NCBI GenBank assembly: GCA_030062745.1
Contig: CP099844.1
Span: forward strand, 21,948,596 to 22,012,595
From: Capitulum mitella
Taxonomy: Eukaryota > Arthropoda > Thecostraca > Pollicipedomorpha > Pollicipedidae
Direction: 5' to 3'
Length of the DNA stretch: 64,000 nt
The position numbers and the translations under genes are program-made. The notes beneath the pieces were generated by a model, which saw only the letters and a program-made list of their open reading frames with translations, made no database searches and had not been told where the DNA came from. Positions 1-64,000 of this stretch are shown one piece after another. Within the stretch, counting starts at the first letter, position 1. Every line of letters starts with the position of its first letter.

Positions 1-2568
1 GAGTCCGATTTCGATTCAACAAAGCCGTAAGTCCGCCCTGCGCGCACCTCACGAACTAGATTCCAGGTCCGGCCGGGCTGAAACCTATGATGTGGTTTGA
101 AGGACGAGATAACGTGAGATTTTGATATGCGTGGAGACGGCCGCTACAACGAGCGCGCAGCGCAGAATACGTTAGAAGTCTACATTTATAACGTCCAAAC
201 CAACCTTCAGACTGCTCAAAGCCAACATGGAACGACTTCCCACAGATCATCTTCGTGGATTCATTGCTAGACCCTAAATGTGTCATGATCACGCTTCGAA
301 GGGACACAACATTATCTTTGCTGACATTATTAAAAAACATATGTCCATGTCAGTTCAAAGACTGACTACATCACTCAAGCGTACCACTGCGCAACCACAT
401 TAGTGCTTCTGGAACGTTTCATATCTTAGAACAGTAGCACGTGAGTGACTAACGAGCACGCTAGTTACTCATATTTATATGTTAGTTAAGGTCATATTTA
501 CAGCTCCAGTGCCCGCCGGAATGAGCTTCCACTGCGAGTACGGAAACGGTGTGCAACTAGTACCTTCGTGGAATACAACGCAATGCGTCGCGGAAAGAAC
601 GCGGCTTTCTGCTTCAGCTTCTGCATGAAGGAGGAGTTTTCCAGCACGTGCATGCCATCCTGGATTATCAAAACATAGCGCTGCAGGAACGCCCCCATCG
701 TCCAGACCTCTTTGTGAACGTATAGTTAAACACTGAAAGAGCGAGCACGAGGGCGATCATCGTTATATATAATCGTTAACTATATATACAATATAATCGT
801 TAACTCAGGGTCGTTCAAGTTGTAGCACGGGCTGCCTTCCACCCACATGATCTGTCCGGGCTATCCTTTGAACGTGGGGGTTGCCGTCCCGAGGTCCCAA
901 GGTTTCAAACAACCATTTTTCCTTTAAAATAGCCGTAGTCTGCTTAAGAGCAGTTTCTGAAATGCAGACAAGGTCCATTTTAATACATACGGATCAGCAA
1001 CCAAGGGATATGCGACACCGATGCTCCTTGTATCTTAGGCTTATGTGAGAAATGATACGTAGCGTCTGGGGTTTTCGGCTTTCTGCAGTACTTATCGTCT
1101 TTCATACCCCTTGAATGTAAGGGAATAACAGCACTGGAACGTTTGCCCTTTCCTGGTCCGCTTACACGAGGAGAACAGGCTATGAAAACACGTGACAAAA
1201 TTACAACTTGCACGGGCGCGGGAGTCCTTCGTCGTCGAGGGTTAACCAACATCATTTTGCAGGGGTAATGATTCGGTAACCAGTGCCGATAATACAGAAC
1301 AGGATTTTCACATCTCCATGCAGTATAAAGCAGGCAGCGTAACGCTTTGATCTTTATCACTTAATCATGTTTGTGAAAGTGAAATACAAGTTATGGCGCT
1401 ATTTTTCCCGATCAGTATCACTACAGCATCTCCCAATGCACAACCGCGACAGATAACACTTCGTTTAAAGACAATGAGCTTCCAAATCAATTCGAGCAGC
1501 ACACGTACCAATGCATAGTGTAATATCAGGATTTGAATGGCGGCCATTATTCCCTTCCACGGTCGAGTGCTCTTAACTCTACGATGTTTTTGAGATTCGG
1601 GGAGAGGGGGGGAGGAGGGTCGAATTTTGAAATTCGTGGGCGATCATGAAATACAATAATATCCGTCTTGACTGGCCTGTCAAGCACTTTAGTTCTGAAG
1701 CCAAAACTCTGCGACGATGTTGGAGAACAGAGAGCACACGGCTATAAAAACTTACTTCGAATAACACAGAAGACCCGCGTATTACTCCGTGTGTACCTAA
1801 AAAATGATTTTGATACGGATCCATTTCTGTAGTTTTTAAACACCGCATCCCGGTAATTCCAAAGCATTTGAATAGACAGTTATCCCAATATATGAAAATT
1901 AAAATAAGACGGAGTGAACACCTCTGAATGTCTAAATATGGTCTGAGAAAGACCTTATATGGATTAATATCGTCCCATGAAGGTTTAAAAGAATAGCCCG
2001 CTTGTAGTTTCAAAATCAGACCAGCGTTTATCCCATTTAAGGTGCCCGTTTCTCCAGTCCATTTGAGTGTATGCTATGAGTCATCTAAAACCTGTTTTGG
2101 CTTTGGGGCCCAGTCCTCGACGAATAGCTATCAGGGAACCTCAAACAGCATTTCTTGGCTACGCAATCAGTTCTTCCCAACGGCTCCTGGCCCATCGTGT
2201 AAAGCATGCGGTGTTAGAACCGTTAGGTCGCGCAGTGTGTTAAAGTAAGAAACTTCCACGCGTTTGGGATACACGTTTATCAAGTCTTACCTGGCGAACC
2301 TTTCAGATTCCAGGCAATCTTTTCCTTCCATGACGCCACGGCTGTCATGGCCCATTCTTTGAAACCCGGTTGCCAGCTCATTCAATCTCTTTCCAGAACT
2401 CAGAACGAGACGCGTGTGGTACTGTCTGGTTTACAACGGACCTAACCAGTACATCTGAACCAAGCATATGTAAACTCTTAGAATGAACAGGGTAAATATT
2501 TTTCATCGTCGTCTTGCCTGTGTCCGCGGGTTCAGCGTCACCGGGTCATTCGGCCGCGACGTTCACCT
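1..2568. repeat. Unclassified ~2.5 kb interspersed repeat, copy I (cut by the left edge)
   Basis: Colinear and clearly homologous to 30721-34531 by eye, with scattered substitutions and small indels; both copies share landmarks such as GTTAGGTCGCGCAGTGTGTT near the right end. The similarity stops abruptly near 2568. No long open frame or known protein is visible in either orientation. The left end may lie outside the window, so terminal repeats cannot be judged. It could be a non-autonomous transposon or an old segmental duplication. Position 1465-1468 (TTAA) is the empty counterpart of the piggyBac-like insertion in copy II. Confidence 0.7.
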
Positions 2569-2596
2569 GAGCCCCGTTCATGAGCACATTTGCGAC

Positions 2597-2634
2597 CACG
2601 CAGCTTTGTAGTTTGCCGACTACAAAGCTGCGTG
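2597..2634. repeat. Perfect 16 bp inverted repeat (hairpin)
   Basis: Arms CACGCAGCTTTGTAGT (2597-2612) and ACTACAAAGCTGCGTG (2619-2634) are perfect complements around the 6 nt loop TTGCCG. A short T run follows. It lies just beyond the end of the 2.5 kb repeat. No gene is recognised around it. Confidence 0.85.
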
Positions 2635-4237
2635 TTTTTGGTGTTCCTAGGGTCCTCACGTGGCTGTCTTGATTTCCTACAGAGCCCACTCTACAAGGAC
2701 CTTCAGAACTACTAAGATCTGCTTGAGAACACATGTGAATGCCAATTGGATTCCTGTTGAACACATCTGTATTCACCCACACAGGGACGATGGCTGCCTG
2801 ATGAATGGCAGCCAGCACTGCATCATCACTCCCCAGAAGACTCAAGTGAAAACTGAAAATGCAGTTGGCCAAGATAACCCTCGCCTTACGAAGGGGCGGA
2901 GGGTTCGAAAGGGTGGGGGATTCGCTCGCATGCGATTTTTGTGCAGCTCCGGAATGGCACCAAGCAACTGGATGAGAGAATGTTGTAGGTAGATAAGTGC
3001 TATTAAGTTCCTGACATTACCTGAATCATTCTTGACTGCTGGGTTATACACAGTTACAAAGATATCAGGCCATTCTCAAAAGCTGTGTGATTTGGGATTT
3101 GGGATTATTTTGTAGGAAGTAATACATTGCTCGCCCAAAGCACATAAACTATAATGAATTTGATAATACTGGTCTTAAAATAGCCATAGTTTCAAAACCT
3201 TGTAGGTTGCTCCTGCACTGTCCTTGTTCGAGGAGGCTGTGTATGCCCCCATTATTTTAGATCTGAACTTTTCTTGCCATGTGTTAATCACCTGTGAGTG
3301 CATGATAGCTTTTTCTGGTTAAAGGGGGTGGGGATGTTGCTAGATATTTTGACTAGTATTAGGCAGTAGTCGCTGAACACAAAGAGAAACCAAGCTTGTA
3401 CCGTCAGTGCCGAACACGGACAGTTTGCGACGCCGACAAATGGACAAGCGCAATCTTAAGAGATGAAAAACGCGTGGAACTGGTGGTTGACATAACTGCG
3501 ATAACATGACAAGGAGCGTAGCTGTATATAAATATATTTACAGTCATATGCATTTACGTGTACGATTGACGTCGACACAATAAAGCAAGACGGAAAATAA
3601 ATTGACACTGTTTGGTAATCAGCTGCAATAACTATTTCGTAACAGCGGAAATCCGTCTTGCAACCCTAAAGACTGACAGAAATGGGAACAACGTCGGGGA
3701 TTATCGCGCGGAATAACGCCATAGTAAATGCTGGGCTTAAAGAACACGGCGCCGAAAACTCCTTCCGTTTCACTACGCAAAATAAGCTTCATTCCACCCC
3801 GATAGATGGCAGTCCGCGATGGGTAGGAGAGGTCTCAAGTCCCTCGCATGCCTGGCCAGCCACAACAGCCATGCTCTGAGTTTTGGATGCTCATGGGCGC
3901 CGCCATGATGATGCGGCCGAGTTACCTCGACTACGCCATATTCTGAGAGATATGGGCGACGCCGCAAGTTACCTCGGCTCCGGCCAAGGCATGTTTGCTG
4001 ACTTACCGAGCTGAGAAGCGTCACGTCAACTTACCTCAGAAGCAACGACCACTTACCTCAGGAACGACGGCTTAGCTCGGCACTGTTTGATGGACCTCGT
4101 CTCTGGTCACGGTAGGACTGAAGGACTGGGAAGTATTGCCGGCAATGCTATGCTCCGAGTCCAGTAAACTGACAAGCTTCAAACTCTTACTACTCGACGT
4201 GGCTGTCTCAGTTTCCTATCCTTGTGAAAACCTAGTG
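2635..4237. other. Intergenic stretch, nothing recognised
   Basis: Only short open frames with no recognisable protein similarity on either strand. It contains low-complexity A/T-rich patches and no assignable repeat. Confidence 0.5.
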
Positions 4238-4370
4238 ATCGCAGGCAGGCACGTAGCCAGGATTTTCTTCAGGGGGGGGGGGGCAAATGTCAAATTTTGT
4301 CATATGCCACAGGCATATGACAAAATAGCGATCAGGGACGTAGCCAAGGGGGGGGGGCGGGCCATGGCCC

Positions 4371-7300
4371 CAGCAACGGCGGAAAAGAGGGCAGGAGGGG
4401 CGGCCGCCCCCCCAGCCTGACGGCTGGGGAGGCAAAACTATGGTTTTGCTCCCCCCAGAAATTTCGGCCACTGCACCAAGCAAAGACGTGAAAAATCAGC
4501 CTTACGCTAATAAAAAAAGAAAAAATCGAAGTACGAACCGAAAGAAAACGTACTCCGAATATACAAGAAGGCTTTGTGCTATGAAGAGAGGCCTATGGTC
4601 TGAATGAGCGTTTAGAGGCCCCTGCTAGTTTGTAGGGGAATTCACAGCTTGTTTCAGGAGGGACCCCTGTAGACCCATAAACGACCCCTGCCAGCCTCTG
4701 AAAGGACCTCCTTTCGGTCTGGAAATAGGGCTTTGCCCCTGCCTCCAGAGGTCGACATGGGCCCTTAACAGACAGATAGAATGCCCTCTACAGATAGGCA
4801 GTGGTCCCCTGGCCAACAGGTGCCCCTAAACGATTGTTCAGGAGCCCCTGCTTTCCTGTACAGACGCCCCTGCCGACCTGTAATAGGCACCCGCCGGATC
4901 GCCAGGAATGTCTTTACAGGTGAGCATGGGCCCGTTTGCACTTCAGCGAGGTACCTTTACAAACCTACAGTAATTTTAACCACATGGGGTCCCACTCATT
5001 ACGAGGGCCAGCCGCGGATCCAAAGGGGGAGCAATTAGGGTAGCCGCCCCCTCCTCCCTGAGGACTGAGAAGGGGCCCCTGTCAGACTTAAAAGGAGGCC
5101 CGAAGGGGCCCCGAATGAGCTTCACGGGGTCTCTATAAAAAACTGACATGCTCTTGATGCAATCAGAGAGGTCTCCTGGAGGACTAGATGACCTCTGAGA
5201 CACATAGAGGGTCCCTGAAGCTCCCAAAGGGCATCTGAGACCACAACAGAGTCCCAGTACGGCAGACTGAGACCGCCAGATGGCTCATAGGGCCCCTGAG
5301 ACGGCCAAGATGAGGACTGAGTCGCCAGGGCGGCCCTTGTGAGTGAAAAGCTGAAGGTTCTTGATGTAGTCGGAGGGCCTCCGGGAAGGTTAATGAGACC
5401 CTGACACGGTAAGATGGCCTCTAAGATAGAAAGAAGGGTCCTTGAAACTCTTCGAGGGCCCCTGGGACTGCAAAGGGCCCCAACATGGCAAAGGGTCCAT
5501 GAGACCGCTAACATTGCCCGAGAGGCACCTGAGACGGAAAGAACTTTAGATGGTGCCTGGCACGGCATAAGGAGACCCTGGCCAGCCAGAGGGGCCCACT
5601 GAACGGGGATTCGTCGATAACCTACTGTCTCGAGAGGAGCCACAAATGGGCTACATTGGCCTTTTTGGAACCTTTGGGGTTCTTGATGCTGTCAGGGGTC
5701 CCCGGGAAGATCGGGTGGTTTCTGGGACAGCAAGATGGGCCTGTACACCGCAGATGACCCCTGAGAACGCCAAAAAGGTCGCAGGACCCCTTCGAGACAA
5801 TGACGATAAGAGTGCCTCTGAAACGGTATTTGGGCTTTGTGGGGGCGCTGGGCGAACGGAGGGTCCCCAAATGTCATAAGTGGGCTCCTGGCACGGACAA
5901 GATCCCCTGAGACTGCCAGCCAGGCCCATGAAGCGCCAACAAAACGGCTAGGGTTGTCACGGCTAGAGGGGTGCTAAAAGACTGCCAGATATACCTCATG
6001 TAACAGAGGAAGACCCCTGATACAGCCATGGGGACCACCGGACACGTTCAGGGCGTCTATGACACTGCACAGGGGCCCTGAAATTGCCAAAGGTGTTTTG
6101 TAACTGCCAAAGGGTCCCTGAGATGGCAAAAATGTTTCCCAGAGACGATAAGAGGGGTATCCAGGACCGCAGGGGTCCCACTGAGACTCCTAGAGAGTGA
6201 CCTTTGAGACTGCTAACTAAAAGTCTCTTAGCAATAGGGGCCACTGAGACGACCAGAGGGGCCCCTGAAACTATAGACCTTGAGACGTCCAGACTGCTCG
6301 TGAAACGGCCAAAAAGACTTAGACGATTGCAAGAGGCGCCCCTGTCACAGCAGAGAGGCTTACACAGGGCCCTTTTTAGTGCCTGAGGGGCTCTTTAGAC
6401 GGTAAAAAACGTCCTAGGGACGACAGGAAGGAATCCAGGATGGTTTAAGCATCCCTGAAACTGCGAGATGGGAAACTTCCAAAGGAGCACCTGAGACGTC
6501 CCGCGGGGCACGTGAATTGGTAAAAGGGACCTGAGACCACTAGAGGATCCTGGCACGGCAGACTCCCCGAGACAACCAAAGGTGCCCCTGTAATTGCAAG
6601 AGGGAACCTAAACTAAGCTGACCTAAACTGAACTAAACTAGACTAAACTAACCTAAACTGAAAAAAATCCAAAAGCTACGGGATTGGGAGGGGGGGGGAC
6701 ATAGACTTCATAGACGGGCTCCTGAACCAGATACAGACACGACGTTTCAAATGAAGGGAGGGATGGAGCCGCCTAAAATCTCGCCGTTTTTGTCATATTT
6801 CGGGCACTGTGTTCGTGAGCAAAACGCAGAATTTTCTCCAATAACATGACGCGTTTGAATTTTTTGGTCACCGTATGTCGCAAAAAGCAGAATTACACCA
6901 TTTTCCATATCTGGAGGGCAAAAAATGGGGGCCACGCGCTGACCATTTGCCTCCACCTCCCTCCCCCGCCGTAGCGAAATCTTGGATCCGCCCGTGGCGA
7001 GGACTCCCATTGGTTTCGAGGGTCCCCTTGATCCGATTTGCCCTCCCCCTGGGCGGAATCCTGACTACGCCCCTGATCCATTATGTGAGAGATTTGGCGC
7101 TGGCATTGTTACGTAATGTGTGTGGGCGACAGGCAAAGCTGCTTTGGCAAGTGCTTGAGATAATGATTTCGTTCTCGTATGATAGTCTGTAAGAGCTTTG
7201 TTACTAAGCGTCGAGTTATATTTTAATGTTGTTGGAGGAAATTGCCTTTGAACCGTTTACAAATGTATTTCATAATAATGTTGAATTCGTGATGTAAACG

Positions 7301-7612
7301 CAAACATCATAACAAGCAGAAGTTTGCATCATTCGCCATTTTGAGGATGGATGCCCAAAGTCAAAGTGAAAAATGGCAATGGGTACTGACCTGAACAGAG
7401 AAATCAACGCATGTTGGAGAACACAAGTATGCACTAGCGCCAAAAGCTGGAAAAAAGGTTTGCTTATTTAAAGGAAAATTGGGCGATAGCAAAAAGAACG
7501 AAGCACAGTTGTTTTTTTTCGCGATGGGGGAAGAAGGTAACCCAAATGAGGTCGGCTGTTGATCCGACAGAGCTTGCACCCCCCCAGCCGAAAATGCAAT
7601 CTGCCGTCCGTG
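4371..7612 (-). mobile_element. Non-autonomous hAT-type element L, copy A (about 3.24 kb)
   Basis: The termini are CAGCAACGGCGG at 4371 and, read inverted from 7612, CACGGACGGCAG. The flanks CATGGCCC (4363-4370) and CATGGCCC (7613-7620) are a perfect 8 bp target-site duplication. An 8 bp duplication with CA-initial short inverted repeats fits the hAT superfamily. Internally it carries, in reverse, the same blocks as the copies at 38966 and 53067: a GC-rich minisatellite, an AAACT-rich tract (6600-6660) and subterminal G-rich palindromes. No transposase is visible, so it would have been mobilised in trans. Confidence 0.8.
4620..6600. repeat. Degenerate GGGGCCCCT minisatellite inside L copy A
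   Basis: Long run of loosely tandem units of roughly 30-45 bp, each built around AGGGGCCCCTGAGAC-like cores. The block at 4620-5030 has a GGGGCCCCTGCC variant and the block at 5040-6600 a CTGAGACNGCCA variant. The open frames that span it are by-products of base composition. The matching blocks in other copies are at 25170-26793, 40010-42010, 54050-54437 and 59756-61290. Confidence 0.75.
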
Positions 7613-7655
7613 CATGGCCCCCGTGGCCCCCCTTGGCTACGTCCCTGATCGTAGG

Positions 7656-8547
7656 TCAGGTTCGCAAAAGTTAACAAAGGCCATCGCGAATGATCGGTGA
7701 TGCCTTAATCCGAGTTGTAGGCAGTGCTCTGGGACTTTGGGGCCAATCGTCACCACTAGACCTTCAGCAACGAACGTGTCGTGTGTCAGTTGGTTGTGCG
7801 GATGTTAATAACCTTGCGCCAGGTCAATATAGCCTTTCAAAATGTCGAAAAGTGCCATGTTTACCCGCGTTTTACCATTAGCTCGGAGCATGTTTTCCAT
7901 GCTCCGAACTAATGGGATGCATATTTGACCACAGCCATGGGTGTAATTTGCGATTTCTGTAGGTACTCGGCATCCCAAATGTTGACTAGGTACCTAAAAA
8001 TTTGCTGTGTTATCGTGGGGCCGCATTGGGTAGACGCTTCTGATTTGTATTCCCTAAGATAATGCATGGGCGGACTCCCCAATACATTGAGAATGTTGCG
8101 TTCCTGACCAGAATTTCACCAACCATCGCATAGTAGCTCTTATTTTGAGAATTTGTGACCCTGAGCCACGTTTATGACCCCAATAATACGACCAGCCGAA
8201 TCAAATCAGGACTTTTGTGGATTTCGAGGGCCACTGGTCTTACCCCATGTCAATTTGCGCTGGAAAACATTGCTAACTCATTACGTTAAGTTAATTAAAG
8301 CAGGTTTAATGTTATCAACATGAACAAGTTTGAAGCTAGGCATCACCATGTGCTTTTAGCAGTCGTTTAGTCAGCATTTACCGAGCTATTCATCATGACG
8401 CCATTTTCCATTGAAAGTCGATCTCATTGCATAAACCTTGGAGAAATGACCGCTGAGCCACGTTAGATTTACCCTTAAAACGACGGTAAAGTAAGTTGGC
8501 GAACTACCTCGTGGCCGCAGAAGTGTTTATGAACAGGGCTCTGGTGT
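7656..8547. other. Intergenic stretch with one hairpin
   Basis: No gene recognised. The only structured feature is the inverted repeat at 7875-7915, listed separately. Confidence 0.5.
7875..7915. repeat. 18 bp near-perfect inverted repeat
   Basis: Arms 7875-7892 (CCATTAGCTCGGAGCATG) and 7898-7915 (CATGCTCCGAACTAATGG) pair at 17 of 18 positions around a 5 nt loop TTTTC. The stem-loop is compact and strong. A fold-back remnant of a MITE or a small hairpin RNA are both possible. Confidence 0.8.
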
Positions 8548-8595
8548 TGTGTTGCGAAGGTCGAACAAGGTCGCGCCAGCTGAAGCCGCGGGCAT
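8548..8595 (+). mobile_element. LTR fragment of the Ty3/gypsy family seen at 20557-24771
   Basis: About 48 bp matching the start of the 3' LTR at 24604 (shared core AGGTCGAACAAGGTCGCGCC and the following GGGCAT-like block). Only this part of the LTR is recognisable. It is a fossil scrap, and 8596-8773 beyond it shows nothing. Confidence 0.65.
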
Positions 8596-11163
8596 CAAGA
8601 TACCTTTACTTACAAGGTACGCCCAAGTGAAAACTTCACGCCCAGTGACGTCATGGGGTTTTTTTCCTTTGTTTGGCAGTAATCTGGCAGTATTTGCGTT
8701 GTTTTATTTTTTGACGCACCATTGACATCCGACATTATATTTCATTCCACAATTCTATTCAATGGAATTGCATGTATTGTTCCAAGAACGATTGCAGGGA
8801 TGCCCATCATCTGCAAAGATTTGACGATGTTTCTCCGCTGGAGCCCAAAGGCATGTTTTGTTGTTGGGATTCAAAAGTTTTTAGCACTCAAAATGATGCG
8901 GAATCCAGCGCAGTACTGGCAAAATTGGGAAATGAATGGCAACTAGCTGCAGACGACCGACGCCGGACAAGACACAAAACTTGACCCAAGACTTTGGACA
9001 CCTGAGCCCAGGAGGCTGTGTGTCCTAACCCACATACAAACAAACAAACACAAGACTCCTCAAGATACGGATGCTTGAAACCAAAAGACTGCATGTCCTA
9101 AGTCACAACAAACAAGCAAACAATGAGCTGCTGCCACTGTTGTATGGCAATAGCATAGCATGTATTGCAAGATGGTCTGAAAACTGTCACCTTGGATTAA
9201 TGCATGTTTCCTTGCATTATTTTACGTGGAGTATGCATACTTTATTACCCTACTCTTGTTAGTATTATATGATGTAATTACTTTAGCTGTTCTAGTTACC
9301 CCATTATGATTGTGTGGTTTTGCTCAGATGCAGTGCTTGGTATTCATGTTATGAAGATTTTGTGAAATTGCATAAAATTATGTGGGATTTTCCTTGCAAT
9401 GATCAGCTATTTCAACTTCCCAGGAACCATTGTGAAAATGGTACATTACCTTGCAGGCTTGTCCTCAACAACACTGAAGAGGATGCAGAACTGCTGTTTT
9501 CATCTGAGATTATAATCAGCATTACTGTTAGAATTCAGGACTGAAGATTCATGATGCAAACAAATAGCGAGTGTCATATGACTTTCCAGTGATTGCATGT
9601 TTGGAAACTTTGGATATGAATGCTAAGTATTGTGATGTGATGCAAGTTCTGTGATGACATTGACACTGGTAGTAATATCTTGCTGAGCATGTTCATGCCT
9701 ATTATGGTCTTGTGTACTTGCTGTGTATGTTTGCTTGCTTTTTCATTGTGAAATGCATTTACCCTTCCTTCACCATTTCATCTTTACACCACTCAGAGAG
9801 TTACCTCACAAGCTTTCCCTGCTGGTTGAGAATACAGCATTTTGAAATTGTGACAGTATTTGGATGGTGAGAAGTTACAGTCACAGTCAGCCAATGCAGG
9901 TGCAGCTCTGTGTTGCCTGATTGTATGCATTCTGCAATAAGTACTGATAGGAATAAATGCTGGCAGATGAATTAAGATGCATGTTTACCTGGGGGGTATA
10001 CGGAACTTTCTCCAGTGAGTGGTGAATGTCTTCTTGTGCATTTTTTACATGCAACAGGTTGACTGGGCCTAAGAGCTGCAGAGCATCCTTGTGCCCTGTT
10101 GGAATCACAAGGTGGCACTAGTCACTTTGATTGGCTGGGGCTGCAGACAAAAATCAGTGTGTTCAATTGTGGTGCATTAGGGGCAGAAAATGGCTCATCA
10201 TTGTTGTATGATGTAGTGGTACAAGGTTGTAGCTGGCTGCATTTGAACAGGCAATGACTCATATACTTTGCTGTATTCCTTTGTTGTTACTCTTTTCTTA
10301 GTCCTTGTATGGATTTGTATGTGAAACTAGGTCAATACCTTAGGTTTAACTGGAATTATTAGTAGAATGCTTGTCTGAAACGCCACAGGCCCATACGTGG
10401 GAGGACATTTTTGAGAATTCGTCTTCTAAATTTTGGAATTACCTATCCACATGTTTTGGTGTTAAAGCACATAAATTTGCCTGAATCCTGACACGACTGC
10501 CCGAATACTGTGGAGTCCAGAAACAATATATGCCCTTTTTCATGTTTCCAAACTGTGTTTTATAATGATTTTGTTATTTGTTTTGTGATGATTATTTTAC
10601 TGATTTATCTTTGCAGGCAGAAAACATGCCACATGCAGATGAAGACCTAACAAGCAGGCCTGATTATGTTTCTGTGCCTGCAAACATTGCAAGTCCTGTC
10701 AGTATGCTATGCATTATGTTACTTCAAAAAATATCTTTTTTTGACCAGGCTGCATTTTCAACTAGTCAGACTGTGTTGTGATGATAATTATCTCCAACAT
10801 CTTTTCCAATATACTTTTTCTCGCAGCAGCAGTGGAACCTCTATGCAGAGGGGGGAGGGGGGAGTGTGACAGACACGATCTGGTCTGGTTCAGCCTGGTC
10901 CATTCCTACCACGCAATGCATCAGTCCTTTTCACTACAGTCAAGTACCGATAACCGTGCCCCCGCGTCCGGTGCTGGCGATGTGACTCCTCCCCGTGCAG
11001 TGCTTAAGGCACTGGCCGGTGGCGCCTCAACGTGCAACACTGGCGACAGCTCCTCCACGTCCGGTGCCGCTGTCACTACAACGGCGGAAGAGCTGGCTGG
11101 CACGGATCATGGTTTGAAATATGACGACTGGACTATTCGTCCAGTCCAGAGGACCTGATCGTC

Positions 11164-11517
11164 ATGACATTGACCCACCTGCCAACGAGCAGAACTATCG
11201 ACCTACCGTATACTATTACACACAAGTTCACGGCGCTGGTTGAGCAGGAGCAGGAGCAGCAGCAAACTTTCCATCAACTCGAGAGCGACTTTTGCGCCCA
11301 CCATGCCCTGCAGCCGGACCATCTCAGCCGCGAGCTTGGCGTGGTGGCAGGGCTCACCCGTGTGCTGGAGAGCAAGCACCCAGACATGGTGAAGGACATT
11401 GTCCATTCTTTTGTCCGGACCCGCACATTTATTCGTTTGAGACATGTTAATGCACGTCGACGGGAGGAGACGCTTCGGCGCAGGGAGATGCGCAAGCGTA
11501 AGGATTATGCCCTGTAG
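11164..11517 (+). CDS. Unrecognised 117-residue open frame in duplicated block, copy 1
   Basis: The predicted protein has no family I can name. It is polar, with a glutamine/glutamate-rich stretch near residues 23-33 (VEQEQEQQQTFHQLESDF), then a helical region, and a strongly basic tail (FVRTRTFIRLRHVNARRREE onward, residues about 80-117) that could bind nucleic acid. The tail loosely resembles the C-terminal ends of some transposase-derived proteins, but this is only an impression. The open frame continues about 16 codons upstream of the ATG, and the upstream sequence has splice-acceptor-like CAG sites (near 10617, 10829 and 11152), so it may be the last exon of a multi-exon gene. Local GC rises sharply here compared with the AT-rich surroundings, which supports coding. 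It is identical to 15856-16209. Confidence 0.4.
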   Translation: MTLTHLPTSRTIDLPYTITHKFTALVEQEQEQQQTFHQLESDFCAHHALQPDHLSRELGVVAGLTRVLESKHPDMVKDIVHSFVRTRTFIRLRHVNARRREETLRRREMRKRKDYAL

Positions 11518-12320
11518 GTGGCAGCAGAGGTCTTGGAGTGTTTCATTTAACTTATTTCACTTACTTATTTTATTCAGGCCATTTAAGTCAAATATATGGC
11601 AAAATGGGCACAAAATTTGTTTGCTGTTCACTTCTGACATGGCTTGGAAGGGGGACATTTCATGACATGATAATATTCATTCATTCATAACATTCATCCT
11701 CCCAGCCACACCAGAATCAGAAGCCATGATGAGACAGTGCACAAGACCTTTGGCATTTGGGTCAACAGCTCCAGACAATCAAAAACTGCTGTGGTTGAAG
11801 CACCAATAGTGGCATCGAGCCAGAGGCCTTTAAAATGTTTAAATAGAAGTTGTAAATGTACGACATTGTGTTTTTTTACATACATACTTGGTTTATCTCA
11901 GGTTAACGGGCATGGCTTTAAGTCTCTCAATCACCATTTGCCACAATATTGTTATGCATAACCAAGTAAATACTTAAATTCAAATCAAGGTCAAAGACCT
12001 TGCCAATCACGTCTTTTCCAGTTATAAATTTGTTGTGTTCCCATTAACAATGGTATGTAATTTAGACGTGCAGTGCTTACTATTACCTTTATTCATTGTA
12101 TCTTCCTTGATAATGGATCCCATAAAATTCCAATGATCAAATGCTGTATTCATATGGAGGGCTGCATGAAGGAGCTGTCATATTAGCAGAACTGACTTGA
12201 GCATTAGATATGTGATTTGTTTTCATAAATTGTATTTTTCATTCCAAACAATGACTTGTTATCAGCCATTTTCAAGCAACAAATTTATATTTTATGTTTT
12301 TTAAGGCCCATTCTTTTGTT

Positions 12321-12322
<2 letters not shown>

Positions 12323-12390
<68 letters not shown>
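12323..12390. repeat. TA microsatellite (34 units)
   Basis: Uninterrupted TA dinucleotide run in duplicated block copy 1. The counterpart at 17014-17081 has the same number of units. Confidence 0.97.
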
Positions 12391-12393
<3 letters not shown>

Positions 12394-12965
12394 AAACAGT
12401 CATGCTTGGAACAGTGTACACCAATCAAACCCCAGCTGTAATAATACATGTCAGTTACTTTCATGTTTTATCACATGCAACAATTCTCAGTCTACTGCCC
12501 ATTCCAGAATAGCATGATGATGTTTCTGAAGCCTCAGTTTAGTTTTGTACTATACAAATAAATCTGGATCCACATTTTGTAAATATTGTTCATAACATTG
12601 GCCTCTGCACACAACACAATTGTACCTGTCACTTTGATTGTTGTCATTTTTTGGTTTCATTCTCATTCTTCAGGCTACTAAAGTTAAATTGTAACATGTA
12701 GCCACATGTTGCAATTCAACTTTGCTGGTTATCACATGCAATTATTAGACAACCAAACACAAAACACAAGACACAAAAAGAAAACAAAAGGCATAGGACA
12801 ACAAGTTCCCACGGCAATAAATTGGCTTCATCACACCTGGCAACAGGAAACAAATGGCACACCATGTCCTTTTCAATCCAAATATTACTCTAAGAAACTA
12901 TAATCTGATAGGAGCACCTGACACTGCTTACCCTGGTTTTGGCGCGAAATGTATAAAAATTTGTT

Positions 12966-13465
12966 NNNNNNNNNNNNNNNNNNNNNNNNNNNNNNNNNNN
13001 NNNNNNNNNNNNNNNNNNNNNNNNNNNNNNNNNNNNNNNNNNNNNNNNNNNNNNNNNNNNNNNNNNNNNNNNNNNNNNNNNNNNNNNNNNNNNNNNNNNN
13101 NNNNNNNNNNNNNNNNNNNNNNNNNNNNNNNNNNNNNNNNNNNNNNNNNNNNNNNNNNNNNNNNNNNNNNNNNNNNNNNNNNNNNNNNNNNNNNNNNNNN
13201 NNNNNNNNNNNNNNNNNNNNNNNNNNNNNNNNNNNNNNNNNNNNNNNNNNNNNNNNNNNNNNNNNNNNNNNNNNNNNNNNNNNNNNNNNNNNNNNNNNNN
13301 NNNNNNNNNNNNNNNNNNNNNNNNNNNNNNNNNNNNNNNNNNNNNNNNNNNNNNNNNNNNNNNNNNNNNNNNNNNNNNNNNNNNNNNNNNNNNNNNNNNN
13401 NNNNNNNNNNNNNNNNNNNNNNNNNNNNNNNNNNNNNNNNNNNNNNNNNNNNNNNNNNNNNNNNN
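12966..13465. other. Assembly gap of exactly 500 N
   Basis: 500 unknown bases. The round number indicates a scaffolding placeholder rather than a measured length. The open frames spanning it are meaningless. Confidence 0.99.
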
Positions 13466-15855
13466 GTATTGTTCCAAGAACGATTGCAGGGATGCCCATC
13501 ATCTGCAAAGATTTGACGATGTTTCACCGCTGGAGCCCAAAGGCATGTTTTGTTGTTGGGATTCAAAAGTTTTTAGCACTCAAAATGATGCGGAATCCAG
13601 CGCAGTACTGGCAAAATTGGGAAATGAATGGCAACTAGCTGCAGACGACCGACGCCGGACAAGACACAAAACTTGACCCAAGACTTTGGACACCTGAGCC
13701 CAGGAGGCTGTGTGTCCTAACCCACATACAAACAAACAAACACAAGACTCCTCAAGACACGGATGCTTGAAACCAAAAGACTGCATGTCCTAAGTCACAA
13801 CAAACAAGCAAACAATGAGCTGCTGCCACTGTTGTATGGCAATAGCATAGCATGTATTGCAAGATGGTCTGAAAACTGTCACCTTGGATTAATGCATGTT
13901 TCCTTGCATTATTTTACGTGGAGTATGCATACTTTATTACCCTACTCTTGTTAGTATTATATGATGTAATTACTTTAGCTGTTCTAGTTACCCCATTATG
14001 ATTGTGTGGTTTTGCTCAGATGCAGTGCTTGGTATTCATGTTATGAAGATTTTGTGAAATTGCATAAAATTATGTGGGATTTTCCTTGCAATGATCAGCT
14101 ATTTCAACTTCCCAGGAACCATTGTGAAAATGGTACATTACCTTGCAGGCTTGTCCTCAACAACACTGAAGAGGATGCAGAACTGCTGTTTTCATCTGAG
14201 ATTATAATCAGCATTACTGTTAGAATTCAGGACTGAAGATTCATGATGCAAACAAATAGCGAGTGTCATATGACTTTCCAGTGATTGCATGTTTGGAAAC
14301 TTTGGATATGAATGCTAAGTATTGTGATGTGATGCAAGTTCTGTGATGACATTGACACTGGTAGTAATATCTTGCTGAGCATGTTCATGCCTATTATGGT
14401 CTTGTGAACTTGCTGTGTATGTTTGCTTGCTTTTTTCATTGTGAAATGCATTTACCCTTCCTTCACCATTTCATCTTTACACCACTCAGAGAGTTACCTC
14501 ACAAGCTTTCCCTGCTGGTTGAGAATACAGCATTTTGAAATTGTGACAGTATTTGGATGGTGAGAAGTTACAGTCACAGTCAGCCAATGCAGGTGCAGCT
14601 CTGTGTTGCCTGATTGTATGCATTCTGCAATAAGTACTGATAGGAATAAATGCTGGCAGATGAATTAAGATGCATGTTTACCTGGGGGGTATACGGAACT
14701 TTCTCCAGTGAGTGGTGAATGTCTTCTTGTGCATTTTTTACATGCAACAGGTTGACTGGGCCTAAGAGCTGCAGAGCATCCTTGTGCCCTGTTGGAATCA
14801 CAAGGTGGCACTAGTCACTTTGATTGGCTGGGGCTGCAGACAAAAATCAGTGTGTTCAATTGTGGTGCATTAGGGGCAGAAAATGGCTCATCATTGTTGT
14901 ATGATGTAGTGGTACAAGGTTGTAGCTGGCTGCATTTGAACAGGCAATGACTCAAATACTTTGTTGTATTCCTTTGTTGTTACTCTTTTCTTAGTCCTTG
15001 TATGGATTTGTATGTGAAACTAGGTCAATACCTTAGGTTTAACTGGAATTATTAGTAGAATGCTTGTCTGAAACGCCACAGGCCCATACGTGGGAGGACA
15101 TTTTTGAGAATTCGTCTTCTAAATTTTGGAATTACCTATCCACATGTTTTGGTGTTAAAGCACATAAATTTGCCTGAATCCTGACACGACTGCCCGAATA
15201 CTGTGGAGTCCAGAAACAATATATGCCCTTTTTCATGTTTCCAAACTGTGTTTTATAATGATTTTGTTATTTGTTTTGTGATGATTATTTTTACTGATTT
15301 ATCTTTGCAGGCAGAAAACATGCCACATGCAGATGAAGACCTAACAAGCAGGCCTGATTATGTTTCTGTGCCTGCAAACATTGCAAGTCCTGTCAGTATG
15401 CTATGCATTATGTTACTTCAAAAAATATCTTTTTTTGACCAGGCTGCATTTCAACTAGTCAGACTGTGTTGTGATGATAATTATCTCCAACATCTTTTCC
15501 AATATACTTTTTCTCGCAGCAGCAGTGGAACCTCTATGCAGAGGGGGGAGGGGGAGTGTGACAGACACGATCTGGTCTGGTTCAGCCTGGTCCATTCCTA
15601 CCACGCAATGCATCAGTCCTTTTCACTACAGTCAAGTACCGATAACCGTGCCCCCGCGTCCGGTGCTGGCGATGTGACTCCTCCCCGTGCAGTGCTTAAG
15701 GCACTGGCCGGTGGCGCCTCAACGTGCAACACTGGCGACAGCTCCTCCACGTCCGGTGCCGCTGTCACTACAACGGCGGAAGAGCTGGCTGGCACGGATC
15801 ATGGTTTGAAATATGACGACTGGACTATTCGTCCAGTCCAGAGGACCTGATCGTC

Positions 15856-16209
15856 ATGACATTGACCCACCTGCCAACGAGCAGAACTATCGACCTACCG
15901 TATACTATTACACACAAGTTCACGGCGCTGGTTGAGCAGGAGCAGGAGCAGCAGCAAACTTTCCATCAACTCGAGAGCGACTTTTGCGCCCACCATGCCC
16001 TGCAGCCGGACCATCTCAGCCGCGAGCTTGGCGTGGTGGCAGGGCTCACCCGTGTGCTGGAGAGCAAGCACCCAGACATGGTGAAGGACATTGTCCATTC
16101 TTTTGTCCGGACCCGCACATTTATTCGTTTGAGACATGTTAATGCACGTCGACGGGAGGAGACGCTTCGGCGCAGGGAGATGCGCAAGCGTAAGGATTAT
16201 GCCCTGTAG
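15856..16209 (+). CDS. Unrecognised 117-residue open frame in duplicated block, copy 2
   Basis: Same predicted protein as 11164-11517, with no difference seen, so either purifying selection or (more likely) the copies are the same locus. A second open frame with different reading phase ends 5 bp upstream (15850). It contains an ADEDLTSRPDYVSVPANIAS segment preceded by a TTTGCAG acceptor-like site and may mark another exon. Function unknown. Confidence 0.4.
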   Translation: MTLTHLPTSRTIDLPYTITHKFTALVEQEQEQQQTFHQLESDFCAHHALQPDHLSRELGVVAGLTRVLESKHPDMVKDIVHSFVRTRTFIRLRHVNARRREETLRRREMRKRKDYAL

Positions 16210-17011
16210 GTGGCAGCAGAGGTCTTGGAGTGTTTCATTTAACTTATTTCACTTACTTATTTTATTCAGGCCATTTAAGTCAAATATATGGCAAAATGGG
16301 CACAAAATTTGTTTGCTGTTCACTTCTGACATGGCTTGGAAGGGGACATTTCATGACATGATAATATTCATTCATTCATAACATTCATCCTCCCAGCCAC
16401 ACCAGAATCAGAAGCCATGATGAGACAGTGCACAAGACCTTTGGCATTTGGGTCAACAGCTCCAGACAATCAAAAACTGCTGTGGTTGAAGCACCAATAG
16501 TGGCATCGAGCCAGAGGCCTTTAAAATGTTTAAATAGAAGTTGTAAATGTACGACATTGTGTTTTTTTACATACATACTTGGTTTATCTCAGGTTAACGG
16601 GCATGGCTTTAAGTCTCTCAATCACCATTTGCCACAATATTGTTATGCATAACCAAGTAAATACTTAAATTCAAATCAAGGTCAAAGACCTTACCAATCA
16701 CGTCTTTTCCAGTTATAAATTTGTTGTGTTCCCATTAACAATGGTATGTAATTTAGACGTGCAGTGCTTACTATTACCTTTATTCATTGTATCTTCCTTG
16801 ATAATGGATCCCATAAAATTCCAATGATCAAATGCTGTATTCATATGGAGGGCTGCATGAAGGAGCTGTCATATTAGCAGAACTGACTTGAGCATTAGAT
16901 ATGTGATTTGTTTTCATAAATTGTATTTTTCATTCCAAACAATGACTTGTTATCAGCCATTTTCAAGCAACAAATTTATATTTTATGTTTTTTAAGGCCC
17001 ATTCTTTTGTT

Positions 17012-17013
<2 letters not shown>

Positions 17014-17081
<68 letters not shown>
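17014..17081. repeat. TA microsatellite (34 units)
   Basis: Same run and same unit count as 12323-12390. Confidence 0.97.
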
Positions 17082-17084
<3 letters not shown>

Positions 17085-17667
17085 AAACAGTCATGCTTGG
17101 AACAGTGTACACCAATCAAACCCCTGTAAATAATAAGCTGTAATAATACATGTCAGTTACTTTCATGTTTTATCACATGCAACAATTCTCAGTCTACTGC
17201 CCATTCCAGAATAGCATGATGATGTTTCTGAAGCCTCAGTTTAGTTTTGTACTATACAAATAAATCTGGATCCACATTTTGTAAATATTGTTCATAACAT
17301 TGGCCTCTGCACACAACACAATTGTACCTGTCACTTTGATTGTGGTCATTTTTTGGTTTCATTCTCATTCTTCAGGCTACTAAAGTTAAATTGTAACAGG
17401 TAGCCACATGTTGCAATTCAACTTTGCTGGTTATCACATGCAATTATTAGACAACCAAACACAAAACACAAGACACAAAAAGAAAACAAAAAGCATAGGA
17501 CAACAAGTTCCCACGGCAATAAATTGGCTTCATCACACCTGGCAACAGGAAACAAATGGCACACCATGTCCTTTTCAATCCAAATATTACTCTAAGAAAC
17601 TATAATCTGATAGGAGCACCTGACACTGCTTACCCTGGTTTTGGCGCGAAATGTATAAAAATTTGTT

Positions 17668-18651
17668 TTGGCCTCATTTTTATTTGGTCAGCAGACATGA
17701 GAGATAATGGATATTGGAACACGCCTTATCTCCGATCTACAAAAAGCAGCCACAGGAGCGCGCTAAAATTCCTCAAGCAACATTGTATCAATGAACTGGA
17801 CCCCTCACGCGAAATCTTCTTCCCATAGGTGCACCAAAATTAGCTCTCATAAACTACGCTTTTCTCATACTATCCGCATAGATTATACTACTGGATTGGA
17901 AACTCGCCGCAGAATCGCGACAGCGGCGACACTGGCACCATCTATTGACAGGAATATTGTGAGCGAGGAGCCGAGCAGCGCTGCAAACGTTTACGGGCAA
18001 CGGGCACGTGGTGGACACGTGTCGCGCCGGCTCGGGGAAGATAGTTCTGGCTTCGCGCCGCGGTTAGATATCTGCTTGCTATTGCGAGGCGCCTTCTCGC
18101 ATGTTAATGTAAGTTCTAAACCACCTGTACGGCGTGAGGTGCGTAGGGTACTTCGTGAAACAGAGAAATGGATATTCCTTGCCTGCGCCGTTGTGATGGG
18201 TGTCGGACGACGTACTGACGCCCGACTGTTCATGGATTCCAGAACTGTCTGGACTATCAATCCCTTTCCCAGCCTCCTCATCCCAATCATCCCAAACAGG
18301 TGGAAATAACCAAGGCTAATCTGGCCCCTCTGATCACTTGGTGAACAACTGTTACAACATGTGCATCATTACAAGGTCTGCTATATCTGTGTTTTCTGCT
18401 ATATCTGCTATATATCTGCTATATTCTGTGTACCAGCGCTCCTGCATGTTGCTCGTCCTGCCACATACCTGACCTACCAAGCATATAACATCTGCCATTA
18501 TTGCTGACGAATTCTTGCTGCTCTAACCCATGGACCCTTGCAGGAACAGCGATTGGAGAGGAACACGGCGTTACTGTCCACTCATCCACACTCGATCAAC
18601 GACATTGTTTGCTGTAAATAGACCTTTTACTGACGCTCTTTATTTACGCAG
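17668..18651. other. Non-repetitive stretch upstream of the P-element-like exon
   Basis: GC-rich from about 17900 to 18240. A 172-residue open frame (17791-18309) has no recognisable features and no nearby start context. I could not find the N-terminal exons of the transposase here. The end (18621-18651) is a pyrimidine-rich tract with a CAG acceptor. Confidence 0.4.
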
Positions 18652-19718
18652 GTCTGCTGCCCGAGGAGTGCCGGGGTACCGCTGACGCCGTCCTACGTCT
18701 CAACGATACTCTGGACGTCCTGAACAGCAGTGGAGCGGCGGACCCGTGCGGCAACAGGCGCGCGTTCTCGGCTGCGACTGAGCGGCGGCACGCATCCCTG
18801 CTCGCTGAGACGCGTGACTGGCTGGCGCGGTGGAGGGTCGGCAACAACGCGACCGTGGACAGCATCGCTGGACTTCAGCTAACTGTCAACGCTACATTGC
18901 TGCAATGGAACAGTGTCAAAGACATCCTTAAATTCCTCTGTACACGGCGACTCAATCAGGATTCACTGGAAAATTTCTTTGGCGCCATTCGTCAGGTCAA
19001 TGGCCAAAACGACCATCCCGACCCGACTCAGTTCCGTCAAGCCTACCGGAAAAGCAGCATGAACAGCGTGCTGCGGTCACCTGACGACGCAAACTGTGAA
19101 CCAGATGCAGACAGACTGTTGGCCGTCGCCACGTCTGCCGCATCTCGACCTCACCGCCCAATGCCTGAAACCGTCGTGCAGTTTGCACGTGATATCACTT
19201 CAGTCAGTCCCATTATGGTAGACTGCGTCACCGAGAACGTACTGACGTATGTCGCTGGTTGGCTGGCCCATAAGGAGGGCCAGAACCACTCCTGTGAGCA
19301 GTGCACCAGTGCCCTCCTCAGCCCGGACAGGGTTGTCCGGCGCAGCAGAGAGACGCTGTTGGGACTGAAGAGTTACACCGGACTCACCTCTGCTGACCTC
19401 GGCAGCCTTAAGGCTCCTTCTGAGCCGCTGTTCCGAGCTGTGGCGGCGGCCTACGAGATCACTCAAACGCAGGCGCTGAGTGCATTAAACAACCATGGCA
19501 TCGGACAAAAGCTTATGCTTTGTATCGAAGATACTCCCCAGTATCAGGAGGTGGATGCTGGGCTATGCGAAACTGGCCGTTTGCGGGGGATAATGGCCCG
19601 ACTCATCCGCATGCAGCTCCACATTCTGTGCGTGCGCACCACCGCCATGAACGGCAGAAGCACCAACCGGCTCAGCCGAAAACGCCTGAAGGTGTCGTCG
19701 CGCCCCACACGGCAGTGA
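18652..19718 (+). CDS. P-element / THAP9-like transposase, 3' exon
   Basis: The reading frame is open from a splice acceptor (TTTACGCAG ending 18651) to the stop at 19718, about 355 residues, and has no suitable ATG at its start, so it is taken as a terminal exon. It matches the C-terminal half of P-element transposases. It has a TADAVLRLNDTLDVLNSS segment (about residue 11), an insertion-domain region with WLARWRVGN, then LCTRRLNQDSLENFFGAIRQ (about residues 87-106), HPDPTQFRQAYRKSSMNSVL, and the late motif VLTYVAGWLAHKEG followed by a CxxC pair. These enzymes cut and paste P-type transposons using an RNase H-like fold; THAP9 is the vertebrate relative. The THAP zinc finger and the upstream catalytic exons are not in sight. 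The exon itself is undamaged, so it could belong to a live transposon, a domesticated gene or a recently lost copy. Confidence 0.8.
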
Positions 19719-20556
19719 AATAGGCGGAAAGTGTTCCCCAGCAGGAGTCAGCCGGCCGGGTAACGGTCCAGTCGGTCGAGTTCATTCGCTTTGCCGAGTC
19801 CAACCGTCCCAGTCTTGGCGGCCGAGTCCACCTGCCCGAGTCCGCTGGCTGAGTCCATTGGACCGAAACAGGATACCAGTTTGCTCTGCCCGACAGGCCG
19901 TGGCGTTCACTTTCCGCCTTCTGTCGGGGTCTACTTCTGGTGGTTAAAAATGGAGACGCAGTCTGATGTGGCGGCCTTCTCGCGGCAGACTGTGTTTTTA
20001 CTAACAGCCACAGAAAGTTGTCTGGTAAGTACCTTAGTACGTGATATCCTGTGCACCAGCTGAAAACGAGAAATTACGATGACATTAAGCAGCAGTTGTT
20101 ACGAGAGGCCGAGTCTTCCTTGCTAACGATATTCTCGGCGCTAGATGGCGGTCGCGGCGCGCTGTCGCCGACAACAATAGAAAAAGGGCGAAGTTTCCAA
20201 TCCAGTAGTAGGTAATCCATGCTATCCGTAGGTCTGGAAATGGTAGCAATAATTGCGCAAACACAGAGAGGAATCTTCATATGGCAGCAAGCCTTTTCCA
20301 AAAGTACTTCGTATGCTGAAGGGATCCCTTTACTGGTATTTCGCTGTGTTGCAGATATTATGGAAACATCCTCTTCAGATATTAAGAAAAAAAATTAAGC
20401 CGTATTTTATGCCACTTTTAAGAATTTCATGAGTTAAAAATCGTTATGAAGCTTACATCTCATTTAGAGACAGCCTAGTTTTCTGCCGACTGCCCTTCAA
20501 ACATTGGCTTGATTCCAATAGTTTAGCATGGACGAAGGGATTTACTCATGCCCGGG
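19719..20556. other. Intergenic stretch, nothing recognised
   Basis: No coding or RNA gene recognised between the P-type exon and the LTR fossil. Confidence 0.5.
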
Positions 20557-23500
20557 TGACGTCACAGCTCGGAGAACGGTTGAACGGGGCCTGCGCGGGC
20601 ATAGCGGTCGGTTGCGCAAGTCTGACCGGCGCCCCCGCGGAGAGCACGACAGTGTGTGATTCTGCGATCTGGACGGAATACAACATGGCGCGGTCGGTAG
20701 TTCATCGGCGGTGTGACACCGACACCGACCTCTGAACCTTCACGCGCATTGTGCAGCCGTCGCAGGCGTAGCCATGAGCGGGGACGAGCAGCTCGCGCGA
20801 CTTACGGCTCTGCTGGTGCAACAGTCCGAGCTGGCGGTCGCAGCTCAGCACCAGGCGGCTCAGCGCGATGAGCGCCTCACCTCCATGCTGGAGCGGGTGC
20901 TGGCCACCCAGGAGCGACCACCGCTCCCGCGGATCGACCCGGCCTTGGCCGTGAGTGGTTCGCCCGGACTCGCCATTGCCGCAGCGACGCCGACTTGGAG
21001 ACTCCCATCCAGCGCTGTACCAGCGCCGCACCTGATCTCGTCCGCTTCGCTGAAGGAGTTCGGCGCGTGGCGCCTGAAGTTCGCAGACTTCCGTCTCCTT
21101 ACCCGGCTAGACTCGCTACCCATCGAGGAGCAGAAGGCAGCCTTGATGTCTGCTGGACGACGAGTGGTCGCGGACACTGAGGTACAGTCTACGGACCCCC
21201 CGACGCTGATCTTTGGACGATGCTGGACACAACGGAGGCTGATCTACGCGGTTAGCGGAGCCTCATTCTCGACCGCCGCGACTTCGGCTCGCGGGCGCAG
21301 GAGCCCGGCGAGTCGCTTGATGACTGTGTGCAATGTTAAGGAAATCGCAGCGTATTGTGACTTTGCACCTCGTGCATAAAGGACCAATATCGTGATCGTA
21401 TCGTGGCCGGCACGCGCGACGAGGAGACGCTAAGGCGCATGCTTCAGGGGCCGCATCTGACACTGCAGAGGGCCGTGGATATTTGCCGCGCGTGCGAGTC
21501 GTCCGGTATGAACAGTGCGGCGCTCCTTGGTGAGCCCGCCGCCGTTGGGCAGGTGTCCGCTTGCCGCAGATCGCGAGCCCCTCCGTGGTCGGCTGGTGCG
21601 CGTGGACAGAGTCGGTGTCCGCGCTGTGGTCGGACTCGGCACACCGACGGGGAAGCTGCCCTGCAGCGGACGCATGCTGCCACTCCTGCGGGGTCATCGG
21701 TCACTTCGCGGCGGTGTGGTCCGATCCACCGCTCGCCCGCGGCGCCCGCTGCGCCGAGTCGCCCGGCCGCGGCTGGCACGGCGCCGGATCACGTGATCGG
21801 TCGGGCCGCCGACCGTCGGGCAAGGGCAGATCGGTTTCACGCAGATTGCATTCACGCTATTGGCGGAGCGCGACGTCTGAGACGGCGTCGGAACGCGCGG
21901 ATGGAGCACGATCCGACGTCCGGCGGATTATCGCCGATGTGCACGTGGACCGGATGATGGCGCGGCCCATGCCACGAGTAGAGATAACTCTCGCTCACCC
22001 AGCCGGCTCATCATCCGTGTCGTGCACGCCAGACACCGGCGGAGAAGCCACTGTAATGGGTGCCGACATGGCGGCGTCTCTGGGCATCACGGCAAACAAG
22101 ATGGCGCCGGTCGGCGACGAGGCCAGCTTTTCGTCTGCCGGACGCACGCCACTGACCTGTGTCGGTCAGTTTCTCGCCACCGTGACGCTGGGAGACTGCA
22201 AGGCCGTCACAGCCGTGTACGTGCTGCAGGAGGTGACCGGTTTCTTGCTCAGGTGGGGTGATACGGTGCGTCTACGAATCCTGCCAGCCGACTTCCCTGC
22301 CCAGATCCCGGCCAGCATCGCGAGGTGCAAGTCCGCCGCGTCGTCCGCGGACCGCCCGTGCGAGGACTGGACAGGCCGCCGCTTGGCTCGCTCTTAGCCG
22401 AGCGGGCCAAATGCCCGTTGCCTGGCGTCATCTATACCGAAACATGCCCAGCGGCATCCCCCGCCCCAACCGCCTCATCAGCAGCCACTCAGCCGTCGGC
22501 AAACGCTCTGCGCGGCACGAGTGCCGCGGAGCCGCCGCATCAGAAGCCGACGTCCGGTACCAGGCCTGCAGAGAACACAAGTACGACCCGCCGGATGCCG
22601 TCATCAAAGAACACGAAGCCGCCCTGAAGACGCATTTTCGACGGGTGTTTGACGGCAACGAAACGCCTCCGCGAGATAGCAGGCGGCCCCATGGTAACTG
22701 AGCTGACGGACGACGCAATCCCAACAGCTCTTACCTCCACCAGGACCATCCCGTACTGCCGGAGAGAGGAGACCAAAAGCCAGCTGGACGACCTGGTGGC
22801 CAGGGGCATCATCGATCCGGTGGACTCACCAACTGAGTGGTGCCACCCCGTGGTGCCCGTGGCCAAGAAGGACGGTGGTGTCAGGTTCTGTGTGGATCTT
22901 ACCCGGCTTAAGAAGTACGTAAAGCGGCCCACATACCCCCTCGAGCCGATCCACGAGTCCGTGGCCGGTGTCGAGGGAGGCACGCGGTGGTTGACCGAGC
23001 TGGACGCCACGATGGGTTACTTCCAGGTCGCCATCGCGGAGCACTGTCGGGACCTGACGTGCTTTAATACGCCCTGGGGACGGATGAGGTTCAAGAGGGC
23101 CCCCATGGGCCTCGTCTCATCAGGGGACGAATACAATCGGCACGGAGATGAAGCCCTCGGCGACATTCCAGACCATCAAGATCGTAGATGACCTGCTGGC
23201 GCACGGTGCCACCTACCGGACGCATCTCGCGCACGTCATCGCATCCTCCAACGCTGTGGCGAGCGTGGCATCACCATCAACCCGAAGGAGTTCAAGTTCG
23301 CGCGGCACGTGCTGGACTTCTGTGGCTATCGCATCACCGAGCATGGCTACACGGTCGACAACAGCAAGCTACAGGCGGTCTCCGAGTTCCCTCGGCCAGA
23401 GAATGTGACTGATCTCAGGTAGTTCATGGGCCTGACGAACCAGCTCAGTGGATTTTCGCCGGACATCGATAACATTGCTCGTGACATCGCTAACCTATCC

Positions 23501-24771
23501 GTGACCTGCTGAAGCAGCGCACAGTCTGGAGCTGGACTGCGCAGCAAGGGAATCGTTCCAGAACGTAAAGGAGGCGCTGGCGGCGCCACCTACACCGGCG
23601 TTCTTCGACCCACATGCGCCCACAGCGCTCCAGACGGACGCCGCACGAACTCGCGGCCTGGGGTTCGTACTGCTGCAGCAGTACGGGGACGCCTGGGAGA
23701 TGGTACAGTGCGGTTCCCGCTTCCCCACCGACACGGAGTCGCGCTATGCGACAATGGAGCTGGAGTGCCTGGCGTGCCTATGGGCGTGCCGGAAAAGCCA
23801 CACGTACCTGACCGACCTCCTGCACTTCGACCTCATTGTGGACCACCTACCGCTGGTGCCCATTCTCAACTCCAAGCAGCTGTAGGAGCTTGAGAACCCG
23901 CGGCTGCAGCGCCTGCGCGAGAAGCTCACGCAGAACACCTCCCCCAGGCGGGGGCGGGGGACGTGGGTGACGGCCCTGTGCCTTGAGCCGTTCCGCGGGC
24001 TCAAGACAGCGACAATAATGATGGAAAGGAATCCAGCAGCAGCTACCCGACGCTTTTGCGCCCATGAAACGCCGAAAGGCAAACGGTGAAATGTAGTGGA
24101 CATCTGTTTGGCCAAAACGCCCACTGGAATGTACGTCAGTGGCTCCCTAAGCCAAGACTTCGGTTTTGTCTTTTGCGTGTTATGTTCAAAGGCGACTTTT
24201 TAACTGGTAATACTGCTCAGAAACATGTGGGTCAAATACGTCTGAAAGGTTCTGAAATCATGCGTGCACAAGCCGAGTCAGTTCACCTCGTCCTCCACGC
24301 ACAGCTCCCGGATCTACTGGCGAAACCGACGCTTCCTCCAGGTCCATCGTCACTGCTGGCGAACAGCGTGGAACCGCCTGTGCCGACGTCTGCGCCAGAC
24401 CGACCCACCGACAGCGCGACAGCCGACCCGCCGCCCGTCCCACCAAGATGGCCGCGCCGGCGACCGCGCTCCGTCGCAGCGGTCGCCGTCGGGAACCGTC
24501 CACGGCGTCTCGTCGTCCGATGAAACACAAACACTTACGTGTAGACGATAAGATGTTAAGACGATCGGTTTTGGTTCTACCTACGTCTTAGGGAGAGGTG
24601 ATGTGTTACGAAGGTCGAACAAGGTCGCGCCAGCTGACGCTGCTGGCATAGCGGTCGGTCGCGCTAGTCTGATCGGCGCCCCCGCGGAGAGTGCGTCAGT
24701 GTGTGCTTCTGCGACCCGGGCAGCATGCAGCACATGGGGAGGATTGTATTGTGGGGGGACGGAGTACAACA
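20557..24771 (+). mobile_element. Ty3/gypsy LTR retrotransposon, old and broken
   Basis: LTR-like ends at 20557-20685 and 24604-24771 share a core (GGCATAGCGGTCGG, GGCGCCCCCGCGGAGAG) and both finish in GGACGGARTACAACA; the 3' copy is longer. TGGCGCGGTCGG right after the 5' LTR (20686) is a plausible tRNA primer-binding site, and a purine-rich tract precedes the 3' LTR. Parts in order: gag-like region (20774 to about 21700), a CCHC-like knuckle region, an aspartic-protease-like region (TPDTGGEATVMG, near 22030), reverse transcriptase (about 22650-23480, with LTRLKKYVKRPTYPLEPIHE and ELDATMGYFQVAI), RNase H (about 23580-23930) and a proline-rich tail. No integrase was recognised. The element is broken in many places (on the order of ten). 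The LTRs are visibly diverged, so insertion is old. Confidence 0.85.
24604..24771 (+). repeat. 3' LTR of the Ty3/gypsy fossil
   Basis: Begins TGTTACGAAGGTCG after a purine-rich tract and ends GTACAACA. It pairs with 20557-20685. The fragment at 8548-8595 belongs to the same LTR family. Confidence 0.7.
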
Positions 24772-26793
24772 CCAGGATTCCGCTCAGAGGGGGGACGAAT
24801 CGAATCAAGGGGGTCCTCGTAACCAATGGGGGCCCTCGCCAAGGGCGGATCCCAGATTTTGCCAAGGGGGGATGGAGGCAAATGGTCAGCGCGGGACCCC
24901 CATTTTTTGCCCTTTAGATATGAAAAATGGTGTAAATTTGCCTTTTTACCACATAAAATTACCCAAAAAATTCAAACGCATCACCTTGTTTGAGGAAATT
25001 CTGCGTTTTGTTCCAGAACAAAGTGGCCGAAATATGACAAAAAACGGCGAGATTTTAGACGGTTCCGCCTCCCCCTCCATTTGAAATGTCGTGTCTGTAT
25101 CTGGTCCAGGAGCCCCTCTGTCCCCTCAAACCGTAACTTCTGGAGATTTTGTTGTCAGCTTAGTTTCAGTTCCCTCTTGCGGTTACAGAGGCACTTTTGG
25201 TGGTCTCGAACCGTCTGCCGTGCCAGGACCCTCTGATGGTCTCAGGTTCCTTTTACAGTTTCACGTGTCCCGCGTAGGGACGTAGCCAAGGGGGGGGCAT
25301 GGGGGCCATGCCCCCTGAGCCAAGCGGTCTACACTACATACACAGCGATTCGCACGAATACGCAATAGTGATCATATGTTATATGTTTGCATTATATGTT
25401 TATTATATGATTATATGTTTGCAAAGGAAACATTATATGTATTCCTGTGGGTAAAACATGAGATCAGTTACACAGAGTTGCTGCTTTCCCCTATAAAACT
25501 CGTCACATGCCAGCGGCACGACAAAATTTTGCATTTGCCCCCCCCCCCGGACAATTTTGGCTACGTGCACGGCCCCGCGGAACGTCTCAGGCACTCCTTT
25601 GACAGTCTCAGGGGCACCTCGGACAGCCTCAGGGACCCATCTGGCAGTTTCAGGGACGCTTAAGCCATCTCGGGTTCCCTCCTGTCGTCCCTGGGACGTT
25701 TTTGCCGTCTAAGGAGCCTGCAGACACCAAAAAGGGCCCTCTTCAAGTCTGTGCCACAGAGGCACCTCTGGCAATCCTCTAGGTCCTTTGGCCGTTTCAG
25801 GAGCAGTGTGGACGTCACAAGGTCTAGTAGTTTCAGGGGCCCCTCTGGTCGTCTCAGGGGTCCCTATTGCTGGAGACTTCTAGTTAGCAGTCTCCAAGGC
25901 CCCTTTGTAGTAGTCTCAGTGAACCCCCGGGGCCCTAGGTACCCCTCTTATCGTCTCTGGGAAACATTTTTGCCATCTCGGGTGCCTCCTGGCAGTTACA
26001 AAAGACGTTTTGGCAATTTTAGGGCCCCTGTGCAGTTTCATAGGCCCTCTGAACATCTCCGGTGGTCCCCATGGCTGTATCAGGGGTCTTCCTCGGTTAC
26101 ATGAGGTATATCTGGCAGTCTTTTAGGACCCCTTTATCCGTAACAAGGGGCTTTTGTTGGGCGCTTCAGGGGCCTCACTGGCAGTCGCAGGGGGACTTTG
26201 CCCGTGTCAGAAGCCCATTTATTACATTCCGGCACTCTCTGACCGTCCAGCGCCGCCATAAAACCCAAATACTGTCTCAGAGGCTCTCTTATTGTCTTTG
26301 CCTTGCAGGGGCCTTGCGACTTTTGTGGCGGTCTCTGGGGTCATCTGCAGTGTACCGGCGTCAAAAAGGCCAGTGTGGCCCATCTGTGGCTCCTCTCGAG
26401 GTTGAGGTCACCGACGAATCCCGTTCAGCGGGCCCGTCTGGCTGGTCAGGGTCTGCTTGTGCCGTGTTAGGCACGGTCCTAAATTCGTTCCGCCTCAGAT
26501 ATCTCTCTGGCAATTTTAGCGGTCTCATAGACCCTTTGTCGTGTTGGGGCTTCTTGCGGTCTCAGGGGCCCTTGAAGTGTTTCAAGGGTCCTTCTTTCCA
26601 TCTTAGGGGCCATCTTATCGTGTCAGGGTCTCATGAACCCTCCCGGAGGTCCTCTGACTACATCAAGAACCTTCAGTTGTTCATTCACAGGGACCCCTAG
26701 GGACTCAGTCCTCATCATGGCCGTCTCAGGGGCCCTACGAGCCATCTGACGATCTCACGGACATTCTGCCATGTTGGGGCCCTGCATCCAATA
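24772..26793 (+). mobile_element. Truncated L element, copy B
   Basis: Starts in the middle of the L sequence (CCAGGATTCCGCTCAGAGG, equivalent to about 39536 in copy C), directly at the end of the gypsy 3' LTR, and runs through the conserved block and the minisatellite until about 26793. Both L termini are missing, so it is a fragment. It contains a MITE at 25275-25571. Confidence 0.75.
25275..25571 (-). mobile_element. CGTAGCC-family hAT-type MITE inside L copy B
   Basis: Inverted ends TAGGGACGTAGCCAAGG and (from the right) CGTGCACGTAGCCAAAA. Flanks GTCCCGCG (25267-25274) and GCCCCGCG (25572-25579) form an 8 bp duplication with one mismatch. In L copies C and D the same place reads CCCGCGGGG without an insert, which confirms the boundaries. 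About 297 bp, non-coding. Confidence 0.8.
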
Positions 26794-26819
26794 GAGGGCA
26801 TCGTGTCGATTGCACTCAG

Positions 26820-27180
26820 AGGTGTTCCAGCGACCAGGACTCGTGATTTTCAGGGGCCGCAGAATTAATGGACCAGGATGGTTTGCGCTGAAACGGGGTT
26901 CGAAACCTGTTAACGGGCTCCGGCTTAGGTCCGAGAGAGGTCCTCGTACCGACTGCATGCAAAGGTGGTCCAGCGACCAGGACCTCACATGTTTCAGGGG
27001 GCCCCACGGAATTCATGGGCAGGGCTGGCCTGCGCTGAACCAGGGTTCGAACCCTGCTGGGGGGGGGGGGGGTGAGCGGCTTAGGTCAGAATGAGGGACT
27101 CGCACCGATTATCAGCGAAAAGCAAAACAGGGCCCAGGAACCTACAGTTTTTCCAGAGGCCTCATAGAATGGGCCCAGGG
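26820..27180. repeat. Tandem units (~143 bp) with tRNA-like T-arm motifs
   Basis: Units starting near 26827 and 26970 share CCAGCGACCAGGAC and a B-box-like GGTTCGAAACC/GGTTCGAACCC. In the second unit the T-arm CAGGGTTCGAACCCTG is perfectly paired. A third, weaker unit follows from about 27130. No complete cloverleaf could be drawn, so these are called tRNA-like repeats (possibly SINE-derived), not tRNA genes. Confidence 0.55.
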
Positions 27181-28089
27181 GGCCGTGGACGTGACTGTGG
27201 ACGTCAGGAGTTAACGGAGGGACCAAGCTGTGCCGCACGTGCAGAGTTCGTGCATACCAGAGTTCGCACAACGCACGGATGGATCGTGGTCTTACCGCCC
27301 GGTCGGGCAAAATACGACTCCCGTTAAGTGAAGTATGGACTTTCGTAAGAAAAGGGGGCCTCTCAAGATCAAGGGGCCTCGAGATTTTGCTTTGCCCCCC
27401 TTCCCATGATCAAATACGACCCACCGCCACTGCGTTGCGGCCATTATTTTTGTCATACTTCGCGAATACCCTGGTTAAAGCTGACAGAAAACAATGAGGG
27501 CACCAAAAGCAGCTTTGGAGGAGCTCAGATCTACATTGCGGGGAGAGGGCATGGCTTCGCAAAAGGCTACAAATTGTCACCCCTGGTATGGCGGTCTGTT
27601 TTCCTGACAGCCGGTCATCGATATTCAAGGAACTCGAAGCTGAAGCGCAATCACGGCACTGTTCGGCACATGGAATTTAGAGTGATACTTGAATTGCTAA
27701 CTGACTGGCCTCTGTAATAAGAGGTACAGGCAGTGGACTAACAAATAACAGGGGTCACTCACGACGCATCTTTTTCACTGGCGTTTTATCGCGAGAACTA
27801 TTCCATGGTGCTGTTCATCTAAGCGGCCAAGAATTCTGCTCATCAGTATTCGACGTGTATAAGGTTCTGGGGCTTGCGTGCATCGCTGGGTCCACTGAGA
27901 TAGCCCGGCCTCAAAACTGCAACGTCGCGGTGACTCGCTCAGTGTCCGAATGGGCCACGTGATCTGGCAGAGGGCCCCGCTTGGTGGCGCACTTAGTAGC
28001 ACTGCGAGGATAACGACTCAAACCGGCTGGGCCCAGTCGGTGCTAGGAGCTGGAAGGTGACTGAGCGGCGCAGCGGTCCACACGCCGCC
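27181..28089. other. Upstream region of the aldo-keto reductase
   Basis: No repeat or gene recognised. No convincing TATA box or initiator can be picked out before 28090. Confidence 0.4.
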
Positions 28090-29061
28090 ATGAACGCCGC
28101 GATCAAGTTGTCCAGCGGCGCCCAGATGCCGTTACTGGGTCTGGGCTGCTGGCAGTCGCCCCGTGAAGAGGTGGCCGCCGCCGTGGAGGCTGCCATCCTG
28201 GCTGGCTACCGGCACATCGACACCGCCTACAGCTATCTCAATGAAGATGGCGTCGGAGAGGGCATCAAGGCGGCCATCAAGTCCGGCAAGGTCAGTAGAA
28301 AGGACCTCTTTGTCGTCACCAAGCTGCCCATGACCGCCATGCAGCCTGGCAAAGTGGAAAAGTACCTCAAGAAGTCCTTGAAGCAGCTGGATCTGGATTA
28401 TGTCGATCTGTACCTGATCCACCACCCAATTGGATTGGTAGAAAGAGGCGAAAAAGATGTCTTTCCAATGGAACATGGGAAGATCCTGCTCGACTGCTCT
28501 ACCGACCTGATCGCGCTGTGGAGGGAGATGGAGAAAATGGTCAGGCTTAACTTGACCAAGTCCATCGGATTGTCCAATTTCAACGCCAAACAGACTCTGA
28601 AGATCGTGTCCTGTGCTCAAATCCCTCCCGCTGTGAACCAGGTGGAGTGCCATGTCTACTTCCAGCAGCGCAAACTGCGCGAAGTCTGCAAGAAGTACAA
28701 CGTCGCCATCACGGCGTATGCCCCGCTGGGCTCGCCGGGCCGCCAGCAGCTGTACGAGAGCCGCGGAGTCAAGATACAGCTGCCGGACCTGCTGAACAAC
28801 GCCGTGGTGCGGCTGGTGGCCGACAAGCACCGCCGCACCGCCGCCCAGGTGCTGCTGCGCTTTCTGGTGCAGCAGGACATCATCGTCATCCCAAAGTCGA
28901 CCAACCCGGCCAGGATCCGCGAGAACGGAGACATCTTCAGCTTCCAGCTGGACGAGCTGGACATGGCGGCGCTCCGCTCGCTGGATCTGGACGAGGCCGG
29001 AAGAAGCTTTACACTACAGGGATTCGGCGGTATTCAGGAGCATCCCGAATTTCCATTCTAA
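28090..29061 (+). CDS. Aldo-keto reductase (NADPH-dependent), intronless
   Basis: 323 residues, the normal length of the AKR1-type family. These cytosolic (alpha/beta)8-barrel enzymes reduce aldehydes and ketones with NADPH. All four catalytic residues are present at standard spacing: D44 (GYRHIDTAYSY), Y49, K78 (VVTKLP) and H111 (LYLIHHP). The N-terminal GxGxW substrate loop (W21), the SNF motif (S162, N163), Q184, Y210 and the cofactor-binding IPKS (267-270) with R275, E278 and N279 are also intact. I chose the ATG at 28090 because its context GCCGCCATG is a strong Kozak match; the open frame extends 33 bp further upstream without another ATG. The gene is a single exon without damage, GC-rich unlike its surroundings, and has AATAAA 390 bp downstream. 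Arthropod relatives are often labelled 1,5-anhydro-D-fructose reductase or aldose reductase; the true substrate cannot be read from sequence. It could be an old retrocopy, but no poly-A tract or direct repeats were seen. Confidence 0.93.
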   Translation: MNAAIKLSSGAQMPLLGLGCWQSPREEVAAAVEAAILAGYRHIDTAYSYLNEDGVGEGIKAAIKSGKVSRKDLFVVTKLPMTAMQPGKVEKYLKKSLKQLDLDYVDLYLIHHPIGLVERGEKDVFPMEHGKILLDCSTDLIALWREMEKMVRLNLTKSIGLSNFNAKQTLKIVSCAQIPPAVNQVECHVYFQQRKLREVCKKYNVAITAYAPLGSPGRQQLYESRGVKIQLPDLLNNAVVRLVADKHRRTAAQVLLRFLVQQDIIVIPKSTNPARIRENGDIFSFQLDELDMAALRSLDLDEAGRSFTLQGFGGIQEHPEFPF

Positions 29062-29450
29062 GCCATAATGAATCGCGAAGTGAAGTTTTCTGAACTGGTC
29101 ACACAGCTGACCCAAGGCTCCGTCGGAAGTTGTTGGCAAATGACCGGACTAAATCGTGATGTAACTGATAGTCATGAATAGCCATGAAGTCACCATAGTC
29201 ATGAAGAACATGAATGTTCTTAAAATTCTCTAACTCTCGCTGGCGGCGATGGAACTACCACGACTGCACGACAGGTGACATGACCAACACTTCACGAGCT
29301 GTGACGAGGTCATCATCACTGCATGAGCGGCGGCAGGGTCACCACTGCCCAAGTGGTGACAGGGACACTACCATTTCATGTGCGGTGATGTGGTCACCAG
29401 TGCACTGCAAGTGCAATTCGGTACAAAGAAGGTAGTATGATTAAGTCCTG

Positions 29451-29456
29451 AATAAA
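29451..29456 (+). terminator. Polyadenylation signal AATAAA
   Basis: Canonical AATAAA 390 bp after the reductase stop codon, and the first good one downstream. No long A tract follows, which argues against a young retrocopy. Confidence 0.6.
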
Positions 29457-29507
29457 TGATTATGATAAGTCTGCTTGTGCAAGCTCCGATAAAATTATAT
29501 CATTCGT

Positions 29508-29690
29508 CTTGTGCAAACAACCTCAAGATAAACGCAAGTAATAGCCAGATGATCATGTTCGGCACCAAAATGATGTTCAAGGATGTGCCTACGGTGAGCG
29601 TTAACTTCAACGGAATACCCATGCACGAGTCACTCACAGTTAAAAACCTCGGTGTGTGCATGGCAAATGCATGGCCTTCTTAAAATATTT
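29508..29690 (+). pseudogene. LINE reverse-transcriptase fragment
   Basis: Translation gives NNLKINASNSQMIMFGT, then FNGIPMHESLTVKNLGVCM. This is the block after the YADD box of Jockey/CR1-type LINE reverse transcriptases (NNLKIN..KSQ..FG... and ..VKNLGV.MD). Only about 60 residues remain, and nothing recognisable of the element continues on either side. It is a dead scrap. It differs from the LINE at 43900-45132 and is on the opposite strand. Confidence 0.65.
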
Positions 29691-30720
29691 ATACACTTCT
29701 TGAGCCCATTCCACACAGTCCATGGTTGTTCTTTCGTCTCATGCCCAGTTTTATTATATGATTTTATAGTCATATTTTATGATATAATTTATGATTACAC
29801 TGAAAAAAATTACACCCATAATGCCGTAAATTTCAGTACAAATATTAGCACCTTTATAAAGCGTCAAGTGAGTACCATAATGGCATTATCTGTGTCGTTT
29901 AAGCCGTTTGACTGCTTCAAATAGTGTTCAGTCTTGATGTCTCCATTAACGCCCTTTAAAGGGGGTAAGACAACTAAAATGACTTATTTGAGCAACATTA
30001 TGAATGTCATTCAACACCCATCGCAACACATGTTATGGTCCTCATAGTACATCTTCTGCCCCAAAAAGTCCGAGTAGTACAAAAAACACAGGTATTCTGC
30101 CTGAAAATCCATGTTACACCCGTCGGTTCATCGAAACCAAAAATTCGGCTCCTACATGGGTACGTCATGATACCCATTTCAGATGTAGGATGTAGCCTTG
30201 GGAAATTAACTATTTAAACATTACCCGAATTGTTTTCATGCATCCAAACCACTTGAGGACAATACATTTTAATAAGCATCCAGTTATGGTCATGCAATCA
30301 CAGTACCTGCCACAGCAGTCCAAATTGTTGCTGATACCTGGAACCAACCACACAGAAAAACAATGCCAGTTTAACAGATAATCCTTCATCCGACATTTTT
30401 GCCCCATGCATAACCACAGAGGGATTTTTGGTTCTTACTGCTATGCGTCACGGTCACCCTACTTCACGCTAACCCTCCCTGTCAGCTGCCAGCTGTCCAC
30501 TGTATAGTGGTCGGGCCGGACAGTCAGTTTCTCTGGGACTCGAACCCATGTGCAGCAGATCCGAAATCCTCGATATTATTCCTTCAGTCATGGAACGGTT
30601 ATGGTTGAGCCTGATCCGAGTCCGAATCGGTGTCATGTCATGAGCAGTCTGAGATTGAGCAGACTCAGGTTCAGACTGCTCAGGACCCAGACTAGATCCA
30701 ATATGATGCTTTTTAATAGA
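29691..30720. other. AT-rich intergenic stretch
   Basis: No gene recognised. ACACTGAAAAAAATTACACC at 29797 matches a MITE-like motif near 43753-43786. On the minus strand around 30538-30552 lies a B-box-like GGTTCGAGTCC with a short T-stem, without a complete tRNA. Confidence 0.4.
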
Positions 30721-31485
30721 TGAGTCCGAGTTCAATTCAACCAAGCCGTAAGTCCGCTCTGTGCGCACCACACGAACTAGATCCCAGGTCCGGCCAGGCT
30801 GAAACTTATCGTGTGGTTAGAAGGACAAGATAACATGAGATTGTGATATGCATAGAGATGGCCGCTGCAACGAGCGCGCAGCGCAGAATACGTCAGAAGT
30901 CTACACTTACAACGTCCAAACCAACCTTCAAAGACTGCTCACAGCCAACATGGAATGACCTCCCACAGATCATCTTAGTGGATCCATTGCTAGACCCCAA
31001 ACGTGTTATGATCACGCTTCGAAGGATGCGTGAAGGGACACAACAACATTATTTTTGCTGGCTTTATTAAAAGACATATGTCCATGTCAATTCAAAAAAT
31101 GACTACATCACACATGCGTCCCACTCCGCAATCACATTCGTGCTTCCGGAATGGTTGATATATTGGAACAGTGAACACGTGCACGGATTAGTTAAGGTCA
31201 TATTTACGGTTCCAATGCCCACCGGAATGAGCTTCCACTGCAAGTACAGAAACGGTGTGCAACTAACACCTTCATGGACCACAGCGCAATGCATCGCGGA
31301 CCGAACGCGGCTTTCTACTTCAGCTTCTGCACGAAGGAAAGGGGTTTTCCGGCACGTGCATGCCATCCTGGATTTTCAAAACATGGCGCCGCAAGGAACG
31401 CCCCCATCGCCCGGTACCTCTTTGTGAACGCATAGTTAAACACTAAAAGAGCGAGCACGAGGGCGATGATCGTTATATATAATCG

Positions 31486-31486
<1 letters not shown>

Positions 31487-31526
<40 letters not shown>
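31487..31526. repeat. TA microsatellite
   Basis: Uninterrupted TA run of about 20 units in repeat copy II. Confidence 0.95.
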
Positions 31527-31528
<2 letters not shown>

Positions 31529-32223
31529 CGTTAACTCAGGATCGTTCAAGTTGTAGTAGGGGCTGCGTTTCGCCCAAATGGTCTCCTTTGAACGTGGGGG
31601 TTGCCATCCTGAAGTTCCTACGTTTCGAACAACCGTTTTCCTTTAAAATAGCCGTAGCCTGCTAAAGAGCAGCTTCTGAAACGCAGACAAGGTCCATTTT
31701 AATACATCCGTAATAGCAAACAACTCACAAAGGATATACGACACTGATGCTGCTTGTATCTTAGGATTGTGGGAAAAATTGTGCGTAGCGTCTAGGGTTT
31801 TGGGCTTTCTGCAGTATTTATCATATTTCATACCCGCTGAATTTAAGGGAATAACAGAACATTAGAACGTTCACCCTTTCGCGGTTCGCGTACACGAGGA
31901 GAACAGGCTATGAAAACACGTGACAAAACTAAAACTTGCACGGGCGCAGGAGTCCTTCGTCGTTGAGGTTAAACCAATATCATTTTGCAAGGCGTAATCA
32001 TTCGGTAACCAGTGCCGATAGTACAGTGCAAAAATTTGACATCACCATGGGTATGAAGATGTTTGAAGTATGAAGCAGTATGAAGCAGACAGCGTAACAC
32101 TTTCATCTTTATCATTTAATCATGTTTGTTAAAGTGAAATACAAGTTATGGCGCTATTTTTCCCGATCAATATCACTACAGCATGTCCCAATCCACAACC
32201 GCGACAGATATGACTTCCTTTCA

Positions 32224-33430
32224 CCCTATTCCCGGAGGGCTAGACGGTATGGTCGATTCCCGGCAGGGGGGCGGATTCGGCCCCCCCCCCTGAGATCTCG
32301 AGAACTACTTGTCCGATTTCAACGTAACAAACGGCAATCGATTTGCCGTGACGTGAACTGCATGTTTATAAAAAGAAATTTTCAAAATTTCGAAATTTGT
32401 GGATACAGGGGGGCAAAAATATCAAAATGGGGGGGATACTTTTGGACTTCTTATAACTCCGTCGTTTATGGACCGATTTCGATGAAACTGGCATGAATCA
32501 AGAGATTATGGATAGGGCTTTTACCATGGGTCCACAAATCTGAAATTTTGAGAAAATTCATGGGCGTTCACAGGGTTTCAAAAATAGGAGGATTAATTTT
32601 CCAACAACTGAATGAACAAAAAGGTAAAACACTTTTTTGGCTTCTCCTAGTCATGCTACGCTAAAGAAGTTCGAATCGTATTGCAATGTTGGTATAATGT
32701 TAGCATAGGCGGTGCCAGGGACATGAAAAAGGGGAACTATCATGGTCACACGTTCTTCAGATCAACTTGTGACCTTTGACCTTAAATGACCTCCAGTGAC
32801 CTTGGGGTCACCTGGAATGATCTCGTGTGCATTGGATACTATCATTAAATGTTTTCAATCATCTGAATTCACTCTATTCCAAAAATTTCATTTTATGGCT
32901 ATTGCGATATAGGGTACGCGCACTGACATTTTAGGCCATAGCTCCGTGACTTGACCTGATATCAAGCTGAAACTTGGTACACAAGTAGAGGGTACCTTTC
33001 TACGTCATATATATTCCGGGTTTGGCATTTGAAAAAACGGCGCCGAAATTATTGCAAAAAAATACATTTTGACTTTTGACCTTGACCTGACCTTGTAAAG
33101 TGACCTCAGATAAACAAAATTTTGTGTGCACATTGCCCAACTATTTAACTATACATCCATATAAAGTTTTAAGTTCTATCTTAAAAACTCTGTTTTTGGC
33201 AGACATTTTTTTTTTTACCCTCAACATGGCCAAAAATGGCCTGAGGTTCCTCCCAAAAACGTTGCCTGGCTCCGCTCCTAAGCAAAGTAGAATTATGAAA
33301 TTTTGTCGCAGCGCGTAAAAAGGATGGCTAGGAAAAGTCACCAAGTTTCGTGAAGCTGCGTCAAAAAGCCTGGAATTGGCAAGCAAAAAGCCCGAGGGGG
33401 CGGATTCAGCCCCCCCTGCCGGGAATAAGG
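32224..33430 (+). mobile_element. piggyBac-like non-autonomous TTAA element (1.2 kb)
   Basis: Inverted ends CCCTATTCCCGG and CCGGGAATAAGG, flanked by TTCA (32220-32223, one change from TTAA) and TTAA (33431-33434). CCC-initial inverted repeats with TTAA duplication are the hallmark of the piggyBac superfamily. Copy I of the host repeat has an uninterrupted TTTAAA at 1464-1469, the empty site. Inside are GC palindromes next to each end and a cluster of TGACCT half-sites, but no transposase. The other copy in the window is 54442-59751. Confidence 0.85.
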
Positions 33431-34531
33431 TTAAGGACAATGAGCTTCCGAATCAGTTCGAGCAGCACATGTACCAATGCATGATGTAACACCAGGATTT
33501 AAATGGCAGCTATTATTCCCTTCCATGGTCGAGTGCTGTTAACTTTACGATATTTTTGACATGGGGGAGAAGGGTCGAATTTGAAACTGGTGGGCGATCA
33601 TGAAATATAATAATATCCATTTTTGACTGACCTGCCAATCACTTTAGTTCTGAAGTCAAAACTCTCCAACGATGTTGCGAGACAGAGAGCACACGGCTGT
33701 AAAAAATTACTTCAAATAATACAGAAGACCCGCCTATTACTCCGTGTGTACCTAAAAACGATTCTGATATGAATCCACTTCTGTAATTTTTAATACCTCC
33801 ATCGCGGTAATCCCAAAGCATTTAAATAGACAGTTATCCCAATGTTCCACAATCAAGACAAGACTGCGTGAACACCTCTTAATGTCTAAATATGGTCTGA
33901 GAAAAATCTTATGTGGATTAATATAGTCTCACGAAGGTTTAAAATAATGGCCCGCTTGTGGTCTCAAAATCAGACCAACGATTATCCCATTTAAAGTGCC
34001 CGTTTTTCCAGTCCATCTGAGTGTGTGCTATGAGTCATCTAAAGCCTATTTTGGCTTTGGGGCCCAGTCCTGACGAGTAGCTATCAGGAACGTTAAGACC
34101 TCAAACAGCATTTCTTGGCTTGCAACCAGTTCTTCCCAACGGCTCCTGGCCCATCGTGTAAAGCATGCGGTGTTAGAACCGTTAGGTCGCGCAGTGTGTT
34201 ACAGTAAGAAACTTCCACGCGTTTGGTACACGCGTTATTAAGTCTTACCTGACGAACCTTTCAGATTCCAGGCAATCTTTGTCCTTCCATGACGCCACGG
34301 CTGTCATGGCCCATTCTTTGAAACCCGGTCGCCAGCTCATTCTCTCAATCTCTTTCCAGAACTCAGAACGAGACGCGTGTTGTATTGTCTGCTTTACAAC
34401 GGACCTAACCAGTACATCTGAACCAAGCCTATGTAAACTCTTAGAATGAACAGAATAAATATTCTGCATCGTCGTCTTGCCTGTGTCTGCGGATTCAGCG
34501 GAACCGGGGCATTCAGCCGGCACGTCCACCT

Positions 34532-37373
34532 AGGACATGGGATCTGGAAAAAGTGGAACATTCTGTTAAGTCGGTCAACTGGCACCCGACATAGATCTGA
34601 GTTCAAAAACCTGACCATGAGTCAGACTTCGAGTCACAGTGTAGTGAGTCTTAGTCTGGGACGACTGTTTCATTAACTGATGAGTCCCAGTCTGGTTCAA
34701 GAGGGACATAAGCCCGGACTCGACTCCGGGTTCGACGGCAATCAAACCCATGCCTGACTCGAAAAAAATGCGATACAGTCTGACGCATCTAGTCCCGTCA
34801 TTTGGTCTATGTCAGCCAGCCTCTGACGTCAGAACTGGGACGGAATGGGACATTCAATCAGGATGGCGACAGCAGCATGGGGCACTGGGACAGAATGGGA
34901 TACGCAGTGGGCTATACTGTCATTTGAAAAACTGAGTTTTGTAAGACGGTGGAGTGGTACTTGTGTGCGTTCGCATTACGTTTAGTAAAACATTTTGCAA
35001 AATGTACAAGTCGTGCTATATACAAATCCGACTTTAAGTTACTTCGTGTTCAGCGGTAAAGACGATCTTAACCTCTGTAGCAAGCAGTTATGTTAATGAA
35101 TGTCTTGAGAATGTATGACGAGATATTGACTACTTGTTGTTGTTATTCAAAGATAATGTGTTATTTTCACGTTTTGAGTTACGAGAAGCACATTTCGTAA
35201 TTGTGGAAGGAGCCTGCAAAATCCACAAAACAAATCACGCGGAACAAATCAAACCATTGTTATATGCGAATATTTGCATGCTCATTTTCGGACTTCATGA
35301 CCCCTGCAGTCATTTTTCCGTGGGCTTCACCCTGATGAAGCCACACCTCCTCTCGCACCAGAAGACGGCCCAGGAGGCGAAGGTGACCTTCGTGCCGCAT
35401 CTTGTCTCTGTCCACGGACGAGGAAGTACTCAACCTCCATGGGGCCAGGCATAAACCTCCTGGTCTGATCGGCAGGCTTCCAGAGTGAGGACGGGTTTAC
35501 TGCCCCAGTTCTGGTCTAAGAGGATGAGGTCCCGGAGCTTGGAGGGCTATCTTGCGGAGGCTGACCTTGCACCTGCTCTTGATGTTGGTCCGGTCGTCCG
35601 CCTCCTTCTCTCCGGCCCTCTTTCGTACATCCTGAATTTTCTCTACAGGCAACTTCCTGTCCTCTCGATCCTCACTGCAGAGGACATGGAGCTGATCCAG
35701 CCAGCTGCATTGGACTCCAGGGTGTGTAAATACCAGGTAACCACTACATTATTCTGCAGTGGTATGACCTTCAGCTGATCCAGGCAGGTATGGGCGCCCT
35801 GCAACCAGTGATTTTTCATCTTGCCGTGCCAAGTGGAATGAAAGACGACAACATGTGCTTGCAGATTTTTTATGGGCTCCTGGCTTTTTTACCCCGCAAC
35901 CCCTGGCGTCATACCCATATCCGGAGGAAGTGGTTCGCCGTGGTCAGCCATCTGCTGCTGTTCACTGAGCCGATGTCTAGGTTGGCACGTCGGACAGTTT
36001 GGTTGCCAGTGCGGGTCGCTATCACCAGGTCGTGCCCGTGATTCTGGTAGGTGGAGAGTTCACTCTCCTTCTCTTCCGACAGCTACAGCAAGTTCGGACC
36101 AATGGTGGTCTTGAGGAGGGTGTTCGCGATGGGTAGTGCCTATGACCTGCAAATTCTGGATGTGCGAGGGTTCCTGAGGGTTTCCGCTGACCCCTATGCA
36201 GATTGAGTACTTCATTGTATTCTCTCTCCCCCCTTGCAGTATTCTTTATATCATCCGCCGTCCTTGCAGAAGGCCCTTTTTCTTGCTCCAGTTGTTGTTC
36301 ACTTCGCCTTTCCAAACACCTGCCTGTCCGCAATATAAACGGCAAGGGACCCGGTCTGCTTACTCTCGAGGAGGCGGCTCAAGATGTGTCACAGGGTGTG
36401 TCCATGCGTGCAGGGGAAAAGCACAGAATCGACGGAATGACAATGACGCGATTTGTAGCCAAAATACACAGCAGTGTTGGTTATCAAACCACCACTGCTG
36501 TTCATAAGACTTCTTATGCGGCCATGGAGAACGGGTTGGTTGCCAGTTGACGACTGAATGTGCGGCACAAAACAACGTCAGCTGGACACGAATGGAAAAG
36601 CCGGAGTAGAATGGCTCAGAGGGTTCAAAAAGAGGCGCCATCTCAGCAGTCGAACACTAGAAGCTACGTCTCTTGCCAGACCCCGGAGACTGAAAGGTCT
36701 GAGGTCCCTGCTGCTAAACAGAACCCACCATGGGGTGGGAGGTTGGAAAAGAATGCTCACTGCTATCAAAGGAGAGTTTCTTCTCTTCGTGCTCACTCGA
36801 CCCTTCATACTCAGTTTTTTTCCAATACGTAGCTCAAGTTGCCCCACCCATGGGGTAAGGTGAACTGGATGTAACTTAGTTTTTTGCGCCATTTTTCCAG
36901 TACAAGAATGAACGTTATGCAAAAAGCTGCAGTGCCGTGGCATACGCAATGGACCAAATTGTTGGTACAAATGTCAAAAACATCGTTTTCGTGACTGCTA
37001 CTTCCCATGATGTCGCCGAAGCAAAAAGTGGCCCATCTTGCCCCACTCTCCCCTATACACAACTTAACTAACTCATACTCAAGATTAGAGCCACCTCTTT
37101 TGGATTTTGAAAGCCTGCTCACCCCGCAACCCAAACATGAAAGCTCGCCTCACCCCGCAGGGGTTTTCAGAAAAACAACCCACAGAGTCTGTAATTAAAA
37201 ACTATATAGCTAAACTTTCAACCCCAAATAGCAGATACGTTTGCTTCAGATTGATATCAGAAAGCCTTATTGCCTTGTTCAGGCCATAAACATGGTGAAA
37301 CTGCCAGTTTTTAACACAATCTCTCATTCTGCTTGCATTTTTGACTTATAAAAGCCTAGAAAAACCCACAGAA
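34532..37373. other. Long stretch without a recognised gene
   Basis: Several short open frames (for example around 35485-35778, with a plausible donor ACCAG/GTAACC near 35741) could be exons, but none has a recognisable product. 36840-37060 is bounded by GGGGTAA-type and CCCCACTCTCCCC-type motifs that recur near 46850 and 50060-50110, probably an old MITE family. 37140-37290 is weakly similar to 38735-38860. Confidence 0.35.
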
Positions 37374-37777
37374 CAGGAATGTCGATTTGTATTCTTTCGA
37401 GGGCGCCCGGCCCACTTAATGTTGACTTGGGCCCCTCCAATGTTGGTTTGGGCCCCTCTAATATTTGCTGCCTGTTTTAAAGGGAAGTGGGCAAAAATAA
37501 CGAAAGGAACTGCCGCAACAGATAAAAGATGGGCAGAAAGTAAGGAATAAGGCATAAAGTGATGTATCTATCTTCCTGTCTTCTATATATATCTATATAC
37601 CTATACACATGGGGTATGCACAATTTTTTACTTGAAAAACAGTGGCAAAAACTCAAAAATCTCCATTGATCAAAACAAAGTGGGCTAAATCCGCTGAGAA
37701 ACCAACATTTGGGGGAGCTTAGGTTGTCGGGCCGCTGGCTCGGCCCACCCAATGATTTACAGAAATTGACGCTCCTG
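37374..37777. mobile_element. R element: intact 404 bp hAT-type MITE
   Basis: Inverted ends CAGGAATGTCGATTT and, from the right, CAGGAGCGTCAATTT (12 of 15 match). Perfect 8 bp target-site duplication CCACAGAA at 37366-37373 and 37778-37785. Non-coding. The other copy in the window, split by the nested insertions, is 52770-61739. Confidence 0.85.
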
Positions 37778-37785
37778 CCACAGAA

Positions 37786-38360
37786 TCACCCAGACTGGCT
37801 GGAAAAACCCACAAAAACTCGGCCCGCACTTTGTGGGCATGCGGGCTCAAAAATGACAGCTGCACCAGATATATCGACGTAAACAAGGAAAGCCACATGA
37901 GCGAAACAGTTTTTGGTATGCAGCAAACCTTATATTCATAAAACTTATTAAAGACGCTTACGAGCGACGTAAGCAAAAAGGGACTCCGGATACTGAGCTC
38001 CACAGACATAAAATATCCGGCTATAAATGCAGTCCCCATTCGGCCAGGTTCGGCGAGTACCCATATCTAGGAGCGGTTTCAGAGCGGTACACCGAAGTGA
38101 AACATGGTTTAACTTGGAAACGCACTGGCATATGGGCATGTTTCGTTTCTTCATATCATATTTTATGGTTTTAGAAATCATTTTTGAAACCTAGCATGCT
38201 CACTAAAGTATACGGTTACGAAATTACGCATTAGCCACGTGAAACCATCGTTCCGTTTTCGGCCATTCAGCGGCAAGTTCAGGGTAGACTTGCGTCTGGC
38301 AAGGACCCAGCAATGCCATGGCACTGTGCTATAAATTCAACTAAATGTACAGCGAAGTCG
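37786..38360. other. Intergenic stretch, nothing recognised
   Basis: No gene or classified repeat seen. Confidence 0.4.
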
Positions 38361-38476
38361 GATTAGTTTAAGGCAGTGGTCCCGGGTGGAAAACGTTGCT
38401 CGAATGATTAGTTTAAGGCAGTGGTCCCGGGTGGAAAACGTTGCGCGAATTATAAGTTTAAGGCAGTGGTCTTCAA
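38361..38476. repeat. 45 bp tandem repeat, about 2.5 units
   Basis: GTTTAAGGCAGTGGTCCCGG recurs at a 45 bp period (units begin 38361, 38406 and 38451). The first two units are nearly identical and the third breaks off after GCAGTGGTC. Confidence 0.9.
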
Positions 38477-40009
38477 TCCTATTCCAGCACGACCTAAAAT
38501 TCATACTTTAAATCAACCCACCACCCAAATAATTGCACTTCATCTAGAAGCGAAAAAAAGTGGATATTTTGAATCCGACTGACTTTTGCCAACATATACA
38601 ATGTCGTACTCTACAGGTGCGTTGCTAGGGAAAAGGATGGTGGATATGCAGACAATAGGAGCAATTTTTTCAAGTACAATGCATTTTGGGACACGTACCC
38701 ACACCTGTAAAGCTCAACCAGCAAGTCAGCCCATCTTCAATGGGATTTTCGAAAAACCCCACAGAGGTCCACAGTTGAAACTACGAAGCTGAATTTTGAT
38801 GCCAAAACAACCTTTGCAAATATTTCAGATTGATTTTGGGAGGCTGTACTGATGTGCTGAGACAAAAATTATGAGCAGTACTGACAAATTTGAGCGCAAT
38901 TTTTTGTGGTTTTGATGGAACCACATCTAATGTCGCATTTCATTTTTATTTTTAGTACTTGAAAGCAGGGACGGCAGATTGCATTTTCGGCTCGGGGGGG
39001 GGGGGACAATCGGATCGGATCTATCGGATCAACAGGCGACCTCATTTAGGTTACCTTCTTCCCCCATCCCGAAAAAATAACTGAATTTCGTCCTTTTGCT
39101 ATGGCACAGTTTTTTGTTATATAAAAAATTTTTCCCAAAATTTTGGCGCTAGTGTATACTTTAGTTCTCTAAAATGCGTGGATTTTTCTATTCAGGTCTG
39201 TACCCATTGCCATTTTTTAGAACTTTGCCCCTGGGCATCCCTCTACATAATGGCGGATGATGCAAATTTCTGCTTCTTAGGTTGTTTGCGTTTACATCAC
39301 GAATTCAGCATTGTTATAAAGTACATTTGTAAACGGCTGGAAGACAGTTTCCTCCCACAACATTAAATTATAACTTGACGCCCAGTAACAAAGCGCTTAC
39401 AGACAATCACAGGAGAACGAAATCATTATCTCAAGCACTTGCCAAAGCAGCTTTGCCTGTCTCCACACACACATAATGTAATATTGCCAGCACCAAACCT
39501 CTGACGTATGGATCAGGGATGGATCAGGGACGTAGCCAGCATTCCTCCCGGGGGGGGGGGCAAATTGGATCAAGGGGGCCCTCGTAACCAATGGGAGCCT
39601 TCGCCAATGGCGGATCCAGGATTTCGCCAAGGCGGGGGAGGGGGGTGGAGGTGAATTTGAAAACTGAAAATTTTCGAAAAAAATTGAGGCGGGGTCCCCA
39701 TTTTGCTGCCCTTCAGATATCAAAAATGACGTAATTTTGTTTTTTTACGATTTAAAATAGCCAAAAAAATTCAAACGCGTTGTCTCATTTCAGAAAATTC
39801 TGCGTTTTGTTTCCGAACAAAGTGGCCGAAATATGGCAAAAAAGGCGGTTCCGTCCCTCCCTTCATTTGAAATGTCTTGTCGGTATCTGGTTTGGCAGCC
39901 CGTCAAGTCCCCCCCCCCCATCCCGTAGCTTGTGGATTTTTTTATAGTTTAGGTTAGTTTAGTTTAGTTTAGTTCAGTTTAGGTCAGCTTAGTTTAGGTT
40001 CCCTCTTGC

Positions 40010-42010
40010 AGTTACAGGGGCACTTTTGGTGGTCTCGGGCCCTCTTTTGTGTCGTGCCAGGATCCTCCAATGGTCTCAGGTTCCTTTTACAGTTTCACGT
40101 GTCCCGCGGGGTGTCTCAGGCCCTTCTTTGACAGTTCCAGGACACTTCGGACAGTCTCAGGGACCAATCTGGGAATTTCAGGGACGCTTAAGCCATCTCG
40201 GGTTCCCTCCCGTCGTCCCTGGAACGTTTTTGCCATCTAAGGAGTCCCTCAAACACTAAAATGGGCTCGCTGTATAAGTCTCTCTCTGCAGTGACAAGGG
40301 CGCCTCTCGTAATCGTCTAGTCCTTTGGCCGTTTCAGGAGCAGTCTGAACGTCTCAAGTTCTAGTAGTTTCAGGGGCCCCTCTGGTCGTCTCAGGGGCTC
40401 TAATTGTTAGAGGCTTCTAATTAGCAGTCTGAAAGGTCTCTCTCTAGCAGTCTCAGTGAACCCCCTGCGGTCCTGGGTACCTTTCTTATCGTCTCTGGGA
40501 AACATTTTTGCTATCTCGAGGGCCCTCTGGCAGTTACAAAAGACCTTTCGGCAATTTCAGGGCCCCTGTGTAGTGTTATAAATCCTGTGAACGTCTCCGT
40601 TGATCGCCATGGCTATATCAGGGGCCTTACTCTGTCATGTGAGGCATATCTGGCAGACTTTTAGGGCCTCTCTAACCGTAACGACTCTAGCCGTTTTGTT
40701 GGCGCTTCAGGGGCCTCACTGGCAGTCTCAGGGGGACCTTGCCCCTGCCCGTACCAGGAGCCTGCTTATTACACTCAGGGACCCTCCTCTGGTCGTCCAG
40801 CGCCCCATAACAGTTAAATACAGTCTCAGAGGCCCTCTCATCGTCATTGTCTCGCAGAGGCCCTGCGACCTCTTTGGCGGTTTCAGGGGTCATCTGCGCC
40901 CATCTTGCCGTCTCAGAAGCCACCTGACCTTTCCAGGGGCCCCTGAAAGCATCAAGAGCCCCCAGGGTTTCAAAAAGGCAAGTGTAGCCCATTTGTGGCT
41001 CCTTTCGAGGTTCAGTAGGTCACCAACGAATCCCCGTTCAGGGGGCCCCTCTGGCTGGCCAGGGTCTCCTTATGCTGCGCTAGGCACCCTCTAAAGTTCT
41101 TTCCCTCTCAGGTGCCTCTCTGGCAATGTTAGCTGTTTCAGGGACCCTATTGCCGTGTTGGGGCCTCTTGCGGTCCCACAGAAAATCCTCGGAGGATTTC
41201 AAGGACCCATTTTTCTATCTTAGGGGCCCCTTTACCATGTCAAGGTCTCATTAACCCTCGTGGAAGCCCTCTGACTACATCAAAAATCTTCAGCTCTTCA
41301 CTCCCAGGGGCCCCTTGGGGACTTAGTCCTCATCTTAGCCGTCTCAGGGGCCCCATGAGTCATCTGGCGGTCTCGGGAATACTCTACCGTGTTGGGACCC
41401 TGTTGCGGTCTCAGAGGCCCTTTGAGAGCTTCAGGGGCCCTCTATGCGTGTCAGAGGTCATCTAGCCCTCCAGGAGGCCTCTCTGACTGCACCAAGAGCC
41501 CGTCAGGTTCTTATAAAGACCCCGCCAAGCTCATAGGGGGTCCTTTCGGGACTTCTTTTAAGTCTGACAGGGTCCCCTTCCCAGACCTCAAGGAGGAGGG
41601 GAGATCACCCGAATTGCTTCCCCCTTTGGATCCGCGCCTGGCCGTCGTAATCACGAGGGCCCCATGACGTTAAAATTACCGTCGGTTTGTAAAGGTGCCT
41701 CGCTGAAGTGTAAACGGGGCCCATGCTCACCTGTAAAGACGTTCCTGCCGACTTGGCGGGTTCCTCTTACATGTCGGCAAGGGCATTTTTACTGGACAGC
41801 AGGGACTCTTGAATGATGGTTTAGGGGCCCCTGTTGGCCAGGGGGGTCACTGCCTGTCTGTAGAGGGCACCCTATCTGTTTGTCGACCTCTGGAGGCAGG
41901 GGCAGGAGCCTTCTTCCAGACCGAAAGGAGGTCCCTTCAGAGGCTGGCAGAGGCCCTTTATGGGTCGACAGGGGGCCCTCCCCAGACAAGCAGTAAACTC
42001 CCTTACAAGC
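40010..42010. repeat. GGGCCC-rich degenerate minisatellite of L copy C
   Basis: Loose tandem units of about 30-45 bp with cores like GTCTCAGGGGCCCCTCTGG. Spacing and units vary, so it is old. It corresponds block by block to the other L copies. Confidence 0.75.
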
Positions 42011-42106
42011 TAGCAGGGGCCCCTAAACGTTCATTCAGACCACGGGCCTTTTTTCGTAACACAAAGCCTTCTTGTATATTCGGGGTACGTTTTCTTTCGG
42101 TTCGTA

Positions 42107-42880
42107 AGTCTTCTTTAATGCTTAAAATATTCTTATTTTGCTTTACTTGTCTGTTTCGGACAGTGTACGACGCCCAGCGTATGCCTCACGACATCACGTC
42201 GCACTTCACGCCTCACAGAAAGAACTGGGGCCTTCGGCCCCAGGGGGGCCGCTCGGCCGTCAGGTGGCCCCGCTTGGCCTCCAGCGGGGAGGGGGAGGAC
42301 ATGGCTCCTTTGCCCCCCCCCCTCTAAGCTACCCCACTGTAATGGACGAAACCATCTTGCCAGAGTGCCCAAGGGATTAACAATCAGTTCCATGTCCAAC
42401 ACTACTACGCACGGTATATAAAAAAAGAATCTCAAGATACATGAAGCCGAGTGATGCCAAAATCACATAAGGGAAGCATATAAGAAACATGGTATAATTT
42501 TCCCCATAAGGCTAATGTTAAATCTCCAAAGAATTGGTGGTCATGGCCCCGCCCTCCGCCCTTCCCCTGTTCCTACGCACTTATACTAATGTTCACAAAA
42601 ACGGTTATATTTCTCCCTATGAACGCCACGTTTGGTATACAAGGCTGCCACGCAGACTTGTGCTGATTACTCCTGAAATCATCGCCATAATCGTCTCGTC
42701 TTGTAATGGGCGCCGAGCATAGATATACAAGCGACATAGATAGATAAAAACAGTGTATCCCGTCTATATCTATAGGCGCTGAGAACCATCAAATTTAATG
42801 ACCACCATGTCTCAAAAACCTTCGGATTTGTACTAAATTTCGCAAAGATTGTTATCGTCTGTCTCTGATGCTCCCACAAT
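42107..42880. other. Extra segment inside L copy C
   Basis: Copies A and D join TTCGGTTCGTA directly to GATTTTTTCTTTTT-like sequence; here 774 bp intervene. No clear terminal repeats or duplication were found at its edges. It has a G-rich palindromic patch (42226-42330) and nothing else recognisable. Confidence 0.6.
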
Positions 42881-43053
42881 GATTTTTTCTTTTTTCTTTA
42901 ATAGCGTAAGGTTGATTTTTCTACGATTTTGCTTGCTGCAGTGACCGAAATTTCTGGGGGGGGCAAAAACATAGTTCCGCCCCCCCCCCAGTCGTCAGGC
43001 TGGGGGGCGACCGCCCCTCCTGCGCCCCCTTTTCCGCTGTCGCTGCTTGAAAG

Positions 43054-43899
43054 CCCACCAAAAACTCACGGAACCACATAAACTGGCCAGCAAACCCAGG
43101 CAAAAGCCCTGCGGGCTTTTTTGGGCCACGCCTTGCGGGCATGCAGTGTGGAAGGGGAAGTTCTGCTCCCTTTCCCACGTGAAACTCAGGCCCCATTTCC
43201 TAAATCCCGTTTCCTATGAGACAAAGTATCACTCAAGCTTTCGTGTTTATTACTGGTCTCCACACAGTCCTTATTGGCACGCATCCGCCACGTGCGCCAT
43301 AAACAAATGGTGTCGGTCATCCGCACTGCAATGGTTGCGGGCGGCCGGCACCATGTGCACAAACTGTTGGACAAGGATACCTATCAGTTTAATGCAACAT
43401 GAGAAATTTACTTACCCTTGATGGCTGTCGCCGATCCTCCGTGCGACACGCTGAATTAATGGAAGGTTAAATCGCCGACAACGCTGAAACACGATTGGCC
43501 ACGCCTGTTTGCGCATGCGCAGAAATCAGTACCCTCACTATCCTGCTTTGCATCCCACCGTTCGTTCCCTCTGGACCCAAAACTGGGCTATGTTACCTCA
43601 TTTTCTTTAGGAACACCCATACATAAACGAAAGGGCCGCATGTTAAATTTGGGAGGCTATTCAAGCAAGTTAGGCCAACAAAGCATCTTAATAGGTGTCT
43701 GACGACACCGGTACAGCTTTCAGAAGAATCTTAGAAGTGCCTTTTAGCTCTTCTTACACCTATGGGTGTAAGTATTTTTTCAGTGTTTATCATATTCAGT
43801 AACATATAATTTACTTATAATTCATATAATTATTATATAGTTATATAAGTCAAACACTGCGGATTCAGGGCAGCACACACTCGTCGTACTGCGAACATT
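43054..43899. other. Intergenic stretch with small hairpin
   Basis: No gene recognised. 43753-43772 is a perfect short hairpin (CTTACACC/GGTGTAAG) followed by TATTTTTTCAGTGT, which resembles the motif at 29797. Confidence 0.4.
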
Positions 43900-45132
43900 T
43901 AGCGGTCAAACGTGCGTCCCTGCGTCCGCAGGATGTGTTTGCGGAGCTTCACCTTTAAATTGCGGCGGGCTCAATTCTCGGGTGGTCTGGGACAGCGCGT
44001 TGAAGAGCGGTCACGAGGGAACAAAGGAAATGTCGCCTTACCGACTCGGATTTTATTGCTCGGGTGTGTGTTACAGGTCAGCCTGCCTGGTCGTAAGGGA
44101 GTGGACATCCCGTCTGGATATAATACGGTTATGCAGCGACTCAGGCTGCGATGTGACTGGAATTCGTTTCGGAGGAGCCAGAGCGTGAAATACGTACATG
44201 TTTTCCGCGCTCAGCCACTCCAGTTGTAAAATATCGTTGATGTGGCCATACTCGGCCAGATATCATTCGCGCGCCAAAAGTTCAGTAGCTTCTGGAGCCA
44301 TGCTATCTGGGTGGCATTACTTGCAGGCACGTAGCCAGGGGCTGTCTTCAGGGGAAGGGGTCAAATGTCAAATTTTGTCAAATGTCACTGATATAGGACA
44401 AAATTTGTACGAAAAAGCAACACTTTTATGTAATTAACCCCATATTTAAGCGCACAGTAAAACATATGTTTGTTTTTGTAGCATATACATGATCACTATT
44501 CCGTATTCCTGCGAGATCGCTTAATATCTAGTGAAGGCAGCTTGGCTCGGGGGGGGGGGTATGCCCGCCATGGGTCCCCTTGGCTACGTACCTGGTTACA
44601 TGTTTCATATATACAAATACAGAACCGGATGAGCGAGATGACTAGAACCAGGACTAGCATGATGAGGGAAGCCCGGCCTGCTGTAGCTGAGGCCGATGAA
44701 CAGGCCAGTGCATCGACGCACCGCGTCGTGGGTATGCGCGGAAAAGTCATATTCTGGTCAACGACCACGCCCAGGCTCCAGACGGTGGGAGAGCCCACGA
44801 TGGTGGCGACAATGAATTTGATGCCAGTCGCCGGGATCCGACGGAGATTTTGACGGATGCCGAGAACTATGAGCTGTTTTTTGCGCGTTAATTTTCATAC
44901 CGTTCTTACCGAACCCTCCTGAGGACAGCGAGGCAACAGAGATGTTTCGCTGCATGGCACCAACAGGGGCACCAATGTCGCCGGTCCTCGTACTAACCAG
45001 GACCTGGGTATCGTCATAATATATCAGCCGTGTCACAAAGAAGTGTAGTGGTAATCTGATCGCCCTGAATAATGATAGGTACACTCTTCCCAGACAGTCA
45101 CGAAAACAGTCAGCGTTCGTGGTGCCACCCAT
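43900..45132 (-). pseudogene. LINE reverse-transcriptase 3' fragment, split by a MITE
   Basis: On the minus strand the translation runs through a degraded catalytic box (LIYYDDTQVLVS, near 45030; usually YADDTQ), GMKINAQKT, SLGVVVDQNMTF (near 44750), then after the MITE ATQIAWLQKLLNF, DVHSLTTRQADL-like sequence and the terminal FNALSQTTRELSPPQF (near 43970). This is the usual order of the C-terminal half of Jockey/CR1-like LINE ORF2. The reading frame changes several times and the 5' part, endonuclease included, is absent, so it is a dead 5'-truncated copy, as is usual for LINEs. The MITE at 44324-44594 interrupts it between the ICIYETCN and ATQIAWLQ segments. Confidence 0.75.
44324..44594 (+). 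mobile_element. CGTAGCC-family hAT-type MITE, 271 bp, inside a LINE
   Basis: Ends CAGGCACGTAGCCAGG and CCTTGGCTACGTACCTG. Flanks ATTACTTG (44316-44323) and GTTACATG (44595-44602), an aged 8 bp duplication (6 of 8). Same length as the copy at 45642. Non-coding. Confidence 0.85.
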
Positions 45133-45430
45133 TTGATACCTAACGTCGGCTTACGGCACAACAGGCAAGACGCAGACGCAAAGAATTAAAAAAAAAAAAC
45201 ATGAACTTCGCCGTACGGGTGATCAATGGCCTTAAGGAACTATGAGCAGCTACTTGGTGTTATCAAAGGACTTCGCTGGCTGAGTGCATCACAGGTAGTC
45301 AGCTATGATCGAATACGTCTGGTTCACCAAGTAATGAAAAACGCTTACCCGAGGTCTTTTCGTAAACCTGACTGGGGCTCACACTCATCGTGGGCCCATA
45401 TCACGGGTCAGGCGGTGTGGTTTCCTGTCT

Positions 45431-45458
45431 CTTTGTGGGTGCCCCGACACCCACAAAG
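45431..45458. repeat. 11 bp perfect inverted repeat
   Basis: CTTTGTGGGTG (45431-45441) and CACCCACAAAG (45448-45458) around a 6 nt loop CCCCGA. Isolated stem-loop without a neighbouring gene. Confidence 0.8.
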
Positions 45459-45641
45459 TGGAAATGAGCACTCGCGATGCGGTTTGGGCACTCACAAGTT
45501 GAATTATATTTAAATATTGAAACATGCTTATATTCTTCAGTCTCATAACGTTAACCACTTAAAATCAGCTTTGTAAAGAAAAATCGGAACTCATTTAATC
45601 CATTGTCACCCGCCAGCTGCTTTCCCCCACCACCCTCCAAG

Positions 45642-45912
45642 CAGGCACGTTGCCAGGATTTTCCTCGGGAGGGGGCAAATGTCAAATCTTGTCATATGCC
45701 ACACTCATATGCCAAAATTTACAAGAAAAGGCAGCAATTTTAGGCAATTTATCTCATATTTAATGCACAGGAAAACGTATAATATTTATTTTCGGGACAT
45801 AGATATGATCAGTATTACGTATTCATGCTAAATCTCCATGTATCTAGTGCAGACCGGTTGGCTCGGGGGGGGGGAACCATGCCCCCATGGTCCCCCCTTG
45901 GCTACGTCCCTG
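45642..45912 (+). mobile_element. CGTAGCC-family hAT-type MITE, 271 bp, intact
   Basis: Ends CAGGCACGTTGCCAGG and CCTTGGCTACGTCCCTG. Perfect 8 bp target-site duplication CCTCCAAG at 45634-45641 and 45913-45920. It is the best-preserved member of the family in this window and shows that the family makes 8 bp duplications. Confidence 0.92.
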
Positions 45913-45920
45913 CCTCCAAG

Positions 45921-47510
45921 TAACATTGTGTCAGACCAACTTCTGGAGAAAGGTCTTCCATTAAAGGGAGTATATCTACTCAAATCGTGATTTTTTTAAC
46001 TGTGCACGTACGAATGAAGAGGACATTTTTATGAATCAAAGCATAGGTACCATTCATTCTAGCTGACTCGCTCTCGTTTTCTCATATTTTACTGGGGTAG
46101 GTGAGTGCGCTGGCTGCCAGTCCAAGTTCAATCTATTTACCCAATTTTCTTTCCAACACTAAAATTGCCGATGAATCGGGTTAGCATATCGTTAACCTCA
46201 GCGATGTCGAAGCTTACATCAGTTGACAAACATCAGAATTATGAAGGCGGCCATCATAAATTCAGGCAAGTATCGCTGCTTTTCCTCGAATCTCCTTCGC
46301 AGGTATGTGTTACGTGAATGCGTCGAAATACGTTAGTGTTGTTTGTGAAAACAATCGTCGCTTCCGTTTACAACTGTATCTGGTACAGCAAGGCAGAGTG
46401 TTGGGTAAGCATCGGGGGCGTCGAAGGTTTGTCTACTTGTTTACCGCTCGCCGATTGGCTCCTTTCTCTAGTATTTTGTACTGTATTTTGCCTAACGATG
46501 TCACTGTCGAAAAATACAATAACTAAAATGCATGAAGCATTGGTCTAAGGTAACCAAAATGCACCTTTTATTTACATGGTAATCCATAACCATTCTTAAA
46601 CATTCTCCGGAGCACATTTTTGGGATAACGGAAAAACCAGATAGAGTGACAGTGGGTTAAAGCGCACCCGTTAAGGAAAAACGGCAAAATCATTCGTGGT
46701 CGCAATGCTGCAAAGGAACGAAGGGTATGGCAAGAAGTTCTGATAAACTGGCTACCCATTGTGAAACATTTGTTTTGAAGGAATGATCCCAAAAAAGATT
46801 GAAATGTTTTTTTCCCAAACCGGTGTAAAAGGGCGATTTACCTCTATTTGGGGTAAAGCGCCCTCTGGTGTGGGGCAAAACGCCCCCAACCACAGCAGCG
46901 CTATAACCGCGAAATTTTGCACCTTACCCCGATGTCATTTCTTTAAAAAGGCGAACGAGAAGTAACCATCTGTGTTGTTATTCCAAGCACACGTTTGCCA
47001 GCAAAACCAAAGAGTTAAGACCCGATGCAGTAGCGCATCAATAACTCCAGCTATCTCAAATCGGAAAGTTCACCTAACTCCGACCTCTTCGATTTTGAAA
47101 GCCGGAGAATTTAGCTATGGTCTTATTTTGGTTGCCAAAATTTACTGGTATGGATGCCCGAGAAAGACAAACTTAGTCTGTGTTGGCAAAATTGCATGCC
47201 TTAAAGTCATCCAAACACGACAGTGTGTATTCCTTGACAAGAGGAATCATCTATCTATCATCAGGCATTGCATGCGAAGCAAACTTGCTTGTGAACGTAG
47301 AAACAAGACCTGCAGAAACCCTCCACGTGCAGAAACGGAATGCCCAAAGGCTCTTCGCTCGCTACAACCTGCGAAGACCAGAACACAATATCGCGTTTCT
47401 CAGAAATGTACCAACGTATCTACCAAACAGAATCGCGGCTTCCCACTGTCATCCGCCAGTCTACAATCGTATATCACCGAAGAAAGACTGTCACATGGGA
47501 CGAAGATATG
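45921..47510. other. Stretch without a recognised gene
   Basis: Open frames around 46972-47720 have no recognisable product and partly run opposite the Tigger element. 46800-46930 carries GGGGTAAAGCGCCC-type motifs shared with 49690-49750 and 50060-50110. Confidence 0.4.
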
Positions 47511-49330
47511 TTAAGTTTTAGAACAAAATCGACACTGCTGCTTAAACGAGTGACTTCTACTGTTGGTTACGACTTCTTTTGCAAGTCTAACGGCAAATAT
47601 CACAGACATGCGACTCCTGCTTTCGTCTGCATTCGTACACGGCTCGCAAGCAGAAGAGCTGCACTCCGTGCACTGGATCCAGCGCTCACAAGAGCTCTTA
47701 AAGAGCATGCCACAGACTAAGCAAGTGATATCGTCATTCTTATTGTTGCGCACTGTGCTTTTCTTGGCTTTCTTCTTCACTGCTGGCACTTTCTTCTTCT
47801 CCTCGAAATGCCTCTTGTATGGTGAAGACGTGAGGAGTTCGGCCTTCTCCGCCTTCCCCGTTCTCGTTCTGACCGCTGCTTTGACTGGCGAAAAGATGTC
47901 AGCTAAGCCTGAAGCTCAGGTGCCAGGCCCTGAGGGCCTGCTCATTGGTTCTCCTCTCAGCACTCCTCGTAGTCGCCAAGTCTTGCACGACATGCGCTGT
48001 TGCCTCCGCTTGCTGTCTTAAAACGGAGAGGATTGGTGCTGTTGGAAGCGTCCTGCTCTGTCTGGACGGCAGAGGACGTGCTGGTTTGCTGCTCACCGAC
48101 ATCCGTGGGACCATCCGGACCGTGGAGATCTTCCTCTTCAGATAGCATGGACCGAGCGAAGTCTTCGTCAGTGAAGATGCTAGTGTCCAGGGGCCACAAA
48201 CTCGTTACCGGAACCGGAAGATAGCTTTCTCCATGGTGGCAGCTTTGCTGTAGGCAGCGCAGAAGATTTCCGCGACCTGGTGGTCCGTAATGCGCTTGCC
48301 AAGATGGCAGTGCATCCAACAGTCTGCAGCAATGTTGTAGGCACTTTTCAGTGCCTTGTAGATACTTGCATTCAATGGCTACATGCGATGGATACAGTGA
48401 GGCGGAACAGTAATCATTACGATTCCGTGCTCTCTGGCATAGTCGACAGCGGTTAGTGACTTGTGGCTCTGGTGTCCATCTGTAATGAGGATGTGTTTTT
48501 TCTCTTCACTGGTTTTCACGACACTTGCGAAGTGCTTGAGCCACATCAAGAAGCAATCCATCCAGCCGGAGGGTGCTACTGTGGCTACTGAACCAGGCGG
48601 AGCACCTTTTGAGAGTGTTTCTACCATCCTCTTGCGCTGACAGATCAGCATCGGTTGGACGTACTGGCCGCACGTATTGACGACGCACATAGCTGTCACC
48701 GTCCTACCTCTCTCTGTGCTAGTTACCTTGCACATTCGGGGTTGTCCCCCGTTAGCCTACACAGAGCCTGGTTGCTGCACCGTCGTCAGACCTGTTTCAT
48801 CAGCGTTCCATATTCGCATCGGGTTCGCCTTGCTGTCGCGTCGAGCTGTTCTCCGTGAATGTCAAAGAAGCATTTCACTTGTGGGCGGTTGAATCCTACA
48901 GCTCGAGCCAAACTGGTCACCTCAGGCTTCCGGATAGACAGATCAGGACGGCGTTGAAGGAAACAACGTAGCCAAGCTCGCCCGACCATCTTCTGTTCCG
49001 TGTTAAATCGGTGAGTGATTCTTTCCGTCTCGGCGAGCTTGTAGGCAATGTGCCCGACATCGGTAGTCGTTAGGCCAAAAATACCTTCTCCATGTCCAAA
49101 ATGTAGCTTTTAAGCTTCCCTTCAAACGCTTCATTGATGTCTGGCCTTCTGGCCTGAAGCGTCCCAGTTTCGGACGTCCTGAAGATCGGACAGCATTGTC
49201 TCTAAGGCGGGATGTCCTGCGGGGTATACTGTATTGGGTCGACACGCTTTTCAGCTTTTCACCATTTCCTCCAGCAGTCAGCGCAGGTTGTCGACTTTCA
49301 GTAGTGTAACTTGCCCATATCTTCCTTACG
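47511..49330 (-). pseudogene. Tigger/pogo-type (Tc1-mariner superfamily) transposase, dead
   Basis: Read on the minus strand in order: psq-type helix-turn-helix remnant (YSIPRRT..LRDN, near 49220), GLTTTDVGHIAYKLAETERI (near 49050), CENP-B-type DNA-binding segment (WLRCFLQRRPDLSIRKPE..SLARAVGFNRPQV, 48870-48970), DDE catalytic region (VNTCGQYVQPMLIC near 48670; HILITDGHQSH near 48480), KSAYNIAADCWMHCHLGKRI..HQVAEIFCAAYSKAAT (48220-48350), FTDEDFA (near 48160) and a C-terminal cysteine-rich PHD-like finger (CLVCGMLFKSSCERWIQC, near 47690). Such enzymes move DNA by cut and paste at TA sites. Frameshifts separate the parts (for example near 49080 and 48210). At 48378-48386 the expected QPLD around the third catalytic aspartate reads stop-P-L-N, so the copy is inactive. 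Terminal repeats were not found. Confidence 0.85.
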
Positions 49331-51864
49331 TATTTTCGAGGAATGATGTCTGCAACAATACACCCATGACATCACTGAAAGTTGGCGCATCAATACAAAT
49401 CAGCGCAGCGTATCATTATATGCGAGGGGAGGGCAATATCATCATGTACCAGGGTGAAGCTCTCACCGGTCTGCATCATGTTATGCATTATTTTACTGGT
49501 AAAAAACAAGGCCATACTTTGAAGCGGGGGGGAGGGGGCAGTGGACTGGCCTTCCACCCCTCGGTCAGTTTTGTCATAGGTACTTTCGTTCCACTACCAA
49601 CCAAGAACCGATTCTAACTCTGGGCATGGATGCAAGGATGTTTTTTAGATGAATGTGGGGTAAATGCGTGCGGTTCAAAATGAGTGACCTGAGTGCGGTT
49701 AAAACGTCCACTAAGCGCGATACCCCAACCCTGGGGTGGGCGCTTTGTCCACAGGCGCCATGTGCAATTATTTCAAACGTATCAGCATGACGAGGCAATC
49801 ACGACGCAAGTAGATCATACCATACGCATGCTCTTACACAAGGCTTTTTGCCGTCATAGGTATCCTCTTATGCATAACTTAATGGCCAGTTACACACAAA
49901 CTTTATCTTAATGTCTATGTTTTTTACATAGTAGCGTACGAAAACAAACATCGCTTCGCCGTAACTAGCTCGAACTCACCAGGTGCACCAAAATCCACCC
50001 GCCGCCCTTTCCGGCAGCCAAGAATTCTAAAATGGGGTAGGTTGTATAGTTTCGCCGCTAGATGGTGATGGGCGCTTTACCCAAGTGGGCGCCTTACCCC
50101 ACTCTCCCTTATACTCCTTTTAAAGGTGCCGCCGCCATAAAGCATTTTAAACTCATTTCTCTGGAATTTAGGCATAAACGCTTGTCACGACCCCCTCCCC
50201 CTCCGATGCTCAATGCCTGGATGTCCCCATATGCGTTTTGGGCACCCACAATCATTTTCCGAAATCCACACCCATCGCGCATATGCGAGACTTGTCTGGC
50301 CAACTACAACTGACGCAGATTAGGTCAGAAATCGCCAGGAAACGGCCGGCACACGGCGCTACTCAGCCATGCATCACAGTGTGCAGTATTATACGCAGAA
50401 CACTTGAGCATGTAGTGGTGTCCAGCAAAAGCGTGGGAGAGGGAGGCAAAGAAGTTTCTCTCCATGTTAAACTTCCCAAAAGTGTGTGTGTGTGGGGGGG
50501 GGCATGGCTCCCCTTGGCCTTCCCGTTCCTCCGCCCATGACAAAACAAAGAAGAGTTTTACCAAAGCCCTGATATCTCATTTGCGAGCGGAAACTATGCC
50601 CGAATGGCATGAGTTGACAGCAACGCATTGGTACGGATTGTATGGGCGTGTGTTTATGCGGCTGCGTAACTGTTTTTTATGATATGTTACGGAGAACCGG
50701 GAGAAGTGGGACGAGGGAGAACCGGGAGGCGAAACTTGCATTTTTCTTCGAGAGCCGGCGCAGTCAAAAAGGGCACCCCTTGGCCCATAGTATGAAATTG
50801 CCTTGACCATATTGCATTGCCCAATGAAATTAAAATTGCCCGTAGTATTAAAATGCCATTGGAAATTGCCTTCCCAGCAGACGGTTTTCGTATGATTTCA
50901 GTTCCCAACTGAACTCTTCCCGTCTCCTTTAAGAAAATCCTGCCTGCGGCCCTGCCGGGTATGCACCGTGCAAAAGTGCTATGACCGACGTAACATGCCT
51001 TGTTTGCATCCGGCAGCCTTACCATGTTCCTTTCTTTACAGTCACCTAAGCCACTGCGGGCGCTAGGAACGTGGAAGTTAAAATCTTTTTTTGTTGTCAT
51101 TTCAAATGAATTAGCGTTCTCACGTGTGCGAGTTTTGTGACCTGAAAAGACTGAATTATTGAGAAAGATATAAGGGTGTTTATACCTAACATTCAATGCC
51201 TGGTTGTTGCCGTCCTTTCGTCGGAGCGCTTTATCTGTCTCTCTGCTCTTTAACTCATTCCTCGGCCGTCTGTTTACGCGCAGGAGGCTCTTCGCCCCAG
51301 GTCATTTGCCGCAGCAAAGCATTTTACCACAGAAGAACCGTGTATTTGATGGTGCCGTGGCGGTTCTAACAAAAGGCAGCGTGCCAGCAAAACAGGTACT
51401 TGAAACATGCGCGCAGAGATTAAATCAACACCGTAAAAATTTCACGCTAGCTACTAAGATTTACATGGCTTTACGGGATAAGCACTGGGGCAGCCCTTCT
51501 CGACCAAGGCTGGTATGTTACTAAGCGCTCTTTTAGAATTTAGATGACGCTGGAGGTTTACTCGAAACTACGCGAAGTCGCGGCCAGGATATTACAAGAC
51601 AGACTCAAGACAGGGTGCTTCCAGTGGCCGGGCGGGGAGGTATTACGCCACTGTCGCGGAACCAAAATTTAGACCTCGACTGGCCCACTTTGCACTATTC
51701 GCCGTTTCGGGCGTTTGTTCCGTCCGTTCTGCGTCTGTTCTGCGTGCGGCCGCGCGAAACCACCGTCACGGATGGCGACCTGCTGGACGACAGGCCGCGG
51801 CGACGGGCCGCGGCGCCTGGTCGCTGCCGGGACAAGACCGCACGGCGCCTAGCATAGGCGCGGA
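49331..51864. other. Stretch without a recognised gene
   Basis: A 169-residue minus-strand frame (50687-51196) and several others lack recognisable features. 49690-49750 and 50060-50110 hold the GGGGTAA/GCGCCC motif noted elsewhere. 50690-50730 has GGGAGAACCGGGAGAAG-like repeats also seen in the S repeat. Confidence 0.35.
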
Positions 51865-51985
51865 AGCCATGGGCCCGGGGGGCTTCAGCCCCTCAACTTT
51901 TTTAAAATTTGACATTGGCACTACGGGCGTTGACCGGAAAGAATTGACCCAAAATGCTTCTGCCCCCCCCCCCCAACCTGACGAA
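51865..51985 (+). repeat. Short interspersed repeat, paired with 62005-62125
   Basis: Shared order CCCTCAACTTT...AAATTTGACATTG...AATTGACCCAAAATG versus CCCCAACTTT...AAATTTGGCATTG...AATGGACCCGAAATG. About 110 bp, non-coding in both places. Confidence 0.65.
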
Positions 51986-52522
51986 GGGATCCCGTGCCCC
52001 GGGGGCCTGGGCCACAGCTGTACAGACCAGTCCATGCATCCGCGCTCGGAACGTGCAGTCGTCGTGGCTTGCAGTAGTCGAACTTCCGTGTTGAACCAAA
52101 AACCCAACGGTCGCGCTGCCAGCCGAACGGTCGCGTTACTAGCCGTTGAACTTGCCGTTGTTCGGGACTCGAGTTGCCCAGGCAACGGCTCGAGTTGCAC
52201 GGGCAACGGGTTTTGTGTTGTTCCTCTGGAGCTCGAGTTGCATATGCATCGTGCTCGAGTTGCAGCAGGTCGTTGTTGCAGGTGACGCTGGGCTGCTTGG
52301 CCATCTTCCGTGTGAAGTCGCCTCGACAGTTTTATTTGATGGAACACCTTGTCTCGACGCTCAACGCTCAGGCGACGATCGAGAGCACGTCAGACGTCGG
52401 CGCCATGGCGCCGCGTACCGCGCACCGTGTGCCGTGCATAGCGTGGTGATGACAATGCATCACTCGCCGGGCACCTCATTGCTAGCAGGTCATGGCCAAG
52501 ATGAATCGTGAGGTGATTCCAG

Positions 52523-52636
52523 CCCAAGTACCTGACTCCGGAGACGGTGTACCAGGGGTACCTCTACCCGTGTGGCGAGCTGACCATCGGCGGCCTGGAT
52601 GAAAGCGGCAGCGCGTGCCTCATTGATGGTGAAATG
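52523..52636 (+). other. Exon-like open frame, unrecognised
   Basis: After an acceptor-like GTGATTCCAG (ending 52522) the frame reads PKYLTPETVYQGYLY then PCGELTIGGLDESGSACLID. It has coding-like composition but no family I can name. It runs into the S repeat at 52637. No start codon or donor is evident, so this is a tentative exon or gene fragment. Confidence 0.2.
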
Positions 52637-52985
52637 TATGATAACATTCGGAACACACGAGCAAAACTGCAAAAAAATGGAGGAGAAGAGGGACAGAGGG
52701 ACATGAATCCATATCCTTCTCCCCCGGTTCTTCTCTATTGTCCCATTTCACCCTTATGGGACACTCGAGCAGGGGCGTCAATTTCTGTAAATGATTGGGT
52801 GGGCCGAGCCGTCGGCCCGACAGCGTAACTTCCCCCCAAATGTGGGTTTCTCATCGGATTTAGCCCACTTTATTTTGCTCAATGGAAATTTTTGAGTTTT
52901 TTGTTACTATTTTTCAAATAAAAAATGCGTATATCCCATGTATATAGGCGTATTTGCATATATATCTATGAAAGATAGAAATATT

Positions 52986-52987
<2 letters not shown>

Positions 52988-53024
<37 letters not shown>
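52988..53024. repeat. TA microsatellite
   Basis: Uninterrupted TA run in the left half of the R element. Confidence 0.9.
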
Positions 53025-53034
<10 letters not shown>

Positions 53035-55308
53035 CTATAAAAGATAGAAAGATAGCTAGACACATCCAGGGACGGCGGACTGCATTTTCGGCTGGGGGGA
53101 CAAGCTCTGTCGGATCAACAGCCGACCTCATTTGGGTTACCTTCTTCCCCCATCCCAAAAAACAACTGAACTTCGTTGTTTTTGCTATCGCCCAATTTTT
53201 CTTTAAATAAGCAAACCTTTTTCCAGGTTTTGGCGCTAGTGCATACTTATGTTCTCCAACATGAGTTGATTTTTCCGTTCAGGTCTGTACCCGTTGCCAT
53301 TTTTAGACTTTGGGCATCCATCTTCGAAATGGCGAAAGATGCAAGCTTCTGCTTGTTATTATGTTCGCGTTTACATCGCGATTTCAACATTATTATGAAA
53401 TGCATTTGTAAATGTTTGAAAGGCAGTTTCCTCCCACAACATTAAAATATAACTCGACGCTTGGTAACAAAGCTCTTACAGACTATCATACGAGAACGAA
53501 ATCATTATCTCAAGCACTTGCCAAAGCAGCTTTGCCTGTCCCCCACACACACATAACGTGACAATGCCAGAGCCAAATCTCTCACATAATGGATCAGGGG
53601 CGTAGCCAAGATTCCGCCCAGGGGGAGGGCAAATCGGATCAAGGGAACCCTCGAAACCAATGGGAGCCCTCGCCACGGGCGGATCCAAGATTTCGCTAAG
53701 GCGAGGATGGAGGCAAATGGTCAGTGCGGGGCCCCCACTTTTCCCCCTCCAGATATGGAAAATGATGTAATTCTGCTTTTTACGATATAATGTGACCAAA
53801 AAAATTCGAACGCGTCATCTTATTTCAGAAAATCCTGCGTTTTATTTCCGAACACAGTGCCCGAAATATGACAAAAACGGCGAGATTTTAAGCGGCTCCG
53901 TCCCTCCCTTCATTTGAAATGTCGTGTCTATATCTGATTCAGGAGCCAATCTGTGCCCCCCCCCAATCCCGTAGCTTCTGGATTTTTTTTTAGTTTAGGT
54001 TAGTTTAGTTTAGTTCAGTTTAGGTCAGCTCAGTTTAGGTTCCCTCTTGCAGTTACAGGGGCACTTTTGGTGGTCTCGGGGCGTCTGCCGTGCCAGGATC
54101 CTCAAGTGGTCTCAGGTTCCTTTTCCCAATTCACGTGTCCCGCGGGGCGCCTCAGATGCTCCTTTGGAAGTTCCCATCTAGTAGTTTCAGGGACGCTTAA
54201 ACTATCTCGGATTCGTTCCTGTGGTCCCTGAGACGTTTTTGCCGTCTAAGGAGCCCCTCAGGCACTAAAAACGGCCCTGTGTAAGCCTCTCTCTGCTGTG
54301 ACAGGGGCGCCTCTTGCAATCGTCTACGTCCTTTGGCCGTTTCACGAGCAGTCTAGACGTCTCAAGGTCTAGTATTTTCAGGGGTCCCTCTGGTCGTCTC
54401 AGCGGTCCCTATTGCTAGAGACTTTTAGTTGGCAGTCTTAACCCTATTCCCGCCAGGGGGGGGGGGCGGAATCCGCCCCCCCCTCGGGTTTTTTGCTTGC
54501 CAATTCCAGGCTTTTTAACGCAGCTTCACGAAACTTGGTCACTTTTCCTAGCTATTCCTTCTACGCGCCGTGACAAAATTTCGAAATTCTATTTTGCTCA
54601 GGGGCGGAGCCAGGCAACGTTTTTGGGAGGTACCTAAGGTCATTTTTGGCCATGTTGAGGGTAAAAGGAAAATGTCTGCCAAAAACAGAGTTTTTAAGAT
54701 AGAACTTAAAACTTTATATGAATGTATAGCTAAATAGTTAAGCAATGTGCATATGTAATTTTGTTTATCTGAGGTCACTTTACAAGGTCAGGTCAAGGTC
54801 AAAAGTCAAAATGTATTTTTTTGCAATAATTTCGGCGCCGTTTTTTCAAATGCCAAACCCGGAATACATATGACGTAGAAAGGCGCCCTCTACTTGTGTA
54901 CCAAGTTTCAGCTTGATGTCAGGTCGGGTCACGGAGATATGACCTAAAATGTCAGTGCGCGTACCCTATATCGCAAAAGCCAAAAAATGAATTTTTTGGA
55001 ATAGAGTGAATTCAATCGATTAGAAACGTTTAAAGGTAATATTGAATGCACACGACATCATTCCAGGTGACCCCAAGGTCACTGGAGGTCATTTAAGGTC
55101 AAAGGTCACAAGTTGATCTGAAGAACGTGTGACCATGACACAGGGCCTATTTTAAGGAAAAATGACTGCGGGGGCAATTCTGCGAACAAGACGCATTGGT
55201 TGAGACCACCCCCCCCGGCATTTATGTTCTCCTTATTGAATTTTGTCCACTTCATATATATATTCTTAAGGAAAGGACATATATATATATAGATGCTTTC
55301 CTAAGGAA

Positions 55309-55312
<4 letters not shown>

Positions 55313-55352
<40 letters not shown>
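55313..55352. repeat. TA microsatellite
   Basis: TA run in the subterminal part of the hAT transposon, preceded by related short TA runs from 55254. Confidence 0.9.
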
Positions 55353-55357
<5 letters not shown>

Positions 55358-55763
55358 CAATGAACACTTCCACAGCGCTCTGTCATTAACTGATATGTCT
55401 TTTGGAGGAAACCATGTGTGCAAAATATGGCCTTGGTCCAGCACTCTTAGCACTTTCACACGGAGACTGTATGTCGTTTGTGCTGGATTTTATTTTATTT
55501 CGATGAAATTCGCGCTGGCTTTTGTGCATTCCGAGCCCATTAAATTCAAAGGACACCATTTCATTTATCCCCAGCAAGAATTCATTCTCCCTGGACTTGT
55601 GATCCCTGGGAGATTCGCTCAGGGGTGTCTGAAATGCCCCCAAACGTGTTTTGTGCTTCAGTTTTTTAAAAGAAGCGCACGATATGCATAAAATGCACAT
55701 CATAGTACTCCTTTTGACACACTGGATCGAAAGACACTCCGCATTCTGTCTCAGGTCATTGGT

Positions 55764-58062
55764 CACTGGCCCTGTCGGCAGCAGTGTGGCTTAGGTGGGA
55801 ATGATACTTCAGTCCTCTTAGTGGTCTCGGGGTTCTGGCGACGATGCTATTCGACGACTTGCAGCAGGTACTGCTTTTGCCCTTTATCCTTCGTCAGTAC
55901 CTTGTTGTATACTTGGATAAGAGTCACAGCTCGTTCGGCGAAGTCGCTAACCACCGCGATCCCGCACAGGACTTCCTTAGCGTTCGTGAAGCCAGGTGCT
56001 GTCTCCCAATCAGCGGAATTGGCGGCAAGGAAGTCCATGTTGATGCCGTAGGCTTTCAGGTTTCCCACCGACTTTGCGGTAGTGAAGTCGACGATGATCT
56101 TCCTGGGACGAGAACCTCCTTTTCTGCGAGATCCACCTGCGCTCGCTGGGGAGGACTCTCCGATCCCTGTTCCTGGAGTGCCGCGATCATCCTCGTCTTC
56201 ATCTCACACGGCACGCCCTCGTCGAAGAACGACACACCAGCCAGTTCTTCGCTGGGGCACCATAATAGGTGATTGTTATAATAAATCATATGTCGACTAT
56301 AATGTCATAATGGATAATAGGTGATCGGCAAACTCCTTGGAGATCCCCTTCGAAATTTCAGCATTCACATCAGGCTTGGCAGAACGGCCAGGTCGTGCAC
56401 GGAAGCGCTGACCGCCGATGAAGAACAGAACCATGCACTGACGTGCAAAACAACCATGAAAGAGACGAAGCGCTTGAATGCTCCCAATTCACTGAGAGTC
56501 ACGGAGAACTGATGGCAAAGCCAGAAGATCTTGATCCCGCAGATTATGCGCCCCATCCATCTGGCGCGATGGAACCATCTATCTGACACGTTGGAGAGCA
56601 TCCGGCTGGGGAACTTGATTCGCCGTGGAGGCTCTTGACCAAAGGGGATAATCGAGACCTCAAAGAACCAACGATGATCATCGCTAGGCTGGATTTCGGC
56701 GAGCTTCTCACGGCAGAAGGCGACGAAACGATCACTGGAAGGGAAAAACTCATACAACATAGTCTCGGCCACTGCTGGCTCCAGGTCTTCATACACCATA
56801 GGTTCAAACTTGTTCCAATCAATGAGTCTCCATCTCTTCTTGAAGCTCTTGAACAAGGAGGTCGCGGTCCCGAGGACGGACCGAAGCGCGTGGAGAAAGC
56901 CGCCTCTGCCACCAGATCGACGATATGATGACGACAAGCAAAGTGAAAAGGCCGTCACTCAAGCTTCTGATGAAGAAGCGTGTTTGCTCCCACAACTTGT
57001 CCAGTATTGTTGGAGGTGGTGTCGAAGCTCATGCCGACGACGTTGTCCGAAACCTCCCAGTCTTCCAGACAAAGCGCGACAACGTCGGCTGGCGTTGCTC
57101 CGGCTCTACTTGCAACTTCCAAACACCGAAGAGCTTGGCGGCACTTCTTGGACCGGCTACAATGACAGAGTCGATCCACCTTTTCCTTTCCATCATCAGT
57201 AACAGTTTGCCGTCCCAGTGGACCACCAGGTTGGGTGACGCGTAGAAAGAATGCTAGATTCCGTCCGCAATGGCTTTCCTCTGCGATCTACGTGCGCGCC
57301 TGCCCGAGCTTCTGTGATCGCCGGTTCAGAGGAGTCGTGGCCGAGGACCGAAGCCGTCACCGATAGGAAGTGAATTGCAGAGCGATCATTGAGCTTGGTC
57401 CGATCGAGGGCTGCTCCCTGACCAGGAGTGGCGATGTTTTTGGCTCTCCTGCAGGGCCGCTTCGAAGGCATGGCCAAGGGCTGCGGGTCATCCTGATCTG
57501 TCAATTATGTGTTGTCGGTAGGTGAGTATTCCAGCTGGGCAGTTGCCTCATGCTCGGTCTGCTGTTAATCTAACGGCGGGCCCTTTAAAGCTTCGGCCTA
57601 CTGTTGTCGTTGACGAGCTCGCTCCTCCTTCTCAGAAAGGAACTTATCGAATACCACCATGACGCCTCGGCGACCTGGATCCCTTTGGGCCCAGAGAATG
57701 TCTTTATCCTCTTGGTTTTGATGATCTTAATGGTGACGACAAGGGCAAGATCAAAAAGATTGTTAAGGTTGTCCCTAAATCCATTCTTCTTGTCAATTTC
57801 CGGGCTGAACCTCCAGAATTTGCCTTTGGTACTGGTCAAGCTTCCAGTTGAGCTTCTTTATCACGTTCCGTTCCGATGCAGTGAGAATACGGGCTTTGTT
57901 CCACACCTTCATCATTTCGCGGACGATCTGTGTTTTGACCTACCTCTGGGTAAGCCTATCCACACGGTGGGACTGAAAATATTGCTGCAGCACTTCTCCC
58001 CGCGAAGGCAGTTCTGAGCACCGGTCAACCAAAATTCGTCTTTTTTCTCGTGGTGCAGCCAT
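55764..58062 (-). pseudogene. hAT-like transposase, single-exon, decayed
   Basis: Begins MAAPREKRRILVDRCSELPS (ATG at 58062-58060), continuing GEVLQQYFQSHRVDRLTQR, MMKVWNKARILTASERNV, NLNNLFDLAL (57760-57800), then WEVSDNVVGMSFDTTSNNTG (about 57040), where the aspartate is probably catalytic. Then come a FVAFCREKLAEIQ region, HRARWMGRIICGIKIFWLC (about 56550), EELAGVSFFD (about 56240) and the tail AVVSDFAERAVTLIQVYNKVLTKD (about 55930), QYLLQVVE, HRRQNPETTKRT. I know this architecture from many uncharacterised arthropod and cnidarian proteins. The flanking termini and 8 bp duplication show that here it drives a hAT element. Several frameshifts and stops break it (for example a stop at 55849-55847 between VVE and HRR), so it cannot make a full protein. 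No introns. Confidence 0.8.
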
Positions 58063-61000
58063 AGTGGCACAGACTTCCGTTATAAAAGGTACTTTCTGCA
58101 TTGACGCAGGTGGTCCTTAAATATCCTGACGTCTAAGAACGTGCGGGAAATTGCCAGACCGGCACCGTGGGTTGCCGTGGCATGGCAAGGCGTGGTACTT
58201 CAAATATATAAGTCATAGTCTGCAAACGATGGCCAGAATATTGGCGAGATGTTGCGGCAGCTTCGATTCTTCCCTAATTGAGACAGTAGGTTGCCTGTCC
58301 GGGATAGTTTCTGTTAATCTAATCTATTCCCAAAATACATTTTCTCACCGAATTTTGGCCATATGTTTTTCAACACTGCGCAGAAGTGTAAAAGCTGTCC
58401 TAACACAGGCAGAACAAACTTTTCCATTTCCAGGTTATCGGCCCCAAAATAAAAAAGTCACCTCAGATTGAAATATTCGCCTTAGGCCCGCCTCAATGAG
58501 CTATCATCAACATTCGTCATTATCTGCAGTCTTGGCCATGCCATGTTCGTTAAGCAGATGAAGCATGCTCATGGGATGCTCAAACCCATGCACTAGGAGC
58601 AGCAAGATTGACGGTTTTAATACATGCCTGATTAATTTTCTGTTTTCCTCGCGTAAAACTCGGGTTTAACCGCCTAGTTCAATGAAGTTCTACCAATCAG
58701 GTACTGGGATTTTAGCAGGGTTTTCGGATCAGGATGATTGGTGATGACTACAGCACTGTTGGACTGTTACCGCATTCATATAAACCTTATCTCACCATAG
58801 CGAAACCGCCCTGCGCACCAGCTCGCCCTTCAGTTTTCTTGCGCTTGAACACATCAAAGATGGGTATCATCATTTTTAACGTGCTTACGATGCAATGAAA
58901 CGCCTTGGCCGCCCACCAGACAATCGCGGCATCGGGTGCCGGCGTTCTAATTACGAAACACGCTCGCCAGCGGTCACTAGGTGTTCCTGCAATACGTATT
59001 ATAAAGTGATGCTTCTAAGTGTGCTCCCACATTACTCAGTGATTCAACACATCCTTCGTTGATAACATGCTGCTTTGCGAGCGCAGCGCTTTATGGAATA
59101 CCTTCTTGGGTACGCTAGTACACCTGGCTGTTTTTTTCCTTGCATGGGCAAAGGATCTTGACTGGGGGGGCAAAGTGCCCGACTGGGGGGGCATTTGCCC
59201 CCCCAGTTAACATGTTAAAATAGGCCCTGCCATGACAGTTCCCCCTTTTTTATGTCCCTGGCACCGCCTATGATAACATTATACAAACATTGTAATGCGA
59301 TTTGTACTTCTTTAGCATAACATGACTAGCAGAAGCTAAAAAAGTGTTTTGGCCTCTTTTGTTCATTCCGTTATTAGAAAATTAATCCTCCTATTTTTGA
59401 AACCCTGTGAACGCCCATGAATTTTCTCAAAATTTTAAATTTGCATACCCATGGTAAAAGCCCTATCCATAATCTCTCGTTTCATGCCAGTTTCATCGAA
59501 ATCGGTCCATAAACAACGGAGTTATAAGAAGTCAAAAAGTACCCCCCATTTTGACATTTTTGGCCCCCTGTATCCAAAAATTTCAAAATTTGGAAAATTT
59601 CTTTTTATAAAAATGTAGTTGATGTCACGGCAAATCGATTGCCGTTTGTTGCGATGAAATCGGATAAGTAGTTCTCGAGATCTCAGGGGGGGGCCGAATC
59701 CGCCCCCCCTGCCGGGAATCGGCCATACCGTCCAGCCCTCCGGGAATAGGGTTAAAGGTCCCTCTCTAGCAGTCTCAGTGGACCCGCTGCGGTCCTGGGT
59801 ACACCTCTTATCGTCTCTGGGAAACATTTTTGCCATCTCAGGGGCCCTCTGGTAGTTACAAAACACCTTTTGGCAATTTGGCAAATTTCAAGGCCCCTGT
59901 GCAATTTCATAGACCCTCTGAACGTGTTCGGTGGTCCCTATGGCTGTGTCAGGGGTCTTCCTCTGTTACATGAGGTATATCTGGCAGTCTTTTAGGACCC
60001 CTCTAGCCGTAACAACCCTAGCCGTTTTGTTGGCGCTTCATGGGCCTCGCTGGCAGTCTCATGGGGATCTTGTCCGTGCCAGGAGCCCACTTATTACATT
60101 CGGGGACCCTCTGTCCGCCCTGCGCCTCCATAAAGCCCAAATACCGTCTCAGAGGCACTCATCTGCGGTGTACAGGCCCATCTTGCCGTCCCAGAAACCA
60201 CTTGGCATTCCCGGGGACCCCTGACAGCATCAAGAACCCCAAAGGTTTCAAAAAGGCCAGTGCAGCCCATTTGTGGCTCCTCTCGAGACTGAGTAGGTTA
60301 TCGACGAATCCCCGTTCAGTGGACCCCTCTGGCTGGCCAGGGCCTCCTTATTCCGTGCCATCTAAAGTTCTTTCCGTCTCAAGTGCCTCTCTGGCAGTGT
60401 GAGCGGTCTCATGGACCCTTTGCCGTGTTGGGGCCCCTTGCAGTCCCAGGTGCCCTCGAAGAGTTCCAATGACCCTTCTTTCTATCTTAGGGGCCATCTT
60501 ACCGTGTCAGGGTCTCATTAACCCTCCCGGAGGCCCTCTGACTACATCAAGAACCTTCAGCTTTTCACTCTCAGGGGTCCCCTAGGGACTAAGTCTTCAT
60601 CTTGGCCATCTCAGGGGCCCTATGAGCCATCTGGCGGTCTCGGGAACAGCCTGCCGTACTGGGACCCTGTTGTGGTCTCAGAGGCCCTTTGGGAGCTTCA
60701 GGGACCCTCTATGCGCCTCAGAGGTCATCTAGCCCTCCAGGAGGCCTCTCTGACTGCATCAAGAGCATGTCAGGTTTTTATAGAGACCCCGTGAAGCTCA
60801 TACGGGGTCCCTTCGGGCTTCCTTTTAAGTCTAACAGAGGCCCCTTCTCAGTCCTCAGGGGGGAGGGGGCGGCCACCCCAATTGCTCCGCCTTTGGATCC
60901 GCGGCTGGCCCTCGTAATGATTGGGACCCCATGTAGTTAAAATTACTGTCGGTTTGTAAAGGTGCCTCATTGAAGTGTAAACGGGCCCATGCTCACCTGT

Positions 61001-62004
61001 AACGACGTTCCTGGCGATCTGGCGGGTGCCTGTTACAGGTCGGCAGGGGCATCTGTACAGGAAAGCAGGGGCTCCTGAACGATCGTTTAGGGTCACCTGT
61101 TGGCCGGGGGGCCACTGCCTGTCTGTAGAGGGCATTCTATCTGTCTGTTAAGGGCCCATGTCGACCTCTGGAGGCAGGGGCAGGGCCCTTTTTCCAGACC
61201 GGAAGGAGGTCCCTTCAGAGGCTAGCAGGGGTCCTTTATGGGTTTACAGGGGGCCCTCCTGAAACAAGCTGTGAATTCCCCTACAAGCTAGCAGGGGCCT
61301 CTAAACGCTCATTCAGACCACTGGCCTCTCTTCATAGCACAAAGCCTTCTTGTACATTCGGAGTACGTTTTCTTTCGGTTCGTACATCGATTTTTTCTTT
61401 TTCTAATAGCGTAAGGCTGATTTTTCACGATTTTGATGCAGTGGCCGAAATTTCTGGGGGGGGGGCAAAAACATAGTTTTGCCCCCCCAGCCGTCAGGCT
61501 GGGGGGGCGGCCGCCCCTCCTGCCCCCTTTTACGCCGTCGCTGGACACATCACTTTACGCATTCTTTTATACTTTCTGTAAATGTTTTATCCATTGCGGT
61601 CGTTTCTTTCGTTATTTTTGCCCAATTCCCTTTAAAACTAGCTAAAAATATTGCAGGGGTCCAAACCAACATTGAAGGGACCCACATCAACATTGGGTTG
61701 GCCAGGGCCCCCTCGAAAGAACAGAGATCGACACCCCTGCATTCGAGTGTTTTATTTCACCCGTATACCAAAGCAGAACCTGTTTATCGAATGAGATTAA
61801 TTACAAAGCATCATAGGGCTGCTAGACTGTGATTAAAATGAGCCCGAGTTTCGCGTGGCCGACTTGCTGGGAATGCGTATAGTGCGGACATGACTGTCGT
61901 TGAAACGGCCGAGCATGGCTTGACCACTGACGATGAGTCTTACCAAACGGTATGGTCAAGCTCTGCTTCACAGTTTTCTCGTAATGGTGGCCTTGAGTCT
62001 GCAA

Positions 62005-62125
62005 GGGCGCGGGAAACCAGGGGGAGGTGGGGCAGCATCCCCAACTTTCTGAAATTTGGCATTGACCCTGTGGGAGTCAACTGGCAAGAATGGACCCGAA
62101 ATGTTTGTTTGCCCCACGGGTGGAA
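62005..62125 (+). repeat. Short interspersed repeat, paired with 51865-51985
   Basis: See the partner copy. The similarity extends from the CCCCAACTTT block through AAATTTGGCATTG to GACCCGAAATG. Confidence 0.65.
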
Positions 62126-62551
62126 CTTTTGGGGCATTTTGGTGGCCTCCCCCCGTTGATTCGGGATTTTTAACATCCGTTCTTTTCGTGTTGCATGGCA
62201 AGAATCACCTAAAAACGTCGGAATTAGTCGAAAATAGCACAGCCTCCAGTCATTTTTACAAAGGCCCGCCCTGTTCACCCCTCCCCCCTTACTGTGGAGG
62301 AGTTCCCGCGCCCCTATGAGTCTGTCACAGGGTTGAGGGAGAAATGGTACACGGTGTTGAAGCTGTAGCATACCTGCACTCCCAATACGGGCTTGCGAGG
62401 AACATCGTACCTGCCACCACATACCATTTTGTTTGGTCCCGTTGCTCCCCAGTAAGTCTTATCTCTCCTCCTTCAGCTCCATTTCTCTCAACTTTGAGGC
62501 TTTTTTGGAAAAAAACAAAGACGTGTGTTTTTCCAAAATATGAAATGATTA

Positions 62552-62754
62552 ACAGTGATGCTTTATCATTTCTCTCATTTGATAAATAGGTTCCGTTTCG
62601 GTAAACGGTTGAAATGTGGACATTCGAGTGTCCCATATACGGGTCAAATGTGACAACAGGGGAGAACCGGGAGAGAAGGGGATGGATCCATGTCCTTCTC
62701 TCCCGGTTCCTCTTTTTTTTGCAGTTCTGCGCGTGTGTCCCGAATGTTATAATG
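62552..62754 (-). repeat. S repeat, uninterrupted copy
   Basis: About 203 bp, colinear in reverse with 52637-52769 joined to 61748-61816. It reads straight through GACATTCGAGTGTCCC, the place where R inserted in the other copy, so it is the empty-site reference. Confidence 0.75.
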
Positions 62755-63812
62755 CATTCAAGTACCCGCCTCTTTTAATCCTGTTTTCATGGTTTAACGT
62801 TCATCGGTGAAAACCCGAGTTCGTCGGACGCGATGTGAAAAATGAACGTTGAAACGATGAAATGATGGTTGCTTTCTAGCCATGTAGCATCGCCAAAAAA
62901 TAAACGAGACCAGAATAAAGGAGAGGGCAGAACGCCAAGACCCGGGCGTGCCAAAGAACGAAATGCTACGAACGTATGCACACCGCCATGCTGCCCGCTA
63001 TAGCGCGCCATCATCCGCTGATCGAACCCTGCCGGCCAATCGAATAGCAGTTGCTTTAGCACTGCGCCGCCCTAATCCACCGAGTCCTTTGGTCATTAAA
63101 AGATAGGCTCTACGTCTAAAAGAAAAACATTAACGGCCGAGTGAGTGAAGCAATTATGAAGGCTCGTTACATAATTTATGAAGGTCCGTTTCAGAAAATA
63201 AGTGCTTGTGGTCTCTCGGAAATCCTTCTTATTCTGTCTCTCAGCTAAGTGTTGGCCGCATTGAAAGGCTAGGAATAAGCGAATCCCCTGTGTCTTTTCC
63301 TCTGGACCAACCATAGTTATCCTACTGCCTAAGGAACATTTGGAATGTAGCAGAAACTAGCACCTCTTCAGTCAAAAGGGCAATGACGTCATCAAGCATG
63401 TCAACTGAATGGAAGCCCAGGTAGCAATTTTCATGTCCTTGGTTGGGTGCTCGAACGTCTGGTTTGTAAGTTGTGAACATCATAGTCGCTCGGCGTTGCG
63501 TGATATATACGGCATTGCAGATTTGAGAGCTGCGATGCCGCTGGGCATGTGGATCGTGGTAGGCTAAAAGATACAGTGACGTTAAGTCAAAAGCAAAAAC
63601 CACATAGGACGGCTGGGCAGCGTGCGGGCAAGCGCTGTTGAAATAGGATCTTGGCACCAGGCAAGGCCTTACGCACCGTATTGAGTTTAATCAACTCTTG
63701 TGCACTGGGTCTTGCGCTGTTCGTACATTTGAATAAATTTTTAGTCACTTCATCAGCAACCATAGGTACCAGAACACCAGCCAGTTTTGAGGCCCCTGTT
63801 GGTGAAGGGGAA
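62755..63812. other. Upstream region of the cullin-4 exon
   Basis: No repeat or gene recognised. The frame of the cullin exon is open back to 63651 (54 codons) but reads nothing cullin-like there. An acceptor-like CAACCATAG (ending near 63765) suggests that the exon may start close to 63766. Confidence 0.4.
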
Positions 63813-63948
63813 ATGGCTGAAGCTGTTCAGTCCAAACGAGCAAATTTTTCTGCAATTAATCTTGGAGGAAATGGCATCAGTGCTGCAGCAGGCCAAGCTG
63901 CTGCCAAGACAGGGTCAGCAAAGAAGTTGGTCATCAAAAACTTAAGAG
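63813..63948 (+). CDS. Cul4: Cullin-4, first coding exon (partial)
   Basis: Residues MAEAVQSKRANFSAI then a glycine/alanine-rich linker and TGSAKKLVIKNLR. The KKLVIKNF/L motif is the conserved N-terminal segment of CUL4A/CUL4B, which in those proteins follows a variable low-complexity leader as seen here. Cullin-4 is the scaffold of CRL4 ubiquitin ligases: its N-terminal part binds DDB1 and its C-terminal part binds RBX1. The exon ends at AG/GTAAGT (donor GT at 63949-63950), a near-perfect donor, after 45 codons plus one base. The start was set at the ATG at 63813, which has G at -3 and +4. The remaining exons lie beyond the window. The call rests on one short motif, so a different protein sharing it is possible but unlikely. 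Confidence 0.72.
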
Positions 63949-64000
63949 GTAAGTGGCTAGGCTTGTTCTGGTTAGGTATTCCAGGTGCGTGGTACTGAAA

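Follow-up and report, generated by a model that had tools for sequence, protein, structure and literature searches.

According to published descriptions, transposable elements commonly insert into one another in maize and in diverse eukaryotes (PMC2773423, PMC2672092), and family chronologies are derived from frequencies tallied over many such nested insertions (PMC3014933). hAT elements are characterised by a size of 2.5-5 kb, TIRs of 10-25 bp and an 8-bp target duplication, or TSD (PMC3942097). The locus presented here lies in a stretch of 64,000 nucleotides from Capitulum mitella (hereafter the window, on contig C6), and its families were searched for across the whole genome, 477 Mb in 16 contigs. 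It almost certainly arose when four elements (R, L, P and H) inserted in succession, by cut-and-paste transposition, into one arm of S, a local inverted duplication. As a nest it is unremarkable, and the rarity ascribed to it in an earlier note on this DNA is not supported by the published descriptions cited above.

The nested pattern was recovered by comparison of the window with itself. From the outside inwards, the layers are S (52633-52769 and 61748-61813, inverted relative to 62556-62758), R (52770-53066 and 61552-61739), L (53067-54441 and 59756-61543), P (54442-55140 and 59238-59751) and H (55141-59229), which has no second copy within the window. After removal of the inserts by script, S, R, L and P were each colinear with an uninterrupted copy that reads on through the target, and in four insertions out of four the target duplication had a single counterpart in that copy. 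R is flanked by CACTCGAG (52762-52769) and CATTCGAG (61740-61747), found once in S as CACTCGAA; L by GACACATC on both sides (53059-53066 and 61544-61551), found once in R as GATACATC; P by TTAA (54438-54441 and 59752-59755); and H by CCATGACA (55133-55140 and 59230-59237), found once in P as CCATGATA. Chance identity of random pairs from the window was 8.5e-5 for 8-mers and 0.0042 for 4-mers. The positions of layers and TSDs proposed in the earlier note were borne out within a few bases, its uninterrupted references for S, R, L and P all gave colinear pairwise alignments, and the insertion order it put forward is backed by this anatomy, with separate support from how far each copy diverges from the majority of its family (see below). 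An old hAT-type MITE, R, entered the S arm first; a non-autonomous hAT-type element, L, followed into R; the TTAA-specific, piggyBac-like P, also non-autonomous, then entered L; and the full-size hAT-type element H came last, into P. The transposase superfamilies named here are putative, being assigned from TSDs and termini.

Subject to the search skipping very common words, such that an absent match does not prove rarity, two whole-genome queries with S returned 3 and 2 first-look candidates, namely both copies at this locus and a 53-base partial match on contig C1 (85%, E 1.7e-7). Since only these were recovered, S is better explained by a local inverted duplication than by a repeat family. 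Its left part (52633..52769, minus strand, the last 8 bases being the left TSD of R) is 81% identical to the reverse complement of 62624-62758. Its right part (61740..61813, minus strand, the first 8 bases being the right TSD of R) displayed 81.7% identity (E 2e-11), with a score of 76 against a maximum of 31 over 3000 random placements. Joined, both parts aligned over 52633..61813 versus 62758..62556 with 164 matches in 206 columns. S could instead descend from an ancient mobile element, its other copies having disappeared or decayed past recognition, which would make the nest one of five element layers. The partial match on C1 and the omission of very common words leave room for this reading, but it is rather improbable given the few candidates, a second copy (62556..62758, plus strand) lying inverted only 742 bp from the first, no recognisable TSD at the ends of S and a TIR not above random (score 16, random 95% level 17). 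Of the many dispersed copies, the TIR and the TSD that define a dispersed repeat or MITE, none was found for S. Considering S as a local inverted duplication, the five-layer nest announced earlier keeps its four transposon insertions with TSDs and loses S as a repeat family, only two full copies having been found, both at this locus. Two other identities were considered for S and rejected: the window holds no tRNA gene from which it might derive (ARAGORN, bacterial code), and no Rfam family of structured RNA was found at 52000-63000. Two stretches flanking the nest (51857-51959 and 62006-62106) are in the same orientation and 73% alike over 104 columns.

Element R (52770..61739, minus strand) is a putative hAT-type MITE of ~390 bp without inserts and microsatellite, with TIRs CAGGGGCGTC / CAGGGGTGTC. 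Flanked by its TSD, the nest copy is colinear with the reverse complement of 37374-37777, an uninterrupted plus-strand copy with the perfect TSD CCACAGAA. The microsatellite, an (AT)n tract at 52963..53046, adjoins the L insertion and is mostly missing from the other copy; 79 of the 97 gap columns in the alignment to this reference fall at 52940-53062. Both window copies displayed 8-bp TSDs, the nest one with 1 mismatch. Elsewhere, two comparable 8-mers were obtained for 6 of the 14 fetched copies (1, 1, 3, 3, 4 and 5 mismatches), the other 8 having unclear ends or too little flank. Genome searches gave 4357 first-look candidates with the other window copy and 2878 with the left half of the nest copy, the best 40 of which were scored in each case; these are candidates and not copy counts.

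Element L (53067..61543, plus strand; TIRs CAGGGACGGCG / CAGCGACGGCG) measures 3163 bp without its insert and is probably a non-autonomous hAT-type element; no Pfam transposase match was found in it. The nest copy shares 2908 of 3134 aligned bases with the reverse complement of 4371-7612, an uninterrupted minus-strand copy flanked by CATGGCCC. A further copy (38966..43045, plus strand, TSD CTTGAAAG) carries ~775 extra bp near 42107-42880 that are absent from the other window copies and display no clear TSD by eye. All three full-length window copies have an 8-bp TSD. A third, partial L copy besides that of the nest contains a 297-bp hAT-type MITE (25275-25571, TIR ACGTAGCCAA, TSD GTCCCGCG/GCCCCGCG). 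The left half of L yielded 3290 first-look candidates in the genome (candidates, not copy counts), the best 40 of which were scored.

At the site occupied by P, the remaining full-length L copies in the window read TCAA and TGAA, and the partial one TCCA. Among 29 other genomic L copies it is TCAA in 25, TTAA in 3 and TGAA in 1; since TTAA is present at this site in only 3 of 29, P landed in a TTAA carried by a minority of L copies. Without P, the nest copy of L contains 9 TTAA, against 9.9 expected from composition.

Element P (54442..59751, plus strand, TTAA on both sides) is 1213 bp long without its insert. We take it to be piggyBac-like from its TTAA target and CCCT termini; TTAA targets occur in other superfamilies too, e.g. 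Kolobok. In contrast to the piggyBac superfamily, no transposase was found in P: there was no Pfam transposase match, and a single frame of at least 80 aa overlaps the nest copy. Outside the nest, 27 of 28 full-length copies displayed TTAA/TTAA and one TTAG/TTAG. Its left half gave 5289 first-look candidates (again not copy counts), the best 40 of which were scored. The second window copy (32224..33430, minus strand, flanks TTCA / TTAA) is hosted by an older repeat at 30722-34531, whose relative at 1-2568 (K2P 0.114) keeps the empty TTAA at 1465-1468. Nesting therefore recurs in the window, in this repeat and with the 297-bp MITE in the partial L copy. P also contains AGGTCA hexamers, a motif resembling nuclear-receptor half-sites: there are 9 per window copy (54442-55140; 32740-33430), of which 8 are common to both copies and form two clusters, located within the two longest blocks of identity. 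Over the nest copy and the 28 full-length ones, their variation was 0.0051 versus 0.0149 for random hexamer sets, a value reached by 3.7% of 5000 sets, which is a weak indication of low variation.

Element H (55141..59229, minus strand) is a putative hAT-type element of 4089 bp with a 15-bp TIR, CAGGGCCTATTTTAA. Its right 1200 bases gave 743 first-look candidates (not a copy count), the best 40 of which scored at 97-100% identity. Ten further copies were checked, drawn from the top portion of the 39 scored matches outside the nest, and each of them has its two ends and a perfect 8-bp TSD; the 8-bp TSD, short TIR and 2.5-5 kb size of hAT elements are thus displayed by the nest copy and by all ten. 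A transposase-like gene lies at ~55847-58060 on the minus strand (extent by eye) and is broken, as in 11 of the 11 other copies read. In the gene region, six of these are 98.7-99.6% identical to the nest copy and contain similar short frames, the longest of 197 or 217 aa; in five more distant ones (95.8-97.5%) the longest frame does not exceed 243 aa. The motifs FDTTSNNTG, ACRHH and RARWM presumably recall hAT-like transposases, without support from Pfam: no match exceeded the cut-off, 8 pieces giving two weak non-transposase matches (E 0.077 and 0.07) and two read-through pieces another one (E 0.2, below cut-off). PDB searches with two pieces gave nothing usable (the best match, 2.5e-5 over 25 residues to a chain named dTor_6x35L, contained no stretch that passed by itself and was disregarded), the predicted structure of one piece was unusable with a mean pLDDT of 38.4, and a scan of viral contigs found no relatives of H. 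In the gene, at 56262-56325, two occurrences of ATAATAGGTGAT spaced 52 bp apart bracket a 40-bp insert.

With nearly identical copies, H is young. Since the young copies read share the broken gene, we infer that they spread after it broke, by means of a transposase supplied from elsewhere (in trans). H may be a case of a full-size element multiplying with its own gene already broken. The gene might alternatively be intact but split by introns, in which case H could be autonomous. Indeed, copies have the same open stretches, a 173-aa piece matched the best 150 of 1157 candidates at 89-100%, all in frames of 193-246 aa, and several exons are possible in hAT genes, five being given for BuT2 (PMC3942097). 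However, in the five more distant copies the mismatches of the longest stretch show no third-position excess, with 38 at the first codon position, 39 at the second and 20 at the third (although the copies share ancestry), and the recognisable stretches are interrupted by in-frame stops, as judged by eye. An intron-split gene is thus unlikely, and a broken gene mobilised in trans is preferred.

The relationship between H and L is reversed elsewhere in the genome. Of the 29 other L copies, 6 (L035, L037, L038, L040, L041 and L042) are located inside a relative of H. The H sequence in the 1500 bases upstream is 96.3-96.7% identical and ends at H position 57214 in all of them, and the flank CTGCCGTC is common to six of the 29. 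In L035, L037 and L038, the outer ends of the composite are H termini with the perfect TSDs CCATTAGA, CTGCAGGC and CAGAGGAC, respectively, at lengths of ~7265, 7271 and 7295 bases, so that at every locus with both ends read (three of three) the composite is bordered by an individual, perfect 8-bp TSD. Both termini are also present in L041, where the 3 left flanking bases read agree; for L040 and L042 the fetched stretch covers the left terminus and stops short of the right end. Since the composites have their own TSDs, a single L-in-H insertion would have reached several loci by moving as a whole. With the gene broken in the H copies read, the transposase spreading both H and L would be that of another element. 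It is quite likely, then, that a member of the H family bearing L in its middle moved as a single 7.3-kb unit and that these families nest both ways. The order in the window is the opposite one, H being inside P inside L, and no single nest can therefore yield a family chronology: it orders events, not families. Nested pairs can be copied, and tools treating every nesting as an independent event would miscount. The complete chronology of five families proposed in the earlier note falls for this reason and also because S is not dispersed, as far as the searches show. Neither the nest nor the H-L composite was found in the literature by title or abstract, from which no novelty is claimed.

Divergence of the nest copies from family majorities was graded in agreement with the nesting order R > L > P > H. 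It amounted to 31/376 or 8.2% for R (14 copies; halves 9/189 and 22/187), 52/1362 or 3.8% for the left half of L (29 copies, 6 of them from one composite and not independent), 23/1205 or 1.9% for P (28 full-length copies) and 13/2300 or 0.6% for the gene region of H (6 copies). Each step was significant (R > L, p 0.0009; L > P, p 0.0046; P > H, p 0.0003). These values are relative, uncalibrated in years, and concern best matches, a non-random sample: the best to the nest copy for P and L (one further P locus, not full-length, was dropped), 14 of the best to the other window copy for R and 6 of the best for H. Within their samples, the nest copies ranked 28 of 29 for P and 29 of 30 for L in divergence; either they are older than most sampled copies or the sampling favours young ones.

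Two other clocks were tried and rejected. K2P distances between window copies (S 0.214; R halves 0.129 and 0.233; L 0.076 and 0.153; P 0.081) left the order of L and P invisible (0.076 versus 0.081), and they were superseded by the genome samples, in which L and P have closer copies than those of the window. The earlier note had also seen the decay of TSDs as agreeing with the insertion order. That of R is indeed imperfect and the inner ones perfect, but the observed pattern has a probability of 0.18 under graded ages and of up to 0.12 under a single age, which makes it weak evidence. Elsewhere in the genome, TSDs are retained in the young families H and P; those of R are mostly unclear. Three of nine window TSDs are imperfect: mismatches number 1/8 in the nest R, 1/4 in the reference copy of P and 1/8 in the MITE of the partial L copy, and 0 in the other R copy, the three full-length L copies, H (0/8) and the nest P (0/4).

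The existence of composites moved as a unit, such as L in its H relative, raises the case of some layers having arrived here jointly, in fewer than four events. This is very unlikely given the graded divergence and the L-P junction, which was present just at the nest among the best 40 of 2706 candidates. A chimeric assembly, to which a 500-N gap flanked by 99.7% duplicates elsewhere in the window might point, can be dismissed for a nest that contains no N and displays four matching target duplications with single-copy counterparts. Four successive insertions at this locus are thus retained. The duplicates on either side of the gap (8774-12965 and 13466-17667; 99.7% and 97.6%) are probably both haplotypes placed in tandem. 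Three further frames in the window match a TNP-like RNase H C-terminal domain (18618-19715, 4e-12), reverse transcriptase (22628-23188, 4e-6, which falls short of the cut-off) and aldo-keto reductase, the last of them without interruption (28000-29058, 5e-53).

Compared with the hAT superfamily and its MITEs as presented in PMC3942097, the locus displays the same 8-bp TSDs, short TIRs starting with CAGGG and coexistence of a full-size element (H) with non-autonomous ones (R and L); H differs by combining autonomous size with a gene that is broken in the copies read and has no Pfam transposase match. The nested clusters of maize (PMC2773423) and those treated by REANNOTATE (PMC2672092) and TinT (PMC3014933) resemble it in having younger elements lodged within older ones, with the order deduced from containment. 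As described there, they mostly consist of LTR retrotransposons or primate Alu, whereas the four layers found here resemble DNA transposons. The locus provides a clean internal test of history read from nesting: unlike in those clusters, as far as their descriptions go, the order is confirmed here by divergence from family majorities, containment and divergence agreeing across all four insertions.
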